Source: Hysterangium stoloniferum (taxonomy: Eukaryota; Basidiomycota; Agaricomycetes; Hysterangiales; Hysterangiaceae). From it: a stretch of 64,000 nucleotides of DNA. Below, in pieces: positions 1-64,000 of the stretch. The position numbers and the translations under genes are program-made. Each line of letters starts with the position of its first letter. The stretch's first letter is position 1. The notes beneath the pieces are model-generated. The model did not search any database. It saw nothing but the letters and a program-made list of their open reading frames with translations, and was not told the origin of the DNA. Where the stretch lies: assembly GCA_015178975.1 (NCBI GenBank), contig WHVD01000005.1:310001-374000 (forward strand), read 5' to 3'.

Positions 1-235
1 AAGAATTGACCCAGCCTGGGATTGAACCAAGGACCTCCTGGCTTTATATGCAGGTGCTCTTAACCACTGAGCTACTGGACCTATAGTCTAGTATTATATG
101 ATGGATTATATATACATATATATAAGGACTTATGTTGCCAACTTGTGCTCTTATAACAGTTTATATAACTGATGGCAAACCTGGGTCTTATAACAGTCTG
201 TCACATATAGATATTGTATTTTCCCATTTCTAACA
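1..235 (-). mobile_element. LTR of family A, truncated by window edge, carries a tRNA gene
   Basis: Read on the minus strand this is an LTR beginning TGTTAGAAATGGG at 235. It matches the complete copy at 29147-29397 except for about 16 bp lost off the left edge of the window. It interrupts the third ORF of the gypsy element that continues at 236, so it is a solo LTR or the 5' LTR of an element lying outside the window. The target duplication cannot be checked because the other flank is missing. Confidence 0.8.
7..81 (-). tRNA. tRNA-like gene inside LTR A, copy 1
   Basis: A 75-nt cloverleaf with a 7-bp acceptor stem (two G-U pairs), a 4-bp D stem, a 5-bp T stem with loop TTCAATC, and both pol III internal promoter boxes (A box TAGCTCAGTGG, B box GGTTCAATCCC). 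The anticodon stem needs one bulged C to form 5 bp. The loop then reads ATATAAA, giving an apparent ATA anticodon, so the isotype is uncertain. It may be a functional tRNA gene captured by the LTR or a decayed one. Confidence 0.6.
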
Positions 236-1887
236 ACGTGGAGATGGAGTTGCATTACCTCCCAGACCCCCTTCACAACGTGGACCTCAGGAACGGACCT
301 ACCAGATGGGGCCCAGTGATCTTTCATCTGACTCGGAGGACGACCAATCTCGCTACCCCACCTACGACAGCAAGTACCTCGGTGCTGACTGCCATGAAGG
401 TTTCCTACTCCCTGACAACATTCACTTCTTCACGAGTGATCCTAACCAACGACGAAAGCTACCAACTTCCGTCAGAGTTTGGAGAGGGTATCGTCCAGCA
501 GACTCTGCGACCCCATCCAGTTCCTCTCATCTCCCTCCACCTCTGCCAATCTCTTCCGTACCCACATTACAGCGCTTTACACCCTTTTCGGAGTTACCGG
601 GAAGTCTTGTACCGTCCTCTGAGCTGCCTTCTCTTCCCCCTATACCACTACCCCTCCCCTTCGCAGGACATTCTCTTATATCACTGTCCTCGTCCATACC
701 CAAGCCTCCTCCAGCACCGCAGCCAATCTCACCCCTCTGCATGTCACCTGACCCTCTCGTCGCCTCCCACTCTACTCCAACGCCTTTGGTCCCTGCGGTG
801 TCTAACATTCCCCTCACTTCCTTGACAACGTGGAGTCCACCGCCCACCTCTCCCTACTCCCCTTGCATTTCTCTGGGAAGACCCATTCAGCATCCTAACG
901 ATACATTAATGGATATTGATCACCCTATCCCGGAAGTTCTCGCAACGCCTATGGAGGAAGTCCTCGAAGTGCCTTTCTCAGCCACAGACATCTCCAAGGA
1001 ACCCCCCCCCGGCAATGGAAGCCTTCGAGGAGCCTCCCCCCTTAAGCGAAAAAGCAAAAGGGAAACGAAGAACCGATACTCAGGCTGATGAGCCCCTTGT
1101 CATGGACCCCCCCCCGGCCCACCCCATTCACAGCCTCCTGCCACAGCCGTCCTCTCCCCTCCACTCTGAGGATACGGCTGGCCCCTCCCGTCCCTTCCAG
1201 TCAAGTTGGATGCGCGTGTCCATTAATTACCCCTCTGACATCTTCACTGTGGGACGCACATTAACGCGACTGGGACCAACCCTGCGGCACCCCCTTCTTA
1301 AACAGCATATCCAGGGGTATAGCGGGTCTCTCACATTGTCAGACCGCATGAGTGCATTTTATTTATGCGTCAACGACCCTAGGGAACAGCTGCATTTAGC
1401 GGAGGATATCGAACGGGTGGAACTCTCCATGTTTTGGTCCTTACTTGTCAACTCTTCTTGTGTTCTTCCTGACCACACACCAACCCACTCTGCAGTGGAC
1501 CTCGTTGACTTGTTGGAGCAACTGTTACCAGATTCAGACACCTCGAGAGGAATCCCCCCTAGGGGAGACATGAGCTCCACACTGCTCATCACTCCTACCC
1601 CGCCATCACTACACCCTCGACCCCCTCTCATTGCCCGTATTACTGACACTTCCACTGATCGCGTTCGCGCCATAATTCGAACGCGTCAGAAGGCCTACAG
1701 TCGTTGGGTCTCGTCGATCCAAAAACTGGATGGGTTGACATCCGCCAATGACACTTCGAGGCGGGAGGACATCGCTCTTTCCTTTTGTGCCAAGCATCTC
1801 GTCTGGGGCAACGCTATCCTACACCTTGGGGGTTCACCGCAGGACGCATGGGGAGGAGTTCCAAGTGTCCTTCGACATCTTCTTTGA
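236..1887 (+). pseudogene. Third ORF (ORF3) of gypsy element 1, 5' end lost, frameshifted
   Basis: This coding stretch ends 25 bp before a 3' LTR and is homologous to the ORFs at 2543-3911 and 38039-40442. Shared blocks include a YLG-x-D-x-HEGFLLP segment, SDPNQRRK followed by VWRGYRP, INYPS-x2-FTVGR, a leucine-rich DLVDLLEQLLP, RQKAYSRW, and a terminal LGGS-x5-WGGVPS. The middle is proline/serine-rich and low complexity. The frame changes near 1006, in a run of C residues, and the left part is cut off by the LTR A insertion. No enzyme motif, signal peptide or membrane segment is visible. Function is unknown; it is not gag or pol, which would lie upstream. Confidence 0.7.
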
Positions 1888-1895
1888 CATAGCTC

Positions 1896-1912
1896 TTCGA
1901 CCTGGGGGGCAC
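1896..1912 (+). other. Polypurine tract of gypsy element 1
   Basis: A CTGGGGGGCAC tract directly abuts the LTR start TGTGAG. The same tract precedes the LTRs at 3938 and 40468, fixing the element orientation as + and identifying the following repeat as a 3' LTR. Confidence 0.7.
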
Positions 1913-2542
1913 TGTGAGAGGTATGGCGAAATACACTCAGGAAATATAGTCGGATGAGCTCTTACTATATTTCCTTTATTATTTCTATTTTCTCTCTTTT
2001 ATTATATCTATAATTAGTTCGACGACCTATGTATGCGGTACATCAACTCTTGTGGGCACACACACGCCAGACTTATGTATTCTAGCGCCCGTAGTTTAGA
2101 ACTCAGACACTTTTTACACCGCAACCACAACTTACCCAGACACCCATTAGTGTCCTGTAAGTTGTGATTGGTGTATCGTCTCGACCGTCACAGATGGGCT
2201 TTAGCTATCTACTCTACCAGAGTTTCGAACTGTACCAGTCAAAACTCAATCCTTATCGCTACTCACGTGGACCACATCCATGCTATTCTATTATTCGACC
2301 CTCTAGTACTCTACTTTACTCTCGAGCAGTCGTTCAGAATTGCACTTGACAGTCAATTCTACTTATTCGTTTTAGCTCTCTACCTTATTCTAGATAGCTA
2401 CTTCCTTCTACCGTATTGAACTGAGTAGTCAATACGCGTTCATTCTGTATTAGACTTCGACAGTCAATACATCTTAGTGTCGTACCTAAACGGTCGATAT
2501 TCTTCATATATAGAACGGTTAGAACTTCCACTACTCTTCACA
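1913..2542 (+). mobile_element. 3' LTR of gypsy element 1 (LTR family C)
   Basis: A 630-bp LTR starting TGTGAGAGG and ending CTCTTCACA. Near-identical copies lie at 24055-24680 and 41595-42224. Because a polypurine tract and ORF3 precede it, this is a true 3' LTR and not a solo LTR. On its right the sequence resumes inside ORF3 of another gypsy element, so element 1 inserted into element 2. Short ORFs inside it recur in every copy and are not genes. Confidence 0.9.
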
Positions 2543-3911
2543 CCCTGCATACGCGCCGCTGGAGCTAAAAGCCAGAAAGGGAAGGATGGTACTACCTTTT
2601 ACTATTGGGAATTGGTCAGACGGATTAAACTCCAAAGTATCAAACTGACCCGAGGAGACGAAAAGGAACCACCCTCAGGGACCAGCACAGAAATGGTTTC
2701 GGGTCAGCCCCACCAACTCTTCTTCAGACTCGGAGGATAGTGATACCACCTATCCATGATATGGAGTGAAGTATCTGGGGGAGGACTCATTTGAAGGGTT
2801 CTTATTGCCAAAGCCCATACACTTTGTCTCTAGCGATCCAAATCAAAGAAGGGAACTTAAACCAACTGTCAGAATATGGCGTGGGTATCGACCAAACAAG
2901 ACCTCGACCGCCATCGCCACGGAAAACCCCATCCAACCCTCTCCCATACCTCTCCCTCTACCCGTTCCCACCCCAGAGTTGCAGGAGCGTGTGCCACCAC
3001 AGCTACAGGACTCCCTGGACCACCCCCCGAGCTTTTAGCTTTCTACGCCTGCCACTACCCGCGAGCTGTCATCAACTCCATACCAATCGGAACAGGCCTG
3101 CGATGTTGTAATGCTCGACCCTCCAATCACCGAGCCACCCTCCACATCTGTTCCCTCGAGTGAAAAGGCCTGCGGAACACAAAGAGTCTCCCATCCAAGC
3201 GAGCCGAAGAACAGGGAGACAGTGATAAGCAGGAACGAGGCTGACGATGATGTTTGGGTGCAAATAGCAATCAACTACCACTCAGCACAATTCACCGTCA
3301 GCAGGGTCCTGGGTCAGCTACTGTCCGCACTACAGCCACCCTTGCTAGAGGGGAAAGTATGCGACTGCAGAGGACTCACACCACTGGAAGAGACTATGGT
3401 TGACTTTTACCTGCTAATAAATGACGTGACAGAGGCGGAGAAGCTGCAAAGCATCGTTTCAGGGATCAAGCTGTCACCATTCAGACAGCTGTCGGCGAAC
3501 TTCCCTTGCACCCCCCCCAAACCTTCAATCTCTACCCCCCTTACCGACCTTGTCGATCTACTCGAGGAGTTACTTCCTACTAGTGACGGCTGGTTAGACC
3601 CTGATTGCGTGACCACGGACAGTACTACTCTCCAACAGACGGCACCTCATCTCCTCCCACAACTGGACCTCGACCCAGCTGACAGGATTCGCCTCATCAT
3701 CAGGACGTGACAAAAAGCCTATGGCCGCTGGGTATCTATGGTGCACAAAGCGGGACAATTGTCTCCCAACTCTCGCAACTCGAAGCTCTGTGAGATTGTA
3801 GGTCCCCTCCATAACAAACGAGAGGAATGGGGTCAAGCGATATTACAGCTAGGGGGTTCCGACAAGGAGGCATGGGGAGGAGTCCCCAGTAGGCTACAAG
3901 ACTTCACATGA
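2543..3911 (+). pseudogene. ORF3 of gypsy element 2, interrupted by element 1
   Basis: A homologue of the ORF3 copies at 236-1887 and 38039-40442. It starts abruptly at the element 1 insertion with a GAKS...FYYWELVRRIKL block, then has the SDPNQRR and WRGYRP block, a long INYHS-x2-FTVSRVLGQLL...GLTPLEETMVDFYLL block, DLVDLLEELLP, DRIRLIIRT, and the terminal LGGSDKEAWGGVPS. An in-frame TGA at 3708 lies where copy 1 has an Arg codon, and frameshifts separate the first and second blocks. The intact ancestor was a protein of roughly 600 residues with no recognisable domain. Confidence 0.7.
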
Positions 3912-3920
3912 CATGGTCCT

Positions 3921-3937
3921 CCGAACTGGGGGGGCAC
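3921..3937 (+). other. Polypurine tract of gypsy element 2
   Basis: The purine-rich tract ending GGGGGGGCAC lies immediately before the LTR start TGTGAAGG, matching the tracts of elements 1 and G. Confidence 0.65.
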
Positions 3938-5080
3938 TGTGAAGGATAGGTCACATAGGAGGCGTGACTAAAGGCTTTAAGCCTTAGACCTTAAGCCGCT
4001 TTATAATGCTATTATTTCCTTTTCGTTTTATATTTTATTTCTCTCTTTATCACTCATAAATACGCTTTTATTAGTTCGAGAGTCCATGTATGCTTGTGGG
4101 TGCTCTCGCCCACAAGAAGTATGTGTATGTCACAGTAGTAGTCACACGACAAAAACTCAGACACCTTTCAACCCTGACAACCATCACCTGCACACGCAAG
4201 TACTGGTTCGGGGTCTTGTCTAAAAACAAACCTCTACTCTATTTCTCTTCATAGAATTACAGTAACTACACTTTGCACTGAAACAGTCGAAGTCAGTTAC
4301 TATTATTCAACTTGACTTCAAGCTCTTGCCTAGCGCGGTAAGAATATCCATTGTATCTCACTTTCTTAGGATATTCTATCTCTTTCACGCTATATTTACC
4401 TTCTCTTATCTACTCGGTCATCGACCCAGCTAGTTACACAATTGAATTGTACCGTAAGATCAATCCATCTTGTAATTATCTACTGATCGTACCTTAAAGG
4501 TTGATCATAATTGTGAAGAGTGGTAGAAGTTCAGACCGTTCTATATACGAAGAAATGAGTAGAAAAGGAGGATATTGACCTATTCGGTGCAATATAAGAG
4601 AAAATGAGAGAAAGAGCACAAGATGATGAAGGAGTCAACGAGTGCGATGGTTCGAGTGGAGGCCTCGACTGTTATAGTTCGAGGCCAGAAGTGTTTAGTA
4701 GTTCAGATATTGCTACTTATGCAGTAGCTGACACGTTACCCTGATCACCGCTCGTAGTAGACCTAGTTTGTGTCTTACGAGTGGTGGTTCTTGGGTTAAA
4801 GTGTGTCTGAGTTCTAATTGGTGCTGAGTGCACCCACAAGTATACACAATGCTTCGAACTAATGAAATATGCAAGATTCAAAGAATATGAAAGATAGAAA
4901 AATATGAATAAAATATGTAAAATATAAATGAAATAAAAGGAGTGTTTTACCACAATGATACTGTGGTAAAAGCATACTCCTCACAATAATCTACATCTTA
5001 ACTACTAGTCGATTGTATTTTGTACTATCATTAGTCGATAACAATCGTACATTGAGTGGTAAACTACTCGACCCTTTACA
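3938..5080 (+). mobile_element. 3' LTR of gypsy element 2 (family H), with nested solo LTR
   Basis: The LTR starts TGTGAAGGATAGG after the polypurine tract and ends CCCTTTACA at 5080. Removing the nested LTR D and its duplication leaves about 664 bp, similar to the 630-639 bp LTRs of the related families C and G. The right end is inferred from the typical terminal TTTACA and is less certain than the left. Confidence 0.65.
4512..4985 (-). mobile_element. Solo LTR, family D, with ATAAT target duplication
   Basis: A 474-bp repeat that is the reverse complement of the LTR at 38159-38631. It begins TGTGAAGAG and ends CTCCTCACA on the + strand and is flanked on both sides by ATAAT (4507-4511 and 4986-4990). 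It interrupts LTR H. Confidence 0.9.
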
Positions 5081-5309
5081 CATGCTTATGTCATCATGTA
5101 GGTCAGATGTATACCTCTTACCTCTGATTTATTCAGAATTTTATCTATTTTATTTCTGGAGCTGCAAACCCATCTTTCCAATTTCACCAAACATCCGGAC
5201 ACTTTTTTGGGTCACTGTAATCACTACTGAGATGATTAGTCACAGTAAGATAATAATTTTATCCAGGGTTACCATTACTCATCCAATATTATCTCTCACA
5301 TACTAGCTT
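5081..5309. other. Unassigned AT-rich spacer
   Basis: No coding potential, tRNA or repeat shared with the rest of the window was seen between the end of LTR H and repeat E. Confidence 0.5.
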
Positions 5310-5636
5310 TCTTCAACCATCTTTGTCTCCATCTGTGTTTGGATGAGCAGACCCACAGTGAAGGTGAATCTGGGAACCACAAGCTCCATTGCACAAAACA
5401 TGCTGCTGGGGACATGGGCAAGTCCTGACAGCATGCCAAACTAATAGTAATACATGAAAGATCAATCTAACCTACAAGTTTTAGGGCAATAAAGGAGTAG
5501 GTAAGGGGGGATGGCGGGAAAAAGAAAATTAATCAAGGGAAGGCTGAGCAATACCTTGAGGGCTGGCCACTCAGATGATGGTAAGAGACAATTGCGGTTG
5601 GCGGAGCTTAAAAAGGGGCATTACAAAGAACACGGA
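5310..5636 (+). repeat. Repeat E, copy 1, abutting a host gene
   Basis: About 330 bp aligning with 43115-43466 over blocks such as GAGCAGACCC, CATGCTG, ATGCCAAACTA, TTTTAGGGCAATAAAGGAG, AAGGCTGAGCAATACCTTGAGGG and GCGGAGCTTAAA...CATTACAAAGA. No TG..CA ends or coding domain were found, so the class (MITE, SINE or fragment) is unknown. A 81-codon ORF from 5511 falls entirely within repeat sequence at its start and is not counted as a gene. The repeat ends about 24 bp before the start codon of the next gene. Confidence 0.7.
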
Positions 5637-5659
5637 CTAATTTCATTACCGTTCCATCC

Positions 5660-7312
5660 ATGGCGCAAGACCAGCCTGACACAGAATGGCACGCAATTCG
5701 CCCATGGTCTCGTAGAATATCATTACAAGTTAGAGAAGTCACGTCAGTCTCCGTAACATTCGTTTTAAGGTCGACGATAGGAGCATCTCGCTTAGAGGCA
5801 CTAGCGGCCTTAGGTGATGAGTCAGATGAGGAGGAAGATATGTCTCGAATGCCCACTATTTCAGATGCATTAGGCCGTGGACTTGCTGTCAAAGTGAACG
5901 GGAATCATTGGCAACGGGTCGTTGTTCATGTGGATGAGGACGAAGAAGAGGCCATAGTAATCGTCTATGGTCTTAGTCCACGCAAGAAGTACGAAATCAA
6001 TCTGGTTATTGTCGCTGCCGCTGATGGCCTCTCGGAGGAAGTCACAACACAGTCGGGACAAGGTGTATCCCCGTGTATATATATGGTTCTATATATTGAG
6101 TTGACGCATTGACTAGATGATACCGCATCACAAGGATTACCTATTATAAATGCTGCTAACCACCCTTCTGATCCCGCCGTTTCACCCTCTACTTTAACAC
6201 CTCCGACCACACCGATTCGCAGCTCTCCGCCGCGGACGATCCCTCCAGAGGAACGTGTTTCCCAGTTGCGCAAACAACTTGGCCTTCTGACGACGGAACG
6301 AGATGATCTAGGGTCACAGCTCAAGCTTGCTCGGCGTGAATCGCAGCGTACGGAGACAGCTTTGAAAGGAGAAATTGAAACTTTAAAACGTGCTTCGGAA
6401 AAGCATGCTTCGGGGGAGCATCGGAGCCGGCAAAAAGTCCTTGCGCTACAGGAAGCGGTGAAACAAGCGAGTGCAGCTACCGGCGATATCGAGAAAATGA
6501 TCAGAGGTATTGAAGAAACACTCCCTGCGTTGAACCAGCGGGCAAAAGAGGTACAAGCGACGCACGACACAGTGAAGGATGAAGTCGCGCGAAAGTCGCA
6601 GGAGCTTGATGTCTCCCTCCGCGAAGACAGCAGGAAGGTACAAGAATTACAGGCAGAATTAAGTGGCGTGTGTTCTCGACTCGAAAGGGTGAGAGGTAAA
6701 AAGGAGAAATTGGAAACAGAGATCATTCCTCTGCTAGAGGCGAAGTTGGAGCAACTGCAAACCGCCTCACCAAGTATCGACACTTTTCAAGCTGAAGAAG
6801 ACGTGGATGAATTATGGAATGTCCGTAATTGGGTGTCTCCCATTCAACGGCCATCTCCCAACCCACAATCCGCTTTCCCATCGCCCAGTTCAGTTTCCAC
6901 TTTCAACACCGTACCCACAATTTTGCATCAAAACTCATTCCGTTTGTCCCGTACGCCATGTTTCAAGCCAGCCGGCAGTGCCACGCTTCCCCCCCTCCTT
7001 CCTTCTTATGACCCCAATTTTTCTTTGGGGGCTATCTCTTCTCCAGAGGCAGCCCCCCATAGCGCTATCAATTCTCCCTCTCCGCGGGCTGCTTCCGAAC
7101 TTCAGTCTGGTGGCACTTTTTATACGGTGTCGCGCCTTCAATCGCAAAGTGTGAGCCATCTCAATACGGCGCCCTTTGATTTTGTAGTGCGCAGACCTTC
7201 TCCCAATTTGACAAGTGGGGATTATGAGCAGCAATCAAGGCAAAATTCCCTACCTTCTGATGCTTCAAGAACAGATCGCACACCCTCCGCACTGGGTGAT
7301 GTAGGTGTCTAA
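5660..7312 (+). CDS. Coiled-coil protein with FN3-like N-terminus
   Basis: Two exons, 5660-6062 and 6117-7312, joined by a 54-nt intron whose phase is consistent (G+AT = Asp), giving 532 residues. The first ~130 residues resemble a beta-sandwich of fibronectin type III style (LQVREVTSVSVTF, then GLSPRKKYEINLVIV) with an acidic insert. Residues ~190-380 form a long charged heptad-rich coiled coil. The remainder is Ser/Pro-rich and disordered. This layout suggests a scaffold or tether; no specific orthologue is recognised. The start codon lies only 24 bp after repeat E, so either the 5' UTR and promoter are repeat-derived or the original N-terminus has been lost. Confidence 0.75.
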
Positions 7313-7558
7313 TATTGGTTAGAGGGAGTGGTTGGTTCATACGTGCTATTTATACTGTATCATTATTAAGTATCCAAAGAGAGCTTGCGAGGACATATAT
7401 ACATGATTTTTAACAAGATATGTGAATGTGAACCGGGAAATTGGCAGGTGACTCTCATGCTAGCGAAGCACACCCTCACATCGCTCGAGTCACGCTTCAC
7501 CTTTACCTCTAGTTATCTTCGACGCCATCGACACTACTACCGCTTCCTCTCAACCATA

Positions 7559-10168
<2,610 letters not shown>

Positions 10169-10425
10169 AGCTACATGATGGGGTGTTTTGTGGTGGGCTG
10201 GCGTGTACGGGGAGATTTGATCGATTCCCACTCGGAAATAATAGTAGGATTGAGTTTTGACATTATCCTCACAGGCAGTTTATAAAACACAATTGTTGTG
10301 ATTTTGAGTTAAAGGCGATCCTATGAGTAGTTGTGTGAACTGCGTCATAGAAGTATATTAGCTTAGCGCCCAACTAATACTATCTCGACAAACCACCACA
10401 AGGACAGGCTCAAGGACAGCCCGAA

Positions 10426-13400
10426 ATGGCAGACCTGCCAACGATGACCACCCCTTCTTCATTGCTTTTGCATGAAGAATTACCATCGAAGCCTTCATCT
10501 CCAATTATCACAGACGTTGCAACACCTGTGGCGGTAACAGCCCCAAGTACAGATGTCGAGTCTGCTGAAAAGACTCACCGACCATTAGTCATTGGTGCTG
10601 AATCTGAAGTGTCGATGGCAGCGGTTATCCCATCGCCATCGTCTGGCATACAAGTTGCTCCAGATCCTGGGTCGCAGTCAACTCGCGGCACCGAAACTTC
10701 CCTCGAGGACAAGGACGGAGCTAGCAACCCAAGCACTGGGGATCCGAGTAGACCCCTCAATGTCAGAGATGCTCTTGGTTACCTGGACGCCGTTAAGAAC
10801 AAGTTTCAAAATAATCCAGATATCTATAACAATTTCTTGGAGATCATGAAGGACTTCAAGAGTCAGAGGTGTGTTACGGTTGTTGTTCACTGTCCATCAC
10901 TTTGACTTACACGTTTTCTGTCGTAGAATTGATACCCCAGGCGTAATAAAACGCGTTTCAACACTATTTACAGGTCATCCAGCTTTGATCCAAGGCTTCA
11001 ATACCTTTTTACCCCCTGGATATCGTATTGAGTGTTCGATGGATCCTAAAGAACTCAATATGATCAGAGTCACGACACCTCAGGGAACGATGACTCAAAG
11101 TACCACTGGCGGTATCTCTCGCATTACCTCTGACCCGCCATCTAGGACGCAAAGTTTTTCTACCGTAGTTGCGACCTCAAGCCTACACGAGTTGCCCGTA
11201 ACGTCGGGCGCTTTACCTGCAAACACAGTCTCATTCCAACCCGCACCCGTAGTCCATCCAACTGTAGCTGGCCCAGTACATCCTATTTCTGGCTTCACTC
11301 CCCCTCGCGAGCAAGGGGCAGAATTCCAACCTACAGAACAAGCCATCGAGTATGTCAATCGCATTAAGCAACGGTATGCCGATGACCCCGCATCATATCA
11401 ACGTTTCCTAGAGTTGTTGGAAAGGTTCAATCGGAGTCCCGAAGACGTAGGTATATTTCATTTTCTCTCGTGATTGGAATCCCAACGAAAATTTGCAGCA
11501 GAGTCAAGTTCTTCAACAGATTGTTCACCTTTTCAAGAATGCGCCTGATTTATTGGACGAGTTCAAGCTTTTTTTGCCAAGTGATGGCACTACTACTCAT
11601 GCAAATCTGCTGGGTATGTTTGGTCAAATCGCCGGAGATGCTGGACTAGGTTATGGCAAAGAGAGTTATAGAGACAAGGTGTCTGAGAAAATCTCATCGA
11701 GGAGGAAAGAGAAAGGGGATGCTGCCGGACCCGACAAGCCCACTCATTCTCCCCAGAAGAGAAAACGGAAACCAGTTGACAAGGATTTGGCAGGCTCCAA
11801 AGTACAGGGAGCGACTAAGGTATATATTGTCTGATCTATATTTGCTCATACTTTCTTCTGAGATTTTGTAGACGAAAAAGGCCAAACATCACCATCCGCC
11901 CACCGATCTGTCCCCTCCACCCTCCCAACCTCTTACTACTTTTCTCCAACGCGCGCCTTCGCCAATCTTTGCGCCCACATTTTCTCACGTTTCACAGGCA
12001 GGACCGTCACCTATCCTTCCACCGCCGCCTCCCGAAGCTCAAACAATCGACGACGCTACGTTCTTCGAACGAGTAAGACAATTCCTGGATAATCGAGAGA
12101 CTTACGACGAATTTCTCAAGCTTCTTAACCTATTCACGCAAGGTCTTGTCGATCTACGAGCTCTTGTCATGCAGGCAAATAGCTTTTTGGCCGACAGTGA
12201 TCTCATGGGACAATTCAAGGAAATTGTAGGCTGGGAAGAGAAGGAACGGCGGGATATGGAGAACAGCAGTCCTAATGCGCCCAAGGTTGTGCAACGACCC
12301 AGCAAGGCTGACCTTACTGTCAGATACGGACCTAGTTATCGGAAGTTGCCTCCAAGTGTATGTCTTATTATTCCATCTTACACAGTGGAGCCATAGCTTA
12401 TGGATTATTCTCAAGGAGGCCCATGTGGTCTGTTCTGGCCGTGACGCCATGTGTAATGCTGTTCTGAACGACGAATGGGTTTCTCATCCCTCTTGGGTTT
12501 CCGAAGATACTGGTTTTGTAGCCCACAAGAAGAATATCTATGAAGAGGCTTTGCACAAAAGCGAAGAAGAGCGACACGAGTATGACTTCTACATTGAAGC
12601 TATGATGAAGACGCTTGGTGTATTGGAACCCCTCTATTCGAAAATTATGACTATGTCGGACGTTGAACGAATGACCTATAAACTTAAGCCACTATGGAAC
12701 AGTCAGCTCAAGACCATTCATCAAAGACTACTTAAGAAAGTTTATGGTCGTGAAGCCGGTCTGGAAGTCGTTCAAGCTCTACAGGATTCACCCGTGGTAG
12801 CTTTGCCAGTCATAATTCAGCGTCTAAAACAGAAAGAAGAAGAATGGAAGAGAGCCCAAAGGGAGTGGAACAAAGTCTGGCGTGAGGTGGATGCTCGCAA
12901 CTATTGGAAAAGCCTTGATCATCAAGGGGTCGCCTTCAAAGCCAGTGATAAGAAGGCCATTACTACTAAGGCGTTTGTTTGCAATATTGAACTCGCAAGG
13001 CAACAGCAACTTGCCAGGCGCACTTCACTCATCGATCCTACATTTGCTCGGACAAGACCCCGTTACCAGCTCGCGTATACCGTCGAAGATGTCGCTGTTC
13101 TGCAGGACGTGATCAAGTTGGTGTTGTCCTTTTTGGACAGAACACAGGGGCAGATAAGCGCTCATGATCGCAAGAAAATTGAAAATTTTTTGCGTCATTT
13201 TGTGCCAATGTTCTTCATGTTCTACCACCGGGAGTTCGATTCTGCATTTTCTTTGAACAGCGATGCTGATAGCGACATCATAATGAGTGACGGGATTGGG
13301 AGTATATTAGGTGATGATGATTCTGGTAGTGTTGCGGGCAGCACGAGATCCAAGAACGGCAAAAAGTCTGGACATGCTGCTGATATACGGAAAAAGCTCT

Positions 13401-14875
13401 TCAAATCTGCCCAACAAGAGAAAGTGGGTACTAGGCGCACCAGAAGCATAGCGTCTGCGCCAGGATCTAGGGCACCAACTCCCCCTTTGAGTATTAACGG
13501 GAATGCCACCAACATGATAATGGACGTCGAGATCCCTGGAGCCTCTCGTGTCAGTCATGGTCATGCACCTAATGGCGTAAGGACAACAAAATTGAACAAT
13601 AACGCTACTAAAGGGTATAAGCCCCCTAGTAGTAGTCCGCGTAAGTATGCCTCGCAGCGTGGAATTTTCTTTGCCAACACTACGCTTTACGTGTTTTTGA
13701 GACTCCTCAATGTAAGTCTGCTATATTTATTAAAAACCCGCCCTGAATTGCCCCCAGCTTCTGTATTCCCGGTTGTTGTTGTGTAAAAACCTCGGGCTGG
13801 ATCTAGCCTCCGCCCCAACAGCTACTCTCACACACTTTCCTAATCCTGCTGCGTCTCAGACAAGCACAGAGACAATGCCTGATGGCACAGCGCTCCCCGG
13901 CGATCTAGCAAACTCTGCGGAACATTTCTATGGCCATCTGTTGGAGTCCTGTGAGAAACTGTTTGATAATGTCATTGATCAAGCTACCTTTGAGGATACT
14001 GTGCGCTACATGTTTGGTATGAAGGCGTACAACGTTTTCACCCTTGACAAAATTATTGGCGCTCTTATTAAGCAAGTGAGGAACATGAAAAGAGAAACCA
14101 TTTCTTCCTTCATGTAGCTGATTGTATCAATAGGTTCAGTTCATCCTCTCTGATAGCAAGAACAAAGAATTGGTACAATTGTTACAGCGGGAACGGGAAA
14201 ATCCCTCAGGATTAATACAGGATCAGATCAACTATCGCAGAAAAGCGGAAACCATTACAGGTCTCGATGAGCATCTTTATCGGATTGATTATGTTGATTT
14301 TTTTTACTTTCTTACCCTTTTTTTCCACTGATGTTGAGCCTCGACCTTTGCTTTAGCTTCCTGATTCGCGAACATACACTATACAGCTCCTTGGCAAGGA
14401 TGATGTCAGGGATGATGACACACCAGCAATGATGGACCGATGGGAACGGTACATGGCTTCGTATCTTGATGTAAGCCGCATGCAAACATAGTTCGTGTTA
14501 CGAGCCCTCATCATCGCCTTAGACATCGTTCTCGAGTACAATTCCGTTAAAGTCCAAGCGCCCATTCCTACGAAGGTAGTCCAATCTCTATTTATTGTTA
14601 ATATCGGAGACAAACTAATAATCTATACATATAGAACTTTGCGGCCCGAAAAAGTCGCACCTGACGCAGCCGTTATCGCAAAAATTGGTTTGCAGAGTCA
14701 AGTGTGCCTACGAACCTACAGACTCTTTTTTGTGTCTCGTAGCGAAGACTGGGCCTATTGGCGATATCTCGAGGGTGACTTGCGGAAATTGAATGAGCAA
14801 GCTGAAATACGGCTGTTGAGACGAAACAAATGGATGAAAGAATCTGGCCAGGATGGGTGGAAGTTGAAGCCTTGA
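10426..14875 (+). CDS. SIN3: SIN3 transcriptional corepressor scaffold
   Basis: Nuclear scaffold of the Sin3 histone deacetylase complex. Ten exons: 10426-10868, 10927-11446, 11499-11819, 11872-12357, 12416-13711, 13758-14075, 14134-14292, 14357-14470, 14523-14575 and 14635-14875; total 1316 residues with every phase consistent. Three paired amphipathic helix domains are visible: PAH1 ([12 protein letters not shown]...), PAH2 ([12 protein letters not shown]...), PAH3 ([12 protein letters not shown]...). The HDAC-interaction domain follows, starting at [11 protein letters not shown] and containing [20 protein letters not shown] and [15 protein letters not shown]. The C-terminal Sin3 region ([13 protein letters not shown]) closes the protein. 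Linkers between PAH domains are Ser/Pro/Thr-rich, as is normal for the family. Confidence 0.95.
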
Positions 14876-16393
14876 ACCATAAAATGGAGCTTTGCTGGTT
14901 TGTCATGAAGTTTGTGGTTGGTTTATTGTGGGGAAAATGTAGTCATTTGTTATTGGTATTGATGGGTATATGTATATGTATTAATACATGCTATTTTTGG
15001 TTGTATATTTGATGTTTGTACAAAGATGAACTGGATATAGCCGACGAGCGGCGTTAAAGCTATTTGACTCACCTAATGGCCCACATACCTTATCTAAGTA
15101 GCACGCTGACACCTCGGCCGACCCCCTAACTGGGTATGTCTCACAGTGCATATTACACACGAATAATACTACGAATACTTCTGGCCTACCTAAAAAAAAA
15201 TTACCTCGCCCCTCACCGTCCTCCCGGTTAAACCCCTGTGCTGGCTTTGTGGCCATGGTCCAACGTGACCGTCAGCCACCGTGTCACTCGGTTCCAAAAC
15301 CCCAGCGCTCATCATTGCTCATCCTTGTGGCACTGCGCGTCGTCATTGTCACCGACGGTGATGGCAGCTGCGCTTCCTAGATGTCCGCGAAAAATTCCAT
15401 TGTTTTTTCCTACCATCGTGTACACATATTCTAGTACTATTACTTACTTATAATATATATTTCTCAATGGTTGAACCTATGAGATTTCTTTCATTTTTTG
15501 AGAGTGATTATTTTTCAACAACTACTCATTGTCCAAAGTCTGGACTTTATTTGAAGCATCTGACTTCCTATTCCCAGTCCTTCACCTATCATCTTTTTTA
15601 CTACTATCATCATTATCCTCACTATCTTCCCTCTCCAGCTTTTGAGTCTTGCATTTGACTCTGGTATCAGAGCATTTCTTGTGACTATCACATGTGGCCT
15701 TCTTCTTTGCAACCTTTTCTCAGTGTTCTGTAGTTTGCTGGGAACTCATCTTGTGCCAATAGCAAGTTGGTTTGGAACCTTGAAGAGCCTTGACATATGC
15801 ATCCAAATCACCAATGGTGAGAACATGGGGATCAAAAGTCTGGACAGGCTAGTGAACAAGCTGGATACTATGCAACTCCACAATCTTTGTATCATAGGGT
15901 TTCCACTCCATCTCCAAGGATTCATTCTCTATTATCCTACCTGCTATGAGGTTAATAATAACACCTCCCCTGATCTAATATTTAACAAAGTCCTTTTCTA
16001 ACCATGTGTTAGGATCCCATCATTTCAGATCCCTGTGACCTGTTTTAGGCTCAAAACCCTCCATCAACTCACTATCAGTACCCCTGCCCAAGGTATCACC
16101 ACTCACAGCATCCCTGACATTTGTTTTATTATAGTAGTTTACCCTCTAGCCTTCCATTCCATCTCTGTCCCATTCACTCCCCCATCACTGTCTCCCTTTA
16201 CACATCTCACTTGCCACCTCAGACCCCTTTAGTATTGTTTAGTATCTTACATTTAGTCTTCCCACCTTGTCATCGACTTCTTATGATCTCTGTCACTTTT
16301 ACTTCCTTGATCAGCTGTTAGGATCCTCACCCTTTTGGGCCTGGCAAGCCCCCCCAACTTGGTCTTACATATATACCTTTATAACCTTTCTGG
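14876..16393. other. SIN3 downstream region grading into degenerate repeat
   Basis: 14876-15240 is the SIN3 3' flank. From about 15640 to 16140 the minus strand has broken coding-like segments (for example ALQGSKPTCYWHKMSSQQ and EMEWKPYDTKIVELHSIQ) separated by stops, which looks like a decayed transposon or pseudogene I cannot assign. The same tract resumes at 26005-26111 and 27333-27500 once later insertions are removed. Confidence 0.45.
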
Positions 16394-17147
16394 GACCCTG
16401 TTACAACTGGAATTCCCACTGGACTCCGGGCACTAACTTATATGCACCCACATCCTATACACACCAATTGTCAGTTTACCAGACTTCCTGCCAGACTCCA
16501 TATATCAGACTTGTCTATGTTCGACTTTGTTACGTTGTGGATCAGTCACCAGAATACCCACTGGACTCCATCCCTGTCGATGTCCAACTCTGTCCCACAC
16601 ATCAGTCACCAGACCCCGCTTGGAAAACCCGTCATCTCTCTAACTGAGCCCCGTTCCTGTTTTAGTCAAATGACCTGTCATGATTTGGACTCCACTCCCA
16701 CTCCATTTCCCATTATGGTTTATGGTTTGTCACAATTCGGACTCCACTCCATTCCGTCCTATTCCTAACACCAAATTTGGTGTTTACTATTCTCATTTCA
16801 TGTTTTGCTAGTTTTGTTTCATCATTACTGGATTTGGCATGTCATTCATTCCACAGTCTATATAGTCTGGCAGATGTTGTACATACAATCCAGTCAGAAA
16901 ATCAGCTTAGATTCCCCCAGTAATCTAATACATTTTCCACTCTAAACTCCTCCTTGAATTACACTGCTCACACTAGTCGGAGCCCACGGGCTCTGGCGCA
17001 TCTATCTCTTTTATTTATCTCAACTCCCGACCTCTCGACCCATGACCTCCAACCTACGACCCCTGACCCACGAACCCCACCTGGACTCCCTGGGATTCCT
17101 GTCTGCCTGTCTGAAATTGGACGACACGATTTTGCAATGGCACAGCC

Positions 17148-17987
17148 TGTTAGGATACACACACAGGCTGGGTTTCCGGAGAAACCCACAGGATATCCAG
17201 TAGGACTTGGCTTCAGCTTATAGGCTGTGCCCTCGCTAGATTGTGTTGTCCAATTTCAAACGGACGGATGGGGATCCCGGGGAGTCCGGGCAGGGTTCGT
17301 GGGTCGTAGGTCATAAGTTGGAGGTCGTGGGTCGTAAGTCAGGGGTTGTGGGTCGTGAGTCGAGTTGGTTGAGAGAGGTAGATGCACTGGAGCCTGTGGG
17401 CTCCGACTAGTGCGAGCGATGTGAATTGAGTAAGGTTTTAGAGCGGAAAATATTATTAGATTACTGGGGGGAATCTAAGCTAATTTTCTGACTGGATTGT
17501 ATGTACAACATCTGCCAGTTTATATAGACCATGGAGTGAATGACATACCAAATCCAGTAATGGCGAAACGAAACTAACAAAACATGAAACGGGAATAGTA
17601 AACACCAAATTGGTGTTAGGAACGGAACAGAACGGAGGGGAGTCCGAATCGTGACAAAGCATAACCCATAAGGGGAAACGGAGCGGGAGTGAAGTCCTAA
17701 ATCGTGACAGGTCATTTGACTAAAACGGGAACGGGGCTCGATTAGAGCGGTGACGGGATTCTAAGTGGGGTCCGGTGATGGGTGCGTGGGACAAAGACGG
17801 ACATAGACAGAGACGGAGTCTGGGGGAAGTCCAGTGACTGATATGTGTCATATTGAGGTCGAACGTAACTAGTCTTGACGTAACGGAGTCCGGGCAGGAA
17901 ATCCTATAAACAGACGATTGGTGCTTGTAGCGCGTGGGGGCGTACGGGTTAGTGCCCGGAGTCCAGCGGGATTGTCCGGTCGTAACA
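17148..17987 (-). repeat. 3' LTR of gypsy B element
   Basis: 840 bp, the same length as the 5' LTR at 25082-25921. In element orientation it begins TGTTACGACCGG and ends ATCCTAACA. A TATATAAA box lies near its middle. Confidence 0.95.
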
Positions 17988-18043
17988 GTATCCTCCCTTT
18001 ATGCCGAAGTCCTAAAGAGACTCTAGACCTACATAAGGTTCTT

Positions 18044-18103
18044 GTCAGCTACGCGCATGTGTCAAAAGTCATGTCGGTTACACGTATGTGTCAAAGAGTC
18101 ATG
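18044..18103 (+). repeat. Two-copy 30-bp direct repeat upstream of the antisense gene
   Basis: Imperfect copies at 18044-18072 and 18073-18103 share ATGTGTCAAA and GTCATGT cores. They sit 35-95 bp upstream of the TATA box of the antisense gene, where a transcription factor site would be expected. Confidence 0.5.
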
Positions 18104-18137
18104 TGATCTGGAAGGTAAGGTTCAAACGCAACGAGCC

Positions 18138-18148
18138 TATATATAAAT
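18138..18148 (+). promoter_or_regulatory. TATA box of the antisense cargo gene
   Basis: TATATATAAAT lies 50-60 bp upstream of the ATG at 18198 on the + strand, inside the gypsy B element but outside its LTR. It is oriented against the element's own transcription. Confidence 0.6.
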
Positions 18149-18197
18149 CTGAAAAAATAGAAATTTCTTCTTCTTTATTACCCCCATCATCAATAGC

Positions 18198-19206
18198 ATG
18201 GGACCAAAGCCCACGCCGCGCAAGCCTATGCCAACTGCCGGGCCCTCCACGGGCAGTCAGTACCGGGTGCCACTGTCCGCTGCCCAAATCTTGGCGCAGT
18301 GGGACAAGCAACGACGACAGCGTGAAGAGGCAGAGCGAGAAGCCCAGGAGGTCGAGGAGGCCTTGAACAGGGAATACCAGGCAGCCGTGGCCACGGAGGA
18401 AGAGGCTGCTCGGCAGAAGCAACGGGAGGAGGAGGAGGCTGTGCGAGTGGCCGCAGAGAAGGCCAGGGTAGCGGCTGAGAAAGCCCGGGTGGCCGTGGAC
18501 AGAGCCGCGGTTGTTGCAGGGAAGGTAAGTCCCATAGTTCAATTTCTCGTCTTTTTTTGACTTGGCATTTTCAGCGCAAGGCAGCGGAAATCGAGTCGGA
18601 GTCTGAGGGGAGCAAGAAAGCCCCAACAAAGTGAGTCTCGTGTCCGTGGGATTACCGTGGAGCTAACCGTGTCAACAGAAAGCAAGGAAGGCGACGCCAG
18701 TCCGCGTACCGACTCGGAATGACCCGTGGTGTTCCGGTTGCAATGACCGGAACACTGAGTGCAATCGGAAATCCGGCTGGGGCCCGGGGTGTTATCAGTG
18801 TGTGCACCTCAGGGTGAGGTGCTCGCTCGTTCACGAGCAGGCCGTGGGGTCTGGTTCACAGGAGAATGGTGGGTCAGACGGGTACTCCGGTCTGGAAGAA
18901 GTATTGGAACAGATCGCCGAGGGCATTGAGGCCCAGAATGAGTTGCTCCGAAAGAGCAACAAGGTCAGTGTTGTCATGGCGAACGATCTCCGCGCAATCC
19001 GCGGGGACCACTTCAAGTTCCTGATGGAGTATGCCGGCTTTGTATATGACAAGCCGGAGGATGGGAGTTCCGAGGAGGCCGGTTCAGATGAGGAGGAGGT
19101 GCCCGCGGAGGTCGTGGAGCTACCCAAGGAGATGAATGAGGCAGGAAAGGCTGAGGCGGAAAAAGAGGCAGGGAAAAAAGATAGCCCCATCAATGTAGAT
19201 GAATAG
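18198..19206 (+). CDS. Zn(II)2Cys6-cluster coiled-coil protein, antisense cargo of gypsy B
   Basis: Three exons, 18198-18524, 18575-18630 and 18687-19206, with 50- and 56-nt GT..AG introns, give an open 300-residue protein. Residues ~30-110 are a Glu/Arg/Ala coiled coil (AEREAQEVEEALNREYQAAV). Residues 143-173 contain C-x2-C-x6-C-x9-C-x2-C-x6-C, exactly the spacing of fungal GAL4-type binuclear zinc clusters. The C-terminal half has a short helical segment then a strongly acidic tail ending INVDE. The gene is convergent with pol, whose chromodomain ORF ends 200 bp away. The final acceptor was chosen as the only one that keeps the cysteine frame. DNA binding is inferred from the motif, and the role is unknown. 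Confidence 0.72.
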
Positions 19207-19406
19207 AAGTAAAAACTTAATAGTAATTTGAACATAAAAGTAAAGCATGAAAACATAAAAAAATAAAAGTCAAAGCCAAAGTCCGCGGGAAATCTGCTTA
19301 AGGACTTGACAAGACATGTCAGAACCTGTAAAAGCAAAGAGAGACATAGGGCGACAGGGAATAATGAAAATGAGTCCAAACGTAACACGGGGTCCGCAGG
19401 GTGTGG

Positions 19407-20003
19407 TTAGAGAGAAGATAATGGTCCAGGTTTGAGCGGGTAAGCTGTATGAAAGTCAGTAATGATTTCCATGGCATTACCGAGTTCGGTGGCCAAAATC
19501 CATGAGGTCTCTTCATTGGTGCCCTCGTAACCCGCCCACTTGACCAAGTAAAGCAGTTTACAAGTGCATCCATGCTTGTCTATTTTTGAATCTAAAATCT
19601 GTGAGATTTCAAACTTGGGTTCTCCGTCAATGACGACAGGAGGAGGCGGAGATTGCACGCGATCCGGGATAGTGTTAGCAGTACAAGGTTCAAGCATAGA
19701 AACATGAAATACTGGGTGTACCGCGCGCATGCTATCCAGAAGCTGTAGAGTCCAAGAGACTGAACCTACTTGTGCGATAATTTCAAACAGGCCTAGATAT
19801 TTTTCAGCAAGCTTCTTTGATGGATCTGGAAGAATTGAGCTTTGACATAAACACGGTCGCCAATCTTGAAGTTGGGTGGCGGGATCCGGTGTTTGTCCAC
19901 TGAATGTTGGTATTGCTCTTAGGCGGACAATATTGCAGTCCGGAGTTCCTCATGGAGCTCATGGAGGTCTGTGGTGAACTCTTGAGCGCGAGCAGAGGCG
20001 AGA
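19407..20003 (-). CDS. Integrase C-terminus and chromodomain of gypsy B (broken)
   Basis: Continuation of pol after integrase. Segments IPPPNFKIGD (about 19850, integrase C-terminal GPF-like region) and VFHVSMLEPC lead into a chromodomain (KFEISQILDSKI, LYLVKWAGYEGTNEETSWI) near 19480-19620. Chromodomains direct chromovirus integration to marked chromatin. Frameshifts between 19730 and 20003 split the region. Confidence 0.75.
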
Positions 20004-20005
20004 TT

Positions 20006-21136
20006 TCATTCTGGATGTACTGTAATATTTGGATTATATCCTTTATTTGCAAAGAACGGGGAAACGCCAGTAGTGGCTGAGGGTGCATTGTTGTAAGCAA
20101 ACTCTGCAAGTGGTAACAAGGTCTTCCAATTGTCCTGTTGGTAGTTGAAATATACGCAGAGGTATTGTTCCAATGTCTGGTTGACGCGTTCGGTTTGTCC
20201 GTCACCTTCCGGATGATGTCCAGACGTGAAATGTAATGTCATGTCCAAGGATTTTCCGAGAGATCTAAAGAAGTGAGACACGAACTCTGATCCTCTATCG
20301 GAAGTCACATGGGACGGAACTCTGTGCTTGGAAAATACATGGATAATGAAAAGTTCCATTAACTGCACGGACGTAATTGTATCATAAGTAGGGATGAATA
20401 TACCTTGTTTTGAAAATCTGTCAACAACGACTAGAATAGCAGAAAAGCCTTCAGAATCCGGTAGGTGTTCAATGAAATCCATAGATATAGAATTCCACGG
20501 GTGTTCTGGTACCGGGAGTTGTTTCAAAAGGCCGTATGGCTTGTGTCGCTGAGATTTCGAGCGGGGACAAGTAGTACAAGATTTACAATAGTGCTTAACG
20601 AATCCACAGAGTCCGGGCCAAGTATATTCTCTTCTTATTAATGATAGAGTTTTGTTGTACCCGAAATGTCCTGAGAGTGGATGATCATGTTTGTATTGAA
20701 GGATCCTGAGGCGGAGGCCATCGGAGTCTGGTACATAGATACGATCGTCAAGTCTAATGAAACCATGTTGATCAAGAGACCACCGAGGTTGATCGGGGTC
20801 CACGGGATTGTCCAGATGAGCTTTAGTAACTGGGTCTAGCGGAATTGCCAATAGAATATCTTGATGTAACTTCTTGATATCCATAATGATAATTCCACGG
20901 ACAATGGGATTGATGAGGAAAGTTGCGCGGACCGATGCGGTAAGCTGTTGATTTGTGAAAATAGGTTTCAGGTTGTGCGGATTTACCGTTGCATAGTCGT
21001 TGCTCCCCTCTTTAGGATAGACATCCCATCGTCTAGTTAAAGTGTCGGGTTTGCCGCCGAGACGGCCGGGTCGAAAACAGATAATCATGTTGAAGGCAGA
21101 GAGATATTCAGACCAGCAGGCCTGCCGGTGGGTCAA
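20006..21136 (-). CDS. RNase H end and integrase of gypsy B
   Basis: An open stretch of 376 residues. It starts in the last part of RNase H (FNMIICFRPGRLGGKPDTLTR) and holds the zinc-binding HHCC domain (HPLSGHFG ... CKSCTTC) and the DDE catalytic core (SMDFIEHLP; TSDRGSEF; GQTERVNQTLE). It ends at a TGA following VHPE where related elements would continue, a probable CGA to TGA change. It inserts element cDNA into the genome. Confidence 0.85.
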   Translation of the reverse strand: MTHRQACWSEYLSAFNMIICFRPGRLGGKPDTLTRRWDVYPKEGSNDYATVNPHNLKPIFTNQQLTASVRATFLINPIVRGIIIMDIKKLHQDILLAIPLDPVTKAHLDNPVDPDQPRWSLDQHGFIRLDDRIYVPDSDGLRLRILQYKHDHPLSGHFGYNKTLSLIRREYTWPGLCGFVKHYCKSCTTCPRSKSQRHKPYGLLKQLPVPEHPWNSISMDFIEHLPDSEGFSAILVVVDRFSKQGIFIPTYDTITSVQLMELFIIHVFSKHRVPSHVTSDRGSEFVSHFFRSLGKSLDMTLHFTSGHHPEGDGQTERVNQTLEQYLCVYFNYQQDNWKTLLPLAEFAYNNAPSATTGVSPFFANKGYNPNITVHPE

Positions 21137-22299
21137 AAGTTTTGTGGTAGAAAAGTATTCCAGGTTTGATGATCTGTTACAACGTCAATAGGAGCTCCTG
21201 AACCTTCCAAATAGTGTCGCCACGCTTTGAAAGCTGAAAAGATTGCCAGAAGTTCTTTATCGTGAACGTTGTAGTTGAGCTCTGCTCCGGTAAAAGTCTG
21301 GGACAGAAAAGCCACAGGGTGAACTTCTCTGTCGGAGTCCTGGATAGAGAGAATGGCTCCAAGTGCATAGTCGGAGGCGTCCGTTTCAACAATGAGCGGG
21401 AAGTCCGGTTTCCAATGCAACAGAATAGGAGCTGTAGAAAAAGAATTTTTTAAAAGATTGAAAGCTTTTTGACACTTATCATTAAAATTCCACGGAGTAC
21501 CCTTACACGTAAGATGGGTAAGGGGTACCGTGATGTTGGAATATCCACGGATAAAACATCTGTAAAAATTGGCAAAGCCGAGGAAGGATTGTATATCTTT
21601 AACTTTTCAGGATTCGGGCCAATCTTTGATGACTTGCACTTTAGTTTCATCCATGCAGAGTCCATCGGGTCCCATCATGAAACCTAGGTATTCCACGGAG
21701 TCCGTGTCAAAAGTACATTTTTTACCATTTGCGAATAAACCATGTTGTCTGAGCCTCTGGAGAACTTCACGGACTTGTTTGTCGTGTTCCGCGGGATTCT
21801 CGGAGTAGATAAGAATGTCGTCCAAGTAAACAATGATGCATACATCGAGCATGTCGGAGAAAATGTCGTTGATAAAACGCTGAAAAACAGACAAAGCATT
21901 GGTGAGTCCAAAAGGGATGACCAACCACTCGAAGGCCCCATAACGGGTTCTAAAAGTGGTTTTCCATTCATCGCCCACGGCAATCTGGACCAAATGATAG
22001 GCATGCTTGAGATCTATTTTGGTGTAAATCCGGGCATTCTGTGGGGCATCGAGCAGGTCAGATATGAGTGGGAGTGGATATTTGTCCTTTTTGGTGACAG
22101 CATTGAGTCCTCTAAAATCAACACAAAGTCGAAGGGATCCATCCTTTTTTCTGACAAACAGAACAGGTGCTCCAAAAGGAGACTTTGAGGGTCGAATAAA
22201 ACCTATGGACAAATGTTCATCCAGGAAATCACGGATTGCGGATAGTTCCGTGGATGAAAGCGGGTAAATATGTCCTAGGGGTGGCTGGGTGCCATCCAA
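21133..22299 (-). CDS. Reverse transcriptase and RNase H of gypsy B (frame broken)
   Basis: RT motifs in order: [51 protein letters not shown] and the catalytic [10 protein letters not shown] (21607-22299). After a TGA at WPES the frame continues with [15 protein letters not shown] and RNase H ([28 protein letters not shown]). A 1-nt frameshift near 21165 links it to the integrase ORF. Confidence 0.88.
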
Positions 22300-23121
22300 G
22301 ATCGATTTTTAAGTCATATTCTCTGTGAGGCGGAAGCCGGTCAGCTTTCCACTTGCTAAAAACATCCGTGAAGTCATGATATTTCTCCGGGATGCCTTCT
22401 AGGTCAGTGGCTTGCTCAGATTCAGATACCGGGGTTGAAAAACGTCCAGTTGCTTCATCAATTTTTAAGTTGATAGTGAACGCCTGGGACCCATCCATTT
22501 TTGAAGCCCTAATAAAAGCTGCAGCATTAATCAGAGAAATGGACGGAGGTGCCGTGGGTTCCGGGGAAGCTATTGGTGCCGTAGGGATCACAGGAGTCCT
22601 CGAGACTGCAGGAGCCAGGAAGGCCATGGGTGCCGTGGAGGCTGAGACAGGCACAGTTTCCTCGGTCGCCATGGGAGTCCGGAATGTTATACTGTTAGCT
22701 ATCCAGTCAATCAACGGATTGTAGCGGGTAAGCCAGTTATGTCCTAGGACCACCGAGCAACTTGAGTCTAACTGGGTCACATAGAAAGTGACCAACTGAG
22801 ATGTTCCACAAGGGAAATTGATGGGTAAATCACAAGCTTGGGTAACAACCGAATTACTTGTGCCATCGAAGAGGCGGAGACTGACGGGATTTATCGAATA
22901 AGTTGACAAAGAATTTTTTTGCATGAATTTTGTATCTAAAAAACAATGAGTCGAGCTGGAATCTATGAGAGCTGAAAAAACAAATTTCGGAATCATATTA
23001 GACATAAGTTTAACGAAAAATGAATCAGAATGTGAAAGAGCGGATGCGTTGAGGCAAGTGAACTCTTGAATGCATGGAGAGGCAACGCAACCCCTAACCT
23101 GCGTGGAGTCCGCGGGGTTGC
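22300..23121 (-). CDS. Aspartic protease region of gypsy B
   Basis: Follows gag on the minus strand. The sequence [17 protein letters not shown] occupies the place of the retropepsin active site (normally D-S/T-G), with Ser in the Gly position, and [17 protein letters not shown] is the conserved flap/C-terminal motif. A Pro/Ala/Thr-rich linker connects to RT. The frame is broken near 22300 just before RT. Confidence 0.75.
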
Positions 23122-25045
23122 TTACTCTTTTTTTGAATCGGCAGCTGGTTTGTCCTTCAACAGGGATTCCGTGGAGGCCTTGGCTGATCGACCCTTTGAA
23201 GAGTTTGCTCTTGCCAGCGGACATTCCGGGACTCGATGACCGGGTTTCCCACACAAGAGACAGAGGTTGTTGTCCATACAATGTTGTCTTTCTTGTGGAG
23301 TCAATTTGCCATCGGGTCCGAGTTTGCCTGAGAGGTCGGGTTTTCCGGCTTGCTTGCCGGACTGTTGACCCTTGTTATTGTCCTTGTTGTCCTTGTTGTT
23401 GTTGTTGTTGTTTGAAGACTTTTTATTGTTCTTCTTGTCGGATTGCGTGGAGTTCTGGTTGCTGGTTGACGAATTGTTGTTATTGTTTTTGTCCTTGGAC
23501 TTGTTTACTTTGTCCGCGGATGTCTCGCGGGCAACTTCCGTATGACGTTCCCAAGAATGTGCGTCCGCGTTTTGAGCTTTGAGGCGCATACGGGACAGGG
23601 TTTTTGGCTTGCCATCTTCTCCTTTCGAGACTTCATCTTTAAGGTGGGACGGCAGACTGGCGTAGAATTGGTGGCGGAGAGTGGGATCACCCCACTGACA
23701 ATGAGCTGCAAGATTATTGAATTGGACGATGTAGTCCGTGATGTGCTGCGTGTCCTTCATACGAAGATTTGTGAGACTATTCTTGGCTTCTCCTGTCAGG
23801 TCATATGGGCCGAAGTTGGTTTCAAGCTCCTCAACAAAAGCCTCCCAATTTTCAAGCCAGAGCAGCTCTTCCTCAGAAATCCCACTAAAAGCTGGTTCGA
23901 ACCATTTCAACGTGGATCCTGACAAATATGACAGTGCATAGTTGACTTTTCGGGAGTCCGTGGAGAATGCAGCGGCACGATCACGGAAGTTGAAGCGACA
24001 TTGCATGAGGAAAGTAGAGAGTTTGTTTGGGTTGGAACCCGTGAAGGGTTCCAGTGTGAGAGGTATGGCGAAATACACTCAGGAAATATAGTTGGATGAG
24101 CTCTTACTATATCTCCTTTATTATTTCTATTTTCTCTCTTTTATTATATCTATATTAGTTTGACGACCTATGTATGTGGTACATCGACTCTTGTGGGCGC
24201 ACAAGCAGACTTATGTATTCTAGTGCCCATAGTTTAGAACTCAGACACTTTTTACACCGCAACCACGACTTACCCAGACACCCATTAGTGTCCTGTAAGT
24301 TGTGATTGGTGTATCGTCTCGACCGTCACAGACGGGCTTTAGCTATCTACTCTATCAGAGTTTCGAACTGTACCAGTCGAAACTCAATCCTTATCTTAAC
24401 TCGTGTGGACTACATCCACACTACTCTATTATTCGACTCTCTAGTACTCTACTTTACTCTCAAGTAATCGTTCAGGATCGCACTTGACAGTCGATTCTAC
24501 TTATTCATTTTAACTCTCTACCTTATCCTAGATAGCTACTTCCCTCTACCGTATTGAACTAAGTAGTCAATACATGTTCATTCTGTATTAGACTTCGACA
24601 GTCAATACATCTTTGTGTCGTACCTAAACGGTCCATATTCTTCGTATATAGAATGGTTAGAACTTCCACTATTCTTCACATCCGGAGCATTGACTGTTGA
24701 CTGTGGAGGTTCTTGTTCCTTTTTCTTTCGTTCTTCGAGCAGGTGCGTCATGAATTTATCTATGGTTCCTGCTAAAAATTCAGAAGTAGGATCCCCCAAG
24801 TGCGGTCGTTGAACAGGTGGAGGGTTTTCGAGAGGAATTTCGACACCTTTGCCCTTGTCGGGGGCCACGGAATCGTCCTCGTGCTTGGATTCATCCAGGT
24901 TTTCCGGGACTTCTTTGATACGGGCTTCTCCCATGGGTTCCGACTGGTTTGCAAGTGTCTGACTGGTGTACAGAGTTAATGGGGAATGAAGAGTCGACGG
25001 TCCAGGTATTGATGACTGTGCGCGTGTACTTCTTCTTGGTGGCAT
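23122..25045 (-). pseudogene. Gag of gypsy B, split by a solo LTR
   Basis: Start ATG at 25045 (MPPRRSTRAQ, a common fungal gypsy Gag start). The N-terminal part runs to about 24681, where the LTR C solo insertion lies, and resumes at about 24054 with LTLEPFTGSNPNK. The capsid-like region (NYALSYLSGSTLKWFEP) is followed by an Asn/Lys-rich tract and one CCHC zinc knuckle, CLLCGKPGHRVPEC. Otherwise open to the stop at 23122. Confidence 0.85.
24055..24680 (+). mobile_element. Solo LTR, family C, inside gag of gypsy B
   Basis: A 626-bp copy of the LTR at 1913-2542, starting TGTGAGAGG and ending ATTCTTCACA. Flanks TCCAG (24050-24054) and TCCGG (24681-24685) are a 5-bp duplication with one mismatch. 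It inserted after the gypsy B element did. Confidence 0.88.
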
Positions 25046-25068
25046 AATGAAAACAATCTGCAAGTATT

Positions 25069-25079
25069 AGTCAGAAAAT
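25069..25079 (-). other. Candidate self-priming primer-binding site of gypsy B
   Basis: Two nt downstream of the 5' LTR the element strand reads ATTTTCTGACT. This is the exact complement of AGTCAGAAAAT in the 3' LTR (17483-17493), which lies about 33 nt after the first base of TATATAAA, where the mRNA should start. No tRNA-type TGG site is present. This matches the self-priming arrangement known for fission yeast Tf1. Confidence 0.6.
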
Positions 25080-25081
25080 AC

Positions 25082-25921
25082 TGTTAGGATACACACACAG
25101 GCCGGGTTTCCGGAGAAACCCGTGGGATATCCAGTAGGACTTGGCTTCAGCTTATAGGCTGCACCCTCGCTAGATCGTGTTGTCCAATTTCAAACGGACG
25201 GACGGGGATCCCAGGGAGTCCGGGTGGGGTTCGTGGGTTGTAGGTTGTAAGTTGGAGGTCATGGGTCGTAGGTCGGAGGTCGTGGGTCATGAGTTGAGTT
25301 GGTTGAGAGAGGTAGATGCGCTGGAGCCCGTGGGCTCCGACTAGTGCGAGCGATGTGAATCGAGTAAGGTTTTAGAGCGGAAAATATTATTTGATTACTG
25401 GGGGGAATCTAAGCTAACTTTCTGACTGGATTGTATGTACAACATCTGCCAGTTTATATAGACCATGGAGTGAATGACATACCAAATCCAGTAATGGTGA
25501 AATGAAACTAACAAAACATGAAACGGGAATAGTAAACACCAAATTGGTGTTAGGAACGGAACGGAACGGAGCGGAGTCCGAATCGTGACAAAGCATAACC
25601 CATAACGGGAAACGGAGCGGCAGCGGAGTCCTAAATTGTGACAGGTCATTTGACTAAAACGGGAATGGGGCTCGATTAGAGTGGTGACGGGATTCTAAGC
25701 GGGGTCCAGTGACAGGTGCATGGGACGAAGACAGACATAGACAGAGACGGAGTCCGGGGGAAGTCCGGTGACTGATATGTGTCATATTGAGGTTGAACGT
25801 AACTAGTCTTGATGTAACGGAGTCCGGGCGGGAAATCCTATAAACAGACGATTGGTGCTTGTAGCGCGTGGGGGCGTACGGGTTAGTGCCTGGAGTCCAG
25901 CGGGATTGTCCGGTCGTAACA
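25082..25921 (-). repeat. 5' LTR of gypsy B element
   Basis: 840 bp; TATATAAA on the element strand at 25451-25458. The predicted mRNA start copy here reads AGTCAGAAAGT, one transition away from the 3' LTR. Confidence 0.95.
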
Positions 25922-26116
25922 CAGCCTATAAGCTGAAGCCAAGTCCTACTGGATATCCTGTGGGTTTCTCTGGAAACCCGTTATGTATGTAGCCTAACAG
26001 ACCCTGACATCAGTGCCTCAGACTATGGAGCTACCACCTCAGGACCCTGACACCTTGTTTATGTTGTTATCCCTGTCTTCCAGACTCTGCAACTTGTTTG
26101 TATCCTTGTAACCCTC

Positions 26117-27327
26117 TGTCACGAACGTACAAACTCAAATTTCAATAATATTCAATTTAATATTTCTTTGACATTTCTTCGACTTTCCTTCAACTTTCCG
26201 ACTCAATTTCTGACTCGACTATTCTTTGACAATATCTTCAACAATCTCGAATATCTTCGACTTGTCTCAGGTTGATGTCATTGATGATTTCACTTTGATA
26301 TCATATTATCATCATAGGTAAATGATATATAGTATATAAGGGCAATGATAGGAACAAAGGAAGTCAGTCAGAAAACCTGTATTATATTATATTATTACTG
26401 TATTATATAATCGTCGAACTTTTTCCTAGCCTTTCTTCGACTTATTTATTCGTGAGCCTCTGTGTCCTATCTTTGCCTCACGCTTTATCAACAGGACGAA
26501 TTAATACTTTGTCAAATGAGGCATCTTTATTCGATATTGTTGAATATTCTTCGATTGTTTATTCGACTTTATTGAGTAAAATTCGATTTGTGACAGATTA
26601 TTCTTCAATAAAGTCAAATAATATTCTACTAATCAAATTCGAAAGCCTCATTCGATGAAGTATATATTCGCCCTGTCAATGAAGAGGCTATTACCAGTCG
26701 CAAGAACTCACGGAAGTATTTGTCAAAGAAGTTACGACAAGATAGATTACTAATATCACTAATTTACAGATATTTCGACTGACTTCCCTCACTCCTTTCG
26801 TAGCCCTTTTATGCTTTTCATCGTATCATTATGACTATGTTATGAACTAATTATGAAATCATACATGACATCAAAATGAGACATGTCGAAAGAGATTTGA
26901 TGGTGTTGAATAATGTTCGTGTTAGAGTATGATATTACAGCTCTCACATAGTATATGATGTTCCCTATATTTTTCTGATATTTGTAGTATTTTTCCCAGC
27001 ACTGTAGGTGCAGTATTGAGTGAGTTACCTAGTAAGGTAACTGATGTATAGGTGCTTAGGTAAGCACCCTGTAGCATACTCCGCTGTGGGTGTGGGAAAG
27101 TCTCCTTAGTGTTTACTTTCCTCACACTCACAGGTATGTAGTTATTTCACAGTTGAATACATTTAGTGTTTACTTTCCTCACACTCACAGGGTGTTTGTT
27201 AAGAGTTATTCAACTGTTTCAACAGTTCGGTTTTGTCGAGTTGAATTCAATAGGTCGAAGAATTGTTGAAAGTTACCTTTGAATGTTTGTGACAATATTG
27301 TGACATGTGACAGTTGTGACAGTGACA
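26117..27327 (+). mobile_element. Solo LTR, family F, 1211 bp, with CCCTC target duplication
   Basis: Starts TGTCACGAACG and ends CAGTGACA, with CCCTC at 26112-26116 and 27328-27332. AT-rich, with a TATATAAG box near 26335. A 27-bp segment (TAGTGTTTACTTTCCTCACA...) occurs twice, near 27109 and 27163. Orientation is uncertain because no internal region remains. Confidence 0.85.
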
Positions 27328-27522
27328 CCCTCTGGCACCCCAACATTGGAGCCTCTGGAACATGGTACCACCACCTCAGCATCCTGAAACCTAGAATACC
27401 CCTTTAGGCATTCTGTTTTATCTCCATTCTTATGCTCTCCCTTCATCCATTCTATGTGTAAATGTTATTTGCCACCTCACACCTTTTCAGAATACTTTCC
27501 TGTTAAAGGTATAGAAAAGAAT

Positions 27523-27600
27523 TGACCCAGCCTGGGATTGAAACAGGACCTCCTGGCTTTATACATATGCAGGTACTCTTAACCATTGAGCTACTGGACC
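27523..27600 (-). tRNA. tRNA-like gene inside LTR A, copy 2
   Basis: Same cloverleaf as copy 1 but 78 nt: a few extra bases in the anticodon loop and a base lost in the T arm (GTTTCAATC). Decayed relative to the copies at 7-81 and 29301-29375. Confidence 0.45.
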
Positions 27601-27670
27601 TATGTATAGTCTAGTATTATGTATATGATGGATTATACATATATACATATATATATGGACTTATGATGCC

Positions 27671-28440
27671 TGTTACGACCAGAATTCCCACCAGACTCCG
27701 AGCACTAACTTATATGCACCCGTGCCCTATACGCACCAATTGTCAGTTTACTGGAATTCCCGCCGGACTCCATACGTTCAGACTTGTCCACATTCGACTT
27801 TGTTACATCCCGTATCAGTCACCAGAATACCCACCAGACTCCATCCCTGTCTATATCTGACCTTGTCCCATGCATCAGTCACCGGACCCCACTCAGAAAA
27901 CCCATCATCCCTCTAACTGAGCCCATTCCCATTGTAGTCAAATGACCTGTCATGATTCAGACTCCACTCCATCCCGTTCTGTTCCTAACACCAAATTTGG
28001 TGTTTACTTATCTTGTTTTATGTTTGCTAGTTTTGTTTTCATTATTACTGGATTTGGTATGTTATTCATTCCACAGTCTATATAGTCTGGCAGATGTTGT
28101 ACATACAATCCAGTCAGAAAATCAGCTTAAATTCTCCCTAGTAATCTAGTACATTTTCCACTCTAAACTCCTCTTTGAATTACACCGCTCTCACTAGTCA
28201 GAGCCCACCAGCTCCAATGCATCTATCACTCAACCTCCGACTTATTTATCTCGACTCCCCAACCTCTCGACCCACAACCCCTCAACCCACAAACTCTGCC
28301 CAGACTCCCCAGGACTCCCATCTGCCTATTTGAAATTGGACAACATGATCTCACGAGGGCGCAGCCTATAAGCTGAAGCCAAGTCCTACTGGATTTCCCA
28401 TAGGTTTCTCTGGAAACCCTCCGTGTACGCACCCTTAACA
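27671..28440 (+). mobile_element. Solo LTR, family B, with ATGCC target duplication
   Basis: A 770-bp diverged copy of the gypsy B LTR, starting TGTTACGACC and ending CCTTAACA. ATGCC flanks it at 27666-27670 and 28441-28445. It lies within LTR A copy 2. Confidence 0.92.
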
Positions 28441-28544
28441 ATGCCAACTTGTGCTCTTGTAACAGTTTATATAACTGATGGCAAACCTGGGTCTTATAAC
28501 AACAGTCTGTCACATATAGATATTGTATTTTCCCATTTCTAATA

Positions 28545-28737
28545 CTTCCCCTGAAATCAATATCTAGTCCATACCCCACACAGCACATGAAGCTGAATGG
28601 GGCCCATAACCTGTTAAATGTGACCTGTGACTTAGTAAGCTGTGACACAGTGACACATTGAAGTCTGAGGAAAGTTGTTACTATTCAAGTCACTAACTAC
28701 AAGCTTATATATGTTATACATCAGTTAGCTTGTCAGC
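28545..28737 (-). mobile_element. Internal 3' fragment of LTR A element, minus-strand copy
   Basis: About 190 bp matching, in reverse, the segment 28965-29146: polypurine tract, GGTTATGGGCCCC, CTTTCCTCAGACTT and CATATATAAGCTTG. No coding domain remains. Confidence 0.6.
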
Positions 28738-28784
28738 TGTCTGTTAAAACTGCCTCCACTGTCTCCAAAACCTTCTGGAACCTT

Positions 28785-28964
28785 CTAGAAGCTTCTAGAA
28801 CCTTCCAGCATGTTCCAGGGTATTCCCAGTTCATTTCCCATGACAGCTGTCAATCAGCTGTCACTTTGTATTCCAGCTGTCAATCAGCTGTCAGTTTCCA
28901 TTCAAGCTGTCAATCAGCTGTCACTTATGACAGCTGTCAACCAGCTGTCACTTATGACAGCTGA
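28785..28964. repeat. Tandem array of CAGCTGTCA units between inverted arms
   Basis: Repeated CAGCTGTCAATCAGCTGTCA motifs (4-5 degenerate copies, roughly 30 bp spacing) follow a block of TTCTAGAA/TTCCAG-rich sequence. The unit is itself near-palindromic. Not CRISPR-like: spacers are not unique and the units are imperfect. Confidence 0.65.
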
Positions 28965-29146
28965 CAAGCCTACTGATGTATAACATATATAAGCTTGTAG
29001 TTAGTGACCTGAATAGTAACAACTTTCCTCAGACTTGTGTGTGTCACGTGTCACAGTAAGTCACAGGTCACTTTTAACAGGTTATGGGCCCCGTTCAGCT
29101 TCATCTGCTGCGTAGGGTATAGACTAGATATTGATTTCAGGGGAAG
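28965..29146 (+). mobile_element. Internal 3' fragment of LTR A element, plus-strand copy
   Basis: Mirror of 28545-28737, ending in the polypurine tract CAGGGGAAG at about 29138-29146 directly before LTR A copy 3. Confidence 0.65.
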
Positions 29147-29397
29147 TGTTAGAAATGGGAAAATACAATATCTATATGTGACAGACTGTTATAAGACCCA
29201 GGCTTGCCATCAGTTATATAAACTGTTATAAGAGCACAAGTTGGCATCACAAGTCCTTATATATATGTATATATAATCCATCATATAATACTAGACTATA
29301 GGTCCAGTAGCTCAGTGGTTAAGAGCACCTGCATATAAAGCCAGGAGGTCCTTGGTTCAATCCCAGGCTGGGTCAATTCTTTTCTATGCCTTTAACA
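29147..29397 (+). mobile_element. LTR A copy 3 (complete, 251 bp), 3' LTR with tRNA gene
   Basis: Begins TGTTAGAAATGGG after a polypurine tract and ends CCTTTAACA. This is the best-preserved copy and defines the family. The coding part of the element is absent upstream, so the superfamily cannot be decided; the polypurine tract and TGTTA..TAACA ends would suit Ty1/copia. Confidence 0.8.
29301..29375 (+). tRNA. tRNA-like gene inside LTR A, copy 3
   Basis: 75-nt cloverleaf: acceptor GGTCCAG/CTGGGTC (7 bp with two G-U pairs), D stem GCTC/GAGC, T stem CTTGG/CCAGG with loop TTCAATC, discriminator A. A TTTT pol III terminator follows at 29380-29383. The anticodon stem pairs 5 bp only with a bulged C, and the loop reads ATATAAA. 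The isotype is therefore unclear. Confidence 0.65.
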
Positions 29398-29499
29398 CTG
29401 TCATGGGAAATGAATCTAAGAATACTCTGGAACATGCTAGAAGGTTCTAGATGTTAAGTAGAAGACAAGATTTCGGAAGGGTAGAGTCTGCTTGCGAAG

Positions 29500-29523
29500 C
29501 TCAGTGAGTGAGTGAGTGAGTAA
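29500..29523. repeat. GAGT microsatellite
   Basis: About five tandem GAGT units (AGTGAGTGAGTGAGTGAGT), close to the 5' end of the next gypsy element. Confidence 0.7.
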
Positions 29524-29540
29524 ACTTCACTATATATTAT

Positions 29541-30179
29541 TGTGAAGGGTATGCATATATCATGATTGGACTGTGGAATAATACATATATTATAGTATTT
29601 TATTATTTAGTTCTTACTCTTTTTCCCTAACTCTCTATATCTTTCGAGCATACCCGTATTTCTTAGTTCGAAGTCTTGTGTATATCTATGGGCACTCTCG
29701 GCGCTAAATCTTAGACATCTTTCACCCAGCAGACACCACCTCGTAAACGACCCAGATGTCGAATAGCGAGAGGTGTCAAGGGTAACATATAAGCTACCTA
29801 TAAGGGTAGCATTCTCTAGTCTCCTGACATACTTTGGACTTGAACCGCGAAGGTCGAGTTCCACTCTAAAGTCTTTGCACTCGTCAACGCTATAGTCGAC
29901 TCGCACTATTATCTCTTTACTTCAGATATTTGGCTTCTCGTTGATTATCTATTTACATTTAGCTACGAGTTGCACCATAAAGGTCAACTCTTCGTTCTCT
30001 CATTCTAGCCATCAAGAGCAACTGTACAGTTGCTCTTGTGACGTGTAGTGTGTCTCCTTGCTAGTACTGTCAGTCTAGCAATCTACAGTATTGAACTGAA
30101 CGGTCAATACTTTCTAATAGTAGTTGAATAAACACTATTCTTCGTATATTGAGCGGTAGGAATTTAACAACTTTTCACA
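29541..30179 (+). repeat. 5' LTR of gypsy G element
   Basis: 639 bp, TGTGAAGGG to CTTTTCACA, same length as the 3' LTR. A possible primer-binding site starting TGGTGATCC follows 1 nt downstream (30181). Confidence 0.92.
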
Positions 30180-30255
30180 GTGGTGATCCGGGCCGGACCG
30201 TTCTTTTCCTACGAGGAAAAACTTATTATTTGACTACTAAGACCTGAACACGCAA

Positions 30256-32798
30256 ATGACTACGGGCAAGAATCAAACATCTAGGCCTTCATCAACGCTG
30301 AGTAGCTCCATGCCTCGTCAAAAATCTTCTAACCTAGAACCACCTGGTAACGTCACCCTGAGGAAGTCTTCGTCGACTTTTCAAGGATCAGCTCCTCCGG
30401 AGGATTCCCCCGGAGTAGTAGCTGGATCATCTACGAACATTCCCTAGCTTCCTCAAGGATCAGCTCCTCCAGAGGATTCCCCCGGAGTAGTAGCTGGATC
30501 GTCAACGAACATTCCCCCCGATCCACCTGAGGAACGCTCATCACTCGAGCAGTTGGACACCCCTGGAGTTAACGTTGAGCCTAATCGAGCACCCATGCCT
30601 GTTCTCAGATTCCCTCTGAGACAGGTCATCCTTAAGCAGTTCCTCGGAGGTCATATGGTTTACGCCCAGCCCATCGACTACAAATGGGATATGTACTACA
30701 CCGATCGAATCCCCGAGGATCAGGTTACCCCCTTTGTGGAGGAGTACAGTATGGATTACCCTATTTTACCGGAGACTGTAGCAGTCTGGTTAGGGTGTTA
30801 TCAAGCGATTTTATCGGCGCGGGATTTATTCACGTGACCAGGGAACCTTGAGGATTTGACCCAATCGATTCCTGAATGGTCGAACGAGGTGACAACCACT
30901 ATGGAAGGAGGAAGAAGAATTCTCAAGCGGGAGGTGTTTTCTCTGTTCCTTGAAGCACTTCGTACGCATGATGATGTGTTGCAGATCCTGCATGTCCTGC
31001 TTAGCGGAGATCATGTTGTGCCTAAGGTTGACTACCAGTACATGTACATCCGTATGTTGGAGGAGTCTCTCAATGGAGTCACGCCAAATCTGTCGCTGGC
31101 ATACCTCACTTTAAGGGGTCGGTTGAAGCGAAATCAAAGAAGACTTGATAAGATGGTTTTAGAGGTACTCCTCCCCTATAACGACTCGATCCAGGTCCCT
31201 GATTCGCCTATCTCCACGACCAATTCGTTCGTTCACAACTTAAACGGGTCCCCTGATACTCGTTTTCTGCATTCTCTCAACCGTCCCATAATATTGGAGG
31301 ATTTTCCACTGGACTTGAGGACGCAGGTGATAGAACACCTTCAGGAGAAGAGGATTGAGGTCTGCACTCCCTTCCATCAACCCCAGCCACGTCGACTTCT
31401 GAACACGACAGAGATCGAGAGACAAATCGCGATGGAACCGGGCCTAACATCTCTCCAGGGAGATCACCGCTCTTGCGTCGCATTTGAGAGAGTCTCCAAC
31501 AGCCCTAACTTCAGGAATGAAGTGACCACTCTCAGAAACCGATCAGTCGCCAACAAGGGTCGACCGTCCTTCTCCACGGCATTCACTGAGGGCATAGCTG
31601 GCCCAGTTGCTGGTCGAGGATCGCTTAATTCAGACGGTCCCCGCCATTCTCTACCGATCGCTTCAAACCCTTTCTTGCCATCAGGAGGACCCCTAGTGAT
31701 TCATCCGGGAGTTTGAATACTTCAAACCGGGGAGGGAACTCAGGACGTGGGGAGCACCACAATGGAGTGCCTAATACCCCTTTTCGAACTCCGATGTGGT
31801 CTCGACTTATTGATGACTTACCTAAGGACAAGAAGGTCACTCTTAACACCAACGACCTTAAGATCAAATGGTCTGATCTCCCTGAATACGACGGAGCGCA
31901 ATCCCAGGCCCTGGACTATATCATGGACATCATGAGTCTCGTGGAGATATCAGACTCTATGAGTGCGATCTTAGGAGTTGCTCTGCCAAGACGACTCACG
32001 GGGCACGCTAAGGTCTGGTGGAGCACCTTAGACCGTGAGCATCGTACTGAATTCAGTCAATCTCATGGGTCGTTTCTTTGGGGTATCGTCGAAGGATTGC
32101 TTGGAACTCGTTGGCGTGAATCCTTAGCCTTAGAATGGGAAGCTATGAAATTTCGACAGGCTGGTCACGATCGTGAGACACCCATCCACTATATCCAATG
32201 GAGAGTTAAACTTTATCGTTTCCTGTACAGGTTCCACCAGGACAGAGGGGATGAGACACGCAGACTCATTCTCATGCTGCCTACGGAATGGCTCTACCTT
32301 CTTCAAGGACAACCCATCGATGATATCATGAGTTTACAGACTTATGCTAATAACCTGCAAGAAGCTCTGATTAACGCTTGGGTCCAAACACACCGGGAAC
32401 ATTACAGGTTCCAGAAACCGCGCGTAATGTTATCGGAGGGTCAAGAATTGGATTTTAGAGTCACCGGCGACTCCTCTTCACCTAACCATATTCTCGTTAG
32501 TGAGACTAACGAGAGAGGCTCGATGAGAAGGACCGTTCCGGACGTCACTGATCCAAAACAGGGAAAGCGTCACGGAAAAATGTTCTTCAAGAGGAGTAAC
32601 AAGAGGAGTTCGGTCAAACCCACCAAGGAATGTTGGATATGCAGAAGCCCGGAGCATTTTAAAATAGATTGCCCCCACGTGGGCAAGATGTCTCATTATG
32701 TCTCTATCAATAAATGCTCTGCACAGGATATGTCGGAGGAAACTGAGGAGCAAGGTTATATGAGGCAGTTCATGGACTATCTATACGAGGACAAGTAA
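30256..32798 (+). pseudogene. Gag of gypsy G (stops and frameshifts)
   Basis: Segments 30256-30447, 30553-30837, 30856-31716 and 31713-32798. An N-terminal Ser/Pro-rich part contains a tandem duplication of about 80 bp (30392-30515), the first copy ending in TAG. The capsid-like region is at 31850-32400 (HAKVWWSTLDREH; METHOD by layout: helical, upstream of the knuckle). One CCHC zinc knuckle, CWICRSPEHFKIDC, is at about 32629. TGA at 30835 follows ACG and probably replaces CGA. Confidence 0.8.
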
Positions 32799-32815
32799 AT
32801 AGCTCTGATGATGAA

Positions 32816-34970
32816 TTGACCATTGTTCCCATTTATACACCCCAAGTCAGAGACGACTCAGTAAGAGAAGGAGATCGAATGACCGGCAAAACTCTTTCAT
32901 CTGAGGTCTACGTATCCATACTCGCTGCAGATTTTTTCGAAAAGGGAGATTGGTTGAGCGCACACCGGCAGGACCTTGAAGGCCTGACCGAGAACCACTG
33001 TCAGATTCAGAATTATGATGAGCAAATCAACTCGGACTCGCTCTGTTTACCTGGAGCTGACATTGACACATTCCCGTTTGATCCTGGAAACCCCCCCGAC
33101 TTACTACCGTATGATGACTCAGATTCGGAGGATGGTGATAGCGATCCAGCCGTGGATTCCTCCTCAAAACATATTCCTTGTCGAAGTGAACGCAGGAATG
33201 TAAGCCTGTCCCTGCGCAAGGAAAGTAGGAGGCCTAGAATCCAATACCCTCGTCCCAGTAGATTGATGAAGGAGGATATTACAATCCTTTATCGAAAACG
33301 GGATCCCCCCAGTGGCTACTCTAGCATAGGAGTTGCAGCACTCCATGTTTTCGGTCATGTAGGAAATCCCGATTCACCCAAACGCGTTAAGGTTAGAATG
33401 GACACGGGAGCGGATCTTTCCCTTATATCGGAGGAATTCTACAAGGGGCTGCAGGGCCAGTATAAGTTGAAACAGGGACTCAAGTTACGTCTAATCCAGC
33501 TCATGGGTAATGCCAAGGTCATAGGATACATTAATATTCCTATTTACCTGGAGGACGACAGTGGCATTTTACTGAAATTCGCGGCAGAAACTTATGTTGT
33601 CAGAGGAATGACGGTACCAATTCTTTTAGGAGAAGATTTCCATGTTAACTATGAAATTAATACCCTAAGAGATCAGCCATTGGGATCTAGGCTTATTCTC
33701 CCGGGACGACAGGGTTTTATTCCAGCCAGTTCTGATAAGGAACCTCAACATTTGACCTTCACCGTCAACAAGGCCCCTTTCGGAAAGCCTCTGAAGGAGC
33801 GATCCAAACTCACCTCTCTCCCCGATAAAGGCATGCGTACTGAAAGAGTCGCGCGAGTCTTGGAAGACTGCACCATTGAGCCAGAGTCAGCCAGATTAGT
33901 GCCTATTTTCGTTGAGGACCTGATAGGCGAGGAGTGGATTGTTGAAGGAATTGTATTACAAAATGAGGACGGCTCCATATTAGCCACCCCAATCACGGCA
34001 ATTTCAAGGAATAGCGCGTCAGTACCTTTGGCCAACCCGTCGTTAACCCCTAAGATTATCCGACGTGGGGAAACAATCGGGATAATTCACGACCCCGCTC
34101 ATTGGGCTCATAAGCCCAAGTCACTTAAGGAGAAGGATTTAATGGTAGCCGGCGCGACCAAGATTGCACACCTTATTGAAAGTCTCTCTCAACTTGAGGA
34201 GGACCGTCAATCTGCTTCAGAAAGGCCTAAGCCACCTGTTGAACCAGAGATTATGGACGATTTCGAACCGCCCGGTCCCAAAATGGCCACGGTGGCTGAT
34301 AATGAGAAATTGGCCTCAGAAGATCTCCACAAGCTGGTTAACCTGGGACCAGATATACCAACGGAGATTCTGCCACGTCTCAGATCAGTTTTGACTGAGA
34401 ACGTTAAGGCTTTCGGAGTCGATGGACATTTAGGGCAAGTGGAATGCAGAGTCCCTATCCCTTTGAAAGAGGGCGCCCAGCCCATTTCCATGCCTATGTT
34501 CCCCTCTTCCCCTGCCAATCGGAGAGTTATAGACGAGCAAATGGATACCTGGTTTGAACAGGGTGTCATCGAGCCATCTAAAAGTCCATGGGGGGCACCG
34601 GCTTTCGTAGTTTACCGTAATGGTAAACCACGAGTGGTTATCGATTACCGGAAACTCAATCATCTTACTGTTCCAGATGAATTTCCTTTACCACGTCAAT
34701 TGGAGATCATGCAAGCGTTGTCGGGGTTCAAACGTCCTATCTTCTTTCGACGTGTTAGCTGGATTTACTCAATTAGAAATGTTAGAGGATGATAAGCCCA
34801 AAACAGCCTTCAGATCTCACAGAGGGCTGTGGCAATTTAAAAGGAATGCCATGTTGGGCTTAGAAACGGTCCCTCCACTGTTTCAGCGCGTTATGCAAAC
34901 AGTTTTAGCATCCCTATTTATGGATCTTTTGTTTGGTTTACATCGACGACATAGTAATATTCTCTAAAAA
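32816..34970 (+). pseudogene. Protease and reverse transcriptase of gypsy G (frameshifted)
   Basis: Protease active site RMDTGADLSLIS at about 33398. RT starts with VIEPSKSPWGAPAFVVYRNGK and VVIDYRKLN. It is broken near 34745, resumes as FTQLEMLEDDKPKTAF, then is broken again before the catalytic YIDDIVIFS at about 34940. Related to but clearly distinct from gypsy B. Confidence 0.85.
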
Positions 34971-35890
34971 TTGGGACGATCATCTGCTTCACCTAAATCA
35001 GGTGCTCGGCGCTATTGCTTCGGCCGGCATCACTCTCTCCCCCAAGAAATGTTTTATCGGATATAATTTGATCTTGTTGTTGGGTCATAAGGTATCCAGG
35101 TTGGGTTTCTCGACTCATCAAGAGAAAGTTTGCAGCTATATTGGAACTGGCCCCACCTACTAAGGTTTCCGAACTGCAACGGTTCCTTGGGATGGTCCTT
35201 TATTTTTCGGCATACATACCATTCTATTCTTGGCTGGTGTCTCCTTTATTCTCACTCCTGAAGAAGGGAACACCCTGGGCATGGACCGCTGAACATGTCA
35301 GAGCTTATGAGGATGTTAAAGCCACGCTAGGATCAGCACCAGTGCTGGGACATCCAGTAAGCGGGATGCCCTATCAGCTATATACGGACGCTTTGGATTT
35401 TGCCTTAGGCTGTTGTCTCCAACAAGTCCAGAAAATGGCTTTAGGAGACTTAATAGACATTAAGATCCACGCCCAAGCCAAACTGGCTTTCGACCATGTG
35501 CAGGACGTGCCATCCTTTGTTCATCAGTATAAAACCAAACAGCCGGAGATTGAGTGGTCAGACTCATGGGGATCCACTTTCGAGGAGACTGAGGTTACTG
35601 TTGAGCAAGTCATTGCATACTGGAGTCGCACGCTGAAAAACACTGAACGTAACTATTCCACTACTGAACGGGAAGCGTTAGCAGCAAAGGAAGGACTAGT
35701 TCATTTTCAACCCTTCATTGAAGGTGAACATGTTCTACTCATTACGGACCATGCAGCTCTGCAATGGGCTAGATCGTATGAGAACACTAATCATCGACTA
35801 GCCGCATGGGGGGCGATATACGCTGCATTTCCAGGTCTCGAGATCTTACACCGAGCAGGAAGAGTTCACAGCAACGTGGACCCACTGTGA
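34933..35890 (+). pseudogene. RT thumb and RNase H of gypsy G (frameshifted)
   Basis: YIDDIVIFSKNWDDHLLHL, then ELQRFLGMVLYFSAYIP, then RNase H (YTDALDFALGCCLQQ; NYSTTEREALAAKEGL; LLITDHAALQW; HRAGRVHSNVDPL). Compared with gypsy B it has an insert of about 70 residues between the first and second RNase H motifs. Confidence 0.82.
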
Positions 35891-35910
35891 CTCCCTCGAG
35901 TACCAGCTTT

Positions 35911-37674
35911 TGTGAGCCCCATTAGAGATGATTTACAAGCTATCACCTCAACCTCTTTGGACAAGAGTACTGAGGAAAATCTATGGAAGGACGAACCTGC
36001 TAAGAAGGCGGTCTTCTCTACCATACACGACTCTATGGAACCTTTTGGAGCGACTCAAAAGGTCTGACAGTCAGAATGGGATTCCCATAATGCAGTAAGA
36101 AACGATCAGGAAGGTGAGTCGAACTTCGCATTGCGTCATCCTCAGTTGCTAATCAGTATCGAGGAGGGATACATAAATAAATTTCTAGAGGGATACGCGA
36201 AAGATCCTGTTTTCAGGAATCTCTATGCTCTAGATACCCCTTCACCCAATGCGGTGGTTACTCCTTCTCACTACTTTGTGGGAGCAAACAGACTCCTGTA
36301 CTTTCGTGACTTGGACTGGAAAAGTCGAGTCTGTGTGCCCAGTACCATGACTAACTCTATCTTAAGGTTGGTACATGATAACCCTTTTGAGGGAGCGCAT
36401 GCCGGAGGCCAACAGTTCTTCAACCTGATGAAAGACCGGTTCTTTTGGCCAAAAATGCTACAAGATTGCTTGTCGTACGCACGTACCTGCGACATTTGCC
36501 AAAAAACCAAAGTTGATCGCACCGGTCATCAAGGAGCCCTCAGACCTGCCGACGTACCTTTTAGGCCTTTCGAAGTAATTTCTATGGACTTAATTTAATC
36601 ACAGGACTACCCGACTCAGGGAAGGATTCTTATTCTGCAGTCTTTGTCGCCGTTGATAAATTGACGCATTTTGCTATTACCATACCTACTTTCTCAAACC
36701 TTACAGCTGAAGGATTTGGATGAATATTTGTCAAACAAGTGGCCAGCCCCTTCGGACTGCCCTTTCGAATAATCTGTGATCGGGACAAGAGATGGACCTG
36801 CAGGTTCTGGCGGGAAGTCTGTAAGATTTATGGTACTACCCTCACGGTATCTTCAGCTCATCATCCCCAGACAGATGGACAAATGGAGAATATGAATGCG
36901 ACCATAGAACAGATGCTTCGAGCCTATTGTGCTTCTGCTAAGGAGAGCTAGTCCCAATGGATTGAAGTGGTTGTCCACACGTACAACTCAACCGTTCACA
37001 GTTCCACGAACTACGCTCCGGCCTTCTTATTAATGGGATATCTCCCGAGAGGAATGTCTCGAGTTCTAGGAGGTGACGAACCCCTAGTTCCTAGAGAACT
37101 ATCAGATAGCCCTATGGCCGATCAATGGATTCTCGAACTAGAAAATCATCGGCAGATGGCGTGAGATTCGATCGCTCGAGCTCAGGAGATTCAAGCACGA
37201 GCGTATAACAAGAAGCAAAGACCTGTAGAAGATATCTCTGAGGGAGACCTCATATTGGTAAACCCCCACTCCCTCGAACTGGTGGAAGTCAAGGGAACTG
37301 GGAAGAAACTAATACAAAGACGGATTGGACCGTTTGAGGTGCTTGAGAAACTGAACCCTCAAGTATTTAGGCTTAAGATCCCCTCGGAGTATCCGATGCA
37401 TCCAGTCATTAACCGGGACCATCTCCGAAAATATCAACCCTCTCCTCCCAATCTTGGTCCAAGACCCCAACTTGAGAACCTAAGAGAGTTGAAACCGGAT
37501 CATGAAGAATATGAGGTTGAAGCTATCGTTGGGCACAGAAAACAGCAAAATCGCCTGCTATTTAGGGTACGCTGGAAAGGTTATGGACCTGAGGAGGATT
37601 CGTGGCTAAACAGTACTAACCTCAGAAACGCTCTGGCACTTCTGAGGGCGTACAAGGCGCTGTTCAAAATCTAA
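35911..37674 (+). pseudogene. Integrase and chromodomain of gypsy G (several stops)
   Basis: Zinc domain H-x-H (LVHDNPFEGAHAGG) and CDICQ at 36360-36500. The core continues across a TAA at 36596 and a frameshift to ICDRDKRWT and HHPQTDGQMENMNATIEQ, with TAG at 36949 and TGA at 37162. The C-terminus has IGPFEVLEKLNP, then a chromodomain EYEVEAIVGHRK ... FRVRWKGYGPEEDSWL near 37505-37610. Confidence 0.85.
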
Positions 37675-38038
37675 CGACATACATATATGCGCTCGAGGAA
37701 GCATCTATTCTATCAATTATTCCGTTTCTTTCGTAACTTCCTTCCAGAAACATTTCAGCCGTTCAGTGAGCCGTTTCATTGGCATCTATTCTCTTTCATT
37801 TTTACTCTCCTTCCGATCGGTTGGGACAACCCCTCGTTGACGGTGGAAATATTCTATTCAAAACCCGGCCACAATTACTGAACCTCGTTTAATGACCAAC
37901 CGAGCGGAGTTTCAATTTAATATATATATAAAAAGTACACGTAAAATCGCATAAATTTTCTTTATCTTTCATACCACGTCCTTCACCTATCTACAGCTCT
38001 TCCATCTACCTTCCACTTCATCACCTTGCCGCGCTACG
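37675..38038 (+). promoter_or_regulatory. Spacer with TATA box between pol and ORF3 of gypsy G
   Basis: Holds TATATATATAAAA at 37921-37933, then a pyrimidine-rich leader and the ORF3 ATG at 38039, about 105 bp further on. It looks like a separate internal promoter, so ORF3 would be expressed apart from gag-pol. A 64-codon ORF at 37687 lies here with no recognisable content. Confidence 0.5.
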
Positions 38039-40442
38039 ATGTTCCCATTCCAGCAGAACAAGCAAGTCCTCCCTAAGTTCAAGAAGGTCCCGCGGGCCCC
38101 GATAGCCAGTACGTCCACGACTGGCGGGGCATTCATTACCCGCATGCCTCATACAGACTGTGAGGAGTATGCTTTACCACAGTATCATTGTGGTAAAACA
38201 CTCCTTTTATTTCATTTATATTTTACATATTTTATTCATATTTTTCTATCTTTCATATTCTTCGAATATTGCATACTTCATTAGTTCGAAGCATTGTGTA
38301 TACTTGTGGGTGCACTCAGCACCAATTAGAACTCAGACACACTTTAACCCAAGAACCACCACTCGTAAGACACAAACTAGGTCTACTACGAGCGGTGATC
38401 AGGGTAACGTGTCAGCTACTACATAAGTAGCAATATCTGAACTACTAAACACTTCTGGCCTCGAACTGTAATAGTCGAGGCCTCCACTCAAACCATCGCA
38501 CTCGTTGACTCCTTCGTCATCTCGTGCTCTTTCTCTCATTTTCTCTTATATTGCACCGAATAGGTCAATATCCTTCCTTTCTACTCATTTCTTCGTATAT
38601 AGAACGGTCAGAACTTCTGCCACTCATCACACAGACAATGTCGAGAGCAATCGAGGTACCTTAGGACCTACCCCCTCGTCGACTTTCTCCTTTGATGCTG
38701 AGCCAAGGGGAGATAGCGGTACTGATTGGAGTAAGCCATTAGGGCACTCTTTTGGACCGTCATCGGAAGAAGTTGCTGCTACCATGCGGAGGCAGGAAAC
38801 GTTTATGGAGGAACATAACGCAAGGAGGCTCACCCGCAAGAGAGAAAGATGCGCTGAGTATAGAAGTCAGCAGGAAGCTAGGGGAGCAAGAGAAGGAGTC
38901 CCCTCCAAGAGGCAGCGGCGTGAGGACAGAATACGTTTCAGAAACAGAGCTTCCGTGCCGATCCTTCCCCCCCCGGGAGAGAAATGGGCCGACTTTGCAG
39001 AGACAGATGATAGCGAGGGTGGAACGCTTTGTGTTAGAATGACAGGAGCCAAGAGCTGGAAGGAAAAGGAGGGTACCATCTTCTATGACTGGGAATTACT
39101 CCGGCATATTAAGTTGCGACAAATAATCCTTACCTGAGGGGACGGTCAAGCATTGCCCCCATGAGAAAAGGGACATCGTAGGGGACCAATCGATTTTTCC
39201 TCGGATGAGGATGAGGAGGGAGACAAGGATAGGGATGATGCGTATAGCATCCGATATCTGGGAGAGGACTGTCACGAAGGGTTCCTCCTCCCCTCGAAAG
39301 TTTGCTTCGTAACCAGCGACCCCAACCAACGACAAACGTGGAGACCGTCATCCAAGGTATGGAGGGGTCATCGCCCTAGCCAACCGTCGCAGGAACACGA
39401 ACCTTCCCCGATTCCAGTCCCATGTGTTTCGCCGACGTCGAGGCCCCCTCCCGTCCTCCATCCTGCACACCCTCCCTCAGCCCTGATTCTAGCGCCTGGT
39501 CCACCCCCTTCCCCTAAGACTATACCGGTCTCTACTCCACTTCCGCTGTCACCGGCTATCCCTCCCGACTCTCCTTATTCATATTGCGTGTCCTTAGGTA
39601 GCCCTATCCACGAGTTTTCACAAGAGCGAATGGACGTCGATTTGGACCCTCTTACACCAGACATCACCGTTCCAGCGACGAGCGGAAAAGCCAAGGAGAT
39701 ACAGAAGGCCACCACCCCTCTCCCAGAGCGATCCCCTATCCCTATCCCCATCTCTGACAGCCCACCTTCCCCCACCGATCCCATCTCCACCATCTTCTGG
39801 ACGCGAGTAGCTGTCAATTACCCTTCTGAACAGTTCCCCGTCGGAAGGGTACTATCACAGCTAGTGCCAGTACTCCAGCAACCGGTCCTTCAAGGGAGCC
39901 TTAAGGATTGTCGCGGTCTCGCTCCATTGTCCGAGATAATGAAGGACTTCTATCTCTCCTTCGAGGATCCCGCAGAGGGGGAGAACTTTGTGCGAGCAGC
40001 TCGGGGGGTTAAACTCTCTATGTTCCGGCATATCATAGTGGAACCCCACCGTCTGCCCCCAGACTCAGTGAGCGTCCTCTCTATTGCTGGCCTTGTAGAT
40101 CTACTCGAGGCCCTCGTCCTGATGCCTCCCATAGAGACCCCTATGCAGCCACAGGTTCCTGCCCCGTTACCCGCGTCTTCATCTCCCCTCCCCAATGCTC
40201 CTCTTCTCGTGCAAATTTCCGCTCCCCCGATTAGTGTGCGTGCAGTTATTCATTGCAGGGAGAAGGCTTACAGACGCTGGGCCGACTCCTTGCACAGGGA
40301 TTCTAGTGATTTGACTCGAGCGTGAATAGCCGAGTCCTTCAGAGTAAAACGGGAACGATGGGGAAACATCATTTTGGACCTAGGGGGATCCTCACAGGCA
40401 GCTTGGGGCGGCGTCCCAGACGCTCTTCGACACCTTGTATAG
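38039..40442 (+). pseudogene. ORF3 of gypsy G, split by solo LTR D
   Basis: Starts MFPFQQNKQVLPKFKKVPRA. It is cut by LTR D at 38159-38631, resumes, and ends LRHLV-stop 25 bp before the 3' LTR; without the LTR it is about 640 codons. Order of parts: basic N-terminus; charged region with KRQRREDRIRFRNRA; WELLRHIKL block; HEGFLLP and SDPNQRQ blocks; Pro/Ser-rich linker; conserved VNYPSEQFPVGRVLSQLVP ... GLAPLSEIMKDFYL domain; RWADS; LGGSSQAAWGGVP. In-frame TGA at 39134 replaces the CGA found in element 2 at the same place; another TGA is at 40323. No known domain was recognised, and no signal peptide or membrane segment, so not an obvious envelope gene. Confidence 0.75.
38159..38631 (+). mobile_element. 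Solo LTR, family D, with CAGAC target duplication
   Basis: 473 bp, TGTGAGGAG to CTCATCACA; CAGAC at 38154-38158 and 38632-38636. The reverse complement of the copy at 4512-4985. Confidence 0.93.
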
Positions 40443-40450
40443 CACATCCC

Positions 40451-40467
40451 TTCGAACTGGGGGGCAC
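40451..40467 (+). other. Polypurine tract of gypsy G
   Basis: CTGGGGGGCAC directly before the 3' LTR, identical to the tract of element 1. Confidence 0.7.
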
Positions 40468-41106
40468 TGTGAAGGGTATGCATATATCATGATTGGACTG
40501 TGGAATAATACATATATTATAGTATTTTATTATTTAGTTCTTACTCTTTTTTCCTAACTCTCTATATCTTTCGAGCATACCCGTATTTCTTAGTTTGAAG
40601 TCTTGTGTATATCTATGGGCGCTTTCGGTGCTAAATGTCAGACATCTTTTACCCAGCAGACACCACCTCGTAAACGACCCAGACGTCGAATAGCAAGAGG
40701 TGTCAAGGGTAACATCTAAGCTACCTATAAGGGTAGCGTTCTCTAGTCTCCTGACATACTTTGGACTCGAACCACGAAGGTCGAGTTCCACTCTAAGGTC
40801 TTTGCGCTCATCGACGCTATAGTCGACTCGCGCTATTATCTCTTTACTTCAGATAATCAGCTTCTCGTTGATTATCTATTTACATTTAGCTACGAGTTGC
40901 ACCGTAAAGGTCAACTCTTCGTTCTCTCATTCTAGCCGTCAAGAGCAACTGTACAGTTGCTCTTGTGACATGTAGCGTGTCTCCTTGCTAGTACTGTCAG
41001 TCTAGCAATCTACAGTATTGTACTGAACAGTCAATACTTTCTAATAGTAGTTGAATAAACACTATTCTTCGTATATTGAGCGGTAGGAATCTAATGACTC
41101 TTCACA
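40468..41106 (+). repeat. 3' LTR of gypsy G element
   Basis: 639 bp, TGTGAAGGG to CTCTTCACA. A modest number of point differences from the 5' LTR are visible by eye, so the insertion is not recent. Confidence 0.92.
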
Positions 41107-42291
41107 GTAGGTTACTAGACTGTTAGTACTAGTAGAGAAACACACTACATGTCACAAAAGCAACTGTGCAGCTGCTCGTGATGACTAGAACAAGAGAATA
41201 GAAGAGTTGACCTTTACAGTACAACTTGTAGCTAGAAGTAAGAGAGATAATTAGCGAAAGACTGAATATCTAGGGTAGAGAGATAGCAACGTGAGTTGAC
41301 TACAGTGTCGACGAGTGCAAAGACTTGAGAGTGGGACTTGACCTTTGTGGTTCGAGTCCAACGAATATTAGTATGCGAGAAAACACTACCTTTATAGGTA
41401 GCTGAGAAGTTACCCTTGACACCTCTCGCTATTCGATGTCTGGGTCGTTACGAGGTGGTGTCTGTTGGGTAAAAGTGTCTTATCTTTTGGCACTGAATGC
41501 ACCCACAGGTATACACAAAGCTTTGAACTAAGGAATAAGGGTATGCTCGAAAAGTATAAGGAATTAAAGAAAGGAAATAATACTAGATAATAATTGTGAG
41601 AGGTATGGCAAAATACACTCAGGAAATATAGTCGGATGAGCTCTTACTATATCTCCTTTATTATTTCTATTTTCTCTCTTTTATTATATCTATAATTAGT
41701 TCGACGACCTATGTATGTGGTACATTGACTCTTGTGGGTGCACACACGCCAGACTTATGTATTCTAGCACCCGTAGTTTAGAACTCAGACACTTTTTACA
41801 CCGCAACCACGACTTACCCAGACACCCATTAGTGTCCTGTAAGTTGTGATTGGTGTATTGTCTCGACCGTCACAGACGGGCTTTAGCTATCTACTCTATC
41901 AGAGTTTCCAACTGTACCAGTCAAAACTCAATCCTTATCTCAACTCGCGTGGACTACATCCACGCTACTCTATTATTCGACTCTCTAATACTCTACTTTA
42001 CTCTCGAGCAGTCGTTCAGAACCGCACTTGACAGTCGATTCTACTTATTCATTTTAGCTCTCTACCTTATTCTAGATAGCTACTTCCCTCTACCGTATTG
42101 AACTAAGTAGTCAATACGTGTTCATTCTGTATTAGACTTCGACAGTCAATACATCTTAGTGTTGTACCTAAACGGTCGATATCCTTCATATATAGAACGG
42201 TTAGAACTTCCACTACTCTTTACAATAATGTACTATGATATGTCTAATATTTAACAGTCTGATCATAATATATGTATGCATACCCTTCACA
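41107..42291 (-). mobile_element. Diverged family G LTR fragment, inverted, split by LTR C
   Basis: In reverse orientation it follows the G LTR from about its last 100 bp (missing) to its first base; the terminus CATACCCTTCACA at 42279-42291 is the reverse of the G start. Identity is clearly lower than between the two LTRs of the adjacent element. It starts flush with the 3' LTR of gypsy G. Confidence 0.7.
41595..42224 (+). mobile_element. Solo LTR, family C, with ATAAT target duplication
   Basis: 630 bp, TGTGAGAGG to CTCTTTACA; ATAAT at 41590-41594 and 42225-42229. Nested in the inverted G-type LTR. Confidence 0.93.
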
Positions 42292-43114
42292 AGTCAAGTC
42301 CTGAATGCAATAAAACCCACTGAAAAGTTCTGTTATATGTGAAGAGAATGAATAACAGTCAATATAAGATACACAGATTTTTTTAGGTTGGATTTTAAAC
42401 GTAAGTCGCAATTAAGTGACCTACAAGGCCTAATTAAGTTAACCGAGCTTAATTTTAAGGCAAATTTTAAGGAATTTTAAGGGCTCACATCAATGAACCA
42501 GATGATTTTACAGTACAAAGATGGCTGGTAGACCTTTTCTCTGCTATTAAAAAGCCAAACCCCCATTTTATATAATATTTGAAGTGCAATACAGGCCCAA
42601 CACATCAAATAAGTTTCATCCAATGGTCTGTTGTCTTAAGCACGTGTCAAAGAATATAAGCTGCCCCATTTTGTATGACTACATATATGATAAATGCTAT
42701 GTGAAAGATGAATTAAATTCAAAATTATTTCCAGTTTCACTGGTGATGTAGTCAACTATTAGCCTCATTCATTGTGAGGTTTGAATAAATTTAAGAATCT
42801 AAGAACAGTGGGCCTTTTGATACATCTATCATGTATGAATATTTCTATGGCATTAAAAAATCACAGCACCATCTTTGTCAAAAAGATCTAAATGAAATTC
42901 AAGAGAATTATTGTACCACATTAAATAAATATATTAATTCTTTCTTTTTTTTTTGTTTATATAAGCATGCCTGATGGTGGTGTTTACAACACGATGAAGG
43001 GGTTAGAGTGGGCATTTGAGTGGATTCACAGCAGTTTCTGAAGAATGATCCTGCACTATCCCAACTATCCCAACTATCCCAATTTTAAGCGGTCAGCAAA
43101 TTTTAACACCAAAA
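42292..43114. other. AT-rich non-coding stretch
   Basis: No supported ORF. Contains repeated TTTTAAGG words (42430-42490) and three tandem CCAACTATC units at about 43060-43085. Probably old transposon debris. Confidence 0.4.
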
Positions 43115-43466
43115 GGCTTAAAATATTGGATCTTTGTCTCTGTCCATATTTGGTGAGCAGACCCCCAGTGGAAGCAAATCTGGAGGCCACAGGCTCCATT
43201 GCACAAAGCATGCTGATGGGGACGTGAGCGAGCCCCAACAGCATGCCAAACTAGCAGTAAATACATGAAAATTCAATATAAACTACGAGTTTTAGGGCAA
43301 TAAAGGAGCAGGAAAGGGTGGGATGGTGGAAAAAAGAAAACTACTCAAGGCAAGGCTGAGCAATACCTTGAGGGCCACTCAGACGATGGTGGCAAGAGAC
43401 AAAGGCGACGGGAAAGGGGTTCCACTGTAGCGGAGCTTAAATGGGGAAAATACTCCCATTACAAAG
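43115..43466 (+). repeat. Repeat E, copy 2, upstream of aconitase
   Basis: Aligns in the same orientation with 5310-5636 from CTGTGTTT/CCATATTTGG-type sequence to CATTACAAAGAC. It includes a short extra segment (GGGAAAGGGGTTCCACTG) absent in copy 1. It ends about 290 bp before the aconitase start codon. Confidence 0.7.
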
Positions 43467-43757
43467 ACCGTCCAGTTAAGGGGACTTATTTTCGTCATCA
43501 GAAGACCCAAAGCTATTGAAGTCTCTAGTTCGTTCGGAAAAGTCGCCTAGCCCGATGAAAACTATCTCCTCATTTCCCGGGCTAACACAGCATTTTTTTA
43601 ACTGGTTATAAACTACTTTTATTATTTAACTTAGGGAAAATACTCCGTGGTCCATGAGGAAAACTGTTTTGGCGCTGCGTGACAAAAAAAACGACGCGCG
43701 TCAAAGTGCAAAGTGCGATCCAATAGTCACAGGCGCGACTTGTGACACCGCGTTAAC

Positions 43758-46700
43758 ATGCAACCACAACTACTACAGGCAGCAGGAAGGCGCTGCCTCT
43801 CAACCCAGGCAGCTCTTGCTCTCAGGGATTGTTCACATATTACCCCTCCATATCCCACTCTTATCGAAAACCTGACTATAGTTCGCAGACACCTCAAGCG
43901 ACCTTTGGCTCTCGCTGAAAAAATACTTTACAGCCATCTCCATGACCCGAACAGTCTTGCTGGTCTGAAGCATATCAGAGGATCTGCATATTTGCAGCTT
44001 ATGCCTCAAAGAGTGGCGATGCAAGATGCTTCTGCACAGTGAGCTATATGATTTTATGCATAAGAAGCCTTGTCTTAGTCGTTGCCTATCAAAGAATGGC
44101 ACTGTAAGTAACGGCACTGGTCATTACGTGTAACATACAATGCGGAAACTTAGTTTGCAGTTTATGACCTGTGGGATGTCGCAAACAAGTGTTCCTACGA
44201 GCATCCATTGCGATCACCTTATTCAGGCGATGGAAGGTGCAAACCCTGACTTGAAGGTGCTCTTCATGTTTATTTGAAGCGGAAAAGAACTCAACTGTAG
44301 GCCCCTTTAGAGGTCAATTATTTCTAACAAAGAAGTATTCGACTTTCTGGAAAGTGCTGCAAAAAAATATGGTACGCAGGCTGCCGCTTCCTATCAAACT
44401 TTCTGACTTATTTCATCGATCAGGTATTGAATTCTGGGGACCTGGCTCAGGCATTATACACCAAATCGTGTTTGAGAACTATGCCGCGCCTGGCATGCTT
44501 ATGTATGCTATATCGCCATATAATTTGAGCCATTTCTGAACCTCAACACGTGTAGGTTAGGGACGGGTATGTTATCGTCATTTATAATTTTCCTTTACTT
44601 TTCTCATCATATCACGCTAATACCTAGATTCACACACGCCCAATGCCGGTGGTTTGGGACTTCTAGCCATTGGCGTTGGTGGCGCTGACGCGGTGGATGC
44701 CATGACAGGCACTCCGTGGGAACTCAAAGCGCCTCACATAGTCGGTCTGTAATGTTTCAGAGTCCGATACTAGCATTGGCATTCAATTTAGACTCCCAGG
44801 CGTACGTCTTACTGGGCAACTGAGCGGCTGGACAACACCTAAAGACCTTATACTTAATCTGGCTGGTAAATTGACTGTCCGGGTATGTGCAAACGCGTTT
44901 AATTTTTGTTTTATCAATCGTTTATAATTGCAGGGAGGGACCGGAAAAATTTTAGAATATTTCGGTCCAGGCGTCGAAGCACAATCATGCACAGGTATGT
45001 CTTAATATATGAATCAATTGCTGGTGTTTTTATGGGTTTATTTTCAGGTTTAGCTACCATTTCCAACATGGGCGCAGAAGTTGGCGCAACAACTTCAATT
45101 TTCCCATACACCGCATCTATGAGGGAGTATCTGCACGCCACCGCACGGTATGTGGTGTCTGTACTAATTATCCGACCCCTGCGTATTTGTTAATGCTCAT
45201 TAGGGGAGCTGTATCGCATGCCGCAGATTGGGCGCAATCTAAGGCAGGATACCTTCGAGCGGATGAAGGCGTCGAATACGATGAAGTGATTGAGATCAAC
45301 TTATCAGAACTCGAGCCCACCATCAATGGCCCTTTCACTCCAGATCTTTCCACCCCTTTATCCCAATTTGGACGAGTTGTGAAGGAACAAGGCTGGAAAG
45401 ATGAACTGTCTGCCGCCCTAATTGGCTCATGCACCAACAGTTCATATGAAGATATGGTATTTTTAAATATTGCTTTACCAGTGAATAAGTACTCATATTT
45501 CCCCTCTTTCTGGAAATAATAAGACTCAAGTCGCTGACTTGGCGAGACAAGCTAAAAAAGCTGGCCTAAAGGCAAAGGTTAAACCAGTGGTCTTTCACTT
45601 AAGCCTGCATATCAATTAAACAGATTTTTGCAGGTTCCCTTCTTATGTACTCCTGGTTCGGAACAGATCCGTGCCACTATGGAGAGAGACCAATTGACGG
45701 CAACAATTGAGGATGTTGGTGCCCTTGTACTTGCTAATGCGTGCGGTCCTTGCATTGGTCAGGTACGCTCAACTATCATAATGTAATGTCTACCATTTTG
45801 ATACACATTACTAGTGGAAACGAGATGACAAGCAAGGTCAGGAAAATGGTAATAAGCAATCCTTATGCCTCTAATAGTAGCCAACTGATAATATACATCG
45901 AAGCTATTCTCACATCTTTCAACCGGTACTTCCATTCTTGATTGTCTCCTTTGATTCTTTGTTATACTAACGTTGATTAGTAATTTTAAGTCTCGTAATG
46001 ATGGCAATAACAATACGGTTTGTGTTACGTATTTACGAAATGGGGTTTTGACAACTGCCATTTTTGTTTTAATTAGATGAATTTCTTGACTTCTCCGACC
46101 ATAGTGACTGCCTTAGCGTTCAGCGGTAGATTATCGTTTAATCCACTTGTGGATACATTGGAGGGATCCGATGGGAAACCATTCAAGTTTAGCCCTCCTA
46201 TAGGGACAAGAATACCTCAAATGGGTTTTGCACCTGGTAAGGTTAAGACATCTCTTACTCTTACTTTGAACTCAATGAGGACGATGTCGTATTAGGTGAT
46301 ACCTCGTTGTACCCCCCACCTAATCCGGAGCCACAAGTTGATACGGACATCGCTATTTCCCCTAGTTCTACACGACTTGAATTATTAGAACCCTTCCCAT
46401 CTCATTTTGGGCCATCTAACCCTCGAGGTCTTGAACTTCCTGCTTTGAAGGTTCTGATGAGAGTGAAAGGGAAGTGCACTACGGATCATATTTCTGCGGC
46501 TGTAAGTCAGTTTAGTTTGTAACAATGTTGAAAGCATGCTACTTATGTAGGAATAGGGTCCGTGGTTGAAGTACAAAGGTCATTTAACCAATATATCTCA
46601 GAACCTGCGTAAGTATCATGAGTTTCCATACAATGAATATCAATGTAACCATGCATTGTTTTAGTGATTACCGTTAGTATCCTCTCGTCATATTGGGTAA

Positions 46701-47327
46701 TTTTACTAAACTACATAAAGGCTACTAACGACGAAGGCGGCCAAATGAACTTCGCATATGACCACAATCATGGTCCGAGTGAACTCCCCAGCGGGACTAT
46801 TCCTGATATTGCTCAACGTTTCAAGTCACGCGGTACACCCTGGGCTCTTATTGTCGACCAAAATTATGGAGAAGGCTCAGCAAGGGAGCATGCTGCCTTG
46901 CAACCTCGGTTCTATGGTTCGTAGAATAACTATTGCTGTTTCATCTTGTTAATGGATGTGCAAAGGTTGCGCAGTGATCGTTGCTCGGTCATTTGCCCGT
47001 ATTCACGAGACAAATTTGAAAGTATGTTTAATAGTATTTCAAATACTTATTCGTTCAACTGGATTTCTCATTATTCAGAAACAAGGCATTTTGCCTCTTT
47101 GGTTCGTACAAGAGACCGATTATGGTCTTGTTGGGGCTGGGGACAGCATTGAGACCATGGGTCTCGAGAGTGTGTTCAATGGTGACTCCTCAGCTATCAT
47201 TCGCCTTCGGGTCACGAAGGTTACGGGGGATGTCCTGGAGCTGGATACTAAGCATACCATGTCGCTTGACCAGCTTAAATGGTTGCGAGCAGGTTCCGCT
47301 CTGAATCACATCCGGGCTAGTCGCTGA
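43758..47327 (+). CDS. Aconitate hydratase, mitochondrial type
   Basis: Converts citrate to isocitrate in the TCA cycle; a role in the homocitrate/lysine route, as for yeast Aco2, is possible. My model has 23 exons and 793 residues with every phase consistent: 43758-44038, 44095-44103, 44154-44256, 44311-44371, 44424-44502, 44556-44566, 44628-44744, 44800-44882, 44934-44994, 45048-45147, 45204-45456, 45524-45577, 45634-45762, 45815-45848, 45904-45925, 45981-46017, 46077-46241, 46280-46501, 46557-46608, 46665-46672, 46721-46916, 46966-47021, 47079-47327. The N-terminus ([20 protein letters not shown]) looks like a mitochondrial presequence. Cluster cysteines are present: [10 protein letters not shown] and [10 protein letters not shown]. 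The substrate loop [12 protein letters not shown] and C-terminal swivel [12 protein letters not shown] are intact. Three exons are only 8-11 nt, and one intron (46242-46279, 38 nt) is unusually short. Confidence 0.93.
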
Positions 47328-47384
47328 AAATAAAGCATTTGACTATTATTAGTCTTCTCTAGTCTTGTACATTTTATAGGTGGA

Positions 47385-50300
47385 TTACGAAGACTTATTA
47401 TCTTGGCATTTTAAAAGTAAACTTTGTCCAGCAAGTCGTAATTGGGCCGTATCTGCCATCCAACTGCCTTTCTCGGTTCCCATCCAGGTCAACGCGTCCT
47501 GTGCCATCTGCATGGCGGGAGGTGGAAGGCCTGCCAGGCGTGCGACCTTCAAGCCATGACTATCTCTGTTTACACCAGGACGCAAGCGATGCGAGTATGC
47601 AAAGTGGCCATCCTTTTTTCAGAAACTCTCATTAGTACCGTTTTTCCGCGCAACAAGGCTCGTCAACTTACAGCTGTCTCGTCAACATTAGTACAAAAGA
47701 AACCAATGTCTTTGAAATATCCACTAGAAACTAAACTTTCCTCGTAGCCAACCATATCCGCCACCTCGTGAAAGTGAGTCGCGAAAAGAGCGCGACAACG
47801 ATTATGCGTATACATATGGAATATTGTTGCAAAAGCGATAGCCAACCCATCCGTCACGGTGGTACCTCTACCAACCTCATCCATGATAACCTGTCCAGTT
47901 TTTAAAATATAATTCGATATATTGAGGCAGAGCCTACCAGGCTTTTTTCAGTGGCACGCTGAAGAATATTTGATGTCTCAAGCATTTCTACCATGAAGGT
48001 GCTTCTATCTCGGAACAGATCGTCATTAGCACCAATGCGCGCAAAGACTCTATCAACGATTCCAATCTCAGCTTTATCAGCTGGCACAAAGGATCCGATC
48101 TGAGCCAATATAGCCAAAAGAGCCGTTTGTCGCAGTAGGGTTGACTTTCCGGCCATGTTTGGCCCAGTGATTATATGAAGTCGGCTGTGGGGTGTCAAGC
48201 AGACCGTATTTGGTGTAAAAACGCGCCCTGCGCTGAGAAGACCCAACTCTACTGATGGATGTCGCCCATTAATAACAGAAAAGGATGTACTAGTGAAGGG
48301 ATAATAAGTGTAAAATCGCGAAGATAGTCTATACACATACCTCTCGTTGAGAGTTGGTCGAACGAGCTTCATTTCGTCTGCGAGACTCGCGAAGCCGATG
48401 GTGATATCCAGTTCATCCGCAATTCGAGCGTTCCGACGCAGTGCAAGCGCTTCAAGATTCACTTCTTGACGCAAAGTTTCGAAAGCGACTTTCTCAGCAG
48501 CAAAAATCTGCATGATGAGTTCGATTATACTGGTGCCAAGGATATGCCATGCCTGTTGAAGTTCGTTTTATAATTGTGGTGATATTTTGAGCACGCAGCC
48601 GCCCTCACCTGATTGAAATAAGTTTTGGTCGAAGATGTCGAGGAGATAGGAATGAATTGAGAGGATCCTTCAACCTTTCCTGCGTCACGATTAGATCGCG
48701 CTATATGAACATGTATTCCGGCTCTCGGAGACGAGCGTAGAGTTAAGGATGGGGCATCTACGAATTAGTCAACAAATAGACTCTTGGCTTTGCAATTCAC
48801 CCATACCATATCGGTGTTGCAATTCCTGCTCCAATCTTTGACGAGCTGCTTGATTGTCCGCTAATCGAGTGTGAAGGGACGCAAGGACATCAGAGAAACT
48901 ACACAATTAGTAGTCCTATCTTTAAACAAATAAAAGAAGGAATTACTTGGGTTTAATTACCGATTTAAACTGGCCCGCCCAATTCACGATGCCAGTATTC
49001 GCTCTAGTTGTTTCTTTAACATCGGGAAAAGTATGGAACTCGTCTTCCCCTTCAATCTCTGTGATCGATTGTTCATTGGCTTGAGAATCTACGGCCATTC
49101 CGATCCGCGAGGCCAGTCCATGCAAATCGACCATTCTGGTTAAAAGGTGTTGTACATCCAACCATTCATTGGCTACCGTATGTGAGCCGTCTTTTCTTTC
49201 CATCTCATATTCTTGCTCGATTCTATGTTTGATTACACCCCAGATATCGATGGTATTCTTAATAGCGGATAAGTCTGATACATCGCCCTTGCCCGAAAGA
49301 AATCGCTGGACTATCCGTAAAGCATCTTCAAGGCGTTTTAGAAGCTGAACCAGATCAAATCGAAGATGAGGACGCCTGAGGAAAAAGGAGACAAGGTTTT
49401 GTCTTGCTTCAATCTCCACTATAGAAGTACTAGGGGAGCCTGTTTTTCTGATGAACAGCGGTCATATTTTGATATATAAAGCCAACTTACAAAGCCATCT
49501 GCCCAATAAGCGAGTGCCACTAGTCGTAACTGTACGCCTTATAACGCTTAGAAGGCTTCCGGTGACACCGCCCTCGCGCATTTCTTCTTTTATTTCTAAG
49601 GCTTTGATGGTTTGCGAGTCGATGTGCATACGGTCTCGATGACCTTGCGAAGTGGGTGACGACAATGAAGGCATACATTCCAGCAGATTCGCTTGCAAAA
49701 ACGTGATCAAGAGTGAGATAGCCAAGGTTTCATTTAATGAAAGGGTCTCGTTCGTCGACTGTGAAGTTGCTTTAGGTGACACATCGTCGGCTACCTCCAG
49801 GGCCAGATCCAGGGTTGAATCTAAAGGTACTCCTGCTGTCTTAGGGACGATATACGATATCAGACGATCCTCTTCTGTCACCGCAAGTCGTATGGGATGC
49901 TCTCGAGCATCGCGAAACGCACTAGACAAGACTACTTCCCGAGGAGAAATACGGGCTAAATCATCCTTGATAGTCGCGAGGGTTGATTGCTGAGTAAAAA
50001 ACTCCCCAGTGGAAATATCTATCCATGCCATTCCTAGTGAGCTACTCGTGGAATACTTTATATCATAAGCATCTTCAGATGAAGGTTCTGAGTGTGAGCT
50101 GCTGATAGCAAGAAGATAATTATTCTCGTAAGGGTTTAAAAACGATTCATCAATAAGCGTCCCAGGAGTGAGCACTCTGACAACGCGTCGTTCGAAACCT
50201 TCTTCCGGAGGGGTCCGTTTAAACTCCTCGCACAGAGCGACATATCGCCTATGTGTCTGTATCAAGACCTTGAGATGTCGATCGAGGTGCATTATAGGGA

Positions 50301-51680
50301 ATCCGCACATAAGAACCTCTTGACGATCCCATATCCGTTTCGCGAGTTTTATGGAAAGCAACCGGGCGACCTCCGCAGCTTGATCGAAGTACGACTGGCT
50401 AAAAGGTCAACAAAGATTATTGATAAGAACTGTTATGGCACCTCATAAAAATTGCCAACCCGGGTAAGTAGAATACAGTGAGGGAATCTGGCGAGATTGT
50501 CTAGAATCTCAACAGCAAGTTGATTTTGAGGTAGGCGAGGTATTTCTTGATTAAATTCCACATCAGGACAAACAAGGAGGACGGGTAAACATATTGTACG
50601 TACCGTCAATTTCACTATCAGGGGTGGCTTTTCGTGGTGGTCGTCTACGTTTAATGCTACCAGTATAGTGATCCAAGATACCGGAGAAGTTGATGCTCGA
50701 AACCCGTTGCTCGTCTAAAGCATCTCTGTCGTCAGTAGGATCATCTTTGGGACCCTCGTGTAAACCCAATGCAGAGCTTGAAGCAGTTTCAAGCTTGCTC
50801 GACTTTTGCCGACGACCTTTGGACTTCGCTATGCCGAGGAAAGCAATTTCTGCATCTCGGATTTCACCACAATCCGTAATTGCCTTTGTGTCAAGTCTAC
50901 TGTCAGTGTTGACTCTGTTCGTCCTACGTAAATGGAGTAATAATTACCAAATTGCCACCTTCAGGCTTTTGCGCCAACTTGGTAGTACGCAACTGTTTTC
51001 GTTTGATGGCCTTACTATCGTTTACCACAGCACCACATTCAGGAGTAGAAAAATCTTGGTGGTCAGAATCTGCTGCCTTTTCACGTCGCGTAATACGTGC
51101 AACTAAAATCATCATTAGTTTGTGTAGAACGTTGAAGAGTTTATAACTCACACTCACCATTCTTTGTTGCAACCGACCGCACTTCAGATGAGTTTTTCAA
51201 AAAATCTGCTGCATTGACCGTGTTAGGGATAATAGTGGAACTGCAGCATGTTAAACTAGTTAAACTACCCTCGCCGCTTTTTGTGCGTTTCTTCAAAGGT
51301 TCTAGTAAAATAGCATATTCAGACGTGCATATGTCATATAGCGAACCTCATACCTTGTCTGTCTGCTCCACCGACATCTGTAACATGGAATGTAATTCTA
51401 CCTTGCAGTGTGAGCCAGGATACGTACCAGAAAACAAGGCCTCTGTTTGGCTTTTTGGAGACTCCAGACCACCACACCATGCATTTAATGGTGTAGCGTA
51501 CGCGCCGTTGGGAAGCTTTCTAGCAAGTGGAAGTTCCTTGTACTTTTTTTTGGTAACAATCGTCGGCTCATCTTCTCCACCAAATTGATTAGAAGGTTCT
51601 GTTTTAGAAAAACACCTTATAGAGAGGTAGCTGATAAAATATTTCTTTCGAATTAAACGAAGTGTATTGGAAGAAATCAT
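47385..51680 (-). CDS. MSH1: Mitochondrial DNA mismatch repair protein, MutS homologue 1
   Basis: Mismatch recognition ATPase maintaining mitochondrial DNA. Exons with consistent phases, N to C: 50604-(about 50.9 kb), 50442-50545, 49491-50394, 48947-49439, 48807-48898, 48609-48757, 47938-48552, 47672-47890, 47385-47612. Domain I has [13 protein letters not shown], with the Phe-x-Glu mismatch wedge as F-Y-E. The lever and clamp follow, then the ATPase with Walker [10 protein letters not shown], Walker [11 protein letters not shown] and [10 protein letters not shown]. The predicted start ([19 protein letters not shown]) is a typical mitochondrial presequence. The exons between it and 50.9 kb (for example [13 protein letters not shown]) could not be joined with certainty. 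The stop is 57 bp from the aconitase stop. Confidence 0.88.
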
Positions 51681-51873
51681 CAGCACACTCGAACTTTTCG
51701 CCGACGTCCACCTCTCAGGCCTTAAGTTTCGGCGACCTGAGGTTTCCGGGTCCAAAGCAAGCTGGGGTTCAAAATTGGGCGGGCGGAGATTCAAATACAG
51801 AACGACTCTTGACCTTCAGAACGTCACACTTAGCCTTTTTTTCCTTCCCTCTCTTTGACTTACTACCAACTCT
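51681..51873. promoter_or_regulatory. 193-bp divergent promoter between MSH1 and the septin
   Basis: The two predicted start codons face away from each other with 193 bp between them. CT-rich stretches precede the septin start; no clear TATA box was seen. Confidence 0.5.
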
Positions 51874-53625
51874 ATGGCAGGCAGACGCAGTGGAGCAAAA
51901 AGAAATGCCAAAAAGGGTGTACAGTTCACTCTGATGGTTGTCGGTAAGTCATCTTGGCTTTTCGTGAAAAGACGATGTTTGACACGCTAGAAGGCACCTC
52001 TGGAACTGGTCGCACCACGTTCGTTAACACCCTTTGCGAGTCTGAAGTACTTAGTCACAAGATCTCTGATGATGCTGAGACTGCTCATGTCGAGGAGGGT
52101 ATCAAAATAAAGCCCGTCAACGTCGGTCAGTGTGCTCGTGTGAGCATGGTTTGCTTCCAATCCCTCTTACCACTATGCTATAGAGCTTGAAGAGGATGGT
52201 GTTCGTATTGCATTGACCATCGTTGATACCCCCGGTTTTGGTGACAACATTGATAATGAGTTTGCGTAAGTTTCTGTCGCTCAATCGGAAGAAGGCCTAT
52301 TGATAGTGCGCATTTAGCTTTCAAGAAATAGTTGGATACTTGGAACGCCAATACGATGATATTCTCGCAGAAGAGTCTAGAATTAGGCGTAATCCCAGGT
52401 TCAGAGACAACAGAGTTCATGCTTTGTTATACTTCATCCCACCTACAGGACACGCGTACGTGTTACACAGATCTCGTTATTTTTTTGTGATTGGTGATCA
52501 TGGAGCGAACCACAGTCTTCGTGAAATGGACATCGAACTTATGCGTCGTCTCTCTCCTCGTGTTAATGTTATACCCGTCATCGGCAAAGCGGACTCCTTG
52601 ACGCCAGCCGAGGTCAAAGGCTTCAAGAAAAGGGTGAGTCTCCTGTTACATCAATGAGCACGTATGCTTTTTATGCTGCGTTTAGATAATGGAAGATATT
52701 GAGCACTATGACATTCCTGTTTATAACTTCCCATACGACGTAGAGGAGGATGACGAGGACACAATCGAGGATAATAGCGAGTTACGGGTGAATATCGAAT
52801 ATCGTTCTCGTGGAACTTGTTTTTTTGAAAGTTATGGTTTTAGGCCCTTATGCCTTTTGCTATCATCGGATCTGAGGATGAGATCGAAGTTGATGGACAG
52901 TTGGTCCGTGCAAGGATTTATCCCTGGGGTATCGCCGAGGTCGATAATCCCAAACACTCCGACTTCAGCAGACTCAGAAGTGCGTTGCTTAAGTGAGTGT
53001 TTTCAAGTGTCATTTTACTTTTGTGGCTTACTATTATCTCGATAGCTCCCACTTGATGGATCTTAAGGTTCAACCATTTTCATTTTGGATCTATGCCTTG
53101 TTACTAACGATAGATTATTTCCAGTCTTTGACCCACGACGTGCTTTACGTAAGTACCGTATATTTCACCTGCAAACTATGCCCATCTTGATCCATTTTTG
53201 TAGGAAACCTATCGTACAGAGAAACTTTCTAGGACTGTCCATGCAGACCAAACGTGAGTGTCCGTATAGTTCCTGTGATGATAATTTCATATCCTCTTCA
53301 AGCGATTCATCTATCCTTCCTGAGGAGCTTGCGACTCAGAGCGTCCGTCTTAAAGAAGAACAATTACGCAAGGAGGAAGAAAAGGTCAATTTTCCTATAC
53401 ATTTCTGTGCATTATATACAACTAACGTCTTTGCACCGACAGCTTCGTGAGATTGAGCTTAAGGTCCAACGTGAGATCAACGAGAAAAGGCAAGAACTCC
53501 TTGCCAAGGAAGAGTCTCTTAGGTATATCTTTCTTCCGGGTTGTTTGTATTCAGTACTTACGATATATAACTTCAGGAATCTTGAGAGCCGACTCGCCGC
53601 ACAAGGATCCCAAGCCGACTTCTAA
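51874..53625 (+). CDS. Septin, Cdc11/AspA type
   Basis: GTP-binding filament protein of the cytokinetic septin ring. Thirteen exons: 51874-51943, 51994-52125, 52184-52265, 52318-52455, 52516-52633, 52686-52787, 52844-52992, 53046-53067, 53125-53148, 53204-53253, 53303-53384, 53443-53522, 53577-53625; 365 residues with consistent phases. The P-loop is GTSGTGRTT, with Arg in the usual Lys position as in Cdc11-group septins. G3 is DTPGFGDN, G4 is GKADSLTP, and the septin-unique element is YPWGIAEVDNPKHSDFSRLR. A short C-terminal coiled coil (EEQLRKEEEKLREIELKVQ) ends the protein. The family is certain; the Cdc11 assignment rests on the degenerate P-loop and the recalled family pattern. Confidence 0.93.
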
Positions 53626-54113
53626 TTCGTCTATATACACGGACTCCCAATCGCGTTGGAATGCACGATACTCTCATTCTCTTTCAAGTCCCGCTTCATA
53701 CCCCTTCCTTTCATTTCTTCTACCCTGTCTGCGGGATACACGCTACTTTCACTTGTTCTTGGAAACTATGATAATACGATTGATATCCCGTATGTGGGCT
53801 GCAATGTTTCCCGGATCAACTGAAAATTCTGAAGTGATCCGGTCAAATTGCAATGGGATTTGTTAGTTGATGTACAGATGTACATGCAAAGACTGATGAT
53901 GATCTGCGCATGTGTCGCTGACGAGAGTCACTCTAAAATATGTTCTCAAGCCCAATCATGGATTGTTAACGTGCGAAGAAACCCAGTGAGTGTACTTAGG
54001 AAGAAAAAAACCACTGAATAGTAACCGTGCGAAACCGGGCTTTGAAACTAGAAGGTTAACTACTTCCCGCCGTCGTCGTGATTTCGCGACGTTCTCGACG
54101 TTTTCTTCGTTGA
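53626..54113 (+). promoter_or_regulatory. Septin 3' flank and promoter region of the MIT gene
   Basis: No gene. Small ORFs here are continuations of septin frames. A run of CGTCGTCGTG-like and TCTCGACG-like words lies just before the next start. Confidence 0.4.
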
Positions 54114-56993
54114 GTGAGAGTATCTGTGAGGTCAATGCTCCAAGGTCCTCTCATTAAGCCTTTGTCTTGGGATCGTAACCGTGTATCCAATATACCTTTA
54201 CAACTCCCGTCTCCAACTCCTCCTTCTAATACGTTTGTTGCCGACCAAGCAAGGATATCCACTCTTGTAACATCTTCCAGGCATTCTTCCCAAGGTTCAT
54301 CCTCGTCCCTTCATCTTACACCTCAGGATATGGTCAATCCCCAGCAAACATCCCAGCATCTTCCAACAAGAGGATCATCACAATCCTCGGGTACAAGACA
54401 TTCATCTCGGCGCGCTCTTACGGCTGCCTTGGAACTAGCCCAAGAGGCAGTGAGGCTTGATACCACAAATGACGACCCGCTTGGTGCCATCCAGGCTTAT
54501 GCCCGTAGTGTAGCACTTTTGAGCGAGGTTATGGAACGAGTGATACGTGGAGAAGACGCAAATGACTCGAGTCGGGATAGGCGACGTGGCGGGAGGCGAC
54601 GAAGTGTTGCTGCCCGGGAGGAGGAAGTTAGAAGGCTCAAATCTATCGTCAGTGGAAATATTTTCCTATGCATGCTACCTTCTTCTCACTTATTATTAGC
54701 ATGATACGTATGCGGATCGTATGAACATTCTCAGTGATATCTACAATGTTGATCCCAATGATCCATCTTCTTTCGATGCCCTGCGCCAGACTGAACCTTT
54801 CCACAATACACACCAGCCACAGGAAGAACTAATGATAGAGTCCGATAGAGACATATCGTTTGATGGCGGCGAACTTATTGGAACGGCCATGCTTGCGCCT
54901 TCCAGAGATTCTACGTCCACACCGGATTCGTCCAGGACAGGTAGTGACCACACTTACTTTACTGACAATTCTCTTCCTGAATTCGAGATGGTCCACCCGC
55001 CCTCCTTACAGCAACCGATTCCTGCGTCCTTTACAATATTTGGTGGTGCGAATATAACAACTTCGTCTAACCCCTCCATTCTACCGCCTCCCCGCCCACC
55101 CCCATCCGGCCCACTTCCCACTCGCCCTCGCACCGGATCGCTGAGCAGTTTACATCCAGCTGTTCCACCACCAAGAATTGCCCTGCCACCTTCGCCCATA
55201 GCCCCTGCTTCAAATCCCGAGTCTACCGACTCTTCGCGGCCCACTTTATTGCCTCCGGGTACAACACGATCAAGAGGTAACTCAACGTCCCATAGGAGGA
55301 CAGGTTCGGACAATAGATTAGAGGCCCTTGACGAGGAGCCTGATTTGCGACCAAGTTCACAAAGCGACCTGCAACCTGCTACTGTTACCGTTTTATTTAG
55401 GCAGCCTCATGATCCAGCGCCTCATTCACGTCACAATCCCACTGATGACGACGGTTATCGTAACAGTATCGTCCGAGCTTCCAGTCAATATTCTGCCCAT
55501 GCGGCTCCGCCAGTGCCTCCGTCGAAGGATACACCTCCTTTACCTCCCTTCCCACCATCGATTACACCTCTAGTTACTCCTTCCCAATCAATACCATATA
55601 CTTCGCCTTTAACCCCTCGGGGGAATTCGTCATTCACCCCTCAATCTCATCCTTTTTCTGCCCAAGAACCACCGGCTCATCCTTCCCGAGCACGCGGCGT
55701 ATCTACTCCCACTTTACGATCTGAGGGATACGGTCAATCTGTACCACCTTTGGTAATAAATACCAACCCTCCGTCTGGCACTATCTCTCAACGAAGGAGC
55801 AAATCCTCGACAGGAACCATATCATCCCAGTCTTCATCACCTCCAGGAACCGCGCACCCAGTCTCTCCTCCGCCACAATCACTCCCGGTGGTACGGTTAA
55901 CTGCATCATCTATACCAGCAAATACAGCGAGTAGTTTGGGGATAGGTAGAAATCGCTCATCATCGCAGCCTCCCCGCCCCGCTGGTACAGGCAGTGGCTC
56001 TTCACTATCTGAGTTTGGTGTTAGGTCACCCATTCCAGCTTTACAGAATTTTCCGAATATCCAAGTCCCCATATCTAGAAAATCGTCCTTCCCATCTCGT
56101 CTTAACCCTCACATACAACCCCCCTCAGGGACACCTCAAGCTTCTAATACCGTGTCTTACTTTCCTACATCCCCCCTCCCTTCCGCGCCCCCCGCCGATC
56201 CTCTCCGTAAACCATACCATTTGATGTCTTTATTATGGGCCACGATGACTTCAAAATCTGGTGGATATATTACCAGGCGGTTACATGTACCACATGAGGT
56301 GTGGTCTCAGGGTGGCGCCAAACTACTCAATCTACCTGAAAAAGTGCGAGTTGTTGAAGTGCTTTGCGGTGCATTAGAAGAAGTTCTACATGCGAGCAAT
56401 GAGCTGACTTCAGGCACGGGTGTGATTGATGCTACATCGTGCAACAGGACCGAAGTCGAACGTTGGTTGTCAAAACTCGACGAGTGGAATGGAGTCTGTG
56501 AGAGCATCGTCGGGAGTATTGGAAAGAAACTAGGAGTAGGGGAGGGTTTTGGCGCGAAGAAGAGTGGGGGCGTGAGTTGTCCCAATAGCTATCAAAGTGA
56601 GTTACATATTGACATCCTATTTAGGTAACATCATGGAGTAAATTCGCTCAATCTTTCAACCGTATGACAAACGGGAAAAAGTGAGCTTTTTGATTGATTA
56701 GCGACTTTATTAGTGACGTTCGTAGCCTTGATTCACCTGCGAGTTATGTCGCAGGGCTTACAAAGCTCTTTCAACAAGCTCAAATATTAGACGACCATAC
56801 CAAGGCGTTTCTGGCATCCCCGCCGTCACCATTGTACATTGGCCTCCCAATGGACCTCCGTCAACTTCTCGAGCTTAGGCTCAAACGCTCCTCGGAGTTT
56901 TTTGCTAGCGTGGTCCTTACATTTGTAGTCCGGGATCTTTCCCAACTTTTGGACAAATATGTCAAAAAGGGGGAAAAATGGCTAGCGGAGTGA
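54114..56993 (+). CDS. MIT-domain protein with disordered Pro/Ser-rich centre
   Basis: Four exons: 54114-54647, 54700-56571, 56625-56680, 56726-56993; 909 residues with consistent phases (an ATG at 54135 is an alternative start). A MIT (microtubule-interacting and transport) three-helix domain spans residues ~100-190: ALELAQEAVRLDTTND, AIQAYARSVALLSEVM, then across the first intron HDTYADRMNIL. MIT domains usually bind ESCRT-III tails. The middle ~420 residues are Pro/Ser/Thr-rich with PPLPPFPP-type stretches. The C-terminal ~250 residues are helical and conserved-looking (LMSLLWATMTSKSGGYITRRLHVP; VKKGEKWLAE). A role in endosomal or vacuolar sorting is inferred from the MIT domain only. Confidence 0.8.
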
Positions 56994-57349
56994 TGTTACT
57001 GTTGTAGGCTGTAGTGCGTTGATACAGTGTCTTATCTGTCATTTGAGAATTTTTGAATGTGTCATCTGGGGTTCCACTGTTGTTGTTCATACTTACCACC
57101 CTAAATCTTCAATTCTGTCTGTCTTGCAAATTTAAGCATGAGAAAAACTCAATTGTTTATATTTCACCCATTTTACAATCCAGCGTAGCCAGTTCGTTGT
57201 TGTTCATCCGTAATGAAAAATAGTGTTTCAAAGCACAGGACTGAAAGCCAGGGCATAGACGAGTGTACCATATAACTACAACTAAATGTCTTGTGTTCAT
57301 GAATAGTCAAACGGTGACAGTAAGCGAATGATCTAAAATAATGTTCTTG
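56994..57349. other. Intergenic region between convergent genes
   Basis: AT-rich 3' flanks of the MIT gene and the membrane protein gene; no feature seen. Confidence 0.5.
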
Positions 57350-60300
57350 TTATTTAGCACCGGTTGAGGCATGTCCAGGGAAGGCAAAGGCATCGATTGT
57401 CCTGACGTCCAGAGTCGTACGAAGATCGTGATAGCGAAAGAGATCAATCGCTTCTGATTCAGCTATAGCTGAGCGGTCATTAGGCAACCAAATTATGGGT
57501 GGAGGTGCTATAAGTTCTGGTGCGTAGAGGATGCCCTGCATCTCTTCAGAATGCGTCATAAATGGTAGAGGTGGAAGATGAGGCGCGGCGTTCGGGCTGG
57601 TCCGAGCCGCCTGCTCGGTGGCAGTGAGATCATCGATATCCTCAGTCGGTAGGGGAACAGGGCCATGTCCTTTTGTACTCGAAGGCATGACGGCCAAAGT
57701 ACGAGACATCATCTCCAAAACGCTGGCCATTGAACTTCGTGGTAACGGCAAACTTCGACGAGGAATAATTGTGTGACTTGACACGTTGACGGAATACTGA
57801 GATTCCACCGACGATGCAGCTCGGTTCCATTGCGCAACCGAGTCTAAGGTACTAGAACTGACCGTCTTGATAGTCAGCTGCCGAAGCTTGTACCATGCAT
57901 AGCCTTCAACAATAGAAACGATTACCATAGCTGCGCCGATAAGGATACCTCCAAGTACCCATAAATGTCGTGAGAGTAGTATCAGGCCAAGTAATAACGG
58001 CTGCAACGCGACTAAATCCGCTAGACGAGGTAGAAGCCAGATCTGGAGTAAACCACCAGTGTCGCCAGAATCGGTGCGCGCATATACATAACCAACAAGG
58101 TAACGATGGGCTGCAGACGGTGTAAGAAATGATTAGCCGGTATATATAATGAGGATTTGCCATACCGATCAGTGTGAGTAACAGTAACAAGCAGACAGCA
58201 GGTCCAATGAGCGGAAATATAAGAGAAAATGTAGCCGCAAATGTCACAGCAACAAGGCAGCATGCCGTGGTATAAGTCGGATCATATGTTCTAGGGTATA
58301 TGGCTATTTCAAGGTCAGCGGGCTAAGCGAAAGTTTTAATGGGGAACATCTTACTTCGAAAACGTTGGCGAGGTGTAACGGCCATTCGTTCGCGCCGAAT
58401 AAGTCGCCAGAGATGAAGAGGCTGAATGAGTATTAAAGCAGGAGCAATTATGGCGACGTTGATAATCATAACGAGTAAAAATGCTGCAAAATAGATCGCT
58501 CCATCTGCAACTATCTGTGCCTTAGAATTGCTGGTGGCGAATGCCTCAAGGGCAAATATCACGCTTCCACAAGCAATAAGCCATACACAACATACTCCGA
58601 CGAGAAGCAGAAAGGCCGCTTGGAAACTTTTGATACGTGCCGCTGAGACAGAAACCGAGCTGCTGAATTTGGCTGTATCTACAATTAGGCGGTTATGGCT
58701 TGTCATATGCAGAACCCGAGAAAGCCACATACAATGAACAGTGATGAGACCTATCATTATAAGAACAGAGGCAACTAAAGCAGGCGCTAAAGTTGTTGCC
58801 AAAGCTGCACCAATTCCATTTGTGTCACTTAGGGGTTGTAAGAATTTAAGATAATGTCCAACGCCTGGTGCGGGACTGACGACAAGACCTGCTATAGCCA
58901 CCACTGGCAACAATATTTGACGTTTAGAGGTGATATTTGTCAGGTGATAGACTTACACGATGCTCCAAGGAAGATAGACGTCATCCCTATGACTGTCCAA
59001 AACGCCATGCTGCTCATTCTTCGATGGCCCATTTGTAGTTGACTATATCGTATATCTTCTTTAGATCTTCCCTCGATCATCTGGACATGAGGGAGAAAGG
59101 TCAATCCTCGACCAATTAATACCCATCCTTTTGTGGCTTCGCCATCGGCTATATGTCGATAATTATCTGCTTGAACTTCGGCTATTTCATTGTTTATAGA
59201 TTTAAGGCGCGAGCGCCAGTCCCTAATGCTGCCATATACAATCCCTAAATCGTCATGATTCATTCCTGAGACTGGACGGACGAAGGGTTGTTGAGTCTGC
59301 AACCGAAGATGAGGAGGTGGTACGGCCTCCAGGTCAGATTCGTTACGAATCGGCTGAGCCCGCATCGGAAATGTAGACCGGCGCTCCACTGGAGGGGGGG
59401 TTCCTTGTCTTTGACGAGTGTGGACGTGGATGTCAGATGAACCTATCGGGGAAATGGTCTCTTCAGTGTCCTCTTCCTCAACAGTGCTAGGGCCAACATT
59501 AAGATTAAACTGGCCATCCTGGATCCAACTCCCATAATCATCCTGTTCGTCTAGTTCCACTTCAGCGGCATTCCCCGATGAGGGATAATTAGGACCATGT
59601 TGAAGCTGGTCCATGGAAATTTGTACAGGTCCCAGAGCACCAGTGCTCCGATCAGGTTGAACCTGACTACCCATAGGGATGCGACCAAACATATAAGAAT
59701 CTCGCTGTATCTCTTGAAAGCGAGAACCAATAATGCGTTGACTGATGCGCTGTGCCAAACTTTCTTCTGATCCCTTCGAAGACAACCTTCCAACCCCACG
59801 GACATCACGGAGTTTGTAATACGATGACGGGGCAACATACGAAGTAGGAGCCGCAGTCGCCATGTAGGCATGCCGAGGCCGCCGCGTACGGGATCTCTAG
59901 AACATCTTGACAATGAGCGATAATGTATAGAGGGAACTACGTACCGATGATCCACCCAATGTCTTTGGACGACTGATGCGCTCTTTTAATCTGGCAGAAG
60001 CCACTGTTTCATGAGGAGGTTCTTCCTGAAGTGGGTAATTATCAACAGAAGGTAGAGGGGTAGACAACTGGAATGAGTTGATATATTTTGTTTCTGCTAG
60101 TTCAAGGTTATTCAGAATCATGTCGCGCTCAGCGATTAGCCCGGAGAGTCGTGTAGTGTCCCTGTGTTTTGAATACCGTGAATGGCGATAGCAGAAAGAA
60201 TGCAAGGAACTTACGCAATTGTAAAGAGGCCCTGAAGGTCAATTTCAGATTTAGTCTCCTCTTCTCCCTCTCTCGAAAAGCCGTCCTCCGTTCTCCCTGC

Positions 60301-61690
60301 ATAACGAATTCCTGCGCTCCTGCCATTTGCGCCAACACCAGCAAACCCCTCTCGAGATCTGTCACTGTTCTTAAATCCTCGACTTAGTCCAACCTTGATA
60401 ATATACTCCTTCAGCTGATTTTCCCCCCATCCAGAGAATCCAGGCGCGTCAGCTTTGCTAAGCCATCCGATTTCTATCCCGCCGCATTTTACTTCGATCC
60501 AATGTCGACGGTAATTGATTAATCGTGTATATTCACGAAGAAGCTTGAACACAGCGGGGAAGGCAGCAACGACCACGACTAAAATTGTCAAAACCATGAG
60601 CCTAATTTCTGTCCTATGGGTGGCATCCCTTCCATCCACAGTGACACGAGGGGATAATGCGCCAGACAAGTCAAGTCCTCCGTTTGCACTCCCAATACTA
60701 TCGTGAGCAAGCAAATTCAACAAACGAAGTAAACTAAGGTCCTGTAGTGTCGAATACTGGCCGCCAAGCTGTATGGACGGCGCGGAGTCTGCGACACAAG
60801 GAGTATCGACAAGATAGAGTGGAAGCGCACCGCAAAGACCAACGACGGACCACATCACTACTAAAATAAAGGCATGCCAGAGGGTCCTCTGGGCGAGCTG
60901 CTCATCGGAAGGAAACAGCTTGGCGTCATGCTGAGGATTGCGGCCATTCGAGTAAGAAGAAACATCCTTCGGAACGGCCGGAATAAGCGGTACGTAAGGC
61001 CAAAGAAAGGCCCAAAATGATTTTTCTAAGGCCTTCGGACGTAGCCTAATATTATGCCGTAGTCATGCGGCGTTAATATATCATCTACTAGTGAAAGGGA
61101 CCTACCCTGGAGTAACGAACCACTCTCTAACAGCATATATTTGACGATATTTGGGTCGGATATACCCAAAAAGTAACTACCAAAAATAAGTTGTAAGGGT
61201 AAAGTCTCGCTAACCTGACATAACAAATTAGTCTCGTGAAACGCACCCACAGTGAAAAACCTATGGCAGAACAAATAACAGTAGAGAATATGACACCGAT
61301 TGCAGTTACATCGACGCCTCTTCCAATGCAGACTGAACTAGCGACGACAGTACTTCCGAAGGCTTGTGTGGGTGTTACGCTAACGGCAACAAAACCAGAA
61401 GAAGATATAATTGTGGTGGATGGTTGAATCATAGTTACGGAAACGGTGGTCGGTGAAAAACCAGATATTTGAGGAAGGAGGGGATTGGTGCTTGAGCTGT
61501 AAAATGTATTGGAAGTCGTAATCGTGCGCGTAAAAGTATTTTATCTGATTTTACAGAAACCGCTGAGGCAGAAGGAGAATCAGTGTCACTAGGTGTAGGG
61601 GTTGTCCTTGTCGTGAAAGGCTGTAAAATTGTTATTGGAGATATAATTCCACCAGTGAGAGAATACTCGTGGTACTGGTCCGGTATCGTG
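57350..61690 (-). CDS. Multi-spanning membrane protein, OSCA/CSC1 (DUF221)-like
   Basis: Stop at 57350; N-terminal exons reach about 61.6-61.7 kb and the exact start is unresolved. An N-terminal Ser/Thr-rich stretch precedes the first membrane helix (VIFSTVICSAIGFSLWV). It is followed by FWAFLWPYVPLIPAVPKDVSS, a second helix (VVGLCGALPLYLV), a third (LMVLTILVVVVAAFPAVF), and a long cytosolic loop with GWLSKADAPGFSGWGENQLK, a helical RLSGLIAERDMILNNLE segment and an acidic disordered part. At least six further hydrophobic segments follow (for example AALATTLAPALVASVLIMIGL; GAIYFAAFLLVMIINVAII). The C-terminal tail IAPPPIIWLPNDRSAIAESEA resembles the end of fungal stress-gated cation channels of this family. 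At least six introns. Confidence 0.62.
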
Positions 61691-62366
61691 GTAGTCTAAT
61701 CAATAAAATTTTGTCCCAAAAATCCAGGGTATCCTTGAGATTTAAGAAACTTGGGATGTACAAGGGAGAACTTGATAGTGGTAGTCTAGGAAGAAGAACC
61801 CTCGAAGGGAACTTCAAACAACCATTCTCAATTGGAGTTACATAATCCAGCCATAGCGTCAGGATCACGTGACGTGGAATCTGGGAGCTACACAAACTTG
61901 AGGACTGACTGAATCCTCAATTACTAGCACTAATTTAAGATCTGCTGCTGTTGCTGTTGCTCTCTCTCTCCTGCCTGCCTGTTTCTCGTATTCAATATGG
62001 CTCCTTCGCATGGTATGGTATGCAGTAGTTTATCTGCTGCATTATGCAGACATTATTACTAGGGCTTTGCGGACCAGTATCTTTCCATAATCGTCAGCCT
62101 CGGCCTTCCTCTGTCTCGTTTTACCCGGAAGTACCCATCAATGATGAGGATGAAATCGAGCAAGACCAAGAAGAAGCATCAAATGAGAAGTGCACAATAC
62201 TGTATTACACCTATGGCGAATTGCGCTGAGAATTATGCAGTATGGTCGATATGCTAAGTATTCTGCAGGAGCTTCAAAGTGATACTCTGATACGAAATGT
62301 AACTGTGTTCACAACCATTTACTATATCCAGAGTCAAAATCCTCCAAGTCAACCTCTCGCACCATA
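61691..62366. other. Divergent intergenic region with a small unassigned ORF
   Basis: An ORF at 62044-62229 (61 codons, start MQTLLLGLCGPVSFHNRQPR, then an acidic DEDEIEQDQEEA stretch) is more biased than chance and may be an exon of a small gene with an ATG at 61998, but no convincing splice model was found. Confidence 0.35.
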
Positions 62367-63073
62367 ATGGCGTTTGAAGCAAAGAAACAGTCAATTAGGG
62401 ATGTCCGCAACGAACAAATTCGATCCATGAAGTCAGAAGGAATCAAATACATGTACGTTTAACTTCGTGATCCGATATTTTATTTATTTATTTATTATAG
62501 TGAACATGTGAAAGGCCGAATGCAAGAACTACGAGAGTATGAAATTGCCGCCGAATCAAAATGTGTTGAGCTCGGCCCGCTCTTCGAGGCTCGTGCTGTA
62601 GGCATTCAAACATACCTTCGGTGTGCTATTCACGACGCTGAATGTTCTAGGACTGTATCGAGTTTCAAATAAATATTACTGCCGGATTCCTATCCCAGCT
62701 TTCCCCTGCGCGCCTCGAGCTTGTAGAGGCGGATAGTGCTGACCGTACGTTACGATACAGTTGTGGATTTATGTTGCTATTGATCACTACTCTTAAAGTT
62801 CGCTCTCATACCGTCAACCTCGAGAGGGTCGGAAAGAAAGTGAAAAGGAAAGCCAAAAAGGAACTACAAGGAGGATGGGAGCAACAAAAGGCAAGAGACC
62901 TTGTTCTGTTCAGTTTCCCTCCATGCGACCTTCCCATCAGTTGGCCACAGCTGCACAGCTTTATATCAAGCATTTCAAGCAGCTCGTTCAAGACTAACAA
63001 GACCTGGTCTACCCTGATTTCCACTGCAAAGAGAGCTTGTGCTGGTGATTTACATGTTGTGACAATGTCGTGA
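62367..63073 (+). CDS. Small coiled-coil protein of unknown function
   Basis: Four exons, 62367-62452, 62501-62597, 62651-62744, 62799-63073; 183 residues with consistent phases. The start context ACCATAATGG is the same as that of the prolyl-tRNA synthetase. Residues 1-75 are charged and helical (AKKQSIRDVRNEQIRSMKSE; HVKGRMQELREYEIAAESK), then an amphipathic central segment (INITAGFLSQLSPARLELVE), a basic patch (GKKVKRKAKKEL) and a hydrophobic/Ser-rich tail. I do not recognise the family. It is divergent from the membrane protein gene. Confidence 0.6.
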
Positions 63074-64000
63074 CGTTTCGCGTGTCCTCCACATAAATAT
63101 ACGTTCTCGGTTACACTTATGATTTGTAGATACCTATCCTCTACGTCATTAAACTCTATTATAACTCTATAAAGGCAACACTACAGTTTCATATTTTTCA
63201 ATCAACCTCCAAGCACTATGCTCGCCGCATCTTCCATGGGCACTGCGGAACTTGGCTCAGTTAATTAAGCCGCCCTTATCAGCTAGCTACTCAAAGTCTT
63301 CACAGTTATACTCGCCAGGTTGGCATCACGCCACGCTTTTCTGTTTGAACTCAACTGACCACACCGTTCACTGGCAGTTGTGGCAGGAAGACAGTGTTAA
63401 AAGCACAGACGCGTCCCACTCGCTCGAACAAACATACCATAGGAGATAATCCTGACCCCAGTGGGAGTAATCCGTCCTCATCGTCCCAAAGACGGCCTTC
63501 TGCCCAGTATACATAATTTGCGCATCACTGTGCAATGCAGATGACCGTTTACCGTCCTGACATCTGTACCCACGCGGTTCTATACTCGTTTTCTTTTATA
63601 TTCCCCAGCTCGAAAACACTCCACCATAGTTCAATATTTGCCATATGTATCGTTGGTTTTCGGTTAGAGACTTGTACTATAAATTTTGGTTTGGATTCAT
63701 GTCTTGCTGATATTCCTCAAACTAAAGGCTCACTCCTGCATTGTAAGCACTAGGCGAGTCGTTCATATACCTGCGTGCTATTTCTAGTCCCTATATACCG
63801 GACCAATACGACACTTGTCCCGTCTCAACATTATTTTTTCACCTATCCAGTTGAAGATCATTAGTAATATGACGTAGAGGCGCGTTGAAACCAAGCCAGT
63901 GCCGCACCCGCTATCACCTCGCCTCTTCCTCCATCCGCCAACTGATTCACAGAGCACTCCCTTATATCGTACGAATTCTGCGTGGATTATTGCTCTCATT
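63074..64000. other. No gene recognised to window end
   Basis: 3' flank of the small gene, then sequence with only short ORFs (63252-63449, 63535-63753, 63784-63999) lacking bias or motifs. Confidence 0.4.

Follow-up and report, generated by a model that had tools for sequence, protein, structure and literature searches.

Genes running antisense to LTR retrotransposons at the position designated aORF-3R are known from several hosts, among them gene23 of maize Grande and the antisense genes of rice RIRE2, Silene Retand (TRP28) and Botrytis Boty (PMC7264820, PMC11963269). The Grande gene has its own promoter and encodes a nuclear protein, and TRP28 of Retand is predicted to bind DNA, in a region that carries tandem repeats in about half of the elements (PMC7264820, PMC11963269). 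What such antisense genes do has been posed as an open question (PMC7264820, PMC11963269). Self-recognition has been described for another kind of element-encoded protein, VANC of Arabidopsis, the target word of which is packed densely into VANDAL21 but seldom occurs in other elements (PMC5735166). Related VANDAL families have diverged proteins with different targets, and the host silences by methylation (PMC5735166, PMC10398659).

We compared with these systems an antisense gene of Hysterangium stoloniferum, an ectomycorrhizal fungus (PMC7550596). The window, that is, the whole stretch of DNA analyzed, comprises 64,000 nucleotides of contig WHVD01000005.1 (forward strand, positions 310,001 to 374,000), and the genome searched was the H. 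stoloniferum assembly (GCA_015178975.1; 111.1 Mb, 554 contigs). The comparison points to a protein that may recognize short words spread through its own element.

The element and its antisense gene

Element B of the window is a Ty3/gypsy chromodomain LTR retrotransposon on the minus strand. Repeat comparison and Pfam matches establish its order, with two LTRs enclosing gag, protease, RT, RNase H, integrase and then the chromodomain. The 3' LTR (17148..17990, minus strand) is a direct repeat with the 5' LTR (25081..25921, minus strand), their first 300 bases being 92% alike and their ends read from the sequence, and three CGGAGTCCG words lie inside the 5' LTR. Adjoining the 3' LTR at 17991..18006 is AAAGGGAGGA on the minus strand, which we take, from reading the sequence, to be the polypurine tract. 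Pfam matches in several frames of the minus strand (19410..24078) cover the 3' part of gag, protease, RT, RNase H, integrase, SH3 and the chromodomain. The 5' part of gag and the leader (24691..25080, minus strand) were located by alignment to the gag of L039, a young family B element whose LTRs differ by 1 base in 821 and whose pol frame spans 1304 aa. An unstranded, LTR-like insertion of another family (repeat families D1/D2/D8) sits in gag at 24071..24690, with approximate ends, and is outside the system.

More family B LTR-like stretches lie beside the element in the opposite orientation, at about 16397-17147 and 27669-28440 of the window, so that about 12 kb hold four LTR stretches of the B type, which suggests repeated insertion near or into each other. 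Several L039-like copies are also found less than 2 kb from a contig start (e.g., C1:1716, C16:973, C25:1157, C33:549, C103:971 and C545:844), either because they inserted near telomeres or because the assembly broke where copies are almost identical. The window holds a second element, gypsy A, with two long sense frames between its chromodomain frame and 3' LTR (38475-39137, plus strand, 220 aa; 39165-40325, plus strand, 386 aa); neither has a Pfam match, and gypsy A too may code for something additional downstream of pol. ARAGORN returned two tRNA-Tyr-like sequences with anticodon ata, at 7-81 (minus strand) and 29301-29375 (plus strand), within inverted 235-bp repeats that are 99% alike (1-235 and 29147-29381); they are more likely to belong to a repeat derived from a tRNA than to be tRNA genes.

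The space that separates the chromodomain end of pol from the 3' LTR is occupied by a gene on the plus strand, which starts just inside the 3' LTR and heads to the end of pol, the two being arranged tail to tail without overlap of their coding parts. A sequence-only reading of the window had placed a gene here, antisense to pol, and the family bears out that placement. At least 150 exon-3 matches are present in the genome (150 scored of 1288 candidates), 132 of the 150 having no internal stop by hand count. We aligned 41 copies, namely the window copy and the 29 ranking after it by score (together L009-L038) plus 11 hand-picked from lower in the list of 150 (L039-L049), all of them found through the antisense gene, with gene-less element copies outside the count. 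The adjacent pol runs antisense to the gene in 39 of the 41, one of the others having no pol in reach and one having it on the same strand, and LTR homology lies upstream of the gene in 38. By its position and retention, judged from these alignments, the gene belongs with the aORF-3R class, as an antisense ORF between pol and the 3' LTR kept in most copies examined.

Two imperfect repeats of about 30 bp each (18044..18103, plus strand; read from the sequence and also present in L039) precede the promoter, and the TATA box that the same reading had assigned to the gene stands at about 18138..18147 (plus strand), with TATA[AT]A upstream in 39/41 copies. Exon 1 (18198..18524, plus strand, as is the rest of the gene) opens with an ATG at 18198 that 37/41 copies have; it is rich in Glu, Ala and Arg and looks like a coiled coil. 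Intron 1 (18525..18574, GTAAGT..TCAG) is followed by exon 2 (18575..18630), of 56 nt in the window copy, 57 nt in 38/41 copies and 51 and 60 nt in two others. Intron 2 (18631..18678) starts with GTGAGT and ends in the family acceptor CAACAG; one copy has an insertion in it. Both introns are bounded by GT/AG in 41/41 copies, which argues that the gene is not a chance frame. Exon 3 (18679..19206, with the stop at 19206) encodes the zinc-cluster-like domain and an acidic C-terminus ending in SPINVDE. The predicted pattern C-x2-C-x6-C-x9-C-x2-C-x6-C was confirmed at 18730..18822, and all six cysteines are kept in 39/41 copies. The terminal SPINVD (window about 19183-19203), a short conserved tail, is kept in 23 of the 24 rows aligned there, P0001 being the exception. 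The description of a retroelement-borne, zinc-cluster-like gene antisense to pol, with a promoter that its TATA box suggests to be separate, is thus supported by the family alignment.

The state of the window copy was judged too favorably. Its exon 2 has 56 nt instead of the family's 57, so that the family splice puts it out of frame, with 4 stops, and this copy of the gene is probably dead. The two canonical introns proposed from the sequence stood as far as their GT/AG borders are concerned, yet the acceptor at 18686/18687 gave way to a family intron 2 that ends at 18678. The open frame of 300 residues, and with it an intact copy, is obtained through acceptor 18687 only, a work-around.

Purifying selection on the protein

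Codon comparisons indicate that purifying selection keeps the family B protein. NG86 dN/dS over the three exons was 0.10-0.23 in ten copies hand-picked from the other 40 and compared with L039, and 0.21-0.29 in six copies once CpG differences were set aside. The same ten comparisons gave dN/dS of 1.26-2.07 in the shifted plus frames of exon 3. Within the gene, pN/pS was lowest in the cysteine cluster region in 7/7 copies (0.08-0.23, vs 0.26-0.42 in exon 1 and 0.21-0.49 at the C-terminus). The sequence-only reading had staked its case on homologues at the same place in other family B elements, on cysteines kept across copies and on dN/dS; the 39/41 copies antisense to pol, the 39/41 with all six cysteines and the low ratios against L039 all speak for it.

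A minus-strand frame over exon 3 was considered as the gene and rejected. Its dN/dS (0.16-0.31) was above that of the plus frame in 10/10 comparisons, in some by only 0.01, and a low ratio is expected there because the wobble positions coincide; the introns, TATA box and cysteines also mark the plus strand as the coding one. The locus could alternatively act through its antisense RNA, double-stranded with the genomic transcript, the reading frame being incidental. Antisense transcription alone has been proposed as possibly regulatory at such loci (PMC7264820), but codon-level purifying selection, the kept cysteines and splice sites, and an exon plan shared by two families (see below) make this explanation very improbable.

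A Zn2Cys6-like protein

Zn2Cys6 proteins (PF00172) follow the consensus C-x2-C-x6-C-x(5-12)-C-x2-C-x(6-8)-C and carry basic DNA-contact residues between Cys2 and Cys3. The six-cysteine spacing of the B protein fits the consensus in this form, and to that extent the earlier label of "GAL4-type" was apt. It did not hold at the level of Pfam, where the Zn_clus cut-off of 21 bits was not reached by B (7.7-9.6 bits) or L039 (8.0 bits) and the protein of a sister family, B2, gave no Zn_clus match. Further, the residues that separate Cys2 from Cys3 (NDRNTE) do not form a basic stretch, Lys and Arg being placed before Cys6 instead, and the B protein has no other Pfam domain of the fungal Zn2Cys6 transcription factor class. 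With scores below the cut-off, "GAL4-type" denotes a likeness of spacing, and we therefore call the protein Zn2Cys6-like rather than a member of PF00172. AlphaFold2 models of three sequences (window exon 3 and two proteins) had a mean pLDDT of 40.7.

A protein database search matched the gene to the H. stoloniferum protein BU17DRAFT_80596, and among the matches listed for the B protein only H. stoloniferum proteins were found (1 of 178 at E 1e-3; 2 of 7996 and 2 of 371 at E 10). A scan of viral contigs with the B protein gave no match, and the PDB returned one chance match (E 0.58). We also looked for a captured host Zn2Cys6 gene; the window gene was absent among the 42 Zn_clus places listed in the genome.

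CGG/CCG-triplet words in family B

Recurrent TCCACGG/TCCGTGG and GGAGTCCG were spotted on reading the sequence of element B. Words were counted on both strands, a palindromic site counting once per strand, and expectations were taken from dinucleotide or synonymous-codon shuffles. TCCRYGG occurs 23 times in window 19240-24070 against 1.7 expected from dinucleotide shuffles, and the excess is absent elsewhere in the window (4 vs 3.8 in 5600-15100, 3 vs 5.2 in gypsy A and 6 vs 7.9 in 44000-64000). Without prior choice of a word, the top enriched 6-mer was CCACGG/CCGTGG, in both the window element (20 vs 2.9) and L039 (23 vs 3.5). All 45 TCCRYGG matches of the 9.9-kb L039 locus fall inside the 8.1-kb element and none in the 1.8 kb of flank. 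Coding constraint does not account for them: the L039 pol has 24 against 4.9 in synonymous shuffles (maximum 12, 0/400 reaching 24), with all three frames used, and the L039 gag has 9 against 1.0 (maximum 5). Two triplet spacings, chosen after a scan of the same element, were likewise in excess in the L039 pol (CGG-N3-CCG, 10 vs 1.7; CGG-N5-CCG, 15 vs 2.1; maximum 7 in 400 shuffles each), as was, to a small degree, CGGAA in B (24 vs 15.6, reached by 2/300 shuffles).

TCCRYGG was above expectation in 41/41 copies (sum 453 vs 48.8), which are related and not independent, and CGGAGTCCG outside the LTR in 13/41; CGGAGTCCG was absent from the L039 gag. From the spacer through gag, 24 TCCRYGG matches are common to the window element and L039; L039 has a further 10, of which 8 have disappeared from the window element by changes involving a CpG. 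The common matches and the CpG-type losses indicate that the words were inherited together and not gained many times.

The distribution of the words bears on what the protein might do with them. It could be an ordinary activator or repressor of its own LTR or promoter, in copy-number control, with the gag and pol words as by-products. Such a regulator would match the usual role of Zn2Cys6 proteins, and the L039 LTR does have CGGAGTCC 4 times against 0.1 expected, as the window 5' LTR has its three CGGAGTCCG. The largest excess, however, lies in coding gag and pol beyond synonymous shuffles, which a promoter-only role would not need, and TCCRYGG is not in excess in the L039 LTR (1 vs 0.5), so that we regard this explanation as unlikely. 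Alternatively, the protein could coat or escort the cDNA during nuclear import, integration or target choice, the words then serving cDNA and not chromatin. That the words run along the whole element would suit an escort, as would basic KKxRK stretches before the cluster, putative import signals read from the sequence, and accessory nuclear roles have been proposed for the plant antisense genes (PMC7264820). An escort would not clearly predict the divergence of word and protein between families that is described next, and we consider it quite unlikely. Recognition of the element's own DNA by the protein is the reading that we carry forward.

A sister family with its own gene and word

An RT_RNaseH_2 search of the same genome gave 14 loci (150 scored of 3564 candidates). 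Five of them (L057, L059, L061, L062 and L063) form the sister family B2, 75-84% identical to the B pol with one stretch at 63%; the C-terminal 406-418 aa of pol in two further copies, L064 and L065, are 84-85% identical to B. The 3' regions of these two, the B2 regions fetched, carry a three-exon gene antisense beyond the end of pol. Its exon 2 starts with RKAVEVE (RKATEVE in B), its introns measure 54 and 48 nt, and its cluster is C-x2-C-x6-C-x10-C-x2-C-x6-C, with a middle loop of x10 vs x9 in B. The gene is open in L064 and has one stop in exon 1 in L065. The B and B2 proteins are 33% identical over 182 aa, and B2 exon 3 has at least 150 matches in the genome (150 scored of 986 candidates).

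The dominant word differs between the families. When 6-mers were ranked by enrichment without prior choice, the top four included CGGAA in each of the two B2 copy sets. The L063 pol has CGGAA 34 times vs 14.5 and TCGGAA 18 times vs 5.2 in synonymous shuffles (0/300 each), and the L059 pol agrees (32 vs 14.4 and 15 vs 4.4). CGGAGTCC did not occur in any of four B2 pol stretches or in two B2 gene regions, and B2 has a smaller TCCRYGG excess (6-8 vs 1.4-2.1, reached by 4/300 and 0/300 synonymous shuffles in two copies). Thus, by alignment and shuffle counts, the antisense gene is homologous in B and B2, and family-typical CGG-triplet words exceed the coding expectation.

Control families and CpG content

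The other nine RT_RNaseH_2 loci, 37-49% identical to the B pol in their longest or best stretches, end short of the gene's place. We looked at that place in gypsy A and in L066-L068, which represent the families of L072, L052 and L073, and found no B or B2 homologue at E 0.1 and no six-cysteine pattern; LTRs were not identified in L066-L068, and in L066 pol is soon followed by other genes. L072 (pol of 1353 aa) and L073 (1246 aa) have 1 and 0 TCCRYGG against 1.8 and 2.2 in synonymous shuffles, with CGGA below shuffles. Summed over the nine control loci, TCCRYGG reaches 17 vs 8.5, mostly from the related L051-L055 (2-3 vs 0.5-1.1), and small excesses occur for TCGGAA in L050 (4 vs 0.6) and CGGAAG in L058 (4 vs 0.6). 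The sampled other families, which are few, mostly CpG-poor and in some cases show small excesses, appear to have no word excess comparable with that of B and B2.

CpG observed/expected is 1.17 in B (L039), 1.12-1.25 in B2 (L057, L059, L061-L063) and 0.01-0.48 in 11 control loci; since the latter could hardly show CGG words, they are a weakened control. Gypsy A, which is without this gene (0.76-0.79), and a host stretch (0.87) are fairer controls by CpG, and neither has a TCCRYGG or CGGAA excess. L051-L055 form a retroelement family with open frames of 604-1100 aa in 3.3 kb at a CpG observed/expected of only 0.01-0.03, and this family apparently gets by with almost no CpG left.

These figures bear on the possibility that this protein does not target the words at all, with the gene acting otherwise; the words might then stem from a host factor, from a function of the RNA or from a peculiarity in the composition of CpG-rich elements. 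The gene-bearing families are also the most CpG-rich sampled, which confounds composition and gene, and families in which no such gene was detected show a slight excess of some words. Against this, shuffles that keep CpG or codon content (dinucleotide and synonymous-codon) fall far short of the counts, host genes and gypsy A lack the excess at CpG values of 0.76-0.87, and the words use all three frames, with CGGAA in both orientations; pol-sense CGGAA alone (11, with shuffles up to 12) is not beyond shuffles. We hold an origin of the words unrelated to the protein to be unlikely, and prefer the words as its targets. The CpG contrast itself fits gene-bearing lineages that may escape CpG methylation.

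Persistence of the words through bound DNA shielded from CpG decay was considered and set aside, because older copies do not show such protection consistently. Across 37 copies, with L039 CpG as the reference (L039, L046, L048 and L049 left out), conversion to TG/CA affected 56% of sites inside words vs 45% outside in the 3' part of pol, 48% vs 47% in the gene and 50% vs 46% in the LTR and promoter; in gag-pol of the window alone, decay had reached 9/32 sites inside words and 113/301 outside. CpG loss is heavy in older copies, presumably from methylation, and since the words are not consistently shielded there, we infer that their abundance must come from the active lineage.

Divergence of the gene cassette

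Divergence is far higher in the gene than in the adjoining pol. When L039 is compared with the window element, transversions amount to 0-0.8% in 14 of 16 alignment steps of pol, the remaining two having 1.2 and 2.0%, and to 8.4-12.6% in four steps of the gene, 5.0% in the step past the stop and 1.2-6.1% in the LTR steps. pS is 0.43-0.75 across the gene (7 copies) vs 0.10-0.24 in the 3' part of pol (6 copies). The introns are as diverged as the exons, and the promoter directly upstream is 93% identical. A third gene class (L043, L044, L045 and L047) stands beside a pol close to that of L039, with transversions of 0.7-1.8% where the flank is alignable, that is, in both pieces in L043 and L047, one in L045 and none in L044 or in L036 of the window-like class. 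The simplest account would be that old cassettes were swapped between lineages by recombination during reverse transcription.

Proposed self-recognition by the element

Fungal Zn2Cys6 proteins typically recognize pairs of CGG triplets, whether inverted, direct or everted, and do so as homodimers whose coiled coil follows the cluster (PMC5559640). Our main argument for the protein as reader of the words is that domain type and word type suit each other, and the binding to element DNA that the sequence-only reading had guessed at gains indirect support from the CGG triplets. In the account that we propose, two sister Ty3/gypsy families each have a gene that lies tail to tail with pol, contains two introns, is preceded by a TATA box of its own and would encode a Zn2Cys6-like protein with a coiled-coil-like part. 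The protein would bind CGG/CCG-triplet words seeded through its own element, probably as a dimer via CGG half-sites, and would thereby recognize element copies as self. Its predicted target words are TCCGTGGA, CGGAGTCCG and CGG-N5-CCG in B and CGGAA in B2, so that each family would have its own protein and its own dominant word. Self-recognition would most likely hold the copies transcriptionally open against host silencing, as VANC does for VANDAL, a weaker step drawn from that analogy. To the reading that the antisense Zn2Cys6-like protein recognizes the CGG words of its own element, most likely against silencing in the manner of VANC, we assign a probability of roughly 0.57. The fuller version, a genetically encoded self-recognition code in which protein and word co-diverge, cassettes are exchanged and copies are kept open against silencing, is tentative and has in our judgment rather less than an even chance.

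Comparison with known systems

Antisense genes at this place are known in plants and in Boty, and the zinc-cluster gene with its words looks like a new variant of them. It differs from the described aORF-3R elements in its zinc-cluster-like protein, two conserved introns, fungal chromodomain element and target-like words in coding sequence; the words "intron" and "zinc" are absent from the main text of the Retand paper, and the portion of the open-licence literature covered contained no description of such a zinc-cluster gene or of such words. The antisense gene here pairs a recognizable DNA-binding type with a predicted target, in two sister families with different predicted words. With HBZ of HTLV it shares the condition of an antisense gene in a retroelement, the HBZ product being nuclear (PMC11963269), and it differs in having its promoter inside the element, the HTLV antisense promoter being in the 3' LTR (PMC7264820). 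HBZ is otherwise unrelated to the B protein. Element-wide target words are, to our knowledge, not known for HTLV HBZ.

The B protein resembles fungal Zn2Cys6 (Gal4-type) factors in its six-cysteine spacing and in CGG-triplet words that are inverted and everted, and is unlike them in scoring below the Pfam cut-off, in its misplaced basic residues and in being carried by a retroelement. The likeness to VANC is that a short word, here a candidate target, is concentrated in the element's own family and scarce elsewhere. VANDAL, however, is a DNA transposon, and VANC words are mainly non-coding, with targets that are often tandem repeats, whereas the B words are dispersed and mostly in gag and pol coding sequence. 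For VANC, binding and loss of methylation have been demonstrated, whereas B and B2 are known here from their sequences. If binding by the B and B2 proteins is true, selection would act on DNA words that overlap protein-coding sequence, and self-recognition may explain why B and B2 have stayed rich in CpG, which the other retroelements sampled from this genome have lost. Sequence-specific self-recognition, as described for Arabidopsis VANDAL, would then extend to retrotransposons and to fungi.
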